64,000 nucleotides of DNA from Cinnamomum chago (lineage: Eukaryota; Streptophyta; Magnoliopsida; Laurales; Lauraceae). The stretch covers positions 77,775,501-77,839,500 of the forward strand of contig CP142452.1 in NCBI GenBank assembly GCA_038049695.1. The letters are read 5' to 3'. The notes under the pieces were generated by a model that saw nothing but the letters and a program-made list of their open reading frames with translations, had not been told where the DNA came from and did not search any database. This document shows, in pieces, positions 1 through 64,000 of the stretch. A program made the position numbers and the translations under genes. Position 1 is the stretch's first letter; each line of letters starts with the position of its first letter.

Positions 1-625
1 GCTTGGAGGCTCCATTAGAGCAAGAGAAATGGAAGAAATGAAGAAGAATGGCTGCTGCCACTGTAGCTGGAGAGTTGCAGCCGATGGAGTGGAGAAATGA
101 GGGCGAAAGAGAGGGTAGAGACATCTTATAATGGGTGGGTGTGGGCCCCACCACACTTAAAACTTGCCAAGGGTAAAACATCTATTTGTGGACCTTGGAT
201 GCGATCGATGAAGAAGAGAAAAATGTTTCTCATAAAATCTAGTTTTCAAAAAGTATAATTTTGGCATGGTTCTGAGATATCAAAATTTGGGTTCAGATTC
301 AATGTGAAAAGACCGATTTTTCCCTTCGGACTGGAAAAACTGATTTTCGGAGCTTCGAATGGGTACGGAGTGAACACGAAAGTTGTAGAGGTTAATAAAA
401 TAAGTCAAATGAGGCTAAAACAAGAATTATCAGGAATTTTGAATAACCTCCCAATCACGCGCAAAGTCACTAAAAGAACCCCCAAAGGCACTCAAAATTC
501 CCCAAAACTAGAGAAAAACCATTCTAGCTCACAAACTCAACCCAACAATTACTAATCCCACTAAAAGAAACTAATCCACAAATAAAACAACACTAATCCA
601 AGAGATTAGGGGTCGGGTTCTCACA
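1..625. repeat. Possible LTR fragment, left end outside window
   Basis: This stretch has no convincing gene; the 83-codon open frame at 304-555 matches nothing I recognise. It ends in GGGTCGGGTTCTCACA at 625. Read on the other strand this begins TGTGAGAACCCGACCC, a style of LTR terminus common in plants (TG...CA). The partner end and target duplication would lie left of the window. Seen: the terminus-like end and absence of coding signal. Inferred: LTR identity. Confidence 0.3.
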
Positions 626-825
626 GATCCTACCATGATTATTAACACCTATGATTACTAATTAGTGGGTCCTGCATTGGGTTAATTAATTACGTTCTCT
701 TCATTTCTTTTTCGGTATGTCATTCTGTGAGGTTTTTGTATATGGCCAAACACTTCAAAGGTGTCTTAGAATATGTGAAAATTGCCCAATGCCATAAGTG
801 GCACAATATATTAACCCTCTTTTTG

Positions 826-1241
826 GGAAGGGGGTAAAATGAGGGGAAGGAAAAAAAAGAGGGGAAAGTGGAGGGAAAGTGGAAATTGAGGGTGCTTGGG
901 AAGGGGGGTTGGAAAAGTGAGGGTAAAATTTGTGTGGGGCCCACCTTAAAACTTTCCCTTCAAAAATGGGGGAAAGTATGAGGGAAAGCCGAGAATCTTT
1001 GTCATTTTACTAAATTGCCATTTTCACGTTTTCACTTTTTCACAAAGGATAAATTGGTAATTTTCTCTTTACCTCACAAACAAACAAAACCCTACTTTTT
1101 CACTTTTTTTCTCCTACTTTTTGACTATCCAAACAAGAGAAGGTAAAATTAATTTTCCATCCCCTCCCCTCCCCTTCATTTTCCTTCTCCCTCAAATTTT
1201 CCCTCCCCTCCCCCTCCCCCTCCCCCCTTCCCAAACATAGC
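826..1241. mobile_element. MITE-like element with G-rich left arm and C-rich right arm
   Basis: The left arm is purine-rich (TTTGGGAAGGGGG, then GAGGGGAAGG runs). The right arm is its rough complement (CCCCTCCC runs ending CCCCTTCCCAAAC). The arms could fold back over about 400 bp. A related element sits at 45257-45689, where an empty site proves it is mobile. No coding capacity is visible. The superfamily is not clear. The flanking 626-825 and 1242-1352 show nothing recognisable. Confidence 0.5.
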
Positions 1242-1352
1242 CTAAGATGATGCTAGTTTGTTCTATGATAATGAAATCTTACAATATTAAAATTTGTTGA
1301 TATTATAGTAAAAATAATTGCGAGGCAGAAGGGTTGAAAGTGGACGTGAAGA

Positions 1353-1696
1353 TAGTAGGGGTGCTCATGGGCTGGGCCCGCCCAAGCCCTATCCAGGCCC
1401 AACCCGCTTTGGGGCGGGCTTCGATATGTAATCAGGGCCCATTTAATAACTGAGTCGGGCTTGGATTAAGTGAGAGAAAACCCAAAGCCCTGCCCGGCCC
1501 GGCCTGACCATACTCGTATAAGGAATGCAGGTAATTTAATTGAATTTGTCCAAATAATTGCTCAAATGCCCACAAAAGTGATTAAAAGCCCGTTTCGACC
1601 CCGCTTGATTGATTAAATGGGCGGGCTTGGGCCTGACTTTTATGCCTCGTGTAGGGCTTGGAAGCCTTAACCAGGCCCGGCCCAAGAACACTACTA
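1353..1696. mobile_element. hAT-like MITE, about 344 bp
   Basis: The ends are imperfect inverted repeats: TAGTAGGGGTGCTCATGGGC at the left, and on the opposite strand TAGTAGTGTTCTTGGGC at the right. The interior is rich in GGGCC/GGCCC, as in many non-autonomous hAT elements of plants. The right two thirds recur at about 23420-23672, upstream of the intact RLP gene, so the insertion was present before the two flanks separated. No coding sequence. Confidence 0.5.
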
Positions 1697-2290
1697 GAAG
1701 ATAGGGGCTTCTTTTGTGCCCACATGATTGAAAAATGTGACTAGCCGCTGATGTGGCATTAATCACATTTTTCCTCCTCGGCACTCCTATTTAACTTAAA
1801 TTTGAGACTATATTTCTTGAGGGATGGGATTTATTATCTCTATGTGGGCCCAAAGGCAGAACCTGTATTTAGTGATTGGGGGAGCCATTGCTAGGAAGAA
1901 AATTCTCAAGGGCCATTGTTAAAAAATTCTTAAAATTTTATTTTATCTATAGGGGTTTTTTTGCCTTTTGTAATTTAGGACTACCCCCAGCCAGCCCCTA
2001 GTTTTGCCTCTGTGTGGGCCCACTATGGAGATCGCGGAGAGTGTTTCAAAGTTGCCGTGTAATAGCTGCAAGACGGGGAATGGATCCCGTGAAGAGCGGG
2101 CAGCAGTGGGTCTTTTTGGTGTCTTTTTTCAATCGGATCTTGACTTGGATTTCTCTTAATTTATCAGCCACATAGACTTTTTCATTAGTTAGATGTAATG
2201 AATAAAGTGATTTTGGGCCTTTGGGCCATTTAGTCATTACAATATCCGGTTGCATACTTTTACTTCCAACAGAGGATAGTGACATAGTCT
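1430..2290 (+). pseudogene. Relic of the 5' flank of an RLP gene
   Basis: About 800 bp here is closely similar to 23421-24128, which is immediately upstream of the RLP gene at 24203. Shared stretches include the MITE right half, the segment from about 1698 on, and the segment around 2040-2215 (AGCTGCAAGACGGGGA, then GTGAAGAGCGGGCAGCAGTG). No RLP coding sequence follows; the CACTA element begins at 2294 and unrelated DNA resumes after it. I infer the remnant promoter region of a third RLP copy. Confidence 0.55.
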
Positions 2291-2293
2291 ATC

Positions 2294-2690
2294 CACTACT
2301 AGAAAATTGACTTTTAGCGGCCGCCACTTGCCGTCACTAAAAGTATATTGGCGGTCGCTAATACTCTTAAGCGACCGCTACGCGCTGGCTGCGAAAAGCT
2401 CGTGGCGGTCGCTAATACCTTTTGCGACCGCTACATGGCGGTCGCAAAAAATTAAAAAAAAAAAACTTTTGACTTTTAACGACCGCCTAATACTCTATAT
2501 AGCGGTCACTAATTTTTTTTTTTTTTAATTTTTAAGTATTAGCGGCCGCCAGAGCGGTCGCTAATACTCATCTGGCGGTCGCTAATACATTGGTTTTTTT
2601 TTTAATTTTTTAATTTTTTTAATTTTTGAAACTATTAGCGACCGCCAATAATGCTTTTAGCGACCACCACTGGCGACCGCTAAAGCTTTT
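2294..2690. repeat. CACTA left subterminal repeat region
   Basis: Short direct and inverted copies of GCGGTCGCTAATAC / GCGACCGCCA alternate with A- or T-homopolymer runs. At least nine can be picked out between 2320 and 2690. In the En/Spm family such arrays bind the accessory TNPA-type protein and are needed for transposition. Open frames called across this region are repeat translations, not genes. Confidence 0.75.
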
Positions 2691-3074
2691 TTTTTTTTTT
2701 TATAAAATTTTCGTTTTTTCTAAAATTCCTTGTTTTTGTACATGTACCTATACCTTTACCTGGATCTGAATATATACAAATACTGCCATCAATTAAAATT
2801 ACAAATAACAAAGCCTAAATATATACAACTACTACCATCAATTAAAATTACAAATAAAAAAAGAAAGTCTTATATTAATTTCATTCAAAACATTACAAAA
2901 GTTTCAATAAAATATATCCATTACATTTACAGGAAAAAGGAAAAAAAAATTTGCCGAGTGCCGTGGTATATCCGATGCTCTCAAACCTGAATAGAAAAAG
3001 AAAAATAAATATTAAAAGATAAGTATAAAAATTGGCAATTTATACTAAATATAAAAAATTAAGAATTACCATTA

Positions 3075-6000
3075 AAATTTTAACTTACGTTTCAACGTTA
3101 CGATCAATCCCGGAGTCGGAATCTCGTTCCATCAGTTCCTGCAAGTCATCAATGACTAGGGGCCCGTGCCCGTCAAGTTTCACGAGCAACAGACACCGTT
3201 TACTCATTTTAAGCGCCCTGAGGCTCGTTTTCTAAGTTTTAAGTTAACGTTCTAACTTAAACCTACGTTTCAACTGTACGATCAAACCGGGAGTCGGAAT
3301 CTCGTTCCGTCAGTTCCTGCAAGTCAGGAATGACTAGGGGCCCGTGCCCGTCAAGTTTCACAAGCAATGGAGCCCGTTTGCTCATTTTGGGCGCCCTAAG
3401 GCTCGTTTTTTAAGTTTTAAATTAACGTTCTAACTTAAACCTACGTTTCAACTGTACGATCAATCCGGGAGTCGGAATCTCGTTCCGTCAGTTCCTGCAA
3501 GTCATCAATGACTAGGGGCCCGTGCCCGTCAAGTCTCAACAGCAACGGACACCGTTTGCTTACTTTGGTCGCCCGGAGGCTCGTTTTCTAAGTTTTAAGT
3601 TAACGTTCTAACTTAAACCTACGTTTCAACTGTACGATCAATCCGGGAGTCGGAACCTCGTTCCGTCAGTTCCTGCAAGTCATGAATTACTAGGGGCCCG
3701 TGCCCGTCAAGTTTCAAGAGCAACGGACACCGTTTGCTCATTTTGGTCGCCCGGAGGCTCGTTTTCTAAGTTTTAAGTTAACGTTCGAACTTAAACCTAC
3801 GTTTCAACTGTACGATCAAACCGGGAGTCGGAATCTCGTTCCGTCAATTCCTGCAAGTCAGGAATGACTAGGGGCCCGTGCCCGTCAAGTTTCACGAGCA
3901 ACGGAGCCCGTTTGCTCATTTTGGTGCCCTGAGGCTCGTTTTCTAAGTTTTAAGTTAACGTTCTAACTTAAACCTACGTTTCAACTGTACGATCAATTCG
4001 GGAGTCGGAATCTCGTTCCGTCAGTTCCTGCAAGTCAGGAATGACTATGGGCCCGTGCCCGTCAAGTTTCAAGGGTCACGGAGCCCGTTTCCTCGATTTG
4101 GTCGCCCGGAGGCTCGTTTTCTAAGTTTTAAGTTAATGTTCTAATTTAAACTTACGTTTCAACTGTACGATCAAACCACCGAGAGTCGGAATCTCGTTCC
4201 GTCAGTTCCTGCAAGTCAGGATTGACTAGGAGCCCGTGTCCGTCAAGTTTCACGAGCAACGGAGCCCGTTTGTTCATTGTGGGCGCCCTGAGACTCGTTT
4301 TCTAAGTTTTAAGTTAACGTTCTAACTTAAACCTACGTTTCAACTGTACGATCTATCCGGGAGTCGGAATCTCGTTCTGTCCGTTCCTGCAAGTCAGGAA
4401 TGACTAGGGGCCCGTGCCCGTCAAGTTTCAAGGGCAATTGAGCCCGTTTGCTCGTTTATGTCGCCCGGAGGCTCGTTTTCTAAGTTTTAAGTTAACGTTC
4501 TAACTTAAACATACGTTTCAATTGTACGATCAAACCGGGAGTCGGAATCTCGTTCCGTCAGTTCCTGCAAATCAGGAATGACTAAGGGCCCGTGCCCGTC
4601 AAGTTTCACGAGCAACGGAGCCCGTTTGCTCATTTTGGGCGCCCTGAGGCTCGTTTTCTAAGTTTTAAGTTAGCGTTCTAACTTAAACCTATGTTTCAAC
4701 TGTACGATCAATCCGGTAGTCGGAATCTCGTTCCGTCAGTTCCTGCAAGTCATGAATGACTAGGGACCCGTGCCCGTCAAGTTTCAAGAGCAACGGACGC
4801 CGTTTAATCACTTTGGTCGCCCGGAGGCTCGTTTTCTAAGTTTTAAGTTAACGTTCTAACTTAAACCTACGTTTCAACTGTACGATCAAACCGGGAGTCG
4901 GGATCTCATTGCATCAGTTCCTACAAGTCAGGATCGACTAGGGGCCCGTGCCCATCAAGTTTCACGCGCAACGGAGCCCGTTTGCTCATTTTGGGCCCCC
5001 TGAAGCTCGTTTTCTAAGTTTTAAGTTAACGTTCTAATTTAAACCTACGTTTCAACTGTACGATCAATCCGGGAGTCGGAATCTCGTTCTGTCAGTTCCT
5101 GCAAGTCAGGAATGACTATGGGCCCGTGCCCGTCATGTTTCAAGGGTCACGGAGCACGTTTGCTCGTTTTGGTCGCCCGGATGCTCGTTTTCTAAGTTTT
5201 AAGTTAACGTTCTAACTTAAACTTACGTTTCAACTGTACGATCAAACCGAGAGTCGAAATCTCGTTCCGTCAGTTCCTGCAAGTCAGGATTGACTAGGGC
5301 CCGTGTCCGTCAAGTTTCACGAGCAACGGAGCCCGTTTGTTCATTTTGGGCGCCCTGAGACTCGTTTTCTAAGTTTTAAGTTAACGTTCTAACTTAAACC
5401 TACGTTTCAACTGTACGATCAATCCGGGAGTCGGAATCTTGTTCCGTCAGTTCCTGCAAGTCAGGAATGACTAGGGGCCCGTGCCCGTCAAGTTTCAAGG
5501 GCAACGGAGCCCGTTTGCTCGTTTATGTCGCCCGGAGGCTCGTTTTCTAAGTTTTAAGTTAACGTTCTAACTTAAACCTACGTTTCAATTGTACGATCAA
5601 ACCGGGAGTCGGAATCTCGTTTCGTCAGTTCCTGCAAGTCAGGAATGACTAAAGGCCCGTGCCCGTCAAGTTTCACGAGCAACGGAGCCCGTTTGCTCAT
5701 TTTGGGCGCCCTGAGGCTCGTTTTCTAAGTTTTAAGTTAATGTTCTAACTTAAACCTATGTTTCAACTGTACGATCAATCCGGGAGTCGGAATCTCGTTC
5801 CGTCAGTTCCTGCAAGTCAGGAATGACTAGGGCCCCGTGCCCGTCAGGTTTCACGAGCAACGGAGCCCGTTTGCTCATTTTGAGCGCCCTGGGGCTCGTT
5901 TTCTAAGTTTTAAGTTCACGTTCTAACTTAAACCTACGTTTCAACTGTACGATCAATCCGGGAGTCGGAATCTCGTTCCGTCAGTTCCTACAAGTCTTGA

Positions 6001-6990
6001 ATGACTAGGGGCCCGTGCCCGTCAAGTTTCAAGAGCAACGGACACCGTTTACTCATTTTGGTCGCCCTGAGGCTCGTTTTCTAAGTTTTAAGTTAACGTT
6101 CTAACTTAAACCTACGTTTCAACTGTACGATCAATCCGGGAGTCGGAATCTCGTTCCGTCAGTTCCTGCAAGTCATGAATGACTAGGGGCCCGTGCCCGT
6201 CAAGTTTCAAGAGCAACGGACACCGTTTGCTTACTTTGGTCGCCCGGAGGCTCGTTTTCTAAGTTTTAAGTTAACGTTCTAACTTAAACCTACGTTTCAA
6301 CAGTACGATCAAACCGGGAGTCAGAATCTTGTTCCGTCAGTTCCTGCAAGTCTTGAATGACTAGGGGCCCGTGCCCGTCAAGTTTCAAGAGCAACGGACA
6401 CCGTTTGCTCATTTTGGTCGCCTTGAGGCTCGTTTTCTAAGTTTTAAATTAACGTTCTAACTTAAACATACGTTTCAACTGTACGATCAATCCGGGAGTC
6501 GGAATCTCGTTCCGTCAGTTCCTGCAAGTCATGAATGACTAGGGGCCCGTGCCTGTCAAGTTTCAAGAGCAACGGACTCCGTTTCCTCGTTTTGTGCGCC
6601 CGGAGGCTAAATTTCTAGGTTTTAACTTAACGTTCTAACTTAAACCTACTTTTCAACATTACGAGTAATCCGGGAGTCGGATTCTCGTTCCGTCAGTTCC
6701 TGCAAGTAATGAATGACTAGGGGCCCGTGCCCGTCGAGTTTCACGGGAAACGGAGCCCGTTTCCTCGTTTTGGGCTCCCGGAGGCTAAATTTCTAAGTTT
6801 TAACTTAACGTTCTAACTTAAACCTACTTTTCAACATTACGAGCAATCCGGGAGTCGGATTCTCGTTCTGTCAGTTCCTGCAACTCAGGAATGACTAGAG
6901 GCTCGTGCCCGTCAAGTTTCACGGGCAACGAAGCCCGTTTGCTCGTTTTGGGCGCCCGGAGGCTCGTTTTCTAAGTTTTATGTTAAGCTT
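3075..6990. repeat. Satellite array: 22 units of about 178 bp inside the CACTA element
   Basis: A unit marked by GAGTCGGAATCTCGTTCC, then TTCCTGCAAGTC, then GGGGCCCGTGCCCGTC recurs 22 times. The TTCCTGCAAGTC landmark falls near 3136, 3315, 3495, 3671, 3850, 4028, 4208, 4387, 4566, 4741, 4918, 5098, 5276, 5453, 5630, 5810, 5987, 6165, 6343, 6520, 6701 and 6880. Two subtypes alternate through the middle: one with ATCAAACCGGGAG and GTTTCACGAGCAACGGAGCC, one with ATCAATCCGGGAG and GTTTCAAG. The last two units drift most. The array lies just downstream of the minus-strand transposase-like gene. No coding frame is maintained. Confidence 0.95.
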
Positions 6991-7036
6991 TTAATTTAAA
7001 TGTTGAAATCTTGAATTAAAAAAAATAATTTTACCT

Positions 7037-8796
7037 GGTCAGGATCACTCGAGCCTGCTAAATCATGACTGCCCTCTCCACCGAAGTCATGTCTAGCCAT
7101 GTGGCCGCTGCCAGCGTCTGGTGCCTGTAATTATTTATTATACAGTTAAAAACAATAAAAAAGACATAAGTATTGATGCATCAATTACATAATTGACAAT
7201 TTATATGTACAAATTTTTTTTTTTACTAACCTGAGTAGTGGGTGGTGGGTCTGAAGCAAGCGGGGCGCGACTCTGTGATAGACGACTCTCAAGCTCTGCT
7301 ATCTCTGCTCTCCACTCGGCCCTCATCTCTGCACTGATCTCTGCCCTGACCTCCTCTCTGATTGATGCCTTCATGGACTGCAGCAACTCCTGAACCTCCT
7401 CATCCGTACGGAAGCGTATGCCCTGGGAGGAGCTAGCACCGGATGACTCCGATCGCGTGATGTGCGAGCGTGGAATGCCCGTCCCATACGTCAGAGTGTA
7501 TCCAATGCCCATCCCGGCCAACGACGGAGTGGAATATCTCATCCCTCCGCGATGGCAATCTGCGCTCCTCCTCAGGTAACACCTCCAGGCGTGACTGATA
7601 CTGGGCCTGCGTAGTTCATTCATTTAGTATATTATCATGCATAACAAGACATACTAATAGAAACATAATTTAAACAGTTCAATATAAAAACTTACGAAGA
7701 TAGCTGTAACCTCTGGGTGGCGAGGATCTCGAGAACGCATCCAGACGGACATCCTATCTACCGGAACACCCTCAGAACGCAACTGTTTGGTGGAGAAATG
7801 TATTACTAGTATACTTTCATACAGAATGACAAAAACATAAATTAACTGTACGATCTAACTTTTTACCTCGTGGCGGACCTGGGTGATGTGTCGAGTCCCC
7901 AACCTATGTGCAGGACCCTGCAATGCGCGGTTCCGTGCATTCGTAGCAGACACTCTCTGTTTTCAATATTTATTAGTCGGAATTTTTGTTAGTTACGTTA
8001 GTTATTAGTAAAATGTTAAAATTAAAATAAAAAAGTACAAGTTTCTCACTTGAGCCTCCTCGCTCGACCAGTACCCGACGAGCTGAGTCCACTGATCAGG
8101 AAGAACGCCAGTCGGAACTCGCTGAAGTATGTCAGGCGCATCCTGATGAGGCTTCCAGTGCTGCGTCTTTATTTTATTTTTATGATCCTTCCACATCTTC
8201 CGGCACTTAGACATGCAAACTGGCCGGAAGAGCTCAGGACATGCCCTCAGATTGTCCTGAAAAGGACAAATAATTTTTCATTGACAAATAATTTTTCATT
8301 AAGTTATGGTTTAAATTGACACATCCTGAGGAAAAATGTTAAATTATTTCCTTGACCTGCTGCCAGATACGATCTAGCGTCGCCACCGGGAATGCGTCCC
8401 AATCATGTGTGGTCAAAGGAAATACATATGGATCCCGGACCATATGTCCTAACTGGCTGATGAGCTAGCGAGCATGAGGGCCCATCGGATGATATGACTC
8501 ATCAAACTCTACGACAATGGGATGGCCGGAATTCCATGTCCGGATCCCTCTAGCAGGGCCTCTCCCCCTGCTGGAAGATGGGCCCGTGCTCGTAGCACCT
8601 GTTTAAATTCGAGATAATCTAATTAAATTGAAATAAAATAATTTGCTAGAATTAAAATGTTTTAATTAAATAAACTTATACCAGTCAGTGTATCTCCTGA
8701 TGGTGGAGCTGAAGCACTGGACGACGCCGAAGCATCCACTGGAGTGGATGGACTCGGATGAGATGCCGATGGCATACTCCTCTTTCGTCCTGACAT
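7037..8796 (-). pseudogene. Ptta/En-Spm (transposase_24-type) gene of the CACTA element, decayed
   Basis: A multi-exon minus-strand gene starts at 8796 (MSGRKRSMPSAS...). Exon 1 ends at 8682 before GTATAAG. Exon 2 begins after an AG near 8597 and encodes a Ser/Gly/Arg-rich linker, then HMVRDPYVFPLTTHDWDAFP. Exon 3 (about 8255-8060) has KMWKDHKNKIKTQHW and VLPDQWTQLVGYWSSEEAQ, the most diagnostic part of the family. Smaller exons follow near 7957-7870 and 7783-7697. A C-terminal exon at about 7623-7217 encodes a Glu/Arg-rich coiled-coil-like stretch; a further short exon may lie at 7037-7127. Defects: an in-frame TAG in exon 2 near 8466, and a frame change in the 7500-7600 exon. In this family the protein is thought to be the accessory DNA-binding partner of the main transposase. 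Exon borders are by eye. Confidence 0.7.
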
Positions 8797-10505
8797 ATCT
8801 GTTCAAATGTTTGTAAGATAAATTTCATTAAACAAGATAATTGAAGTTAACATTTCATGTCAATGGATGGGAGAATGTTTGAAAAAAAAATAAAAAAAAA
8901 TTGGGAGTGTAAATATCATTTCTATTAAAGAAATAACAATGGCCTAATCAAACCTCCAGTTGGTTTGAGATTTGAAAAATCATTCATGTATGTATAAATT
9001 AAGGAAGGCCCAGACAACTCTAGACATTGAAAAGACCTGCGTTTTTCATTTCAAAGCAAGACCCCTTTTGGCCAATTAGCTAATGAAAAGGGGTGATCTG
9101 TCTTCAATCAGTCCAAATTATCATCCTAACCAAAAGATTAAGCAGCTGCAATCTGGGACTAACAATAGTTAAAAATAAGACTAGCACCCAAAAGTTACAT
9201 TTGACCATTCCTCCATGTGGAACCACTTCTCTCCATTTGGCAACGAGTTGTTGTTGAGTCGACTCAATTACTAGCTGAGTTGCCTCTACTCTTCTTCTTT
9301 TTTTTCCCAAATGTGGTGGCAATGTTCAAAAAATATCAGTTGATGCAGATCATTATGGCTGATGTGAAATGACAGAGAATATCAACACAAATAATTGACA
9401 TCATATGGGCTTCACTTGAATCACATGGGCATACAATCTTATGACGAATCATATCCGTTCACAGTTCACACTCACAACCATCTCATTAACCAGCACTCTT
9501 CCTTAATTCAACACTAATCTGAATTTTGCTAACACTTGGATTGCTCATATAAAATCACATAAACAGAAGTTGCTTCATCCAAAAGTTGAAAATTGTACAA
9601 CTATGAAGTTATCAAATGAAGGATTCGAAAGGAGCTGTCCCATTTCTTTTTACTTGCTTCAGAACCCAAAACTAATCAAAACTTACTTTCTTGGTTCCAT
9701 ATGAGTGCGAATGATGATGACAGGACAAAAAAAGAAATAAATTAATAATAATAAAATGGGGCCCTTCTAGTAAGCACATGAGCTCACTTCCTTGTGGGGG
9801 CTGGCATTGTCCATGCCTGACCTCAGACCTGGAAAAATTATGCCAAGACTGGCCCTTGGGCTTTTTAGATTAAAATAGGAGATCTCATAGGACAACAAAT
9901 AAATGTACTAAGGAAAGATCCATAGAAACAATCTTGTGTTTCTAATAATAGTGGCAATAATTGGTCCCTCTATAGATGAGAAAGAGAGGAGGAAAAGAAT
10001 GAGAAAACAAATGGATTCTACACTTTTTTCAAGCTAAGAACTTGAGATCAGTGCAGAATCTGGTAGTCCAACTCGTTTGCCTGTATTGACATATCAAAGT
10101 CATTGGAATATGGCAGTTGAACATTCATATCATCAACCTAAATTGTCTCATCTTGATGCTTCCTCCTTCCACACATAACCCTTTTCTCCTTTGCCAATAA
10201 AAATGTAGGAATAAGTTTTATATTTTTTCTCTTTTCAAAGAAAACAGGCTAATAGCTATTGTCTTTGAGACACCCAACAGAATATGTAGGAACCTTTGAA
10301 ATAGAATATAGATAGGCACCATTATAGGCTATGTCGGTCCTTGTAATGAAAGTTGCATTTGTAGATAGTATGTCCTTGTAATTTAGCTCTTTTCTACATG
10401 TGGGTTTTCTTTTTGATGGGCTTGTCCAATGGGAGAACATAACTAAAAGAAAAGATATTCAGCTCCTTGAAAGAAGGCTTGCATTGCTCCTTGAAAGAGA
10501 GCTTG
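8797..10505. other. CACTA interior without recognisable genes
   Basis: AT-rich non-coding DNA. Short open frames such as 9104-9322 (minus) and 10249-10440 (minus) lack recognisable motifs. There is no transposase_21 homology here, which matters because in a complete CACTA element the main transposase gene would be expected upstream of the accessory gene in this orientation. The content may be captured or nested DNA. Confidence 0.5.
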
Positions 10506-10889
10506 CTAAAAAGAGAGGATAATTTTCTCATATGGAAATTGGTTTTCCGCCTCTTCTTGGTAGAGGACCATAATGCCAATCAAGATTGGTTGGCTCTCGA
10601 GTCCACCCAAATTCTGGTTGAGCCTTTTTTGATGACTCATGAATTTGGATTTGGCCAAAATTCCACCCAAAGACTTTGTTTGTCTTTGTAAGATCCTCTG
10701 GCTTCGTTGCCTGAGGCTCCTAACAGCTTGTGCTGTAGGTGAGTTTTGTTGTTGGTTTGCAACAGAGTCTTCATGCTGCTGGTTTGCAGCTAGATTTCCT
10801 TGCTGCTGGTTTGCAGCTAGATTTCCTTGCTGCTGATTTGCAGCTGGATATTGCTCCATGGGAGCTGGTTCTTTTTTATCTTTGCTCAT
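10506..10889 (-). CDS. Hypothetical Gln/Asn-rich protein with short tandem repeats
   Basis: A 127-codon open frame begins MSKDKKEPAPMEQYPAANQQ. It carries imperfect repeats of about nine residues (NLAANQQQG), encoded by a 27-bp DNA repeat around 10757-10850, then a basic Arg/Gln segment (VRSLRQRSQRILQRQ). The C-terminal part has no recognised domain. It lies inside the CACTA element on the same strand as the transposase-like gene. It could be an exon of a captured gene or a chance frame. I do not recognise it and assign no function. Confidence 0.3.
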   Translation of the reverse strand: MSKDKKEPAPMEQYPAANQQQGNLAANQQQGNLAANQQHEDSVANQQQNSPTAQAVRSLRQRSQRILQRQTKSLGGILAKSKFMSHQKRLNQNLGGLESQPILIGIMVLYQEEAENQFPYEKIILSF

Positions 10890-12016
10890 TGCTCAGATAA
10901 GTGGTTCTCTTTGAAAAGTTTCTTCTTATGAGAAAGACGGGGTTCTCCTTCTAGGTAACCCTTTGCTTGAATATTTAAAATGGGGAAAGAGGGTAAACTC
11001 ATAGTTCAATCAATCTATTAAATGTCTAAGTGTATTTTACTTTGTCATGTTGGAAGAGAGCCTTATTAGGTAGAATTTAGGAGACTGACATTGTCAGCAA
11101 AATCACAGTCATTCCAATTTAGGATTTGGATATCAAGTGCTGGGGGAGGATCCGACTGAGTCTTGTGCTATAAAATCTAAATTTGAGTCTTGTGCTATAA
11201 AATCTAAATTTAAAAGAGTTCTTGAGAAGCCATGGATGGGTCCTTAATTACCTTCCCTGGGAAAGGTTGTGGCCCATTAAGCTCCTCTCAAATCTCTTAT
11301 TTTACATGCGGAGGACATTAAATGTCCGTCTTCCAACAGCTGATAGAGCTCCTCCATCTACATTCTGTAGCCTCTCTAAACTAAACGAACTCTAATATAA
11401 ATGACAATAAAAATGTCAACTTGGAATTAATCATAACAAAACATAGGATTGGGACAAGTTATAAACAAACTAATCTTTAAATCTACAACACAATTTTCAA
11501 ACATGGATTCACAAAAACAACAAAAATCATCAACCATTTAGAGCAATCTTAAACCTAATTGCCTGGGCCTAAGAGAAGTATCATACAAGAGATGTGAAGT
11601 TTAAGACCTATAGATGATAGGAAAGAAAACACCTTTTTTTTATATAAACAAATACCAGTTACTACTAACTAATTTTTCAATCATTAATATAGTCATTTGG
11701 TTATATTGATAAGTACTTCTGACTCAAATTAAATCTATCAATAAGTACTTCTGACTCAAACTAAATCAGTGCATGTGAAAGATTCCTAATTTTCAAAGAC
11801 CGCCATGTATTTCTTGTAGAGAACCTAATAGCTCAATCTGTCCTTGCTAGAAATAACAGGCCTTGTTGCCCACAAAACCCATCCATAAGGGTAACATGGG
11901 CTACTGGAAAATCATCCATCTTTTAATTCATATAAATACCTTATATTTAATTTATATTTATTTCTACAAATGTAGTGGGTGGACATACCTGTGCTAGGCA
12001 CGGGTTAATGTGCTAG
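10890..12016 (+). mobile_element. Possible nested Helitron-like insertion, 3' end at about 12016
   Basis: At 11985-12016 an imperfect hairpin (ACCTGTGC, loop, GCACGGGT) is followed eight bases later by CTAG and then T. That is the layout of plant Helitron 3' ends: GC-rich hairpin, short spacer, CTRR, insertion before T. The elements ending at 16402 and 44015 share this hairpin type. The 5' end is not identified, so the start given is only the edge of the neighbouring ORF. No Rep/helicase coding sequence is seen. Confidence 0.35.
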
Positions 12017-13117
12017 TGCTATTTGATGGCCCATCAGATGGTTTCCATACAAATCAACATGCTTGAGATGAGATCTTGGATCACCTCATTCAAAAAAACA
12101 AAGGAACATGCAGAGTGGGTACTAGCTAGAGGCAAAGCAGAAAATGTTTCATATCAACCTCTCATTGACCCACACAGGATAAACCACCAAAAAATCCTAC
12201 ACCTTCAAGGAGCAAGCACATCTTCCTACATAATTGCAGAATTAAGATAAGAATCCAATGGAAAAGGTGACCAGATCAGTAGATAATGAAGAATCTAATT
12301 TCTGGTTGATTAATTCTCACTTTCTCTATAAGAAGATCAGTAAAGAGCATCCGAATGTGAGCTTAAAGCAAAATTCGTACTAGGACTACAAACTACATCT
12401 AGAATAGAGAATAACCAAAGATAAGCTTACATATTTTTACCAGAAGGACTGAGATACACCAGTGTTTTCCCAGCGTAGGCATGTTAATAATGACAGTAAC
12501 ATGATCAATTATTTCAATAAATAATTAGAAACTAGATGTTGGTGGTCACCGAATAACAGATCATGGTGGGGCATTTAGGGGTTACTTAAGAAACCCACTG
12601 ATAAATCTCCGGTGAGTCATATCCCATGGGGTTAGGGACTTGAGGAGTGTGAGCATTCACAGAGCATTCACACCCTTGCTCTGTGTTGAAAAACGAAAAT
12701 CCCAAATCCCGTTCTTGACTCAACCCCCATCGGCGATGACTCCACTCACCACTCCACACAAGATGAAAAAAATCTACAATCTCTAAAAGAAAATTCAAAA
12801 TCAAAATCATGAGAAGATAAACGAAGAAGAAAGGGGAAGAGAGAGAGAGATTTTAGGGTTTCGTAGCAAACCTGGAGTGGAGAAATGAAAGGGGAAGAGA
12901 AGAAAATCAACCGGAAAACAAATCCGCACATGGAGAAAGATTTGACCTTTCCGCCGAGAGAGATCTTCGATCTCAATGGAGAGTATTTCGGAGAAGGGGC
13001 AACGGCTCCTGTTCCAGCACCTCGTCAGCAACGGCTCCGGCGCGCGGGAGCGAGGGCACAGGGAGAGGGAGAGGGAGGGAGAGGGAGGGAGAGCGAGCGA
13101 GGGAGAGAAATAGAGAA

Positions 13118-13153
<36 letters not shown>

Positions 13154-13319
13154 GAAAAAATCGCTGGGAAGGAAGTCTCTAAAATTGCTAGGTTGAGCGC
13201 GGGAGCAGGGCGGGAGAAAGGAAAAACAGAAGTGGGATGAGGAAAACTTTTAGAGTGGTTGCTGATGACTTGCGGTCGCCCGCCTTTTTGGTGAGCGAAA
13301 ACTCATTTCTCTAGTAGTG
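12017..13319. other. CACTA right arm with GA microsatellite
   Basis: Non-coding right arm of the CACTA element. It contains a purine-rich tract (GAGAGGGAGG repeats from about 13060) that becomes pure (GA)n near 13118-13148. By orientation this side should hold the promoter of the minus-strand genes, but no TATA box stands out. A short frame at 12885-13121 runs into the GA tract and is not supported as a gene. Confidence 0.5.
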
Positions 13320-14093
13320 ATCACAGCTTTATAAAAGATCCTCTGAATCATGAAACAACTGTAAAATTCTTCCTTTGTGGTTGTTGGAAGCAAAGTAGCA
13401 GTCATTGATGACAGATGGGGTCCGGTAGTCTTTCTTTTAAGTGAAAGCGGGCTCTCCTGGGAGGAAGCTCTATAACCATAGAAAGCTGGCTTTTTATTTG
13501 AAAATTTGTTCTCTTTGAATGACGCCTTGTAAGGCAAGGCCGGTGAAATAAATAGCAGGTTTGAATTACAAGTGACAGGTTCTCTTGACCCAACTCCTAC
13601 TGTCTACTTCCAATTCATTGAATCCTCTTGTGTGAATGTGGAAAGACATCATCAATAATGAAGATTCTGCAGTCTTTTGACAGGAGAGAAGGGGAGAGGC
13701 CGTTGGTGTGAACCCATGTGCTTCTTTATTGAGGGTCTTGGGGCCAACCTAACCCCAGCCACACAAACCAGAAGAGGAATTTATAAGACTACAACTACAA
13801 CAAATTAATTTAATCCCAAATTTCTATTTCATTAAAGATAGCCAATGACTATTTATATATATATATATATATGAAGCGAAGTGATTTTGAAATCACTTCC
13901 AATTGATTTTGACCAATTTAATTTAGTTTGACCATACCATTATACCACAAAGCATCGTTTTGCTAATAGATATCAACAAAAACATAAAATTAGTTAACGA
14001 GAAAGGGACCCGGCGCCCCCACTTTGGAATATTGACCGTTAGTTGGAATTTATCTACGAGGTATTTATAAAAATAACTATATTTTTAGAATAT
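13320..14093. other. Intergenic DNA between the CACTA element and the Helitron-like repeat
   Basis: No gene is supported. A (TA)n microsatellite lies at about 13854-13873. A 28-bp segment at about 13785 (starting TTATAAGACTACAACTACAA) recurs exactly at about 16405, directly after the Helitron-like element, so the two copies bracket that element. The sequence after the CACTA target duplication does not resemble the RLP flank left of the CACTA element. Confidence 0.5.
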
Positions 14094-16402
14094 TGACCCC
14101 TATAAATACTGTTGTTATTATCTTCATACTTATGCATTATACTTTAAGCATAGATGATCAAACTTTTGAAATAACTATTTTATATGATTTCGTATATAGT
14201 CATTAATTTTCTATGACAACCATTTTACAATAAAACTAAACTCAAATGAATATATAATATATGAATTAATTAACAAAAATAATAAGTTTCATATTAATAA
14301 GAAAATGACAATATTATTGAAAAAAGAAAAACTCGCGACAACAGCGTGGAGCTAAAGAGGAGGCGGAAACTTTCCCTGTAACGATGTGCTGCAATGCACG
14401 CTTGCCGATGGAGAAAGGGTGAGTCTGGTTTTTTTCTTTTTTGTGTGTGTGGCTTCAAATATTTTTATAAATCGTGATGTAAATGGAGTGAAATACTATG
14501 ATAGACCTCATCTATTAAAAATCACAATCATTAAGGCAAACATCCTTGCTATTTATGGGATACCTCAAATTCTCACCTCATTCCGGGTTATTTTTATGGT
14601 CAAATTCATTCTCTGATAAAAAAATACAAAACATTGGAGTTTTCCTTCTTTTTTTTTTCTTTGTGATTTGGACTCTCCATCATGCCTTTTGTCTATTAAG
14701 AAACTCCCAATATCATCATATTTCTATCAAGCAATAACATTTGAGTGTTAATGGGTCCCAGTGTCTATAAGTGACACTAATCTAAGGAATTTCAAGTATT
14801 TTTGTTTCTTCTGAATATATGTTTTTTTTTTCTTTTTTTTTTAGAATGTGAAATGCCGATTTCTGGGTTGTCTGGTTTATTTAATCCTTAGTCTTTTTTA
14901 TTTAATCCACTCTCAGTTCTGGGTTGTCTGCTTTCCTTTTTATCTATTGAATTTGATTGTACACTTTTTTTTTAAGAATGCGAAACTAATGGTAAAAGGA
15001 ATTTCCAATAATATTGGTCTATCTAAGTAAAGAATTAAGCTCATTCTTGTTATCATCATTTTCTACTTTCTCCAATATAATTATATTTCTTTATGTCAAA
15101 AGAGAATTTTCATTTTTTCCATTCATTTACTTTTAAGCTCATTGCATTTGTTTAAATCAACTTTAATAATTTGTTTTTTCTTTGTGTCTCTTTTTAGTAC
15201 CGTCTCATGTCTCATTTGCATGTTTATTTTAGATTAGTGTTCAACTCATTTTAAAATGTGAGCACCTTAAGACAATTGGTGCAATTATTAAACATTTCAA
15301 TTTGAGAGGTAAACATTTTTTAATTCATTTAGTCTTAAGGTGCAATTATTAAACATTTCAATTTGAGAGGTAAACATTTTTTAATTCATTTACTTTTGAG
15401 TTCATCATATTTTATTTGAGCAATTTTAGTTATGTCATTTTAATATGATTTATACAAAAGAATTATCATTTTAAAATTTCTATAGATTTGCAATATTTTT
15501 ATGGTTTGTATTTGTATGGTTTTCATAGATTGTGAGTTTCTTTTTTCCCCTTTTTTTGTTTCAACTTTTGGGTATTGGGTTCTTCTTGGTTTTTTTTTCT
15601 TTTGAATAACTTTTTATCATGAGATTTTCTGTGAATTCTCATTTTTCTGTTCTATTTTTTAAATCTTTTTAATGCTTATCATTATGAGTTAATTATTTAT
15701 TTTACTTCCTTTGTGTTCTTTAAGTTCTCTTTGTGAAATCTTTTTATGGATTTTTTTTTTGTGGCTTTAGATTTCCATTTTTGAGTATTAGATTATCATA
15801 AGTTGGTTTGGTTATTCTAAATTTCTTTTATCATTGTATTGTCTATGAATCTTTGTTTATATATATTTTTATAGCCTTTTTAATAAAATTTATTTCGTTT
15901 TATTTTGTATTTCTTATATTATAATTTCACACTTGTGATGAGTTTTTAGTTTTTTTTGTATGATGTTTTTTCATGAATTTGTGAGTTCTTTTGTCTTTGC
16001 CCCTCTGTGTTCCATTTTTTAGTTTTTTTTTTCTCATGAGTGTTTGATTCTTTTAAATTGCTTATATTATTGAGTTGATTATGGATTTTCATTTCTATGT
16101 TTTATTTCTGTGTGTCTTTCAAATTTCATTGGATTTGATTTATAGTTTATATTGTTTGTTTGTTTTGATTTTGTTTTTTAGTTTTCTTTATCATTAATCT
16201 TCAATTTTCATGGGCTTGTGTTTTTTTTTATTTTAATTATATAGTATTCAGTATTGAATTCTTATGGACTTTTTTTTTCTTTTCCCTCTCTCAGACTAAA
16301 ACATTTTGCATTTAATTTTAAAGAAACTGATCATAATTTTTTTTTATAAATTTTAATATTATAATTATATTGCCCGTGCTAAGCACGGGCGTGTTTTTCG
16401 AG
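14094..16402 (+). mobile_element. Non-autonomous Helitron-like element, copy A
   Basis: A 2.3 kb AT-rich, T-strand-biased element without coding capacity. It ends with a hairpin GCCCGTGC-TAA-GCACGGGC at about 16373-16391, then GTGTTTTT and CGAG (CTAG in the sister copy at 44015) before T, matching the plant Helitron 3' layout. Its 5' part (14094-14600) is shared, more diverged, with 30010-30560. A tandem duplication of about 61 bp lies at 15265-15390 and is present in the 42006 copy too. The exact 5' end (expected TC after A) is not resolved. MULE or other non-coding repeat is the alternative. Confidence 0.5.
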
Positions 16403-17544
16403 TTTATAAGACTACAACTACAACAAATTAACTAGGAAACTCAATCATACCAAAGTAGTAAACCTAATCCTTATCACATCTTAACTCTATCTCAAAATTA
16501 CTCAATCTTAATGTAGGAAATTTACTCCCAAAAGTAAATATTAATCCATTGACCCAATTACAAATAAACCCAACTATTTTTCAATATTCTCAACAGGTTG
16601 TAGATTAGCCATCTATTAAATCTCAGCTACAGCAGACATTCTTCATGATGCATTTAGAGGCCCTGGTACCAACAAATGAAATAAAAAGTAGCTTTGATAT
16701 CAACTGACATAACCCTAATCACCAAGAAGAAACAAAGGTTTAGAGGATGATATGATGATAGCTTCATGCATATGGACTTGCTTCCTGAGCCCTTCATACA
16801 GCTTTCATACAAAAGTGAAATGGAAGCGGAAACATGACGCATGCAACAATCACACCAATTCCTAGTCTAAAATTCTCTCCTTCTCACACCAACAATCATA
16901 GAGGCCTGTGGGTTTTAATGGATTGGTGCATTGATTTGAGTCTGCATTCCGTTAGCCAGGTTTTCTTGTTTTGGCCATAGTTTTTTCAGCCCTCTTTTCC
17001 TCCTTTCTTTTAGCATGATGCAGGCTGCCATATCCCTCAATTTTAACTTAGTAACTTTGAAAAGTTAATACTTACAAGTTATAATTGATTGACTGATTTG
17101 GTGGACTCTCACGTGGGCCATGTCCAAGGGTGCACTGTTTAATTCCTCAAATCTAAGGGTTAAAATAGATGGTCAAAATAAAAAAAATAATCATGGGACA
17201 GCTAATTATCATAATCTTGCTAGAAATGTAATGTGGCAAAGGTTTTTGATGTCTAAACTCTAATCCCCAACCCCATCTTTTAGTTCTTGGATCTATCTGA
17301 AAGCCATGTTTCATCAAATGGAGGCCAGTTGTTTATACTATCCAGCATTGATCTGATGAGTTCGTGGTCGATTCGGGATCAACTTATGCAGCAAGCATGC
17401 CCTATAATATGGATTAAATTGTAGCAAAAAAGTTTGGAACATGAAGTCCGTGGTCAGGATTGATGTTGTAACCCTTGAGATTTTATTTATTGTATCGAAT
17501 TTCCAGAATGATCAATCTAGCTTAACATGTTTTCTATTCTCTAG
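16403..17544. other. Upstream/intron DNA of RIBA3 pseudogene copy 1
   Basis: Unique-looking DNA with no further exon. I looked for the conserved segment that normally precedes the DHBPS domain and for a transit peptide and found neither, so the 5' part of the gene is absent from this copy, or lies beyond recognisable distance. The homologous stretch in copy 2 is 44016-45184. Confidence 0.5.
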
Positions 17545-20500
17545 TTTGTGATTGCTGTAGATGATGAAAATGGTGATGATGAATCTGATCATGGCAGCAT
17601 CTTTTGCTAGTCCTAAGGCTTTGGCATTTATGATGAGGCATGGTTCTGGAATTATCTCTGTTGGGATGAAGGAAGAGGATCTGGAAAGGCTGATGCTACC
17701 ATTGATGTCAACTGGCAGTGAGAATGAGGGCCCATCTGCAGCAGCTTATACAGTGACAGTGGTATGAATTTCGGTTTATTTTGTTCGGAGCACTAGTACC
17801 AAGTTCAGCCAGAGATAGCACATACCAATTTCTGTTTATTTTGTTTATGCCATTTGAAAAATTGACTTGAAAGTCTACACACAGACTGGTTGTGTCGTAT
17901 AAATTGAACTAAAGGTTGATTGATGGATAGGATGTTCATTTGTGAACAGTTTGCCACCCAAAAATCACCCTCATTAGATGATCATTCATCATAGCTGTCT
18001 AGTCAAGTGCCTGCAACTTGGGCTCACATTGTGCCTGCTTGTTTGTGTTGGAGGGGTGCAAAGGAAAACAGCTTGAATGAAGTTCACGAGACTGTTGGTA
18101 AAGTAAAGCCTCACATCCCACATCGCCTAAGTAGAGACTTTGGCAAGGCTTTATATATACCTGTTTGGGCCTTCCACCTATGAGCCTACGTTCTTGGGTT
18201 GGTACTCTACTTGAGTTTTGACCTTTTTCTTAGGGCAATATCTGTCAACTATAATTAATACTGATCTGCCTCTAGGATAATATGAACTCAGTTTCTTGAC
18301 ATTGATGAGTACTTCAACTTGCAAATTGAAGTGTATCCTTCCAATACAATGGCCATTCAAGTATAAAATTGAAAACATAAGGATGCTGTCAATCAATTGT
18401 GGTAGATAGGGAGAAAATAGCAAACGAAGTTTTTAGATGCCTCAACTGGGGGCTTTTCAACCTTTTTTGTTGAGTATTCTGGTCTTTCATGTAGTGTGTT
18501 TTTTTTTTTTTTTGAAAAACTGAATACAAATATACAATGATGGTTGATTACTGATATTCAAGATCATGTCATGAAGTCATGAAGTCATGACTCAGTTATG
18601 TCTAATCAAAATTTAGGCTGAGTTGAGAAAGTCTGATCAGCGAAGGCTTTATGAGTTTCTGAAATTTGTTTGATTTTCAACCTCATCAGGATTTGAAAGT
18701 GGGAGTATCCACTGGAGTGTCAGCCTGTGATAGGGCAAGGAGCCAAGGACTATTCTTGCTCTTTCATCTCTTGATTCTAAGCCAGAAGATTTCAGAAGAC
18801 CAGGCCATGTTTTTCCTCTCAAGTATAGGAATGGTGGTGTTCTAAGGAGAGCTGGTCACACTGAGGCTTCGGTTGATTTAGTTTCAATGGCGGGTCTAAG
18901 GCCAGTATCTGTTCTTTCAGCTATTGTTAATGCAGAAGATGGCTCTTTGGCTGGTCTACCTTATTTGAGAGTACTAGCTGGGGAGCACAGCTTACCAATC
19001 ATCTCCATCACTGATCTGATAAGGTGAGTCATGGGGTAAGATATTCAGTTGGGTCTGAATTTAAACGCAGAGTTATTTGGCAGGAAGTATGTGATCATAT
19101 CTTAAGCCTTGAGTGATCTGAACTGTTTATTGCATGGGCCCAATGGCGGATGGATGATACTCCAAAATATCTTCTTGACGCCAGAGTTCTAATTTATACT
19201 TCTCAATTTATATCCTGAAAGAGAAGGTTAAGAAAAGAAACAGATGATTTTTTTTTTCTTTGAATGGTGAGAGAAGCAAATATTGTGTGGCTAGGATCTA
19301 GTAACTTGTGTTAATTTGGAGGCAAAGTCTATTATCAGTGGGGTTTATAAAATAAACGATCTGGGTAACCGAACCTTGGGTTTGTCATGTACTAACTCAA
19401 GGCCCAAGGATGTGGCAAATGTCTTCAGCTCAAGGATGAGAATAATTCTTCTTGCTCACAAGGCATCATAATGCTTCCTGCATTGTTTATAGGATGTCCC
19501 AAATTTTGTGAAGAAAATGCAGAAATACCATTCTGATATGGTCCTGAATTATTTGACACTTCAAATGTATGGGACAGTGGACAACCATCATTTTCCAAAA
19601 ACATGCAGATGGCTTGCAAAAAACACACAGACTGTACAGTGAATAATCAGCATTCTTTGTTTATCCATTTTGCCTAGACATCAAACCAATCATGGTTCGG
19701 AGTACATATAAACGCAACTTAAGTGCGTGTATGTATGGTTGAGGCAGTGTGTTCATGACGCATCCAGATCTTTTGTTGACTCAGTTTACTCGGTGTGCTA
19801 ATATCAGTCTCATGTGGATAAGATTTTCTGCCATTTCTGCCTCCACATAAAATAATTTCTAAGCCAATTTGTTCTAACCAAACCAGTGCGAGCTCTTAAG
19901 GAAGTTTTACACAGGTTATTTCACTTCCATGTGCCACATGCACTAAACCTATTGCCTAGAATATCAGATGAAGTGCTGTTTTCAGTGTTGCAGCTGTAAG
20001 CTACATATTCTACAGTTATATGCGATTTTAGACAATTCTTTCTATAGACCCTTCAATGTGGACTTTAACTATTGCAATTTTCTGTCATTTCGCAGTAACT
20101 AGCATGTTGCAATGATCTAAAGGACAATTCTATCAATGAGCATTATTTTGCTGTAATACTTGTGTAGGTATCCGAGAAAGAGGGAGAAGCTGGTGGAAAG
20201 AACTGCTATTGCCCACTTGCCGACTAAGTGGGGACTATTTCAGGCTTACCGTTACCGCTCAAATTTAGATGGAACAGAGCATGTGGCTGTTGTGAAGGTA
20301 ATGCCCGTTATACAATCTCTCTGTCTGACTCAAAAAGTGGTGCAACTGGATAACAATAAATCTCAGTTACTTATATTTTGGCAGAACAGATTTTTGATTG
20401 GTCAATTGCCTGGAGGATTGGGGATTCAGAATTCACATGGATATTTTTCTAAGATATATCATCACTAAGTTAAGATCATTTCAATTCGAGTTGAACGTGA

Positions 20501-21805
20501 GTGCCATAGTCGGTGAAATCAAATAGAATTGGATTCACAAAACCGAACGGAATAAACCTACAAATTTCAAATTGAATCGAACTATTCTGAAAAGAGAACA
20601 AAATTCATTCCTCAAACTGAATTCATTTGAAATGGCTGGACCAAAAAAATGAAACAAATAAAACTACCCAAAATGAATTGACAAACTGAGTCCATGGCAA
20701 ATACCGAGCAATTTGAATACGAACTACTTGAATAGTGGACCAGGTAACTCTTAGAACAACATTGATTTGGAAACTGTTCTTTTACCTTTCCTATTTTATC
20801 ACACAAAAAGATTAAAACACACATTTAGTGCATTATTCTGATGAAAAATGAAAAATTTATAGTATCACTGGATTGCCAAGTGAATTCAGGTTCTTCCAAC
20901 TGAGTTGATGAACTGGATTTGCTCTATTTTGAACTGTTTGAGGGAAATGAACTGGGGATGGTTCAAAGACTAGTTTGCAGTGTGTCCCTAACAGCTTTGA
21001 ACGAGGCAACTAATGTTTCAGGTTCAAAAGGACTAGTTTATCCTGCTTGGCTTTCACTTTTTGGAGATCTAGAGCATTCCACTGGTGGACCAATCATTAA
21101 TTTATAACAGAATGAATATCCCTATTCGAAAGTTTCATTTTGAATGTGTTAGCCCATTTTTTCTTGGAACACATTTTGTCCAATCTTCCCATTCTCTTTA
21201 GAAAGGCTGGTTACGCTCCCACATCTCCCATTAGAGGAAGTTTTCTAGTGCTGTGCTCTGACTGAAAAGGCTTCCACTGGAATAACAAGTTTGGATCACA
21301 AGAAGATGATGTTTCTTTTAATTGGACATCATACAATATATTTCATAGCATCATGTACTGATTTGAACCCAAACCAAGCCTTACCTACATCATATTTGCC
21401 TTAGATTCATGCGGATTCTTCCTAACATTGGGAATCAATGGTGATCTCCTATTTGCATTGAGCTATTTAATTTCATATGGTTCAAGTGGCAATAGTTTCA
21501 TTCAACAGGGAGACATTGACAATGGGCAAGATGTTCTTGTCAGAGTGCATTCTGAATGTTTAACTGGAGACATATTTGGATCTGCTCGGTGCGATTGTGG
21601 CAATCAGTTAGCCTTGGCCATGCAACTAATTGAGCAGGCTGGTAGAGGTGTGCTTGTATACCTCCACGGTCATGGAGGAAGAGGGATTGGATTGGGTCAG
21701 AAACTCCATGCGTACAACTTGCAGGATCAAGGACACGACACAGTAGAAGCTAATTTGAAACTTGGGCTAGCCGCAGATTGTCGCGAGTATGGAATTGGTG
21801 CTCAG
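17545..21805 (+). pseudogene. RIBA3: RIBA3-like riboflavin biosynthesis pseudogene, copy 1
   Basis: Four exons are visible: 17545-17761, 18690-19023, 20168-20297 and 21509-21805, all with AG/GT borders. Exons 1-2 give the DHBPS-like domain (FVIAVDDENGDD, GIISVGMKEEDLERL, STGVSACDRA, RRPGHVFPLKYR, RRAGHTEASVDL). Exons 3-4 give the GTP cyclohydrolase II domain ([33 protein letters not shown] with the three zinc cysteines). SVGMK and TKWGLFQAY point to the plastid RIBA3 branch, whose DHBPS half is inactive in Arabidopsis. Defects: an apparent 5-bp deletion in exon 1 near 17574 and an 8-bp insertion (AGCCAAGG) in exon 2 near 18740 each shift the frame; both are shared with copy 2. Here the conserved YLRGHEGRG reads YLHGHGGRG. 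The 5' exons and the 3' exon (normally the GVRTMRLMTNNP segment) are not found. Confidence 0.88.
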
Positions 21806-22996
21806 GTAATTGATCAAAATGCAAAAGTATTACCTCTAGCAATATTTTTGTAATTTATTATGAACCGTTCTCCTTTGTGTTAACCATGATCTCAATTCTA
21901 CACTTGAAGTTGTGTTTAGTTGATCCTTATCATCGTTGTAATCATCTATGTAGAGTTGGCTCTGTGACTTCTACTTTTCCATTCAACCCTAATATTTATT
22001 TTCAGTTATATTTTTAGTAGTGACATGGTCCATCATGTCTTTCTTCAATATTCTCTCTCTTTTTTCTAGTTTCTTGACAATTTTACTCTTCAGAGCACCA
22101 TGTAGTAGCCATTTCCGCTCTTTTGAGTGCCTGCCAAATCATTACAAACATTATTCCTTGGTTTCTTTCCTGAAGGTTTCCATATATCTGTTTAAGGAGT
22201 GTTTGGATTTCTTTAAAATCCAGTTGCCTGCAAACTTTGGTAGATTGCATGTTATCCATTCCAGTGTGCAACAATTTTGGTTCAACTTCGTATATCCAAC
22301 TTTTCTGCCCCAAATCAATGACTATGAATTGTGGTATTCTATGACTTGAATTTGTTTTCTTGAAATGGAGGAAAAAAAGCACCTTGTATTCTCTTCCCAT
22401 CTCAAGCATATGGTAGATTGGGTAATCATGTTTTCACCAAATTGTTTAAAGGATCCCAATTTATATAGAAAAGGAAATAGAAGAAGAAACTTCAAATTCA
22501 ATTTCTGTCCTAATATCTCGAACAACATAACAAACATCGCGAGCACAATTAGCAAGCAATTATAATGTGAGGAATTCCTTTAACCAATTCATTTATTCTA
22601 ACACTGTGCAGTGGTCTCTATTCCATTTGTTTTTTTTATATTCTTACTGTAGTTTCAACTCTGGAAAACAATACAAATACGCGAGCTCACTCTCATGTTT
22701 GGCTATTTCCTCTTTTAGTCACCAACTCACTAATATTCCATCCACTACCTTGAGGCCATAACATTCATTTGAGGAGTACACTCCATGACTTGATATCATT
22801 TATGATTTGCCAAAAGAAACACACTTTCATGAACGACATAGTATGTGATGCGTGCTTCTATTGTTGTTGTTATTGAATATTTTTTTCTTCCCTTCCTGTG
22901 CGAACTTTGTAATTTAAAGTGGTACATAGATACCTACAGAGAGAGGATTTTTTTTTTTTTTGTCATTTGCATGAACTTAATTTCATTGTTGAAACG
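21806..22996. other. Downstream of RIBA3 copy 1, no gene supported
   Basis: Starts as the intron after the fourth RIBA3-type exon; its first 390 bp match 63669-64000. No exon for the C-terminal GCHII segment is visible before the RLP unit begins near 22997. Several 60-110-codon frames on both strands at 22020-22565 overlap one another and show no domain or codon signal. Confidence 0.55.
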
Positions 22997-24202
22997 TACT
23001 AAATGGGCCACGTTTATGGCTCAGATTGGTCCGGATCCATAGCTGGGTCGGTTAACCCGATTGTAAATAATACGGACACAACCAATGAAGGGCAGACAGA
23101 TTGAAGTCAACAACAATTCATACTCAAATGAGGCATGATATATATTCTGTATCATATTATTCAAAAAATGAGGCCACAAGTGTCATTGGTTTCTTTCTTT
23201 CCCTTCAGTTCTTTGTTCACATTCAAAATAACTTGTGATTCCTGGATCTTGAGAAATGATGGCAGGATTAATATGTATTGACATTAACAGGCTTCAAGTA
23301 AGTGTAAAGGTGGCAAATGTGTTTAACGAAATGGATATGGTGCTTGTAAGTTTTATTATCTTAGGCTTAATCAATCTGCTGCTGGGTTAATGTTCCATAC
23401 TCAAGAAACTTACTTCGACCCCATTTAATAACTGGGCCGGGCTTGGATTAAGTGAGAGAAAGCCCACAGCCCGGCCTGGCCATACTTGTGTAAGGAATGC
23501 AGGTAATTTAACTGAATTTGTCCAAATAATTGCTCAAATGCCAACAAAAGTGATTAAAAGCCCGTTTCAACCTCGCTTAATTGATTAAATGGGCTGGCTT
23601 GGGCCTGACTTTTATGCCCCGTGTAGGGCTTGGAAACCTTAGCCCGGCCCAGCCATGAACACTGCTAGAAGATTGGGGCTTCTTTTGTGCCCACATGATT
23701 GAAAAATGTGACTAGCCGCTGATGTGGCATTAATCACATATTTCCTCCTCGGCACTCCTATTTAACTGAAATTTGAGACTATATTTCTCTTCATTATCTC
23801 TATGTGGCCCAAGAGGCGGAACCGGTATATAGTGATTGGGGGAGCCATTGCTAGGAAAAAATTCTCAAGGGACATTGCTAAAAAATTCTTAAAATATTAA
23901 TTTATCTAAAGGGCTTTCTTTTTTGGTAATTTAGGACTGCCCCTGCCAACCCCTAGTTTCGCCACTGTGTGGGCCCACTATGGAGATCGCGGAGAGTGTT
24001 TCTAAGGTTGCCGTGTAATAGCTGCAAGACGGGGATCCCGTGAAGAGCGGGCAGCAGTGGGTCCTTTTGGAGTCATTTTTTAATCGGATCTTGACTTGGA
24101 TTTTTCTTAATTGGTTAGATGTAATAAATAAAGTTGAAATGCTCAAGCCTCAAGCCTCAAGCCTCAAGCCTCCTCAAGGCTCTGATCGAGAACAGCAAAA
24201 AG
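22997..24202 (+). promoter_or_regulatory. 5' flank of the RLP gene
   Basis: The beginning (22997-23310, marked by ATGGGCCACGTTTATGGCTC) recurs at 27495-27735 ahead of the second RLP copy. The later part (23421-24128) recurs at 1430-2240. Between them is the remaining right half of the hAT-like MITE. Just before the start codon is a (CTCAAGC)n tract at about 24140-24170. No clear TATA box could be fixed by eye. Confidence 0.5.
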
Positions 24203-27200
24203 ATGAAAGGCTCTTCTTACATCATGATGGTGGTGGTGGTGAGTTTGTTGAATTGTCATGTGGAGTGTGAAGGGTGTTTGGAGGAAGAAAGGTCACTTCT
24301 CTTGCAGCTTAATAGCTCATTTAACCTTTCAAACGAGGATTCCTTCGTCGGGAGTTGGGAAGGACAAAACTGCTGCGAATGGCCATTTGTTTATTGCAGT
24401 AATACAACGTCTCGTGTGTTTGAACTCGATCTCTTCTACGTCAGGGCGGAACAGTCACCGTCGGCGGATAGAATCTGGTACCCAAAGGAGTCTGTCAAGA
24501 TACTTGCTCAATTCAAAGAGTTGCAATATCTCGACATGTCCAATAATCGAATGGGTGGATCTGATATTCTCCAAGGTAATATGATTGCTCAAAATACTGC
24601 TTTGAGCTCTGTTTCAGTTTGAGTTAATTTTTATGTGTATAAATCTAATACTATGTAAATATTAGGAGAATTCTAAGTCATAACCAGTTCTTTATTGTTG
24701 TTGATATTATTATTATTATTATTATTATTCTTTTTCGAAGAAAAGAACTTTTGATAGTGCCCACATATAATGAATTAATCCCATCACAGGGAGCCCTCAA
24801 CCCTATATACTCTTAACAATTTGCTTTTATACTATTATCATCGTCATCATCGGTTTGGAAGAAAAGAACTTTTGATACAGCCCACATATGATAAATTCCT
24901 ATCACATTGGGGTAAATGAACTAAGGTGGATATAGCTCTACTATAATTTAATTTATTAGAGTGATGGGCAAATCATTTTTTATTAGAGGTTAATACACTC
25001 ATGATTAAGTGATGTTGACACCTTTTATTTTCTATCAAATAAGACATCACTTGGCCTGGGCTGCTTTGCATTTACATTTAATTTCTTTTGCTCTTGCTCT
25101 AGAACGATATTACTTTAAAAAAATTTGGGCCTCAAAATTTACGATTTGTGGCCTTTTGCCTATAAGTGGCCGGTCCAACATTCTGTGGCCCAGCCTATGC
25201 AGTGATTAGGCCTAATATTTGGGCCAAGGTTTCAGCAACACAAACTGAGAACTAGATTGAGTAGAAAAAGAGTGGAACACAAACCAAAGAAATAATGACT
25301 TAATTATTTTATGAAGAGGGGTGCTAATATTCTTCATGAGCAAAAATTAATAACTTTCTTTGTTTTCATTGTAGCATTTTGCAAATTGCAGTACTTGAAG
25401 GAACTCCTACTTCCTTCTAGTTCGCTGGAAGGTAAAATTCCTCGTTGTATTGGAAAGATGCATTCCCTTCAAGTCTTGGATTTATCCGACAATCAACTGC
25501 AAGGGACCGTTTCTCCTTCGACATTCAACAACCTTACAATGATCACATATCTTTCTCTTTCTAACAATCACTTAGTTGGTACAATTCCATTTTCCATGTT
25601 TGCAAACCTCTCCAAACTCATTAGACTTGACCTATCAAACAATTACCAATTGGAAGTGGAAACTGAGTCGCCAAACTGGGTTCCTCATTTCCAACTAACA
25701 AATCTACGCTTAGCAAACTGCAAGCTGAACAGACTTAGTGGTAGCATTGTCCCAAGTTTCCTCTCCACCCAACACACCTTAGAATACTTGAATTTGTCGA
25801 ATTCCTCCCTTGCTGGGGACATTCCTTCTTATTTGTTATACAATTCTACGCTATCCATCTCGTTGCAAGGAAACTTTCTGAGTGGCCCATTTCCTCTTCC
25901 TCACCAAAATACAACTTCACCACTCACGTCACTTGACATATCAAACAATCTAGTTTATGGGTCACTTCCTGAAAACTTTGTTGACCTCTTCCCTCTTTTA
26001 CATTATTGTGACATGTCTGCAAATGCTTTGCAAGGCAATCTTCCTCCAACAATGGGTACAGGGGTTTTGCTATGGCTGGTCTTGTCCGACAACAACTTCT
26101 CTGGAGAAATGCCCCCTGGCCTGTTGAAAAGCTTCCGCATGAGCTACTTGCTCTTATCAAACAACAGATTGCAAGGTGAGATGCTTCCTGGAAATGTAAG
26201 CATAGAAGGACTAGTATGCTTGAAGCTTGATGGCAATGAGTTCACCACCCCCCCTAACATCTCAAAAACTCCCAATTTGGTAATCCTGAACATAAGGAAC
26301 AACCATTTGTCAGGAAATATTTCAAGTTGGTTGCCTGTGCATCAGCATTTAACCGTGCTCTTGGTAAGGGGCAATCGTTTCGAAGGTTCGATTCCATCAC
26401 ATATTTGTCAAATGGAGTCATTGCAGTTATTAGATCTCTCTTATAATAGCCTTGGAGGAGCCGTTCCGTCTTGCCTTGCTAGTGTTCGTTCCTGGAAGAG
26501 TGAACCTATGGGTTATAACCCAGCGTTCGAACTCATTCCAATTGATTTAATCACCAAAGGAATATCATACAATTATACAGGCAGGCCTGTCCTGTGGATG
26601 ACTATGATTGATTTGTCATGGAACAAGTTGACGGGAGCTATTCCATTTGAAATGGGAAATATGAAAGGGCTAAAGGCATTGAACTTGTCACACAACCTTC
26701 TTAACGGTCCCTTGCCAGTATCATTTCAAAATATGGAGAACTTGGAGAGTTTGGATCTTTCACATAACAATCTCACAGGAAAAATCCCTCAAGAATTCAC
26801 CAATCTTAGTTTCTTGTGTACTTTCAATGTTGCTTTCAATAACCTATCAGGTGAGATTCCATCCCAAGGACATTTTCTCACATTTACAAATAGTAGCTAT
26901 GAGGGGAATCAAGGTCTCTGTGGCACACCGTTTACTGTAGATTGCTCATCAAATGATCCCAAGCGTCCCAATGAAAATGGGAAAGTAGAAGCAAAAGAAG
27001 AAAATGGGATCCTCGACAGTGATTTGTTTTACTACTCATGTGTGGCCATCTCATACTGTTTGGGTTTTTGGGGCTCCATTGGGCTTCTCTTTTTCAGTAG
27101 TTGGAGGAAAAAATTCTACATGACCATGGATGCATTTCAAGATTGGTGTTTTTGGAAACTTTGGAGAATGGTGAGATACATTAGAAATCGATGTTGTAAT

Positions 27201-27206
27201 CAGTAA
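24203..27206 (+). CDS. Leucine-rich repeat receptor-like protein (RLP), intact
   Basis: Two exons, 24203-24575 and 25375-27206, give about 734 residues. The start at 24203 (MKGSSYIMMVVVV) places a signal peptide first, followed by an LRRNT_2 cap (CLEEERSLLLQLNSSFN ... NCCEWPFVYC). About 19-20 plant-type LRRs (LxLSxNxLxGxIP) follow. A non-LRR island of roughly 40 residues near PAFELIPIDLITKGISYNYT precedes the last four repeats. Then come a capping segment (GNQGLCGTPF), an acidic stretch, a membrane helix at about residues 676-698, and a short basic tail without kinase. The architecture is that of Cf/RLP-type cell-surface receptors, which usually work with SOBIR1/BAK1-type partner kinases in defence or development. 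At 734 residues it is shorter than the common 850-1000. The intron splits a codon (phase 1) and the splice restores LQAFCKLQYLKEL. AATAAA overlaps the stop codon. Ligand unknown. Confidence 0.85.
24702..24731 (+). repeat. (ATT)n microsatellite in the RLP intron
   Basis: Nine or so ATT units lie in the single intron of the RLP gene. A pair of diverged direct repeats (ending GAAAAGAACTTTTGATA) flanks it at about 24738 and 24863, suggesting a local intron duplication. Confidence 0.7.
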
Positions 27207-27917
27207 TAAAAGAATTTGCATGAAAGAATGTAATTCTCATGTATGAATGTTACGCCATCTTTATGTTCTTTGTGATCATTATGTGTTGGTACATCTTGAT
27301 GGGTGTTTTCATATGAAATATTATTATGTGCTAACTTTGGAACCTAGGGGTAAAAATTTGGCTGATGATCAGTTCAACCCTTTGCTGATCATGTAGCCTT
27401 GTTGTCGGAAGGGGTTTGGTTTAGTAGTTGTTGGACGAGTTCTTCTGTTATCCCCACATTATAGAAAAATTGGACTCTTAGAGGCCAAACCTAATAAAAT
27501 GGGCCACGTTTATGGCTCAGATTGGCCCGGACCCATAGCTGAATTGGTTAACCTAATTGTTAATAATACAGACAGAGCCAACAACGGGCAGACAAATTGA
27601 AGTAAAAAATGAGGCCACAAGTGTCATTGGTCTCTTTCTTGCCCCTCATTCCTTTGTTCACAGTCAAAATATCTTGTGATTACTTTGAAATTGACAATTG
27701 ATGACAATATGAACACCTATTGACATTAACAGGTTTCAATTAATAGGGTATCTGTTTGCCATGGTGGGTGCCACGCGTCTTGACTAGGATTATTCGACTA
27801 GGGTCTTCCCCACGCGTCTTGCCAGCGATTTCTCCTTGACTGGTTGGATATAAATACACAGCGCTGCTACTTGGACATACCCGGGGACCGAACTGTGCCC
27901 CTGTCCCCCCGGGAGAA
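27207..27917. other. RLP 3' region and junction to the second RLP unit
   Basis: The 3' untranslated region and flank of the intact RLP gene; the first ~130 bp (AGAATTTGCATGAAAG...) are homologous to the DNA after 32150. From 27495 the 5' flank of the next RLP unit begins. 27740-27917 is unlike the first unit and contains two CACGCGTCTTG motifs about 42 bp apart; nothing coding is seen. Confidence 0.5.
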
Positions 27918-28425
27918 TTATAAAAAAGGCCTTTAAGCTTTTGCCTTATTTAAAAAAGAATATAAATTTTAAAAATTTTCAAATTAGTCATTAAATTTTA
28001 CAGGAAGTTCTCAATTAAGGAGATCCATCCACTTAAAGCTATTTTTCAACAACTATTTTCCCAAATTTTATTAAAATATCCAAATTACCCTTTATTGAAA
28101 TAAAATTCTCTTTCACTTCCTCAGTAGTCTCCTCGTTTTCTTCACCAGCATTCTCATGATGATCAAGAACACTTAGTGTTTTCACAACGATTGACTGCAT
28201 ATAGTGGCTGCTGAAACCATGTATTGGATTTAAATGAAGAATAATTTGGATAGTTTTAAAACATTGAGGGAAAAAGTCGTTATAAAATACCTTTAAAAGG
28301 TGATACGTTCTTAATTGAAAACTGACTTGAAAACTTCAGGACTAATTTGAAAAGTTTTGAAACTTGTGTCTTTTTTTGAAATAAGGTAAAAACTTAATGC
28401 CTTATTTAAAAATTTCCCTAAATAA
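27918..28425. mobile_element. MITE with terminal inverted repeats of about 37 bp
   Basis: The left terminus AAAAAAGGCCTTTAAGC and TTGCCTTATTTAAAAAA pair with the right terminus, whose opposite strand reads AAATAAGGCATTAAG and TTACCTTATTTCAAAAAA. Inner parts also pair (TACAGGAAGTTCTC with the opposite strand of a segment near 28340). There is no coding sequence. It inserted just upstream of the second RLP copy, within about 50 bp of its start codon. Target duplication not resolved; superfamily uncertain. Confidence 0.55.
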
Positions 28426-28745
28426 AATAATAAAATGAAAGGTCTCAGAAGGGAGAGAGTGAAACAACAAGAAGATGAAAAGCTCATACATCATCGTGGT
28501 GGTGGTGGTGAATTTGTTGAGTTGTTTTGTTGAGTGTGAAGGGTGTTTGAAGGAGGAGAGGTCACTTCTTTTGCAGCTTAAAAACTCCTTCAACCCTCCA
28601 AATGGATCTCGTAACCTCTTTATTGACTGGGAACAAGAGAGATGCTGCCAGTGGGTTTGGGTTGTTTGTAACAAGTCATCTTATGTGCTAGTGCTTGATC
28701 AGTCGGCAGTAGGAGATGGAGTATCAGAGCAGCTGGAAGTCTAGA

Positions 28746-29123
28746 GATGTAAATGGGTACCCGATTCTCCGATTACCCAGAGGTTCCGGCCGGTTAAAAA
28801 CTGGGTCTAAATACTTATTTAGGCCCCGAAATGTAGATGGGTCTTAGTTCGGTTCCACCTTGGTTCGGACCTGTAGACCCGATACCTGATATATTACTTC
28901 AATTTTCGAAAATCTCTCCTAAACACAATGTTTTTTTAATATCATTCTCTACCTAAACCCGAATCTGGATCCAGACCCATCTCATATATGGTTCTGGTTC
29001 CGGCTACGGAGCCAAGAAATTACTTCTAAAACGGTTACGGGTCCGGATCCGGTTCCACCTTCTCCTTAACGGTTCGGGGTCCACCATGGACCTGAACCGG
29101 AGCCGACCCGTTTACAATCATAG
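28746..29123. mobile_element. hAT-like MITE inside exon 1 of the second RLP copy
   Basis: 378 bp flanked by CTAGA (28741-28745 and 29124-29128). The termini are imperfect inverted repeats: GATGTAAATGGGTAC at the left, and GATTGTAAACGGGTC on the opposite strand at the right. The GGGT/ACCC-rich interior is typical of hAT-type MITEs, although hAT elements usually make 8-bp duplications and only 5 bp match here. The intact RLP gene has no insertion at this point. Confidence 0.65.
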
Positions 29124-29221
29124 CTAGAACGTGGTACCCAATCATTATCATATTTGCTCACTTCAAACAACTGAAAGAGCTGCATCTGTCCGATAATCAG
29201 ATAGGTGGATCTGATACCCTT

Positions 29222-29311
29222 CATGGTAAATACGTTTCCTCATGCTTAGCTTCATTTTTGCTCGTTATGGTAAATACGTTTCCTCATGCTCAGCTTCATT
29301 TTTGCTCGTTT
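29222..29311 (+). repeat. Tandem duplication of about 45 bp across an exon/intron border
   Basis: A unit starting ATGGTAAATACGTTTCCTCA occurs twice in a row with one base difference (CTTAGC versus CTCAGC). It contains the splice donor of RLP exon 1, so the donor GGTAAATA is present twice. A third partial copy (ATGTTTCCTCATGCTCA) follows near 29372. Confidence 0.8.
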
Positions 29312-30009
29312 TGAGTTACATCTGAATTATATATTTGAATATGTTTCCCCATCCTCAGCTCCAAGGTAATATGTTTCCTCATGCTCACATCCATTGAAGT
29401 ATGATATGACATTATACAAATGTTTACCATATGTAATTGTACACCCGAGTCACATGACCACATCGAGCTCGCTCAGGTCTTTGGTGTTAGAAAAAATAAT
29501 AAAATATAATTGAGATGGATCAGCTGAGTCGCGAATCGGGCTTTGTTATCAGACAAAAAAATGCCCCCACAACACATTATGGCAAAAAAAAATGAGCTAC
29601 TCTATCAATTCAAAATTTTCAAGCCCAAGCCCAAGCCCATGCCCTTTCATACCAACTTAATGGAGGTACACATATAAGCATATTTAAAATGCCTTTTTCA
29701 TTTCAGTCATATCAGATGTGGGATTCTATTTAAGAAGCCTGAAAGGTTCTTTACCATTTTGAAAATTTCCAACATTTGGCACCCTTATTCGTAGGACAGG
29801 TTTTTCTTTTGAAGGAGCATTATGGCAAGTTTGGAAACTATTGTGGATTCTATGGATTGTGGAGTCCACTGAGTACTTTCTTGTGGAATCCTCATGTGTG
29901 AATTTGACTCCCATGGAATCCATAATTTTTTTGTATAGCGACAGAGAGAGAAGGGAGAGCGTATATTTATCATGGGAAAAGTTATAAATCTGGTTCTTCC
30001 TACTTCGAC

Positions 30010-30660
30010 CTCTATTGACCCCCTATAAATAGTGTTGTTATTATTTTTGTATATTTTTGCATTTTACTTTAAGCAAAGCGGTCAAGCTTTTGAAATAATC
30101 ATTATAGATTGATTTCCTATATAGTCATTAATTTTTTATGATAATCATTATATAGTAAAACTAAACCCAAATGAATACATAATATATAGAATTGATCCAC
30201 AAAAATAATAAGTTACTATTATTTATAAAAAATAACAACATTATTGAAAAAAAAAAACCCACATTAACAATGTGGAAATGAAGAAAGAGGAGGGAACTTT
30301 TTATGTAATTAATGTGCTACCATGTAACCTTGTCAAGGGAGAAGTGGTGGAGTTTGAGTTTTGCGTGTGTGGCTTTGACTTTTATAATTGTTATGTAAAA
30401 GAAGTGGAATACTACCATAGACCCACTATAAAGATCACAATCTTTAAGACAAATATCCTTACTTTTTATGAGATATCCTCAAGTTTCATCTCAATCTGGA
30501 TTATTTCTACTGTTAGATTTATTCTTTGCACAAAAAAAGAAGAAGAAGTCTATATACATATTTAGTATCATGTTTTTTTATCAAATAATTAATCCAACAG
30601 TGTGGCTATTTCCAATGAAGATAAAATTTTGGGTTGTCCTATCTACCTGAAAAAAGTTTA
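30010..30660 (+). mobile_element. Diverged fragment of the Helitron-like family, copy B
   Basis: About 550 bp is homologous to 14094-14640 (for example CCCCTATAAATA-TGTTGTTATTAT and CATTAATTTT-TATGA), with visible point and small indel differences. The 3' part of the family, including the hairpin terminus, is missing. It lies in the remnant intron of the second RLP copy. The frame at 30272-30565 is a translation of the repeat, not a gene. Confidence 0.6.
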
Positions 30661-31059
30661 TTTAATTTGAATGGTCGGATTTCAATACTTGGTCCCCACC
30701 ATGTCATTCCCTCCTTTGAACTCAAAATTTATCAAAATCAAAGCCTTAGATGAGAGTGAGTGCTAGCTTTGTATATGTGGAATGGTTTGATGACACGGTT
30801 AGCAAAGGGCAAACACCTGTCTACTTGATCTCATGTTCCATGCACTAAAGAAAACTCTTCCTTCTCCTCCTTCGGTGTTTCAAAGGATTTGTAGAAGCTC
30901 GAAAGGAATGAGTTGATAGGGAAAATGTCACATAAACATGAGATCCTAAGCTTTATCTCATAATCCAAAATGTGGACTCTCACAAAAAAATAAAAAGAAA
31001 AAGAAAAAGAAGGTTCATATTCTATATTATCTCTTATAATTTCTTATGAAAGTGAATAT

Positions 31060-31240
31060 AAATATAAAAGACTATACATGGGTTCTAAGGGTTAGGTGGG
31101 TCAGCCCTAACCTGGCCCATTTTTCTACGGGTAAGAAAAACATAACCCGTAAGCGACCCGTATTTTATGCGGGCCGGGTTATGCGGGTTATATACGGGTC
31201 GGGTTGGCAGTCCGGATTACGTTTTGCCACCTCTGATCTT
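31060..31240. mobile_element. Fragment of a hAT-type non-autonomous element
   Basis: GGGTTA / CCCGTA-rich sequence ends with ACGTTTTGCCACCTCTG; on the opposite strand this reads CAGAGGTGGCAAAACG, a terminus common among plant hAT elements. The other end and the target duplication were not found. No coding sequence. Nothing else is recognised in 30661-31059. Confidence 0.4.
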
Positions 31241-31351
31241 AAGTATATTTCTGGATGGACCATCAACTTTCTAGCATTTATTTTAATTACTAGATTGGTC
31301 ATTTTTCAATCATGGGGGAGCCCTAAACCCTAATCTTCAATATTCCTTTAT

Positions 31352-31420
31352 GGGCCTGTTTGATAGTAAAGGCAATGCATTGAAATTATTGGAATTGAAT
31401 ATTATTTATCAAATGGGCCC
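31352..31420. mobile_element. Very short fold-back MITE, 69 bp
   Basis: The left end GGGCCTGTTTGATA and the opposite strand of the right end, GGGCCCATTTGATA, are near-identical inverted repeats separated by about 40 bp. Too short to encode anything. Target duplication not resolved. 31421-31680 shows nothing recognisable. Confidence 0.4.
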
Positions 31421-32204
31421 TTAGTAAAGTAGTTTTAACAAACCAAGATGGTGATCTATTTGAGATCATATGTTTCCGTGGGTTTAGTTTAATTGGATAA
31501 TGTTGACAGTCATTTCCTATCGAAGGAAAGATCGATTGATGGTGCCTAATCATCTAATCCTTTACTTCTTAGCTTGTTTGATTAAAAGGCATCGCTTAGA
31601 GTACTAGCCTATAAAGTTTACACTTTACGTCCTCAGGTTTCGATATGATGAACCCTTTAATTTTAACTAGCCGCTCCATCACCTTTAGCGTAGCCCATTT
31701 AATCATTAGGCTCAACAGTCAGGCCAAGGTTTCAGAAACAGAAACTTGGTAGAATGACCCAGATTATTCATTTAGAAAAATAGCTCGTAGTTAACTCTAA
31801 GGTATATTTCGAAATAGAGAAATAGAATTCATCTAACCGATCCTAATATAGTGGGGGCAAGGCTTTGATGATTATGAGTTAACTCGTAAGTATAAAAGAT
31901 ATCAATTAAATAATTAAAAGGGCCAAATAACTTTAACAAAACCCATTAACACCCAAACTACATAGAACTAGACTGAGTAGAGGAATAAAACTACCATTGA
32001 AGCCTTGTTTGGCGAATCTTATCTATTATAAATAAAACTGATTCAAATAGCGGGGCGAATGGAAAGTCTTATTTTTTGGACCTATTTCAAGATTGGTGTT
32101 TTTGGAAATTTTGGAGAATGGCACGCTGTGTTAGGATTCGATGTTGTAATTAGTAATGTAAGAACTTGCTTGAAACAATATGATGCTATCTTTGTGCGCT
32201 CTTT

Positions 32205-32275
32205 GATTCTCCACCTGGTTTTATCTCTAAGCCAAATTCCATCTCCACCTGGTTTTATCTCTAAGCCAAATTTTG
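32205..32275 (+). repeat. Tandem duplication of about 34 bp
   Basis: TCCACCTGGTTTTATCTCTA followed by AGCCAAATT occurs twice in succession in the 3' flank of the second RLP copy. It creates small overlapping frames on both strands that are not genes. Confidence 0.75.
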
Positions 32276-32339
32276 TTCCCAATGGAGTTTTGCCCATCCT
32301 CATGTTTATTGCATTATAAGGTATGACTTGATTTTTTTA

Positions 32340-34415
32340 TTTTTTATTTTATTTTTTGCTTCTTTTAGATTGGGTGAGACATAACTTTGATTTTAGAAGA
32401 AATGACAATAATTTTGAGTGGTTTACATTTCCAAGATCGCTACCGCTTATGGGTTTGAAGTGTCATTGTTACCTTAGGAATGCTGATTCGTTACATATTA
32501 TAAAATCTTACAAAATCTACAGGTAGACTTCAAAATTATACAAAATTTGGAATGTTTTGTAAAACGATTTTGAAGTGGGGGTGGTGCTAGGGAAAGGAAA
32601 ATTTTTAGACGAGGAATGAACCAATGGGAGACTTATGAGGAAAAACCAAAAATAAAGTGAAGGCTGCTAAGAGCATTGAGATTTGCTTATAAATTCCACT
32701 TTAATCGATTGCATTTACAAAAAATCTTGTTAAGAGAATTCAGAAATGCTTATAATATTCCACTTTAAATTATTCTATTTACAAAAACATCCTGTGTGAT
32801 CATGGCCGTCTTTCTAAACATAGATTACTGAGCACCTTTGTGGGCCTTGCTACACCATATGAAAGGAGAACTAATGATCAGAAATCTACAGAGAATTCGA
32901 TTTGATGGATGGTATCTAGCTTTAAATAAGATGGCTCACAAGATTTAGTATATCTAATTTTTTTTCTATATATTAAGCAAATACTCTTCTTTTATTTGTT
33001 GGAGCAGCATTTTGATTACAAGTTCTTCTTAAAAAAATAATGTTGTAGTTGTGTAGCTCAGAAAAGAAAAAAAAAACCAAATATTAGTGTTTTAAAATCA
33101 TATTGGGTACATACAATATGTCTTTGGCACTTGAGTAAAAAAAAACTTTCCAGAATCACTCTTTTCCAAAATTTTCAACCGTAGGTTTAGTTGAGGGATG
33201 AAAATTACATTTATAAGAAAATATGAACTAACCATATCCGGAGGATAAGGATAATCCTAACAACACTAACATCCTAACAATCTTCTTTAACAGATAATTA
33301 TAATCTTTAACTCTAACAAGTCATTGACAAGAACGAACATCTAGGGTATAATGAAGCCCATCAATTGGTAGATAGATCATTTAGTGTCTAAATTAGGATT
33401 GAGGATATATGTCAAAAGCCGACATCTTAGAGTGAAAGATTGCTTTATAGAGTGTTCGTTTGTGCTGTCTCTGACCGAGAGAAAGATGAAGAACATGGAG
33501 GGCATGGAAGAGGGCGGCGATAGAGACAAAGAAGAGGAACGATTGGGATACGATTTTGGCATTTTGTCCTTTCAATTTTCATTTTTCCTCCTCTCTTCTC
33601 TTTATAATTCCGATGAGGACCGTCGGATGAGCCCGTGGAACTCACAGCCTGGATGAGTCCATATAAAAATGAGTGAAGTTATAATTTCTTTTTCTAACCA
33701 TTGATACCAAAATCTCGAGGCGTTAGTAAAGGGAGCGAAAATATTTTTTAATATTTCTTTTTGGATGCGGAGCTCACTCTTCAACCTTACCCCTCAGGTG
33801 GAATTCGGTCGGCGCACTTTTGGCAGCGCGCATTTATTTTTGGTACGCCAAGTCTTTAAGGCATTAGTGGAGGCAGCTGAAATACTTTTTAATATTTACC
33901 TTCGGGTGGAGCCGGGTGGAGCCTACTCTTCAACATGAAGACCAGTCCTTTTTTATACCAAAAGGCTTTGCCTTGGATGAAAGCAGGAATGAAAATGATA
34001 GTCATTCTTAGAACACAAAGATAATCATTTTTAGAACAAAGATATAAGCCAAAACTAAGGTATAAGTACACAGAAGCTACATATTATGACCCACAAACAA
34101 ATATTCGTGGGTCACCTGTACATGTTACAGTTATATTTTTCAATTCAATTTCTACTGGGTTTTAAGCATACCCTTCACATACATACAAAGCTATGGTGCT
34201 ACTCAAACCGTGGAAAAGAAAATATGGTGAAGAAAAGGCATACATACCTTCATATGGTGAAGGAAAGCAAATGTGAACAAAGTGAGAAGCATGTGACGGA
34301 GAGCGGCGTTAATATGACAGTGGCAGAAGAGATGCATTCAAGGGATGAGAAAGAGTCATTGATGAGAGTGCGTTGATGCATTTGTAGCATAGAGAAAGAG
34401 AAAAAGGAAAGAGTT
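32340..34415. other. Intergenic DNA with no supported gene
   Basis: AT-rich, with scattered short frames on both strands (for example 33384-33656 plus and 33393-33575 minus) that overlap each other and carry no recognisable motif. Two similar blocks at about 33718-33760 and 33858-33900 share GGC(G/A)TTAGT and TTTTTAATATTT, and may be parts of one decayed repeat. Confidence 0.5.
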
Positions 34416-34477
34416 AGAGAAAGAGGAGGAATGGAGTTGAACCATTGACAAGGAATTGATTAAAGGCAGATATCAGA

Positions 34478-36721
34478 GTGAAACTTACCCTTCAGGTACG
34501 CCCAAAACTCCCCCCCCCCCTTGAAAAAATGCGGCCTCCTCCACCACAGCCACCTCCTTCAGCTCCTCTGTCAGTCCCACCACCCCCTCCCCAGCCACCT
34601 CCACCCCCTCCCCAGTTTCCTCCTTCAGCTCCCCTGTTTCCCTCACCTCCCAGCCAACCTCCGCCAGCTCCCCTGCAATCCCATTTAGCTCCATGTCTTC
34701 CTCTTTCAGCTCCCCCTTTACTATCTCCTGCCCAAACCTTTTCTCTCCCACCATGGTATAGCCATCACTCCACTACTCAGCCAGCCCAGCCTCTTCCCAG
34801 CAACTCTGCAATCCCCTCTTTATCTTCCCATCACTTCCCCCCCCCCCCTCCCTAATCAGGCTTCAAAAACCCCCTCACAACCTTCTCCCAGTTTAACAAT
34901 CCCCTAGCAAAATACCTTTGTTCCTCATCCATCCCCCCTCCCTCGCCACCCCCCAATCTCCCCTCTTGTTTTCCCCTCAACAGCTCCCCCTCTTTCCTTA
35001 CCCCATTCTTCCTTTGCCAACCTCTTCCACCCCCCTTCCCCCCATCTGTAATCCAGTCATCCTTCCTCCAACATCCTGGATAATTGGTAAACCAGCTCTT
35101 CAAATCCCCCAGGCCATGCTTTCCTCTAGCAAGGAGTCCTTCTCATTTGCTGCCATTGGAAGATTCGTAGGAAAACGTCCATCTCTTGAATGGGTTGAAG
35201 AGCACTCAAAATCCTGGATCTCTCTAGGCCCTGTATGGTCTCCCTTACCATCAAAGGCCACTTTATTTTCAGATTCAACTCTCTAGCTGACAAATCTCAC
35301 ATCCCGAGCCTCTCCCCTCTTCGAATGGATAGGAAAAAGCTTTTCCTTCAATCTTGGTCACCTGGGCAGGATGAAGGAGACTGGCCCTCCCTAGCCCCAG
35401 TCTGGATAAGACTCAAAGGCCTCCCCTACCATTGCTGGAGTCAGAACATCATCCTCTCCCTAGCAAGCACAATAGGTCAGCCCCTGCAACTTGATGCCAT
35501 TACCATGACTCAAAGAATCCTCACCTTCGCCAGGATCCAAATCCTTCTAGACCTCTCCAAACCTAAACCCTCCTCCATCTTAGTAGACCTTCAGGGCGAG
35601 CAAGAGATAGAACTCACAGTGGACTACGAATCTAACCCCTGCCCCTTCTGCCTCTCAGTTAGACACAAAAACCTTTCCTGCCCCTTAAATCCCAAACCAG
35701 CTCCCATCCAGTCTTCTCCTTCTTCTCTTCATGAGAAACATCCCTCCTCCCCTGCCATACCTCTCGTCCAACCAGCCCTCACCTCCACATCTCTTACCTT
35801 CTCAGGCAACCCTCCCTTGCTTCCTCTTCCTGAACTCTATCCAGCTATCCCTCTTACCCAATCAAATCCCAATCAAGCCGGTACCACAGAAACCACCAAC
35901 CTCCACCTCCCTCACCACCCAACCTCCCCTACCAGCCAGCTTCAATCCACCCCTCAAAGCCAGTTAGCTGCCTCTGAATAAAAAAACCTCAAGGCAAAAA
36001 ACCCCTCCCTCAATTATCTCCCTTACGATGTAGTCTTTGAGATCCTTGTTAAAATCCCAGTCCCAGTAGTTGATACTTCCAATCCCTTCTCTATTCTGGA
36101 AAACTACTCCCTCATAGACCCAGTCTCCAATCCCAGCCAATATGGCAGGAACCTCCAAAAAATCTTAGAGGGCTCCTCCTCCTCCTCCAGCCTAGAAACC
36201 AACTCCCCAGACCATCCTCCAGGTTTCCACCATCCGTCAGGTACGCCCAAATCCAAGTCTCTTCACCTAGGTGACCACCTCCCAGACCAGCCAACTCTTT
36301 CCACTGAGCCTACCTCCCAAAACCAGTTAACCACCCCCAACCTCAATCCCCCTTACCTCATTCAAAAACCCCCCCTTTCTCTGCCAGCAACTTCAGCTCA
36401 GTCAGCTCCCCCCCATCCTCTGCCACTCTCCCAGACCAGCCAACTCTTGCCACCGATCCCACACTCCACAGCCAGCTATCCACCCCAAATCCCCCTCCCT
36501 CTTGCCTCATTCTTAAGCCCCCTCAAACTTTGCCCCCACCCTCTCAAGCAACCTCAGATCAGGCAGCTCCTCCCCCAAACTCAGCCATTCTCCCTTATGC
36601 CATAGACAGGAAGAAAGTAGCCACCACTCATTCCAGCAAGGGGAATCAGCACCCTGAAGCCTCATGCTCCGGCCCCATCACTAGAAGGTCTAGAAGTAGG
36701 AATCTCAAACTCTTCCAATGA
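34478..36721 (+). pseudogene. LINE ORF1 (Pro-rich, DUF4283-like, zinc finger), frame-disrupted
   Basis: The first part (34478-34855) is almost pure Pro/Ser/Gln-rich low-complexity sequence with poly-C runs at about 34511 and 34840. A DUF4283-like nucleic-acid-binding domain follows (SFAAIGRFVGKRPSLEWVEE; then, in another frame from about 35240, MDRKKLFLQSWSPGQDEGDW and PVWIRLKGLPYHCWS). Next is a Cys/His finger (PCPFCLSVRHKNLSCP, about 35640). A Pro-rich tail ends in a basic segment RRSRSRNLKLFQ at 36721. Frames 2, 1, 3 and 2 are used in turn, so at least three frame changes separate the parts. In L1-type elements ORF1 protein binds the element RNA. The last codons overlap the ORF2 start as ATGA at 36718-36721. 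Confidence 0.75.
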
Positions 36722-39700
36722 TTAAAGTCCTTTCCTGGAACTGCAGGGGAATTGCCAACTCCCCCACCAAAAGAATGCTGGCAAACCTGATTCAAGCTCA
36801 CTCTCCTGACATCATCTTCATCTCTGAACCTATGACCCCCTTGTCCTCCTCTCTCTCCCTTCATTTCAGTCATCTTGGCTTTGACATTTTCTTCTCCAAT
36901 GTCCCTCAATCAGGCCACCCTAATCTCTGGTGTTTTTTCAAATCCTCTCACCATCTCTCAATCTCTCTCTCAGACTCCTCCCCCCAGCACCTCTCTTTGC
37001 TGCTAACCAACCCAACCACAGGCCCTTATTCCCTCATAACAGGAATTTATGGCTCCACCAACCATACCAAAAGGAGGGAATTATGGCAAGCCCTGATTAA
37101 TTCCTCCTCTACCAACCTTCCCTGGTGTGTAATTGGAGACTTCAATGCTACCCTCTCCCATGACGAAAAACTCAGCATTCGCCAATCCAGCCCCTCATCC
37201 TTGATAGATTTCCAAACTGCAATTATGCAAGCAGGCCTGCAGGACATCAACTTCTCTGGGAACAAATACACCTGGTCCAACAATAGGAGGGGCCTCTCCT
37301 ATGTTGTAGCAAGACTAGACAGAGCCTTAGTAAACCACCTCTGGTTGGCCACCTTCTCAGACCCTTTAGTCCAGTACCTAGCTAGAGTTTCCTCAGATCA
37401 TAACCCAATCCTCCTGTGCCATAACAAGCCCAACCCTACCCCAAATGCCCCTTTCAAGTTTGAAAATAAGTGGCTCCTCCACCCTACCTTCCAAGATGTG
37501 GTTAAAAACAGCTGGGAAGCCTACCCTGAACCAACCGGAAATCCCCAATATATTCTAGCCCAAAAACTCAAATCCTTGAAGCAGTCCCTCAAGCTTTGGA
37601 GCAGATCCACCTTTGGTAGTATTCACCAGAACATTTCAAAAGCAGAGACCCAGGTCAATCTTCTCCAAACTCTTCACGACTCAGGTCCTTCAGATGCTCT
37701 TAGAGAGGACCTCTTCAAGGCAAAGTTAGCTCTTCATGAAGCCCTCAAAGCCCAGGAAATTCACTGGAAGCAGAGATCCAGGATTTCTTGGCTGAAAGAG
37801 GGAGACTCCAACACAAACTTCTTCCACCAATCTGCAAAGGCCAGAAGCTCCAACAATAAAATCCATCAGATCTCTATCGCAGGTCACATCAGTGAAGACC
37901 CAACCTCTATCCAAGCAGCAGCTGTTGATTTCTTCTCCAACCTCTTTCAGTCTTCCCAAGCCTCCCCTTGTCCCCAGCTCTTCCAGATTGACAGCCCAAA
38001 ACTATCAACTGCTGACAATTTATCCCTTTCCTGCATGCCTTCTGATGCAGAGATCAAAGAAGCTGTTTTTTCCCTCAAGCACAATAACTCCCCAGGCCCA
38101 GATGGCTTCAATGGCTTCTTTTGTACTTCATCTTGGCAAATCATTGGGCTCTCTGTTACCCAGGCAGTTCAAGATTTTTTCCGCTCCAAAAAAATCCTCA
38201 AAGCCTCCAATGCTTACTTCCTAGCCCTCATCCCCAAAACCTCTTCCCCTTCCACCTTTGCTGAATTCAGACCCATTAGCCTCCTCAACTTCTCCTACAA
38301 AATTATCTCCAAAATTCTAGCCACCAGACTTTCTAAAATTCTCCCTAACCTCATATCCCCTCACCAAATAGCTTTCATCAAAGGAAGAAACACCACCCAG
38401 CATACTGCCATGGCCCACGAGCTCTTCCAGAAGCTCAACTCCAAATTCAAGAAAGGTGCTTTCTGCCTCAAGCTGGACATATCAAAAGCTTTTGATAAAT
38501 TGGAATGGCCTTTTCTATTTGCTGCTCTAAAATTTTTTAACTTCTCAGAGGACTGGATCACAATGATTCAAGAATGTGTCTGCACTCCAAAAGGCTCTGT
38601 CCTCATTAACCGTCTCCCCCATGGTTTTTTTGGCTCCTCCTGTGGCCTTAGACAAGGAGACCCCCTATCCCCTTACCTTTTCATTATTGCTGAAGAGATC
38701 CTGAGTCTCCACCTCCTTAACCTTCAATCCAAAAAGATCATTCACCCCCTTTCTACTATCCCAGCCACTCCCTGTCACCTTCTCTATGCTGACGACATCC
38801 TAATCCTCATGAAAGGGAATTCCTATAGTGTCAGAGCCTTACAGGACCTTCTCAAGCTCTACCAAGCAGCCTCAGGCCAGTTCTTCAACCTCCACAAGAG
38901 TCTCCTCAAATTTGGCAAATGCGGTTGAAGAAGAAAACGCAAAATCAGCTCCACTCTAGGCATTCAAGAGTCCTCGGCGCAGCTAATCTACTTGGGCATC
39001 CCCATCGTGTTTGGCACCCCAAAAAAGTTGCACTTCCTTCCCCTCCTAGACAGAGTCAACAAGAGACTCCAGTCCTGGAAAGCAAAATTTCTTTCTTTTG
39101 CAGGTCGTCTTATTCTCATCAGACATGTGCTTTCCAGCATGGCCATACACCTTGCAGCTACCTTGCCTCTTCCTCTCTCTACTTGCAGCGCACTTGAGAA
39201 AGCTATGAGACACTTCCTCTGGTCAGGGAACTCTAATTCTTCCAAATTCAATTATGTAAGTTGGGACACTATTTCCCTTCCCAAGAAGGAAGGTGGGCTG
39301 GGTATTAGAAGGATCTCAGAGATCAATGCTGCCTCTTTCATTAAGCTTGGCTGGCAGGCTTCAACTGGAAGCTCTCTCTGGTCCTCTTGGTTTAAAACCA
39401 GGTATTTCAAGCAGAATCCCATCTGGAGCTCAGTCAACACCATCCACGGCTCCTGCATCTGGAAAAAAATCAGGAACCTGGCCTCCCATATCCAGCATGG
39501 CAGTTCATGGATTTTTGGTAATGGTCAGGAAATTGATGTCTGGAATGATCAGTGGGCAGGGGCAGATCCCATTTCAATCAGATTCCCTAACTACCATTTC
39601 CCCCAGAACCAACGCCTTTCTTCTCTGATCCAAGCAGGCAGATGGTCCATCCCCTCACATTTGCCTCCAGACATCCATAGATACCTTGCAGACTCTATCA

Positions 39701-40329
39701 ACTCCATCCCCCCAGCTCACCAAACCAAGGATTCTCTCAGATGGAAGGATTCCACAGATGGACACCTCACTATGAAAGCAGCTTGGAACCTCATTCGTTC
39801 AAGAGCTCCCACTCTTGTCTGGCCCCCTTACATCTGGAATGCCATCTGCCTTCCCAAAGTCAGCTGCTTCGGGTGGCGTCTCTTGCACAATAAGACTCCA
39901 ACAGAATCTCGCCTGCAGAGACTGGGGTTTTCTTTAGCTTCTAGATGCAATATCTGCTGCAAAGATGAGGACTCCTCCAGCCACCTCTTCTTCACCTGCG
40001 ATCAAGCAAAAGCTCTTTGGTCCTGGCTCTGCCACTCAGCCAACATAGCCATTCCAAATTCCTTCTCAGCCTCCTTTCTCTAGGCAGCTCTCACAAGAGG
40101 AAACGACCAAGCGGGGAAAATCCACATGGCAACCATCATTTTAAACGTCATCTATTTTCTATGGAAAGCTAGGAACTTTGCTACCTTTGAGGGCAAGAAG
40201 CTTCCTTTCTCTTTGATCCAGCAGCAGCTCCAGGAATTCCTTTCCTTCTCTCTGGGGAAAATCTCCAAGCCTTTCTGTAGTTTTCAGCTCAGATCACTTC
40301 TCCTCTTCCTCAAAATTCCTGCTGGGTGA
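36718..40329 (+). pseudogene. LINE ORF2: endonuclease - reverse transcriptase - zf-RVT
   Basis: The frame is continuous over about 1,203 codons, with one in-frame TGA at 38926 and one TAG at 40081, and no frameshift. Apurinic-type endonuclease motifs: LSWNCRGIAN at the start, FISEPM, VIGDFNATLS (about residue 138), SSDHNPILL (about 226). Reverse transcriptase: FRPISLLNFSYKIISKILA, then GLRQGDPLSPYLF and the catalytic LLYADDILIL (about residue 690). Downstream, after the TGA, is LGIPIVFGTPKK and a zf-RVT-type region (VWPPYIWNAICLPKVSCFGW ... CNICCKDEDSSSHLFFTC). Such proteins nick target DNA and prime reverse transcription from it. Apart from the two stops all landmark motifs are present. LINE-derived, not a host gene. 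Confidence 0.92.
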
Positions 40330-40905
40330 CTCTCCCTCTCAAGCCTCTCCCCGATCTGCTCCTCCGCTAGCAGCATATTCCTCAAGCCATCTCCTCAAGC
40401 AGTCTCCCCTTCAGGGCTCTGTAGCTCGGCGTCTCTCGGGCAAGCTATCCCCAGTTTGCCCCTCGCCTGTGATGTTTCTCCACCTTTCCTCCGGGCTCCA
40501 TCAGGGCTCCCTCTCCGGCAGCTTCCTCCTTCAGCAGCCCCTGCAGCTTCCAGCTTCCCTCGCTTCCTCCGACCAAGGTTCCAAAGCAGGGTCGCCAGCA
40601 CCCCTTTTCAGCTCTGTTTCCTGGTGAAAGCCCCTCTGTTCCAGCTGAAAGCTTCTCCTCTTGGCGCTCCTCTGGTTCAGTCCGTCAACCTCGGCGCTTT
40701 TTCCTCTCGGTCGTCCGTTCCGGCGCTTTCTTCTTCCTAATTCGGCATCTTTTCTCCCCTTGAATCGTTGCCCTACCTGGGTTTTCTATTCTTGTGTTTT
40801 AGTGTTTTTTCCCTTTCCTAGCTATGAGCTTCTTTTGAGGGTCCTATGACCCATGTAAATCCTCTTTCTTTTTTCTAATATACTTACCCTTAAAAGCAAA
40901 AAAAA
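40330..40905 (+). other. LINE 3' untranslated region and A-rich tail
   Basis: CT-rich sequence after ORF2, ending with CCCATGTAAATCCTC, TATACTTACCC and an A-rich tail that abuts the 18-bp target duplication. Frames read here in either direction (for example 40395-40601 minus) are compositional and not supported. Confidence 0.7.
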
Positions 40906-40923
40906 AGAGAAAGAGGAGGAATG

Positions 40924-41788
40924 TTTTCTGTAAGCATGGCTCCCATTACTTTTAATTTTCTTCTGTTGGTCTTGGCATAGCCCAAAGACTTTTTGCCTAG
41001 ATTATTAGCTTCAAGTGGCAGGCACTATAACATTCATAGGGGTGCATAAAAGGTATCATTTTCCATTTTTGAGCACTCACGGACTCGCACAATATTGTAC
41101 CTCCTCGGCTCCATCTGCTCGGACTAATAAGAAATTTTGGATCTAACTTCGCTAAGTGCATTAGATCTAATAAACATTTTCAATTGCCTAATCTGAAAGT
41201 ATGAAAATTGCGAAACAAAGCTGAACATGGCAAATGACTATAAAAATAAAAATGAAGATCTATCTTTCAGATATATGTGATTAAGGGGTGATAGGAAAGA
41301 AATCCCTACCTATCAGTCATTACCCTTGTAAATCAGATCCTAAAAAGTCAGGCTCTAATCTAAACTTTGTGCCCAGCCCTGATCAGATGAATATAGAAAT
41401 GCCCGAATTGGAACCTGAGCGGATCGAGCTTAAAATTTCACAACCCCAAACAAGGTCCATCTTCTAAGTCTATATCTATAGGTCCTAGAAAAGGGACCTA
41501 AACTCAGAGCCTGAACTGAATTAATATGGTGGGGTCCTAGTCCATAAAAAAAATCTAACCGGAACAAACCTCATGATTAAATAAAGCCAGACCCATTGTG
41601 ACATGTCTATCTGAAAAGTCTTAGAAATGGGCCTGTACTTGGAACCGGACCTCAATAAATAAAGTAGGGTCATGGCCCAACTGTTCATTGATCTGGACTT
41701 ATTCAATAAAGTGGACCCCATGACGATGGCATACGCACCAAAAACCTCTCAACTGTAAAATTAATCCTAGTCAACTAATTATTCGTGG

Positions 41789-41826
<38 letters not shown>

Positions 41827-42005
41827 TTTGAATGTGATGGCTTCCCACTTTTTTTTTTCTCTAACTCCACATTCATTGATTTAAAGTGATGAATGTTAAT
41901 TTCCGGTCCATCAGGAAATACTGCATCTGAAGCCACAGTACTAATTGGGCCATCATTTTATCAAACTAACAAAAGAGGTTATGCCTAGCCCAGGGTAACA
42001 ATCAC
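40924..42005. other. Intergenic DNA with a (TA)n tract
   Basis: No gene recognised. A (TA)n microsatellite lies at about 41791-41822. Between 41330 and 41740 there are repeated phrases such as AAGGGACCTAAACTC and GGGGTCCTAGTCC that may belong to a decayed, unidentified repeat. Confidence 0.45.
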
Positions 42006-44015
42006 CGATGTGCTACAATGCACGCTTGCCGATGGAGAAAGGTTGAGTCTGGTTTTTTTCTTTTTTGTGTGTGTGGCTTCAAATATTTTTATAAATCGTG
42101 ATGTAAATGGATTGAAACACTATGATAGACCCCATCTATTAAAAATCACAATCATTAAGGCAAACATCCTTGCTATTTATGGAATACCTCAAATTCTCAC
42201 CTCATTCCGGGTTATTTTTATGGTCAAATTCATTCTCTGATAAAAAAAAATACAAAATACTGAAGTTTTCCTTTTTTTTTTTTTTGTGATTTGGACTCTC
42301 CATCATGTCTTTTGTCTATTAAGAAACTCTCAATATCATCATATTTCTATCAAGCAATAGCATTTGAGTGTTAATGGGTCCCAGTGTCTATAAGTGACAC
42401 TAATCTAAGGAATTTCAAGTATTTTTGTTTCTTCTGATTATATGATTTTTTTTTCTTTTTTTTAGAATGTAAAATGCCGATTTCTGCGTTGTCTGGTTTA
42501 TTTAATCCTTAGTCTTTTTTATTTAATCCACTCTCAGTTCTGGGTTGTCTGCTTTCCTTTTTATCTATTGATTTTGATTGTACACTTTTTTTTAGGAATG
42601 CGAAACTAATGGTAAAAAGAATTTCCAATAATATTGGTCTATCTAAGTAAAGAATTAAGCTCATTCTTATTATCATCATTTTCTACTTTCTCCAATATAA
42701 TTCTATTTCTCTATGTCAACAAGAGAACTTTCATTTTTTTTCCATTCATTTACTTTTAAGCTCATTGTATTTGTTTAGATCAACTTTAATAAATTTTTTT
42801 TCTTTGTGTCTCTTTTTAGTACCGTCTCATATCTCATTTGAATGCTTATTTTAGATTAGTGTTCAACTCATTTTAAATTGTGAGCACCTTAAGATAATTG
42901 GTGCAATTATTAAACATTTCAATTTTGAGAGGTAAACATTTTTTAATTCATTTAGTCTTAAGGTGCAATTATTAAACATTTCAATTTGAGAGGTAAACAT
43001 TTTTTAATTCATTTACTTTTAAGTTCATCATATTTTATTTGAGCAATTTTAGTTATGTCATTTTAATATGATTTATACAAAAGAATCATCATTTTAAAAT
43101 TTCTATAGATTTGCAATATTTTTATGGTTTGCATTTGTATGGTTTTCATAGATTGTGAGTTTCTTTTTTCCCCCTTTTTTGTTTCAACTTTTGGGTATTG
43201 GGTTTTTCTTGGTTTTTTTTCTTCTTTTGAATAACTTTTTATCATGAGACTTTCTGTGAGTTCTCATTTTTCTGTTCTATTTTTTAAATCTTTTTAATGC
43301 TTATCATTATGAGTTAATTATTTATTTTACTTCCATTGTGTTCTTTAAGTTCTCTTTGTGAAATCTTTTTATGGATTTTTCTTATTTCTTTTGTGGCTTT
43401 AGATTTCCATTTTTGAGTATTAGATTATCATAAGTTGGGTTGGTTATTCTAAATTTCTTTTATCATTGTATTGTCTATGAATCTTTGTTTATATATATTT
43501 TTATAGCCTTTTTAATAAAATTTATTTCGTTTTATTTTGTATTTCTTATATTATAATTTCACACTTGTGATGGGTTTTTATTTTTATTTTTTATGATGGT
43601 TTTTCATGAATTTGTGGGTTCTTTTGTCTTTGCACCTCTGTGTTCCATTTTTTAATTTTTTTTCTCATGAGTGTTTGATTCTATTAATTGTTTATATTAT
43701 TGAGTTGATTATGGATTTTCATTTCTATGTTTTATTTCTGTGTGTCTTTCATATTTCATTGGATTTGATTTATAGTTTATATTGTTTGTTTGTTTTGATT
43801 TCGTTTTTTAGTTTTCTTTATCATTAATCTTCAATTTTCATGGGCTTGTGTTTTTTTTTAAAATTATATGGTATTCGGTATTGAATTCTTATGGACTTTT
43901 TTTTTTCTTCCCTCTCTCAGACTAAAACCTTTTGCATTTAATTTTAAAGAAACTGATCATAATTTTTTTTTATAAATTTTAATATTATAATTATAGCACG
44001 GGCGTGTTTTTCTAG
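42006..44015 (+). mobile_element. Helitron-like element, copy C (duplicate of copy A)
   Basis: Closely similar to 14382-16402, including the internal ~61-bp tandem duplication (about 42890-43015). Its 3' end retains CTAG followed by T at 44012-44016 but has lost the left arm of the terminal hairpin, whereas copy A keeps the hairpin but has CGAG. The 5' portion present in copies A and B is absent because the segmental duplication starts inside the element at 42006. Confidence 0.55.
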
Positions 44016-45184
44016 TTTATAAGACTACAACTACAACAAATTAACTAGGAAACTCAATCATACCAAAGTAGTAAACCTAATCCTTATCACATCTTAACTC
44101 TATCTCAAAATTACTCAATCTTAATGTTGGAAATTTACTCCCAAAAGTAAATATTAATCCATTGACCCAATTACAAATAAACCCAACTATTTTTCAATAT
44201 TCTCAACAGGTTGTAGATTAGCCATCTATTAAATCTCAGCTACAGCAGACATTCTTCATGATGCATTTAGAAGCCCTGGTACCAACAAATGAAATAAAAA
44301 GTAGCTTTGATATCAACTGACATAACCCTAATCACCAAGAAGACACAAAGGTTTAGAGGATGATATGATGATAGCTTCATGCCTATGGACTCTTGCTTCC
44401 TGAGCCCTTCATACAGCTTTCATACAAAAGTGAAATGGAAGCGGAAACATGACGCATGCAACAATCACACCAATTCCTAGTCTAAAATTCTCTCCTTCTC
44501 ACACCAACAATCATAGAGGCCTGTGGATTTTAATGGATTGGTGCATTGATTTGAGTTTGCATTTCTTTAGCCAGGTTTTCTTGTTTTGGCCATAGTTTTT
44601 TCAGCCCTCTTTTCCTCCTTTCTTTTAGCATGATGCAGGCTGCCATATCCCTCAATTTTAACTTAGTAACTTTGAAAAGTTAATACTTACAAGTTATAAT
44701 TGATTTTCTGATTTGGTGGACTCTCACGTGGGCCATGTCCAAGGGGTGCACTGTTTAATTCCTCAAATCTAAGGGTTAAAATAGATGGTCAAAATAAAAA
44801 AAATAATCATGGGACAGCTAATTAGCATTATCTTGCTAGAAATGTAATGTGGCAAAGGTTTTTGATGTCTAAACTCTAATCCCCAACCCCATCTTTTAGT
44901 TCTTGGATCTATCTGAAAGCCATGTGTCATCAAATGGAGGCCAGTTGCAATCACCACTGTAATTGCCCTACTTTATACTATCCAGCATTGATCTGATGAG
45001 TTCGTGGTCGATTCGGGATCAACTTATGCAGCAAACATTCCCTCTAATATGGATTAAATTGTAGCAAAAAAGTTTGGAACATGAAGTCCGTGGTCAGGAT
45101 TGATGTTGTAACCCTTGAGATTTTATTTATTGTATGGAATTTCCAGAATGATCAATCTAGCTTAACATGTTTTCTATTCTCTAG
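44016..45184. other. Upstream/intron DNA of RIBA3 pseudogene copy 2
   Basis: Homologous to 16403-17544 with scattered substitutions and a 26-bp difference near 44948 (extra GCAATCACCACTGTAATTGC). No RIBA3 N-terminal exon or transit peptide is visible, as in copy 1. Confidence 0.5.
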
Positions 45185-45256
45185 CTTGTGCTTGCTGTAG
45201 ATGATGAAAATGGTGATGATGAATCTGATCATGGCAGCATCTTTTGCTAGTCCTAA

Positions 45257-45689
45257 CTTGGGAAGGGGGGGAAAATGGGGGGGAGGAAAAAAAGGGGGGA
45301 AAGTGGAGGGAAAGTGCTTTTGGGGGGTGTTTGGGAAGGGGGGAGGGAAAATGGGGGGGAGGAAAATAGAGGGAAAAAAAGTGCTTTTTGCCTCAAAAAT
45401 TTTCCCCCCAAAACAAGGGGGAAAATGAGGGGAAAGTGGGGAGAGAGGGGAGAAATGACTAAAATGCCCTCCTCCCTTTATTTGAATTTTTTTCAAGAAC
45501 AAGGGTAAAATAGTCTTTTTTAATGTACTTCACTAAAAACAAAATTATACTTTTTCACTTTCCTTCCCCCTACTTTTTTACTTCCCAAACAAGAGGAGGG
45601 AAAATTAATTTTTCCTCCCCTCCCCTTCATTTTCCTTCCCCCTCAAATTTTCCCTCCCCTCCCCTCCCTTCCTCCCTTCCCAAACGGAC
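45257..45689. mobile_element. MITE-like element, 433 bp, inserted in a RIBA3 exon
   Basis: Copy 1 reads straight through AGTCCTAAGGC at the matching point (about 17590), so the borders are exact. Target duplication CCTAA lies at 45252-45256 and 45690-45694. The left arm is G-rich (CTTGGGAAGGGGGGG) and the right arm C-rich (CCCTTCCCAAACGGAC). The GTTTGGGAAGGGGGG motif recurs internally near 45328, hinting at a partial internal duplication. Related to 826-1241. No genes; Gly/Lys-rich frames are compositional. Confidence 0.85.
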
Positions 45690-46093
45690 CCTAAGGCTTT
45701 GGCATTTATGATGAGGCATGGTTCTGGAATTATCTCTGTTGGGATGGAGGAAGAGGATCTGGAAAGGCTGATGCTACCATTGATGTCAACTGGCAGTGAG
45801 AATGAGGGCCCATCTGCAGCAGCTTATACAGTGACAGTGGTATGAATTTCGGTTTATTTTGTTCGGAGCACTAGTGCCAAGTTCAGCCAGAGATAGCACA
45901 TACCAATTTCTGTTTATTTTGTTTATGCCATTTGAAAAATTGACTTGAAAGTCTACACACAGACTGATTGTGTCGTATAAATTGAACTAAAGGTTGATCG
46001 ATGGATAGGATGTTCATTTGTGAACAGTTTGCCACCCAAAAATCACCCTCATTAGATGATCATTCATCATAGCTGTCTAGTCAAGTGCCTGCA

Positions 46094-48427
46094 TGACACG
46101 ACCCGAGCCCGAGATTATACTTAATCCGAGATAACCCCGAGTCGCGTCGCATACTTACTCCCGTGAATCTCGACGCATAAAATTCACTAGGGATACCAAA
46201 AACACATTATGCGGAAATAACAAATATACATTCATTGCTCGAGTAACACACAAAATCATTTACACTATATACAAACTAATCACTTGCATATTTACATACA
46301 ATGCAATGATTAAAAAGTGTAAAGTTCCATTCTATTTACAATCAAGTGTTCTCTTTCAAAACTCTCATTTGTTTCCTATCATTTCCATTCAACTAATCCT
46401 CCTGGAGGAACCGTAACGGACGTCTCCGGTGGCGCTGTGGTCTCGGAAGGACCGGCATGAGCAGTTGTGCCTGTAATGCCATCAATAACAATATGAATTT
46501 GACAATTCAACAATGTATAAACAATTACATTATTAAACATGTTAATGATACATTCAATTCATCTAACTTCTTGTTAGACTGGTTCAATTTCAATTACAAC
46601 TCATAATCAATAAGAGTCTTTTACTTGTCAACTACAATAGCATATTTCAATTCAATTCAATTCCATTTACATCTCCCTCAAATGAGAGGATTCTATCTCC
46701 CTCAAAGGAGAGAATTCTCTCTTCCGTACAGAAGGATTCATTTATTGTGGGACTTATCAGAGCCCGGGCCAAGGACTACTGATATCACCACAGAGCTCCG
46801 GAACGCCCCAAATAATCTTTATTCAGCAGAATCAGCTCAAAAGAGCTTATAGAAATCACCATATAGTGCCAGACTCAACGAACAATTCAATGTTCCATTA
46901 TCTAATACCAACCATTAGGATGAAATCCTTAGTTATTTAATGTACGTGTTATTTTTGATGACATCACAATTATGTGAATTTTGTACATTAAACATCCCAA
47001 CATCCATGGTGGTAAAACAACATTATTAGCCTTTTGATGCTTAATAGGCTTTATCTTTCAATTTCAGGAAGCCATTATGCATTTATAATAACTCCGTACA
47101 CATTTATCAACGTATTATCAATTATTTTTGGAAGCTAATCTTATCATTGAGTGACAAGTATTACCTTGGTTAACCTTCTGGTTAACATACACTTTTCTTT
47201 GGATCAAAATCCAAAGGTAATATTTTATGGAAGATTAATAATTTCCTTATTTACTAATTGTATTAGACTTAGTCGTTAAACCACTTTTCATAGACCATTT
47301 ATGATCCGAAAACTAAAATCTAAGTCAAAAGAGGACCAATTTTCACTGGACTCAAACTGAGTCCTCCGATTGATCGGACCTATCGGTCTGAATTTTGTCA
47401 CAGTTACGTGACAGTCTGATCGATCGGATGACAGTCCGATCGATCGGACCTGCAACGACTTCAGTTGCAGAACCTGAAACTGATCGTTGTCTTTCCTTTT
47501 TCTCTACATTCACTTCATCACCTGCATAAGCAAAATGGAACCTCCTGTTCCCCCATCAATCACCATCTCCATACACATCACAATCATCACCATCTCCATA
47601 CACATCACAATCACACTTCCATTCATCATGCAATCCATTCAAACAATCTATAACTCAAATAAAATTCTAAACATAAAGTGTAAACCAAATGACAATAAAA
47701 CTCAAGAAACATCATTCTAAACACAAATCATTATTTATACTTGCGTCTAGTTGCAATTTGACACAAAACCCCTTTTCTCTAGTTGATTCAAAATCACCAA
47801 TCTTCAAACACAAATCAGTCACCTTAAGAAAGAAGACAATAGGAAAGAGATGAAGATCACTGTTTCCTTTTCACAAGCACTTGAACTATCTCCTCTCCTA
47901 CACTTGATAGCAAAAGCAATGAAGAAGAAGACTGAGCTATTGTTCTCCCTGTGTCAATGTTGCTGGAATGAACCATCACAGTTTTGAAACACCTAATAAC
48001 ATGCAGATGGGTTTAGTGACACCTATCATCTGTATTTTGCATGTGAACCTTATAATCTCTACCTATTTACAATTTGAGTTAAACTAAGACCCATTTGACT
48101 CATTTCAATTCAAACGAAAACGTGTGTATTATGAAATTTGTTGTACTCAATGAGATACACACGATGGTATCAATTTCCATCCCATCCGACGAAATACACA
48201 TAAACTCGTATTTACGAAAAAAATCCTTTATCTCACTAATTTGAGTCTAAATTCAACTCGATTAAGCTAATCTCTTCCAACTTCATTCATTATGCGTAAT
48301 TCATTCACTTAAGACTAATTTGATCCATTGAGTCGTTAATCACTATTAAATTGATTAATCATGCTTAATATGCATTAATCTTGATTAATTAGAGTTAAAC
48401 TTGATTAACTCGGGTTGGGGTGTAACA
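46094..48427. mobile_element. Solo LTR, 2,334 bp
   Basis: Copy 1 is uninterrupted at the matching point (GTGCCTGCAACTTGGG, about 18007). The insert begins TGACACGACCCGAG and ends GGGGTGTAACA, that is TG...CA, and is flanked by the 5-bp duplication CTGCA (46089-46093 and 48428-48432). No gag or pol sequence is present, so it is best read as a solo LTR left by LTR-LTR recombination. Around 47370-47450 it has GATCGATCGGA-type palindromes in tandem. Lineage not determined; the length would suit a large Ty3/gypsy LTR. A fossil. Confidence 0.75.
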
Positions 48428-49710
48428 CTGCAACTTGGGCTCACATTGCGCCTGCATGTTTGTGTTGGAGAGGGTGCAAAGGAAAACAGCTTGAATGAAG
48501 TTCACGAGACTGTTGGTAAAATAAAGCCTCACATCCCACATCGCCTAAGTAGAGACTTTGGCAAGGCTTTATATATACCTGTTTGGGCCTTCCACCTATG
48601 AGCCTAAGTTCTTGGGTTGGTACTCTACTTGAGTTTTGACCTTTTTCTTAGAGCAATATCTGTCAACTATAATTTATACTGATCTGCCTCTAGGATAATA
48701 TGAACTCAGTTTCTTGACATTGATGAGTACTTCAACTTGCAAATTGAAGTGTATCCTTCCAATACAATGGCCATTAAAGTATAAAATTGAAAACATAAGG
48801 ATGCTGTCAATCAATTGTGGTAGATAGGGAGAAAATAGCAAAAGAAGTTTTTAGATGCCCCAACTGGGGGCTTTTCAACCTTTTTTGTTAAGTATTCTGG
48901 TCTTTCATGTAGTGTGTTTTTTTTTTTTTTGAAAAACTGAATACAAATATACAATGATGGTTGATTACTGATATTCAAGATCATGTCATGAAGTCATGAG
49001 TCAGTTATGTCTAATAAAATTTTAGGCTGAGTTGAGAAAGTCTGATCAGCGAACTGAGCGAAGGCTTTATGAGTTTCTGAAATTTGTTTGATTTTCAACC
49101 TCATCAGGATTTGAAAGTGGGAGTATCCACTGGAGTGTCAGCCTGTGACAGGGCAAGGAGCCAAGGACTATTCTTGCTCTTTCATCTCTTGATTCTACGC
49201 CAGAAGATTTCAGAAGACCAGGCCATGTTTTTCCTCTCAAGTATAGGAATCGTGGTGTTCTAAGGAGAGCTGGTCACACTGAGGCTTCGGTTGATTTAGT
49301 TTCACTGGCGGGTCTAAGGCCAGTATCTGTTCTTTCGGCTATTGTTAATGCAGAAGATGGCTCTTTGGCTGGTTTACCTTATTTGAGAGTACTGGCTGGG
49401 GAGCACAGCTTACCAATCATCTCCATCACTGATCTGATAAGGTGAGTCATGGGGTAAGATATTCAGCTGGGTCTGAATTTAAACGCACAGTTATTTGGCA
49501 GGAAGTATGTGATCATATCTTAAGCCTTGAGTGATCTGAACTGTTTATTGCATGGGCCCAATGGCGGATGGATGATACTCCAAAATATCTTCTTGACGCC
49601 AGAGTTCTAATTTATACTTTTCAATTTATATCCTGAAAGAGAAGGTTAGGAAAAGAAACAGATGATTTTTTTTTTCTTTGAATGGTGAGAGAAGCAAATA
49701 TTGTGTGGCT

Positions 49711-50039
49711 AGGATCTAGTAACTTGTGTTAATTTGGAGGCAAAGTGACGTAGCGGAAGCTTATAGGAAAGATAAAGAACCTCACAAAAAACTCCAACTT
49801 GTTGATTCGTTCGCGAATACCAAGAAAGAGAAAACAACGAGCCCAAAACTCAAGAGAAAATTTATTCTGTCCTTCAATCCCCTGGCCACAAAGGCTTACA
49901 AAGCTTTAAATAATTTAAATTCAGAATAAAAAAATTGAGATAATGACAGAAATTGAAAGTCAAAAAATTGAGATAATGACAGAAATTGAAAGTCCTAATC
50001 TTCAGGATCTAGTAACTTGTGTTAATTTGGAGGCAAAGT
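49711..50039. repeat. 36-bp direct repeat bounding a 257-bp insertion
   Basis: A 36-bp segment (AGGATCTAGTAACTTGTG through GGCAAAGT) that occurs once in copy 1 (19293-19328) occurs twice here, at 49711-49746 and 50004-50039. The 257 bp between is absent from copy 1. That insert holds a 33-bp tandem repeat (ATTGAGATAATGACAGAAAT...) near 49937-50000 and an open stretch reading YRKDKEPHKKLQLVDSFANT that I do not recognise. The pattern resembles double-strand-break repair with filler DNA, not transposition. Confidence 0.85.
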
Positions 50040-52587
50040 CTATTATCAGTGGGGTTTATAAAATAAACAATCTGGGTCACCGAACCTTGGGTTTGTCATG
50101 TACTAACTCAAGGCCCAAGGATGTGGCAAATGTCTTCAGCTCAAGGATGAGAATAATTCTTCTTGCTCACAAGGCATCATAATGCTTCCTGCATTGTTTA
50201 TAGGCATGTCCCAAATTTTGAGAAGAAAATGCAGAAATACCATTCTGATATGGTCCTGAATTATTTGACACTTCAAATGTATGGGACAGTGGACAACCAT
50301 CATTTTCCAAAAACATGCAGATGGCTTGCAAAAAACACACAGACTGTACAGTGAATAATCAGCATTCTTTGTTTATCCATTTTGCCTAGACATCAAACCA
50401 ATCATGGTTCGGAGTACATATAAACGCAACTTAAGTGCATGTATGTATGGTTGAGGCAGTGTGTACATGACGCATCCAGATCTTTTGTTGACTCAGTTTA
50501 CTCGGTGTGCTAATATCAGTCTTATGTGGATAAGATTTTCTGCCATTTCTGCCTCCACATAAAATAATTTCTAAGCCAATTTGTTCTAACTAAACCAGTG
50601 CGAGCTCTTAAGAAGTTTTACACAGGTTATTTCACTTCCATGTGCCACATGCACTAAACCTATTGCCTAGAATATCAGATGAAGTGCTTTTTTCAGTGCT
50701 GCAGCTGTAAACTACATATTCTACAGTTATATGCGATTTTAGGCAATTCTTTCTATAGACCCTTCGATGTGGACTTTAACTATTGCCATTTTCTGTCATT
50801 TCGCAGTAACTAGCATGTTGCAATGATCTAAAGGACAATTCTATCAATGAGCATTATTTTGCTGTAATACTTGTGTAGGTATCGGAGAAAGAGGGAGAAG
50901 CTGGTGGAAAGAACTGCTATTGCCCGCTTGCCGACTAAGTGGGGACTATTTCAGGCTTACCGTTACCGCTCAAATTTAGATGGAACAGAGCAGGTGGCTG
51001 TTGTGAAGGTAATGCCCGTTATACAATCTCTCTGTCTTGACTCAAAAAGTGGTGCAACCGGATAACAATAAATCTCAGTTACTTATATTTTGGCAGATTT
51101 GATTGGTCAATTGCCATTTTTGGAGGATTGGGGATTCAGAATTCACATGGATATTTTTCTAAGATATATCATCACTAAGTTAAGATCATTTCAATTTGAG
51201 TTGAACGTGAGTGCCATAGTCGGTGAATTCAAATAGAATTGGATTCACAAAACCGAATGGAATAAACCTACAAATTTCAAATTGAATCGAACTATTCTGA
51301 AAAGAGAACAAAATTCATTCCCCAAAGTGAATTCATTTGAAATGGGTGAACCAAAAAATGGAACAAATAAAACTACCCAAAATGAACCGACAAACTGAGT
51401 CCATGGCAAATACTAAGCAAACTTGAATACAAACTAGTTGAATAGTGGACCAGGTAACTCCGTAGATCAACATTGATTTGGAAACCATTCTTTTACCATT
51501 CCTATTTCATCACACAAAAAGATTAAAACACACATTTAGTGCATTATTCCGATGAAAAATGATAAATTTATAGTATCATTGGATTGCCAAGTGAATTTAG
51601 GTACTTCCAACTGAGTTGTGATGAACTGGACATGCTCTATTTTCAACTGCTTGAGGGAAATGAACTGGGGATGGTTCAAAAAGATTAGTTTGCAGTGTGT
51701 CCCTAACAGCTTTGAACAAGGCAACTATCGTTTCAGGTTCAAAAGGACTATTTTAACCTGCTTGGCTTTCCCTTTTTGGAGATCTAGAGCATTCCATCTG
51801 GTGGATTAATCATTAATTTAGTACAGAATGAATATCCCTATTAGAAAGTTTCATTTTGAATGTGTTAGCCCATTGTTTCTTGTAACACATTTTGTCCAAT
51901 CTTCCCATTCTCTTTAGAAAGGATGGTTGCACTTCCACATCTCCCATTAGAGGAAGTTTTCTAGTGCTGTGATCTGACTGAAAAAGCTTCCACTGGAATA
52001 ACAAGTTTGGATCACAAGAAGATGATGTTTCTTTTATTTGGATATCATATAATATATTTCATAGCATCATGTACTGATTTGAACCCAAACCAAGCTTTAC
52101 TTACATCATAACTATTTTGCCTTAGATTCATGCGGATTCTTCCTAACATTGGGAATCAACGGTAATCTCCTATTTGCATTTAGCTATTTAATGTCATATG
52201 GTTCAAGTGGCAATAGTTTAATTCAACAGGGAGACATTGACAATGGGCAAGATGTTCTTGTCAGAGTGCATTCTGAATGTTTAACTGGAGACATATTTGG
52301 ATCTGCTCGGTGCGATTGTGGCAATCAGTTAGCCTTGGCCATGCAACTAATTGAGCAGGCTGGTAGAGGTGTGCTTGTATACCTCCGCGGTCATGAAGGA
52401 AGAGGGATTGGATTGGGTCAGAAACTCCATGCGTACAACTTGCAGGATCAAGGACACGACACAGTAGAAGCTAATTTGAAACTTGGGCTAGGCGCAGATT
52501 GTCGCGAGTATGGAATTGGTGCTCAGGTAATTGATCAAAATGCAAAAGTATTACCTCTAGCAATATTTTTGTAATTTATTATGAACC

Positions 52588-53265
52588 TGTGTGGGGCCCA
52601 TCACGTGAACCAACTCCTTTCGGTTTCGGCGAAGCACGTCCATATCAGTCTCGGACATAGACCTATGTCACTTCGGTTTCGGAAGTAGATGCTGATATCG
52701 GGAAAGCGATATCCATTTCGGCTCGGCCACGCCACCCCGCCCAGTCTCGGCTACACAGACTATAACTGCATCCCTTGGCTACAGCCCCCATAAAGGCGGG
52801 GCCCAAGAAAGGGGTCTAATGGGACCTCAGCCGTCAACAGATAAGGGCAAGATCAGGCCAAATGTGACTGGCATTAAATGCAATGTGGGCTGATCGGACC
52901 CTCATTAAATGCAATGAGGGCTGTGATGGACCCTCATTAATGACTATGTGGGCTGATGAGACCCTAGTCACATCACGAGGCCCACCGGCGCAGGCGCCAA
53001 AGTAATCTCTCATATAAAGCATAGGACGACCCAAGATGGAGGTATGCACTCTCTCTTACATGCAACCCAGACCTCCCTTTCTCCTTCCCCTTCTCCGATC
53101 ACTGCTAACTTGAGCGTCGGAGAGCCCTGCGCTGCCCCAGCCAGGGTCCTTTGACCGTTCTCTTCTCCCCTTTCAGGTTCAACAGACACGCAGCTCCTTC
53201 TCCGATATTTTGAGTAAGTCCTTGCAGGCATCTTAATCTTGTGAGTATATTTTTCTGCACTTACA
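52588..53265 (+). repeat. 5' LTR of the Tat-type element, 678 bp
   Basis: Begins TGTGTGGGGCCCATCACG and ends GCACTTACA. It contains a likely TATA region (CTCATATAAAGCATAGGACG, about 53010-53029), which would place the transcription start shortly downstream and the R/U5 part in the last ~200 bp. Near-identical to 62991-63668. Confidence 0.95.
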
Positions 53266-53283
53266 ATTGACGCCGTCTGTGGG
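53266..53283 (+). promoter_or_regulatory. Primer-binding-site region
   Basis: ATTGACGCCGTCTGTGGG directly follows the 5' LTR. Plant Ty3/gypsy elements of this group commonly carry TTGGCGCCGT-type sequences here; partial match to the 3' end of an Asp-type tRNA is likely but not verified. Confidence 0.6.
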
Positions 53284-53312
53284 AAACGATTTCTACAATC
53301 TTCCCTATCACC

Positions 53313-56300
53313 ATGACGAGGAGAGCTGCGAAAGGTGGAGAAACATCCAAGGCAAGGCGTGCAGGACCGTCCTCTAAACTCCTCCCTGCTAAGAAGAGGT
53401 CCGGGAAGGAACCAGCTGCAGAGGACGACGTCGAGCGTGGCCTCGTCCAGATCAACGTTCAGGAGCGTGATTCTCGCCTGGAGTCTGCTCTCCGGAGGAG
53501 AAACTCTCAGCAGCAGCCCGAGGAAGACCTCCTGACGGGTCGAAGTCGGCGGAGCAAGTCTCCAGTGGTCAATGGACCACGTCCTTCTGATCAGATAGAG
53601 GATGCTGAGGACTTTGAGGATGAAGAATATAACCCTGATAATGACTCCGACTCCACCCTTGAAGAGATTAGAGTACAGAATGAGGCCATTAAGGAGAGGG
53701 ATACTCTGATCCTCCAGCTCCAGCAGCAGCTGGAAAAAGCTACGGGTTCAGTAGGACATCAGCAGTCGTGGCAGCAGCAGCGGTCGTTACAACAGCGCTC
53801 ACAGCTACAGCACGAGAGGAGGATGCCTCGTGACAGGCGCCCCGACTCCCCTGAGAAGGACTTGAGGGACCATCTGAATAAGAGAAGGATCGACCGAACT
53901 CGAGACGAAGGCTCGAGTGCCAGCCATAGCTACTCGAGGAAGGCATCAGAAACCATTCCGGAGAGCAGGTATCATGATCAAGAGTGGTTGGACACGCGCA
54001 TAAGGGAAACGGTCCAGCGCAATCTGGAGGTGGCTGGTCTCGGCCGAGACCAAAAGGATGTTTGCTGCGACCCCATTGATATCGGCGCGTCTCCTTTCTC
54101 GCGCGATATCAAGAAGTATCCCCTGCCAAAGAAGTTCACCGTCCCGAGGTTCGTCACTTATGACGGGACCTCGGACCCGGCTACACATCTCAGGCACTTC
54201 TCCCAGAGGATGTCTGTCTGGGGAGACGAGGGCCATCTGAACTGTCGAGTCTTTTCCTCCAGTTTGGGTGACCTCCCCCTGAAGTGGTTCTGTGCGCTCT
54301 CGGAAGGGTCCATTTCGAGTTGGCAGCAACTCCAGCAGTCCTTTATGAAGAAGTTCCAGGCCTACAGGATCCCGCCGAAGACAAATGCAGATGTCATGGC
54401 CTTGAAGATGAAGCAGGGGGAGAGCATCACCCAGTTCGCGAAGCGATTCTGGACGGTCTACAGCCAGATTGAAGACTCCAAGGACGAAGTGGCCGTCTTC
54501 GCATTTCGGAATGCCCTGCTGCCAAACAGTGACCTTCGTAAAGACCTAGCCAGAAACCCGGTGTCTTCCATAACAGCGCTCATGTCCATCGTCAACCGGT
54601 ACGTCGCCCAAGAGGAAGACCAGGCCCGGGCTCGGGAGAACCACAGAGCTGCGCAGAAGGACCGAAGTGAGAGGTCCTCCAAGAAGGACAGGGGGCCGTC
54701 CCGAAGAGATGAGCCACAGAGAGACGAGCAACGAAGAGACGAGTCAGACCGGCGAAGGGCGCCCACCAGCTCGGCAAGGGCTCAGGCATTCACCTCGGCG
54801 AGAGGCAAAAGGCCCAGGCTGTCCGAAGATGCATATCGGGCAGTTAACACAATCTTCAAGGAGCCTATCCACAGGATCATGTATAAAATCAAGAAAAGGC
54901 CGTACTTCAGCTGGCCGGATCCCATGAAAGGCGACCCGTCCACCCGAGATCAGACGAGGTTTTGTGCATATCACAAGGAGAGCGGCCACAAGACCGAAGA
55001 ATGCAGAATATTGCGGTCGCATTTAGAGAAGCTCGTCCAAGAGGGCCACCTGCAGGAATTCGTCAAGGCAGACACCAGAGCCGACACTCGAACCCCGCGC
55101 CGAGATGAGAGGGGTCATGACAGCGACGGGTCAGAGAAGATCATTAACGTCATCCATTTAGCTCCCCCTCCAAAGGGGAGTAACCGAGCTCGCGCCGAGG
55201 CCAGACAAGCCTCCCACAGTAAGCAGGTCATGGCCGCCGAACTCGGCTCAGCACCGAAAAGGGCTAGGAGGGAGCGGCCCGAAATCAGGTTTACGGATGC
55301 AGACCTGGAAGGGGTGCAGCTTCCCCACAACGACCCGCTAATCGTCACCCTGAAGTTTGATTGCTCCGAGCAAAGCGTGAAGAACTGCACCGTGAAGAAA
55401 GTCCTCGTCGACCCCGGTAGTTCATCCGAGGTCCTCTATTTCGACAGCTTCCGGAGGATGGGACTGACGGAGAAGGACCTGCAGGAGGCCCGAATTCCCC
55501 TCATCGGCTTCAGCGCTAAGCCAGTTTATCCCAAGGGAAAGGTGACGTTCAAGGTCGAGGCTGGCGGTGCGTCTGTTGAGGCAACCTTCATGGTGATTGA
55601 CGCACCCTCGCCTTACAATGCTATAGTGGGCAGGTCTTGGCTTCATAGCCTGGAGGCGGTCCCTTCCACTCTCCACCAGAAGTTGAAATTCCCTTGGGAA
55701 GGAAAGAATGGCAGAGTGGAAATCGTCACTGTCAAAGGAGATCAGCAGGCAGCCAAGCAATGCCTGACGACCGTGGTATCCGGAGAGCGAGAGCCCAAGG
55801 AGGTTAATATGGCCGAGATGGAAAAGCGGTTGGAGAAAAAGCTAGACGAGGTCGGCCAAGACCCAGAGAAGAAGAGCATAGAGGACCTGACCGAGGTCAG
55901 GATCGATTCACAAGATCCGGACCGGTTCTTTTTACTCGGCAGTCAACTCGGAGAGCCAGAGAAGTCCGAACTGGTCAAGTTCCTGGTGCAGAACAGAGAA
56001 GCCTTCGCCTGGACGCCACAAGAGATGCCTGGCATCGACCCTAAGGTAATATGCCATAAATTAAATGTAGACCCTAATCATAAACCTGTGATGCAGAAGG
56101 CTCGCAGGACTGGGGCGCCGCAAACCGAAGCCGTGGTCGAAGAGGTGGATAAACTGCTCGAGGCCGGCGCCATCAGAGAGGTCCAATACCCGACCTGGCT
56201 AGCCAATACCGTGGTCGTCAAGAAAAAGACTGGCAAATGGAGGGTGTGCGTCGACTTTACCGACCTGAACAAAGCCTGTCCCAAGGACAACTTTCCCCTC

Positions 56301-59108
56301 CCAAAGATCGACCAGATGATCAATGCCACAGCCGGACACGATAGAATGAGCTTCCTCGATGCATATCGCGGCTATCACCAGATCTCGTTGTATGGGCCTG
56401 ATGAAGAGAAGACAACTTTTATCACACCCCGAGGGACCTATTGTTATAAGGTGATGTCGTTTCGGTTGAAGAATGCAGGAGCCACCTACCAGCGACTTGT
56501 CACAAAGATGTTCCGCGATCAGCTCGGCAAGACTGTTGAAGTCTACATCGATGACATGGTGGTCAAGTCCAAGCAAGCCCATACCCATTTGGCAGACCTC
56601 GCTGGAGTCTTCGCCACTTTGAAGAGGTTCAAGCTCAAGCTCAACGCCTCCAAGTGCGCCTTTGGTGTCGGTTCCGGCAAATTCTTGGGAAGCTTGGTCA
56701 CACGCAGAGGGATAGAGGCAAATCCAGATCAGATCTCGGCTATCCTCAGAGTGCAGAGCCCCACCTCGGCTAAGGAAGTCCAAAAGCTAACCGGAATGGC
56801 AGCCGCACTGAATCGGTTCATCAGCAGATCCTCAGATAAGTGCCGGCCTTTCTTTCAGCTTCTTAGAAAGAATTTTAAATTTCGATGGACTCCAGACTGC
56901 GACCAGGCGTTGCAGGAGCTTAAGGCCTATCTTTCTTCACCCCCTCTACTGTCAACTCCGGTCCACGGAGAGTTTTTGTATTTATACCTGGCGGTCTCGG
57001 ATCATGCAGTGAGCTCGGTCCTCCTCCGAGAAGAGGACAGGGTCCAAAAACCCATCTATTATACGAGCAAGACCTTGATTGATGCCGAGACCAGGTACTT
57101 GCCTCTCGAGAAGCTCGCGCTGGCGCTCGTTAGCGCCTCGCGGAAGCTCTCTCATTACTTTCAAACACATACCATAGTGGTTGTTACGGAACATCCACTC
57201 AAATCTGTTTTCAGAAAAGCTGACTTTTCAGGCAGAATTTCAAGATGGGCTGTCGAACTAGGGCAGTATGAAATTAAGTATCAGCCCAGGACAGCGATCA
57301 AGGCTCAGGTTCTGGCAGATTTCCTTGCCGAGTTTGACTCGAGTTCGGTACCAAGCCAGCTCGGCACCGAACTGGGGGGCAGGGAGCATGAGACGCCCAC
57401 GGGCTCTGAACAATCACAATGCCAAGCCCTCACCCTAGCTTGGAAAGTCTTCGTTGATGGATCTTCCACCTCGAGGAGAGCCGGAGCAGGAGTTGTTCTC
57501 CAATCGCCAGAGGGACTGGTCATCGAGCAGGCTCTGACCCTGGATTTCAAGGCGTCGAACAATGAAGCTGAGTACGAAGCCCTTTTAGCCGGACTGAACA
57601 ACGCCAAAATCCTCGGAGCTCAACAGCTGGTGGTCTTCAGTGATTCACAGTTGGTGGCAAACCAGCTGACTGGGGACTATCAGGCTCGCGACGACCGGAT
57701 GGCTGCATATTTAGCCCTGGCAAAAAAGCTTCTCTCCCAGTTCCAGATGGCCGAAATCAAACAGATAGGCAGAGAGGCAAACTCCCATGCTGATGCTCTT
57801 GCAAATTTGGCCAGCGCTGTCGAAGCAGGAAGAAAAAGAACCATCGAGGTGGAGTCCTTGGCCGCATCCAGCATCGAGCTCCATCCACCTCGGGAAGTGT
57901 CGTGTATTGACCTCGGCCCGAGTTGGATGGACCCCATCATCGCCTACCTCAAGGACGACAAGCTACCCGAAGACAGCAGCGAAGCCCATCGAATCAGACT
58001 GAAATCAGCACGGTTCTGGCTGTCTCCCGAAGTCAAGCTCTACAGGAAGTCGTTCTCGGGCCCGTACCTCCAGTGTGTGCACCCAAGCAAAGTCGAAGAT
58101 CTTCTCTTTGAAATACATGAAGGGATCTGCGGAAGCCATATTGGAGGAAGGTCACTAGCTTATCGGGCTATCAGCCAGGGTTACTGGTGGCCATATATGC
58201 AGAAGGACGCGCAGGTATACGCGAAGAAATGCGAGAAGTGTCAGAAATTCTCCCACTCTCTCCATCAGCCAGCACAGGACCTCAGTCCGCTTTCTAGTCC
58301 GTGGCCATTTGCCCAGTGGGGGCTCGACATAGTGGGACCACTCCACCGAACTCCTGGAAACAAAAGATGGCTGATAATAGCCATGGATTACTTCACTAAA
58401 TGGATCGAAGCAGAGCCGTTGTCCTCCATCACGGAGCAAGACTCCAAAAAATTCGTATGGAAAAACATCGTCACAAGGTTCGGTAACCCCAGAATACTGA
58501 TCTCGGATAACGGGACTCAGTTCGACTCCAACCTCTTCAGAAGCTTCTGTCAGGAGCACGGTATCCGAAATCGATATTCCACACCGGCTTACCCACAGAG
58601 TAACGGTCAGGCAGAGATTTCCAATAAAGTGGTACTCGACGGGCTGAAGAAACGGCTTGACAGAGCCAAAGGAAGATGGGTGGAAGAGCTCCCGAGTGTA
58701 CTATGGGCTTACCGAACGACCCCAAGGAGGTCCACTTCGGCAACGCCTTTCTCCCTGGCCTATGGGATGGAGGCTGTCATTCCCTTAGAGATCGGCCTTC
58801 CTACTCTAAGGTCCGAGCTATTCGATCAGGGCCGAAATGAGCCGCATCTGGCTCTGGAGCTGGATCTGGCCGACGAGCGAAGAGAAGCGGCAGCAGTTCG
58901 GCTCGCAGCCTATCAGCGGCAACTTGCCAGAGGTTATAACCAGAAGGTCAGGGAGCGGAAATTTTTGGTAGGAGAGTTGTATCTCAAGAAGGCACTCCCG
59001 GGGGACAAGGATCCGAATCAAGGCAAACTGGCGCCGAATTGGCATGGCCCATTTAAAGTGACTTCCATCGCGGGGCGGTCGGCATACAGACTCGAGGATA
59101 TGGAATGA
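53313..59108 (+). CDS. gag-pol polyprotein of the Tat-type retrotransposon
   Basis: One open frame of 1,931 codons. Residues about 270-440 are a retrotransposon gag domain (KKFTVPRFVTYDGTSDPATH, DLPLKWFCAL), followed by a charged linker and a Cys/His finger near 550 (CAYHKESGHKTEEC). An aspartic protease lies near 695 (VLVDPGSSSEVLYF). The reverse transcriptase spans about 970-1140 (WRVCVDFTDLNKACPKDNFP, VYIDDMVVKS). A Ty3-type RNase H follows at about 1215-1345, then a second, archaeal-type RNase H at about 1375-1510 (WKVFVDGSSTSRRAGAG). The integrase has its HHCC finger near 1600 and core near 1670 (WGLDIVGPLHRTPGNKRW, ISDNGTQFDS). Domain order and dual RNase H place it in the Tat clade. 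The reading frame looks whole. The polyprotein is normally cut by its own protease in virus-like particles. Confidence 0.95.
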   Translation: MTRRAAKGGETSKARRAGPSSKLLPAKKRSGKEPAAEDDVERGLVQINVQERDSRLESALRRRNSQQQPEEDLLTGRSRRSKSPVVNGPRPSDQIEDAEDFEDEEYNPDNDSDSTLEEIRVQNEAIKERDTLILQLQQQLEKATGSVGHQQSWQQQRSLQQRSQLQHERRMPRDRRPDSPEKDLRDHLNKRRIDRTRDEGSSASHSYSRKASETIPESRYHDQEWLDTRIRETVQRNLEVAGLGRDQKDVCCDPIDIGASPFSRDIKKYPLPKKFTVPRFVTYDGTSDPATHLRHFSQRMSVWGDEGHLNCRVFSSSLGDLPLKWFCALSEGSISSWQQLQQSFMKKFQAYRIPPKTNADVMALKMKQGESITQFAKRFWTVYSQIEDSKDEVAVFAFRNALLPNSDLRKDLARNPVSSITALMSIVNRYVAQEEDQARARENHRAAQKDRSERSSKKDRGPSRRDEPQRDEQRRDESDRRRAPTSSARAQAFTSARGKRPRLSEDAYRAVNTIFKEPIHRIMYKIKKRPYFSWPDPMKGDPSTRDQTRFCAYHKESGHKTEECRILRSHLEKLVQEGHLQEFVKADTRADTRTPRRDERGHDSDGSEKIINVIHLAPPPKGSNRARAEARQASHSKQVMAAELGSAPKRARRERPEIRFTDADLEGVQLPHNDPLIVTLKFDCSEQSVKNCTVKKVLVDPGSSSEVLYFDSFRRMGLTEKDLQEARIPLIGFSAKPVYPKGKVTFKVEAGGASVEATFMVIDAPSPYNAIVGRSWLHSLEAVPSTLHQKLKFPWEGKNGRVEIVTVKGDQQAAKQCLTTVVSGEREPKEVNMAEMEKRLEKKLDEVGQDPEKKSIEDLTEVRIDSQDPDRFFLLGSQLGEPEKSELVKFLVQNREAFAWTPQEMPGIDPKVICHKLNVDPNHKPVMQKARRTGAPQTEAVVEEVDKLLEAGAIREVQYPTWLANTVVVKKKTGKWRVCVDFTDLNKACPKDNFPLPKIDQMINATAGHDRMSFLDAYRGYHQISLYGPDEEKTTFITPRGTYCYKVMSFRLKNAGATYQRLVTKMFRDQLGKTVEVYIDDMVVKSKQAHTHLADLAGVFATLKRFKLKLNASKCAFGVGSGKFLGSLVTRRGIEANPDQISAILRVQSPTSAKEVQKLTGMAAALNRFISRSSDKCRPFFQLLRKNFKFRWTPDCDQALQELKAYLSSPPLLSTPVHGEFLYLYLAVSDHAVSSVLLREEDRVQKPIYYTSKTLIDAETRYLPLEKLALALVSASRKLSHYFQTHTIVVVTEHPLKSVFRKADFSGRISRWAVELGQYEIKYQPRTAIKAQVLADFLAEFDSSSVPSQLGTELGGREHETPTGSEQSQCQALTLAWKVFVDGSSTSRRAGAGVVLQSPEGLVIEQALTLDFKASNNEAEYEALLAGLNNAKILGAQQLVVFSDSQLVANQLTGDYQARDDRMAAYLALAKKLLSQFQMAEIKQIGREANSHADALANLASAVEAGRKRTIEVESLAASSIELHPPREVSCIDLGPSWMDPIIAYLKDDKLPEDSSEAHRIRLKSARFWLSPEVKLYRKSFSGPYLQCVHPSKVEDLLFEIHEGICGSHIGGRSLAYRAISQGYWWPYMQKDAQVYAKKCEKCQKFSHSLHQPAQDLSPLSSPWPFAQWGLDIVGPLHRTPGNKRWLIIAMDYFTKWIEAEPLSSITEQDSKKFVWKNIVTRFGNPRILISDNGTQFDSNLFRSFCQEHGIRNRYSTPAYPQSNGQAEISNKVVLDGLKKRLDRAKGRWVEELPSVLWAYRTTPRRSTSATPFSLAYGMEAVIPLEIGLPTLRSELFDQGRNEPHLALELDLADERREAAAVRLAAYQRQLARGYNQKVRERKFLVGELYLKKALPGDKDPNQGKLAPNWHGPFKVTSIAGRSAYRLEDME

Positions 59109-59269
59109 CGGTCATTACCAAGACCATGGAATGCATCACACCTCAAGAAATTCTATTTTTAGTCTGCACTTGTACAATGCTCTTGGATTTAATAGAGATA
59201 CACCCGTTTTTCAAGTTGAGGCAATCTGGTAGTCGATGGCAGTCTAGCAATGGTGTGAACGCGGATGAT

Positions 59270-59880
59270 TGTCTAAGGATGGCACTCAGCCACCTAGATG
59301 AACCGAAACGGCCAACGATGAGTCTAAGGTTGGCACTCAGCCACCTAGACGAATCCGAAACGGCCAACGATGAGTCTAAGGTTGGCACTCAGCCACCTAG
59401 ACGAATCCGAAACGGCCAACGATGAGTCTAAGGTTGGCACTCAGCCACCTAGATGAATCCGAGATGAATCCGAAATGGCCAACGATGAGTCTAAGTTGGC
59501 ACTCAGCCACCTAGATGAATCTGAAACGGCCAACGATCAGTCTAAGGCTGGCACCCAGCCACCTAGACGCGAAGACCGAAATGGCCCACGGTGAGACCGT
59601 CTAAGGCGGGCACCCAGCCACCTGGACGTACAGCCGAAATGGCCGACGGTGAAATCGTCTAAGGTTGGCACTCAGCCACCTAGACGTGAAGCCGAAATGG
59701 CCCACGGCGAGACCGTCTAAGGCTGGCACCCAGCCACCTGGACGTGCAGCCGAAATGGCCCATGATGAAATCGTTTAAAGCTGGCACCCAGCCACCTAGA
59801 CGTAAAGGCCGAAATGGCCCATGATGAGATCGCCTAAGGATGGCACCCAGCCACCTAGACGTGAAGCCGAAATGACAGTT
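59270..59880. repeat. Tandem repeat region in the retrotransposon, about 11 units
   Basis: Units of about 50-59 bp built on GTCTAAGGTTGGCACTCAGC and CACCTAGACG recur from just after the pol stop. The CACCTAGA/CACCTGGA landmark occurs near 59291, 59341, 59392, 59446, 59508, 59561, 59620, 59679, 59738, 59797 and 59855. Early units are ~50-53 bp; later ones ~59 bp with GACCGTCTAAGG. Tat/Ogre-type elements are known to carry such arrays between pol and the 3' LTR, and some have seeded satellites. Confidence 0.9.
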
Positions 59881-60577
59881 CCCGTTAGGGCATGACGGCT
59901 ATGCTACCGAGGCTAGTGATCTCGGCAAGGAACTCGTTCCAACGGCGTGTCCTATGTTAATCGCTTCTTTTCAATCCGAGCCCAGACACGTGGAATCGTG
60001 GAATCGTGCGAAAAAGAAAGCGGAATCATGCGAAGCGGAATGCGAAAATGAAAGCAAACGAGCCAAGCCACGGAGTAAATATAAACAAAAAGAGTTGAGC
60101 AAACTGAAATTTTATTGATAAATGCTTGTTTACTACACATTTTTCATCAAAAAAGGGTGAAGATACATTTTTCATCAAGTCATCAAGAAGTCAAAGACAA
60201 AGCTTAGGAAGTCTCGGCCTCGGTGTCCTCAATGACAACTACTACGTCCTCGACCGTCGCAACGGTTCCGGAGGTTTCTGGAACCGCTTCGCTTGAAGCC
60301 TCCGGCGGAGCAGGGATCTCTGGAGGCGGAGAAGCTGGAGTCTCTGGCGGAGGAGAGGCAGGAGTCTCCGGAGGCGGTGAGGCTGTGGTCTCAGCAGGAG
60401 ATGGGGACCGGAACTCAGGAGGATTCAGAAATAACGGGTGGTCTTCCGGGACCCCGTACTCCTTGAGCGGGCCCGACAGCCGAGGTGGAACAGTTGCTGG
60501 CTCAGCTGTGTCATCTGGTCAGTGTAGTTCCTGCCAGCATGTTCCGTTCCCTCGAGGAAGGCGGCGTCGATTTCTGC
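59881..60577. other. Spacer between tandem repeats and antisense gene
   Basis: Non-coding spacer of the retrotransposon. At about 60300-60385 a minisatellite of ~30 bp (TCTCTGGAGGCGGAGAAGC-like) is repeated three to four times; it yields a Gly/Glu-rich frame on the plus strand (60223-60606) that I regard as a repeat artefact. It may serve as the 3' untranslated region of the antisense gene. Confidence 0.5.
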
Positions 60578-62374
60578 TTATTGAGAAGCAAGGTCCTCCT
60601 CCCTAGCCGCATTCTCTCGTTCCAACTCGGCCGCCAGTTCGGTCGACCTCCTCATTTCGGCGACGAGCCTCTCCTGTAAGGTCAATGACTCAGCTTTAGT
60701 CTGGGAGAGCTCACACACCGCCGAGACCACTTGGGCGTCCAGTTCGGCCCTTTTAGCCTCGGCCTCCTTCAACTCCTCGCTCTTGGCCGACAAGGCAGCT
60801 TCGGCCTGCTCTTTTTCCTCCGCCAAGCGGTTCAGCCGAGCGTCTTCCTCCGCGATCCTGTTCAGGACCAGCGGAAGCCTTTGAACAGCCTGCAAGAGAC
60901 GGACGAGATTTAGCATCGCGCACAGAGAGCCTAGTATAATCGTTAGTCATAGATTCGACACTTACCAGGAAGGAGTGCTGCAGCGTTCTCATGAGTAGCT
61001 GAGAGCTATCCTCTGCCTGGTGCCTCTCCACGTCCTTGGGGAGCGCGCAGGCTCGACAGAGAGCCGTAATCACAGGCGGGCTCCCCACGACTTTATCCTC
61101 AACATTGAGGGGCCTCCCCGGCCACAGCTCCAGATTGGGCTTGAAGGCCTCCGGTTCGACCGAGACCACGGCGCGAGGCGACTCGGAGCGCCGATCCAGC
61201 GAGGCCTCGGACCGGATTGGCTCCTCCGCCCTGACCCTCTCCCTGATAGCCAGCGATTGCCGCGGCTGGTCTTCTCGGACAGGGGACTTCCCCCTTGTCC
61301 TCTTTCGAGGCCTCTCCCTCTCCTCAGCGGCGGGCTGGGCCTCGGGGACCGCTGGGACGATCAAGGTGCTAGAAGGACGGGCGCTGGAGGCGGCCCTCTG
61401 CTCGCCAAAGATGGCCGCTGCTAAACTGCGCGGTTGATAGGCTGGCCGACGCCTCTCCATCTCTTCGGAGTCTGAGAAGTTTTCGACCTCCCTCAAGGGA
61501 TCGCTCTCGGCCGCAGCAGCCGACGAGGAAGTTTCGGCAACAGTGACAGGCCCGCTCGCAGCCTCGGCCAAAGCAAGAACTATCTCCCCAGGACGGCCTG
61601 ACTTCCGCGTGTATGACGCGTACTTCAGCTCGTACCCTAGTAAGGAAAAGGCAGCCCTATTGTAGTGGCCTCGGTACTGGTAGATCTTATCCAGCCAGGC
61701 CTTGTTCCTCCGCCAGCGGTCTAGGTTGGCGTCCCGTCTTTGCTGTTGGAGGCCTGTAGAAGAAAAGAAAAAGTGTCAGAATAAGAGTTGACAGAAATGC
61801 AAGCCAGAAATCCGAAACCTGGCGAAAGGGACAGGGCGTTACTCGGCGGTGTCCCGAATGTCCGTGGGACTTGGACTCTCCACGCAGTCTCGGATTCGGT
61901 TCCACCGAACTCCCAGTTGCCGGAGACGAATAGCCGATCATCCCCAGCGTATTTATTCGAGTCCTCCAAGGCCGTGATGAGGGGCGAAGACTTTGCTTTA
62001 ACACGAAGGTAATAAGTGCTGCCGTCTCGGGTTTTGCAGAGATCATAAACATCTTCGATGTCATGGACGCCGAGATCAATTCCTAGGATCTTGTTCAGTT
62101 CGGCGACGCCCATAATGATCTTGAAACCGTTGGGCATCAGTTGGCACGGGCAGAGATTCCATGCCCGGAGGCAGGACCTCAGGAGAGGATGAATGGGGAA
62201 TCTGACCCCACCTTCAATGATGGCAACGAGAGGGAATGGCATCCAGCCCTGGCTAAAAACATAGCCGGATGACCTGTCGGAGGCTTTCACCTGGACGTCC
62301 TCCGGGATCTGGAAAGTCCTCCTGAGCTCTGCCAAGGCCGAAAGAGAGTCAATCCAATGACTGAAAGCCCCCAT
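60578..62374 (-). CDS. Antisense spliced gene of the Tat-type element (gypsy-type transposase_28-like)
   Basis: Three exons on the strand opposite to gag-pol: 62374-61819, 61753-60966 and 60889-60578, with GT donors (AG|GTTTCGG, CTG|GTAAGTG) and AG acceptors (TTCTACAG, TCTTGCAG). The reading phase is kept through both junctions, giving about 551 residues. Exon 1 carries a domain with GWMPFPLVAIIEGGVRFPIH and LCPCQLMPNGFKIIMGVAEL, resembling the plant 'putative gypsy-type transposon' domain (PF04195-like). Exon 2 has a Trp-rich start (LDRWRRNKAWLDKIYQYRGH), then an Arg/Ser/Pro-rich basic linker. Exon 3 is a predicted coiled coil (Glu/Ala/Leu heptads). Antisense ORFs at this position are described for Tat-lineage elements; their function is unknown, and no claim is made here. 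Domain naming is from memory of the family. Confidence 0.75.
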
Positions 62375-62990
62375 TCCTAAGTCTAAGAAACCCTAACAAA
62401 GCTCTAAAGAAGGAGCAGACGGAGCGGAAAGGGTGGAGGACAGGGGAAACCCTAGAAGGAACTAGGTCAGAAATGTAAACAAAAGAAGAGAAGCAGAGTA
62501 AAGACACTCACAGGCTGACGAAGATGGGGCCGGATAACGGTGTATCACAGGGCGAGTCGGTGGTTCCTCACTGGTTCTAGCAGAAGAAGTTCTAGCAACG
62601 AGAGTTCTGGCGAGCAGGAGTTCTAGCAGAGTCCAGAGGCGAAAATGGTGAAGCGGAGTGCCAAAATGAATTTAAAGGACAGGGATGGGCGCCATCCCGG
62701 AATTCGAAGCGAAACGCGTGCGAAGTGTCGCCTCGGGTTGCAGCGCCCGCCGCCTCGAAGTGACAAGGAAGCCTTTCGAATGATGGCGCGTGGCGCTAAT
62801 GGTCCGTCTCCCCACGCTAATCATAGTCTCCGCATTTATCACCTCCCTTATTACCTCGGGCAGGCGAATTGATGGCGGCATATACAGCCTAACCGTCAGA
62901 GCCCTTAATGAGAAGACGACTTCGGCATGCCAACTCAGCTCTCGACCTCGGAGACTAGAAAGCCCTAGAGATCAAGAGCTGGGGGGCTAT
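62375..62990. promoter_or_regulatory. Antisense gene upstream region and polypurine tract
   Basis: About 600 bp between the antisense start codon and the 3' LTR. It must hold any antisense promoter that is not in the LTR; no TATA box was fixed by eye. Direct repeats of GTTCTAGCA-type sequence lie at 62575-62630. The tract AAGAGCTGGGGGGC (62974-62987), immediately before the 3' LTR, is the likely plus-strand polypurine primer. Confidence 0.6.
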
Positions 62991-63668
62991 TGTGTGGGGC
63001 CCATCACGTGAACCAACTCCTTTCGGTTTCGGCGAAGCACGTCCATATCAATCTCGGACATAGACCTATGTCACTTCGGTTTCGGAAGTAGATGCTGATA
63101 TCGGGAAAGCGATATCCATTTCGGCTCGGCCACGCCACCCCGCCCAGTCTCGGCTACACAGACTATAACTGCATCCCTTGGCTACAGCCCCCATAAAGGC
63201 GGGGCCCAAGAAAGGGGTCCGATGGGACCTCAGCCGTCAACAGATCAGGGCAAGATCAGGCCCAATGTGACTGGCATTAAATGCAATGTGGGCTGATCGG
63301 ACCCTCATTAAATGCAATGAGGGCTGTGATGGACCCTCATTAATGACGATGTGGGCTGATGAGACCCTAGTCACATCACGAGGCCCACCGGCGCAGGCGC
63401 CAAAGTAATCTCTCATATAAAGCATAGGACGACCCAAGATGGAGGTATGCACTCTCTCTTACATGCAACCCAGACCTCCCTTTCTCCTTCCCCTTCTCCG
63501 ATCACTGCTAACTTGAGCGTCGGAGAGCCCTGCGCTGCCCCAGCCAGGGTCCTTTGACCGTTCTCTTCTCCCCTTTCAGGTTCAACAGACACGCAGCTCC
63601 TTCTCCGATATTTTGAGTAAGTCCTTGAAGGCATCCTAATCTTGTGAGTATATTTTTCTGCACTTACA
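62991..63668 (+). repeat. 3' LTR of the Tat-type element, 678 bp
   Basis: Same length and termini as the 5' LTR (TGTGTGGGG ... CTTACA), 8 substitutions, no length difference. At an assumed 1.3e-8 substitutions per site per year this would be about 0.45 million years; slower rates, as in many trees, give proportionally older ages. Confidence 0.95.
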
Positions 63669-64000
63669 GAACCGTTCTCCTTTGTGTTAACCATGATTTC
63701 AATTCTACACTTGAAGTTGTGTTTAGTTGATCCTCATCATCGTTGTTATCATCTATGTAGAGTTGGCTCTGTGACTTCTACTTTTCCATTCAACCCTAAT
63801 ATTTATTTTCAGTTATAGTTTTAGTAGTGACATGGTCCATCATGTCTTTCTTCAATGTTCTGTCTTTTTTATAGTTTCTTGACAATTTTACTCTTCAAAG
63901 CACCATGTAGGAGCCATTTCCGCTCTTTTGAGTGCCTGCCAAATCATTACAAACATTATTCCTTGGTTTTCTTTCCTGAAGGTTTCCATATATCTGTTTA
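63669..64000. other. Continuation of RIBA3 copy 2 intron
   Basis: Matches 21864-22194 of copy 1 with a few substitutions; resumes exactly at the second GAACC target duplication. No exon. Confidence 0.9.

Follow-up and report, generated by a model that had tools for sequence, protein, structure and literature searches.

We identified, in a 64-kb stretch of the Cinnamomum chago genome (C2:77775501-77839500 of a 1.06-Gb, 14-contig genome; hereafter, the window), an 11,026-bp CACTA element at positions 2294-13319 that carries a satellite-like tandem array. The genes of this element are on the minus strand; the terminal inverted repeat at its 3' end (2294-2305, plus strand) reads CACTACTAGAAA, and the one at its 5' end (13308-13319, minus strand) is the inverse of CACTACTAGAAA with one difference. 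The target-site duplication ATC lies outside each terminus (2291-2293 on the left and 13320-13322 on the right), so both ends were found and CACTA termini enclose the array on either side, as the original prediction had it. Subterminal repeats with GCGACCGC / AGCGGYCGC motifs, recognized by motif counts (9 and 6 on the side of the terminal inverted repeat and none within the array), occupy approximately positions 2314-2690. About 600 bp beyond the element, at 1689-1700, there is a second terminus-like sequence, CACTACTAGAAG, which may be the remnant of an older CACTA element.

Two full relatives of the element were found (L029/L033, 15,464 bp, and L016/L034, 17,159 bp, both with the target-site duplication TTT), and the full copies L033 and L034 encode the TnpD-type transposase typical of the CACTA superfamily (Transposase_21), together with DUF4218 and Transpos_assoc; the 15,464-bp relative has another frame that encodes DUF4216. 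The window copy itself has the terminal inverted repeats, the 3-bp target-site duplication, and the TnpA-type gene with subterminal repeats that also define this superfamily, but neither tnp2 / Transposase_21 nor the other three domains were seen in it, and we therefore read it as a member of a non-autonomous CACTA subfamily. A terminus is present at the expected distance on the 3' side in 22 of 25 copies of the family, four of these 22 being near-identical; L017 and L022 lack it, and the sequence of L012 did not reach the terminus position. By sequence comparison, the interior of the non-autonomous subfamily (8856-13047) is unmatched in the two full-length copies, the match to which resumes at 13048-13153 in a weak, GA-rich form. 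Pieces of this interior match other loci at 88-100% identity, six of these loci with the array too, and the interior may stem from capture of host sequence or of other mobile DNA. A 128-aa open reading frame rich in a repeated NQQQGNLAA motif and no Pfam match lies within it (10506-10892, minus strand).

The array occupies positions 3081-6997. TRF, run on the window, reported a repeat at 3082-7000 with a period of 178, 22.0 copies and 90% matches, and cutting at a fixed anchor yielded 22 head-to-tail units of 177-181 bp (starts 3081-6820) with an average pairwise identity of 0.897; the predicted tandem array of 22 units is thus confirmed by both approaches. The alternation of two subtypes in a dimer of about 357 bp, also part of the prediction, held as well: it is strict across units 5-16 (3793-5929; dimer of about 356 bp), a range adopted from that claim, where diagnostic site 31 (AAACC/AATCC) reads ATATATATATAT, and sites 106, 136 and 142 alternate in step with site 31 across units 5-15. 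The contrast of even minus odd offsets is +0.026 in units 5-16 (P=0.002; P=0.02 for all 22 units), and without a preset stretch, the best 12 units begin at unit 4 (P=0.001), with the largest contrast among the 25 arrays tested. The peaks of pairwise identity expected at offsets 2 and 6 fared unequally. The peak at offset 6 was found, whereas similarity at offset 2 is above chance over the 22 units (P=0.014) but not inside units 5-16 (P=0.17), where the even-odd contrast tests better than offset 2.

At offset 6, the mean identity in units 5-16 is 0.940, compared with 0.904 for shuffled units (P=2.5e-4); for all 22 units, P=0.0026, or 0.04 after correction for the 12 offsets tried. This excess arises because units 6-9 (3970-4684) match units 12-15 (5041-5751), which repeat them at a spacing of 1,067-1,071 bp with an identity of 0.93-0.97 in one comparison and 0.95-0.98 in another, the adjoining pairs 5/11 and 10/16 being at 0.92. 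Both copies of the block are marked by a 23-mer that occurs twice in the entire genome, both times in the window array, 1,067 bp apart. The motifs originally quoted as common to distant units are seen by eye in the sequence, and of the seven block motifs that we tried, four, including the core of the marker, are absent from 24 other arrays, the remaining three being present in some of these. Hence, the predicted six-unit repeat of about 1,068 bp is real as an excess of identity, but the apparent hexamer is a single duplication of about four units rather than one of a series of hexamers. In terms of higher-order structure, units at a fixed offset are more alike than by chance in the window copy, in a weak form that amounts to one extra block; the same block recurring many times and common to several arrays was not found, there being two block copies with a private marker.

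The gene next to the array is TnpA-like. A reading joined by hand from its putative exons, all on the minus strand, matches PF03004 (Transposase_24; E=2e-19), and three open frames tried singly gave no match to PF03004. These putative exons are located at 8050-8252 (edges approximate), where the Transposase_24 match begins, at 7231-7606 (5' edge uncertain) and, as the penultimate one, at 7035-7124, ending in a donor-like CCAG|GTAAAA (7035) on the array side. The minus strand then continues through the array to TTCTTTTTCTATTCAG|GTTTGA (2986), where a putative last exon would start with GTT TGA (Val, stop; 2981-2986) after a splice-like acceptor, TTTTTCTATTCAG. The GT-like donor is present in 25/25 copies (four of them near-identical), with a one-base shift in L022, and the acceptor AG is in place in 22 of the 24 copies that cover that side, L009 and L011 reading CAAG. 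Because it is flanked by these conserved donor-like and acceptor-like sites, the array probably occupies the final intron of this TnpA-like gene, with a single codon left before the stop; a coding array was set aside, the unit length of 178 bp being no multiple of three. The window exon at 7231-7606 contains one extra base, absent from the 21 other copies compared, and the frame of the window copy is therefore shifted. No purifying selection was detected in the two array-side exons across 22 copies (41/146 synonymous where a fraction of 0.289 is expected, P=0.93, 5 new stops, and 6/38, P=0.10; all three frames were run for the larger exon, 7231-7606), which fits decaying copies and gives the intron no support either.

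A genome search with the tnp flank gave 40 scored matches from 397 first-look candidates, and the twenty copies fetched from these were the best-scoring ones after the window, which makes them the closest to it and no random sample. All 20 fetched copies hold the array and tnp sequence; in 19, the tnp flank adjoins the array at 94.8-97.6% identity, and in 19, the flank on the side of the terminal inverted repeat follows it, whole or partial. In L012, an insert of about 6.5 kb of other DNA, close to the tnp edge, separates the tnp flank from the array, and the sequence ends inside the array, with 12 units within the sequence obtained and 15 implied by the edges. The 19 complete arrays consist of 14-42 units, and three are interrupted by 1.1-2.2 kb of other DNA. 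Genome-wide, the gene-side edge pattern of the array is present at 77+108 = 185 places and the acceptor-side pattern at 129+139 = 268 places (control 0 for each). Among the edges listed, 132 right ones, spread over twelve contigs, and 100 left ones form 58 pairs, 49 of which enclose whole 178-bp units within 12 bp, with 10-46 units per array (median 23). The array is an internal module common to a dispersed CACTA family, and the many CACTA copies with variable unit number that had been expected were found. The longest in-register edge pair among those listed, with 46 units, is C3:111643338-111651651. A 23-mer from the unit occurs 1,508 times in the genome (control 0) and is carried by 86 of the 484 units of 21 arrays and by 14 of the 26 units of one recent copy; scaling the count by the fraction of units that carry it gives a very rough total of 2,800-8,500 units, or 0.5-1.5 Mb, to which strongly diverged units would add.

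The array moves whole, with the number and order of the units kept. Four copies on three contigs (L029-L032) are 99.95-99.99% identical over 6.3-7.5 kb, including 26 units each; their homology ends at the terminus, their flanks differ, and at least 11 loci among the edges listed share their exact edge spacing. These near-identical, recent copies bear out the proposal that the transposon is moving the array. Another two arrays, L026 and L027, have different bases before the terminus and look like sister elements because a stretch of A-type units and, near the left edge, a short duplication are common to both; L027 has a 2.4-kb step inside the array.

After insertion, the unit number changes in place. 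L036 contains 32 units and L029 contains 26, with identical flanking bases (100/100 and 95/95) and identical units 1-8 and last six; their best alignment has one six-unit insertion, between units 9 and 14, with a mean identity of 0.9996. The arrays L009 and L011, 43 kb apart on C8, have 22 and 28 units, respectively, with 1,611 bp of the outside flank, compared on the left only, at 99.75% identity and the tnp side at 99.4%, and the pair can be read as one insertion that was later duplicated. Their units differ more than their flanks, and within L011, units 11-15 are 0.989-1.0 identical to units 17-21. The best-fit identities between the units of the two arrays drop to 0.82-0.91 at two units; the difference is no single clean event, and the position of the gap is ambiguous. 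In both cases, which are two only, the difference is six units, a whole multiple of the local period (6, and 3).

The internal patterns differ between copies. The best offset among the 25 arrays is 6 in six, 3 in five (four of which are one recent copy), 2 in three and 1 in eleven, with a tie of offsets 1 and 2 in L026; a best offset of 1 indicates similarity of neighbours and no longer period. In 24/25 arrays, the best offset has P<0.05, corrected for the offsets tried and not for the number of arrays, and L011, with offsets 6 and 12, comes nearest to repeated higher-order blocks. The even-odd contrast over the best 12 units is below P=0.05 in three of the 25 arrays, namely, the window (0.001), L020 (0.011) and L011 (0.047), and the alternation in the latter two goes with their six-unit period; in L029-L032, the subtypes alternate by eye, without a significant contrast and with a period of three. 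Alternation and period were each considered as a trait of the family and rejected, the former because it is strongest in the window copy, with 3/25 arrays below P=0.05, and the latter because the best offsets differ between copies. Given that the six-unit markers are private and that alternation is strongest in the window copy, neither is a property of the satellite itself. When three near-identical arrays are left out, 240 of 510 units have their nearest relative in their own array. Between copies, similarity is highest for the two units next to the tnp gene (0.936 and 0.912, compared with 0.881 for the middles), a pattern expected if array ends seldom take part in exchange.

These observations are very probably explained by a non-autonomous CACTA element with an inherited satellite-like array in a fixed place between the TnpA-like gene and the 3' subterminal repeats, which undergoes block movement and then changes in place. 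The transposon copies the array whole to new loci, where local out-of-register exchange (between sister chromatids or homologues), repair synthesis or slippage could copy multi-unit blocks, the same data fitting exchange, slippage and repair alike. Such block events would give each element copy its own period, and the copy-specific period would be the pattern that was originally noticed in the window. We found no separate function for the array, which is best regarded as a passenger that is tolerated.

Alternatively, the higher-order structure might have been made elsewhere, in an existing satellite (for example, a centromeric one) of which the element then captured a part. Outside their arrays, L029 and L033 contain nothing that matches the 178-bp unit over more than 17 bases (E=0.55), a result that fits capture and on which we rejected derivation of the unit from the element itself. 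A search with the unit yielded 150 listed places of 376 matches (40 scored of 2,551 candidates), which form 39 clusters, the widest of 7.3 kb; 38 of these are within 6 kb of the tnp edge, the left edge or the window-type interior of the family, the sole cluster without a tie to it being C5:30561507-30564205. On C1 to 115.4 Mb, the widest cluster among the places listed is 4.9 kb, and 20 of the 29 clusters of the 23-mer have a listed edge within 9 kb; the other nine are small (1-3 hits each), with no listed edge nearby. One cluster without a tnp edge (L035, part sequence) has a CACTA end that is mutated, followed by nine units, of which the final one is truncated, and then by other DNA. Given the untied C5 cluster and the nine small C1 clusters, small free remnants of the unit outside CACTA elements are possible, but no long independent array was seen among the places listed, in an assembly that may lack centromeres. 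Long satellite arrays have reportedly been described for the repeats of Ogre-type retrotransposons; none was found for the Cinnamomum unit. Centromeric satellites form long arrays, in most cases a single one per chromosome, whereas the places listed are dispersed short arrays; together with the estimated total of 0.5-1.5 Mb, nothing found points to centromeres, and the centromeric link made in the original prediction is not supported. The companion idea that the transposon seeds free satellites fares no better, with 38 of the 39 listed clusters beside CACTA sequence of the family. The same lack of a longer or free array argues against capture, as do the periods that vary between copies and the private markers of the window array, so that the order of units in the window would have arisen after any capture. 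Although capture is favoured by the authors for the CACTA array of Chenopodium, in the passages of PMC8978399 on that element, we consider it rather unlikely as the source of the structure seen here.

The array could also serve the element, through transposase binding, as a target of methylation or siRNA, or by control of the splicing or expression of the TnpA-like gene. It is present in all copies examined, which were found via the array or the adjoining flank, it is CpG-rich (75 per kb, compared with 15 in 14-34 kb of the window), and the two tnp-side units are the most alike between copies. However, shared edge units can also come from rare exchange at array ends, the subterminal motifs are missing from the array, and the unit number varies from 10 to 46, all of which makes a role of this kind improbable. 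That the order of repeats is an artefact of assembly, through collapse or false expansion, is still harder to accept and, in our view, very improbable: most contig sizes shown are multiples of 2,500, which suggests scaffolded pseudomolecules, but the duplicated units differ from each other by about 2-7% and therefore are not one stretch pasted twice, 49 of the 58 listed arrays end in register, and at least 11 loci agree on one spacing. Arrays of 2-8 kb fall within the span of long reads.

Higher-order repeats have mostly been studied in centromeres, where the record of past changes is overwritten and comparison of independent copies is difficult. Here, the same kind of array is planted at many places, and some of the copies are near-identical and recent, with known neighbours, so that individual gains and losses can be followed step by step. 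Because the block is rearranged differently in different copies, the family gives many side-by-side examples of satellite evolution, and the parallel arrays form a set for studying how higher-order repeats form. Speculatively, and we think this unlikely, transposition itself could drive the pattern, if breaks left by excision inside or beside the element were mended from the sister copy, with earlier multi-unit blocks setting the register, and whole blocks were gained or lost per cycle (six units in both pairs that could be compared). In that case, CACTA copies at hundreds of loci would act in parallel as a machine for making new higher-order repeats, and the family would be a replicated natural experiment on how such repeats start.

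CACTA elements that carry satellite-like arrays are of an already known kind. The nearest precedent, and of the same kind, is the CACTA-like element of Chenopodium quinoa, in which, according to the passages of PMC8978399 on this element, a 171-bp monomer is present in 32.5 copies downstream of the coding sequence and close to the 3' end, the monomers being compared here by description. The array is named there in elements of four scaffolds, has a dispersed FISH signal and is called captured, or possibly generated, by the authors; a word search of the accessible text found no mention of its higher-order structure (PMC8978399). In other articles, to the extent of their passages on these repeats, looser parallels are described. 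Ensat1 and Ensat2 with Atenspm in Arabidopsis similarly link an En/Spm-like element to satellite arrays, but the Ensat monomer shares sequence with its element, whereas the Cinnamomum unit is without a counterpart in its element (PMC10794571, PMC9659126). The Jozin tnp2 fragment and the satellite CficCl-61-40 of Chenopodium again connect a CACTA element with a satellite, but there, the array is seeded by a transposase-gene piece of about 40 bp, whereas the window array is a separate, non-coding module (PMC7320549). The Cg_HINE Helentrons of the Pacific oyster, from a different superfamily and kingdom, have satellite-like central repeats dispersed by transposons, like the window array (PMC7492417), and Ogre-type elements, which, unlike CACTA, are retrotransposons, contain internal tandem repeats that have been proposed as a source of satellites (PMC7004042, PMC9659126). 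No higher-order structure inside a CACTA-borne array was found in the literature searched, with thin coverage of subscription journals. What is added here is many comparable arrays and two cases in which the unit number differs while the surroundings are nearly identical.

Elsewhere in the window, large direct duplications in several broken blocks, with about 95-99% identity, connect 14382-22194 with 42006-52587 and 62991-64000, and a tandem repeat with a unit of about 52-58 bp and up to 10.8 copies is located at 59264-59874.
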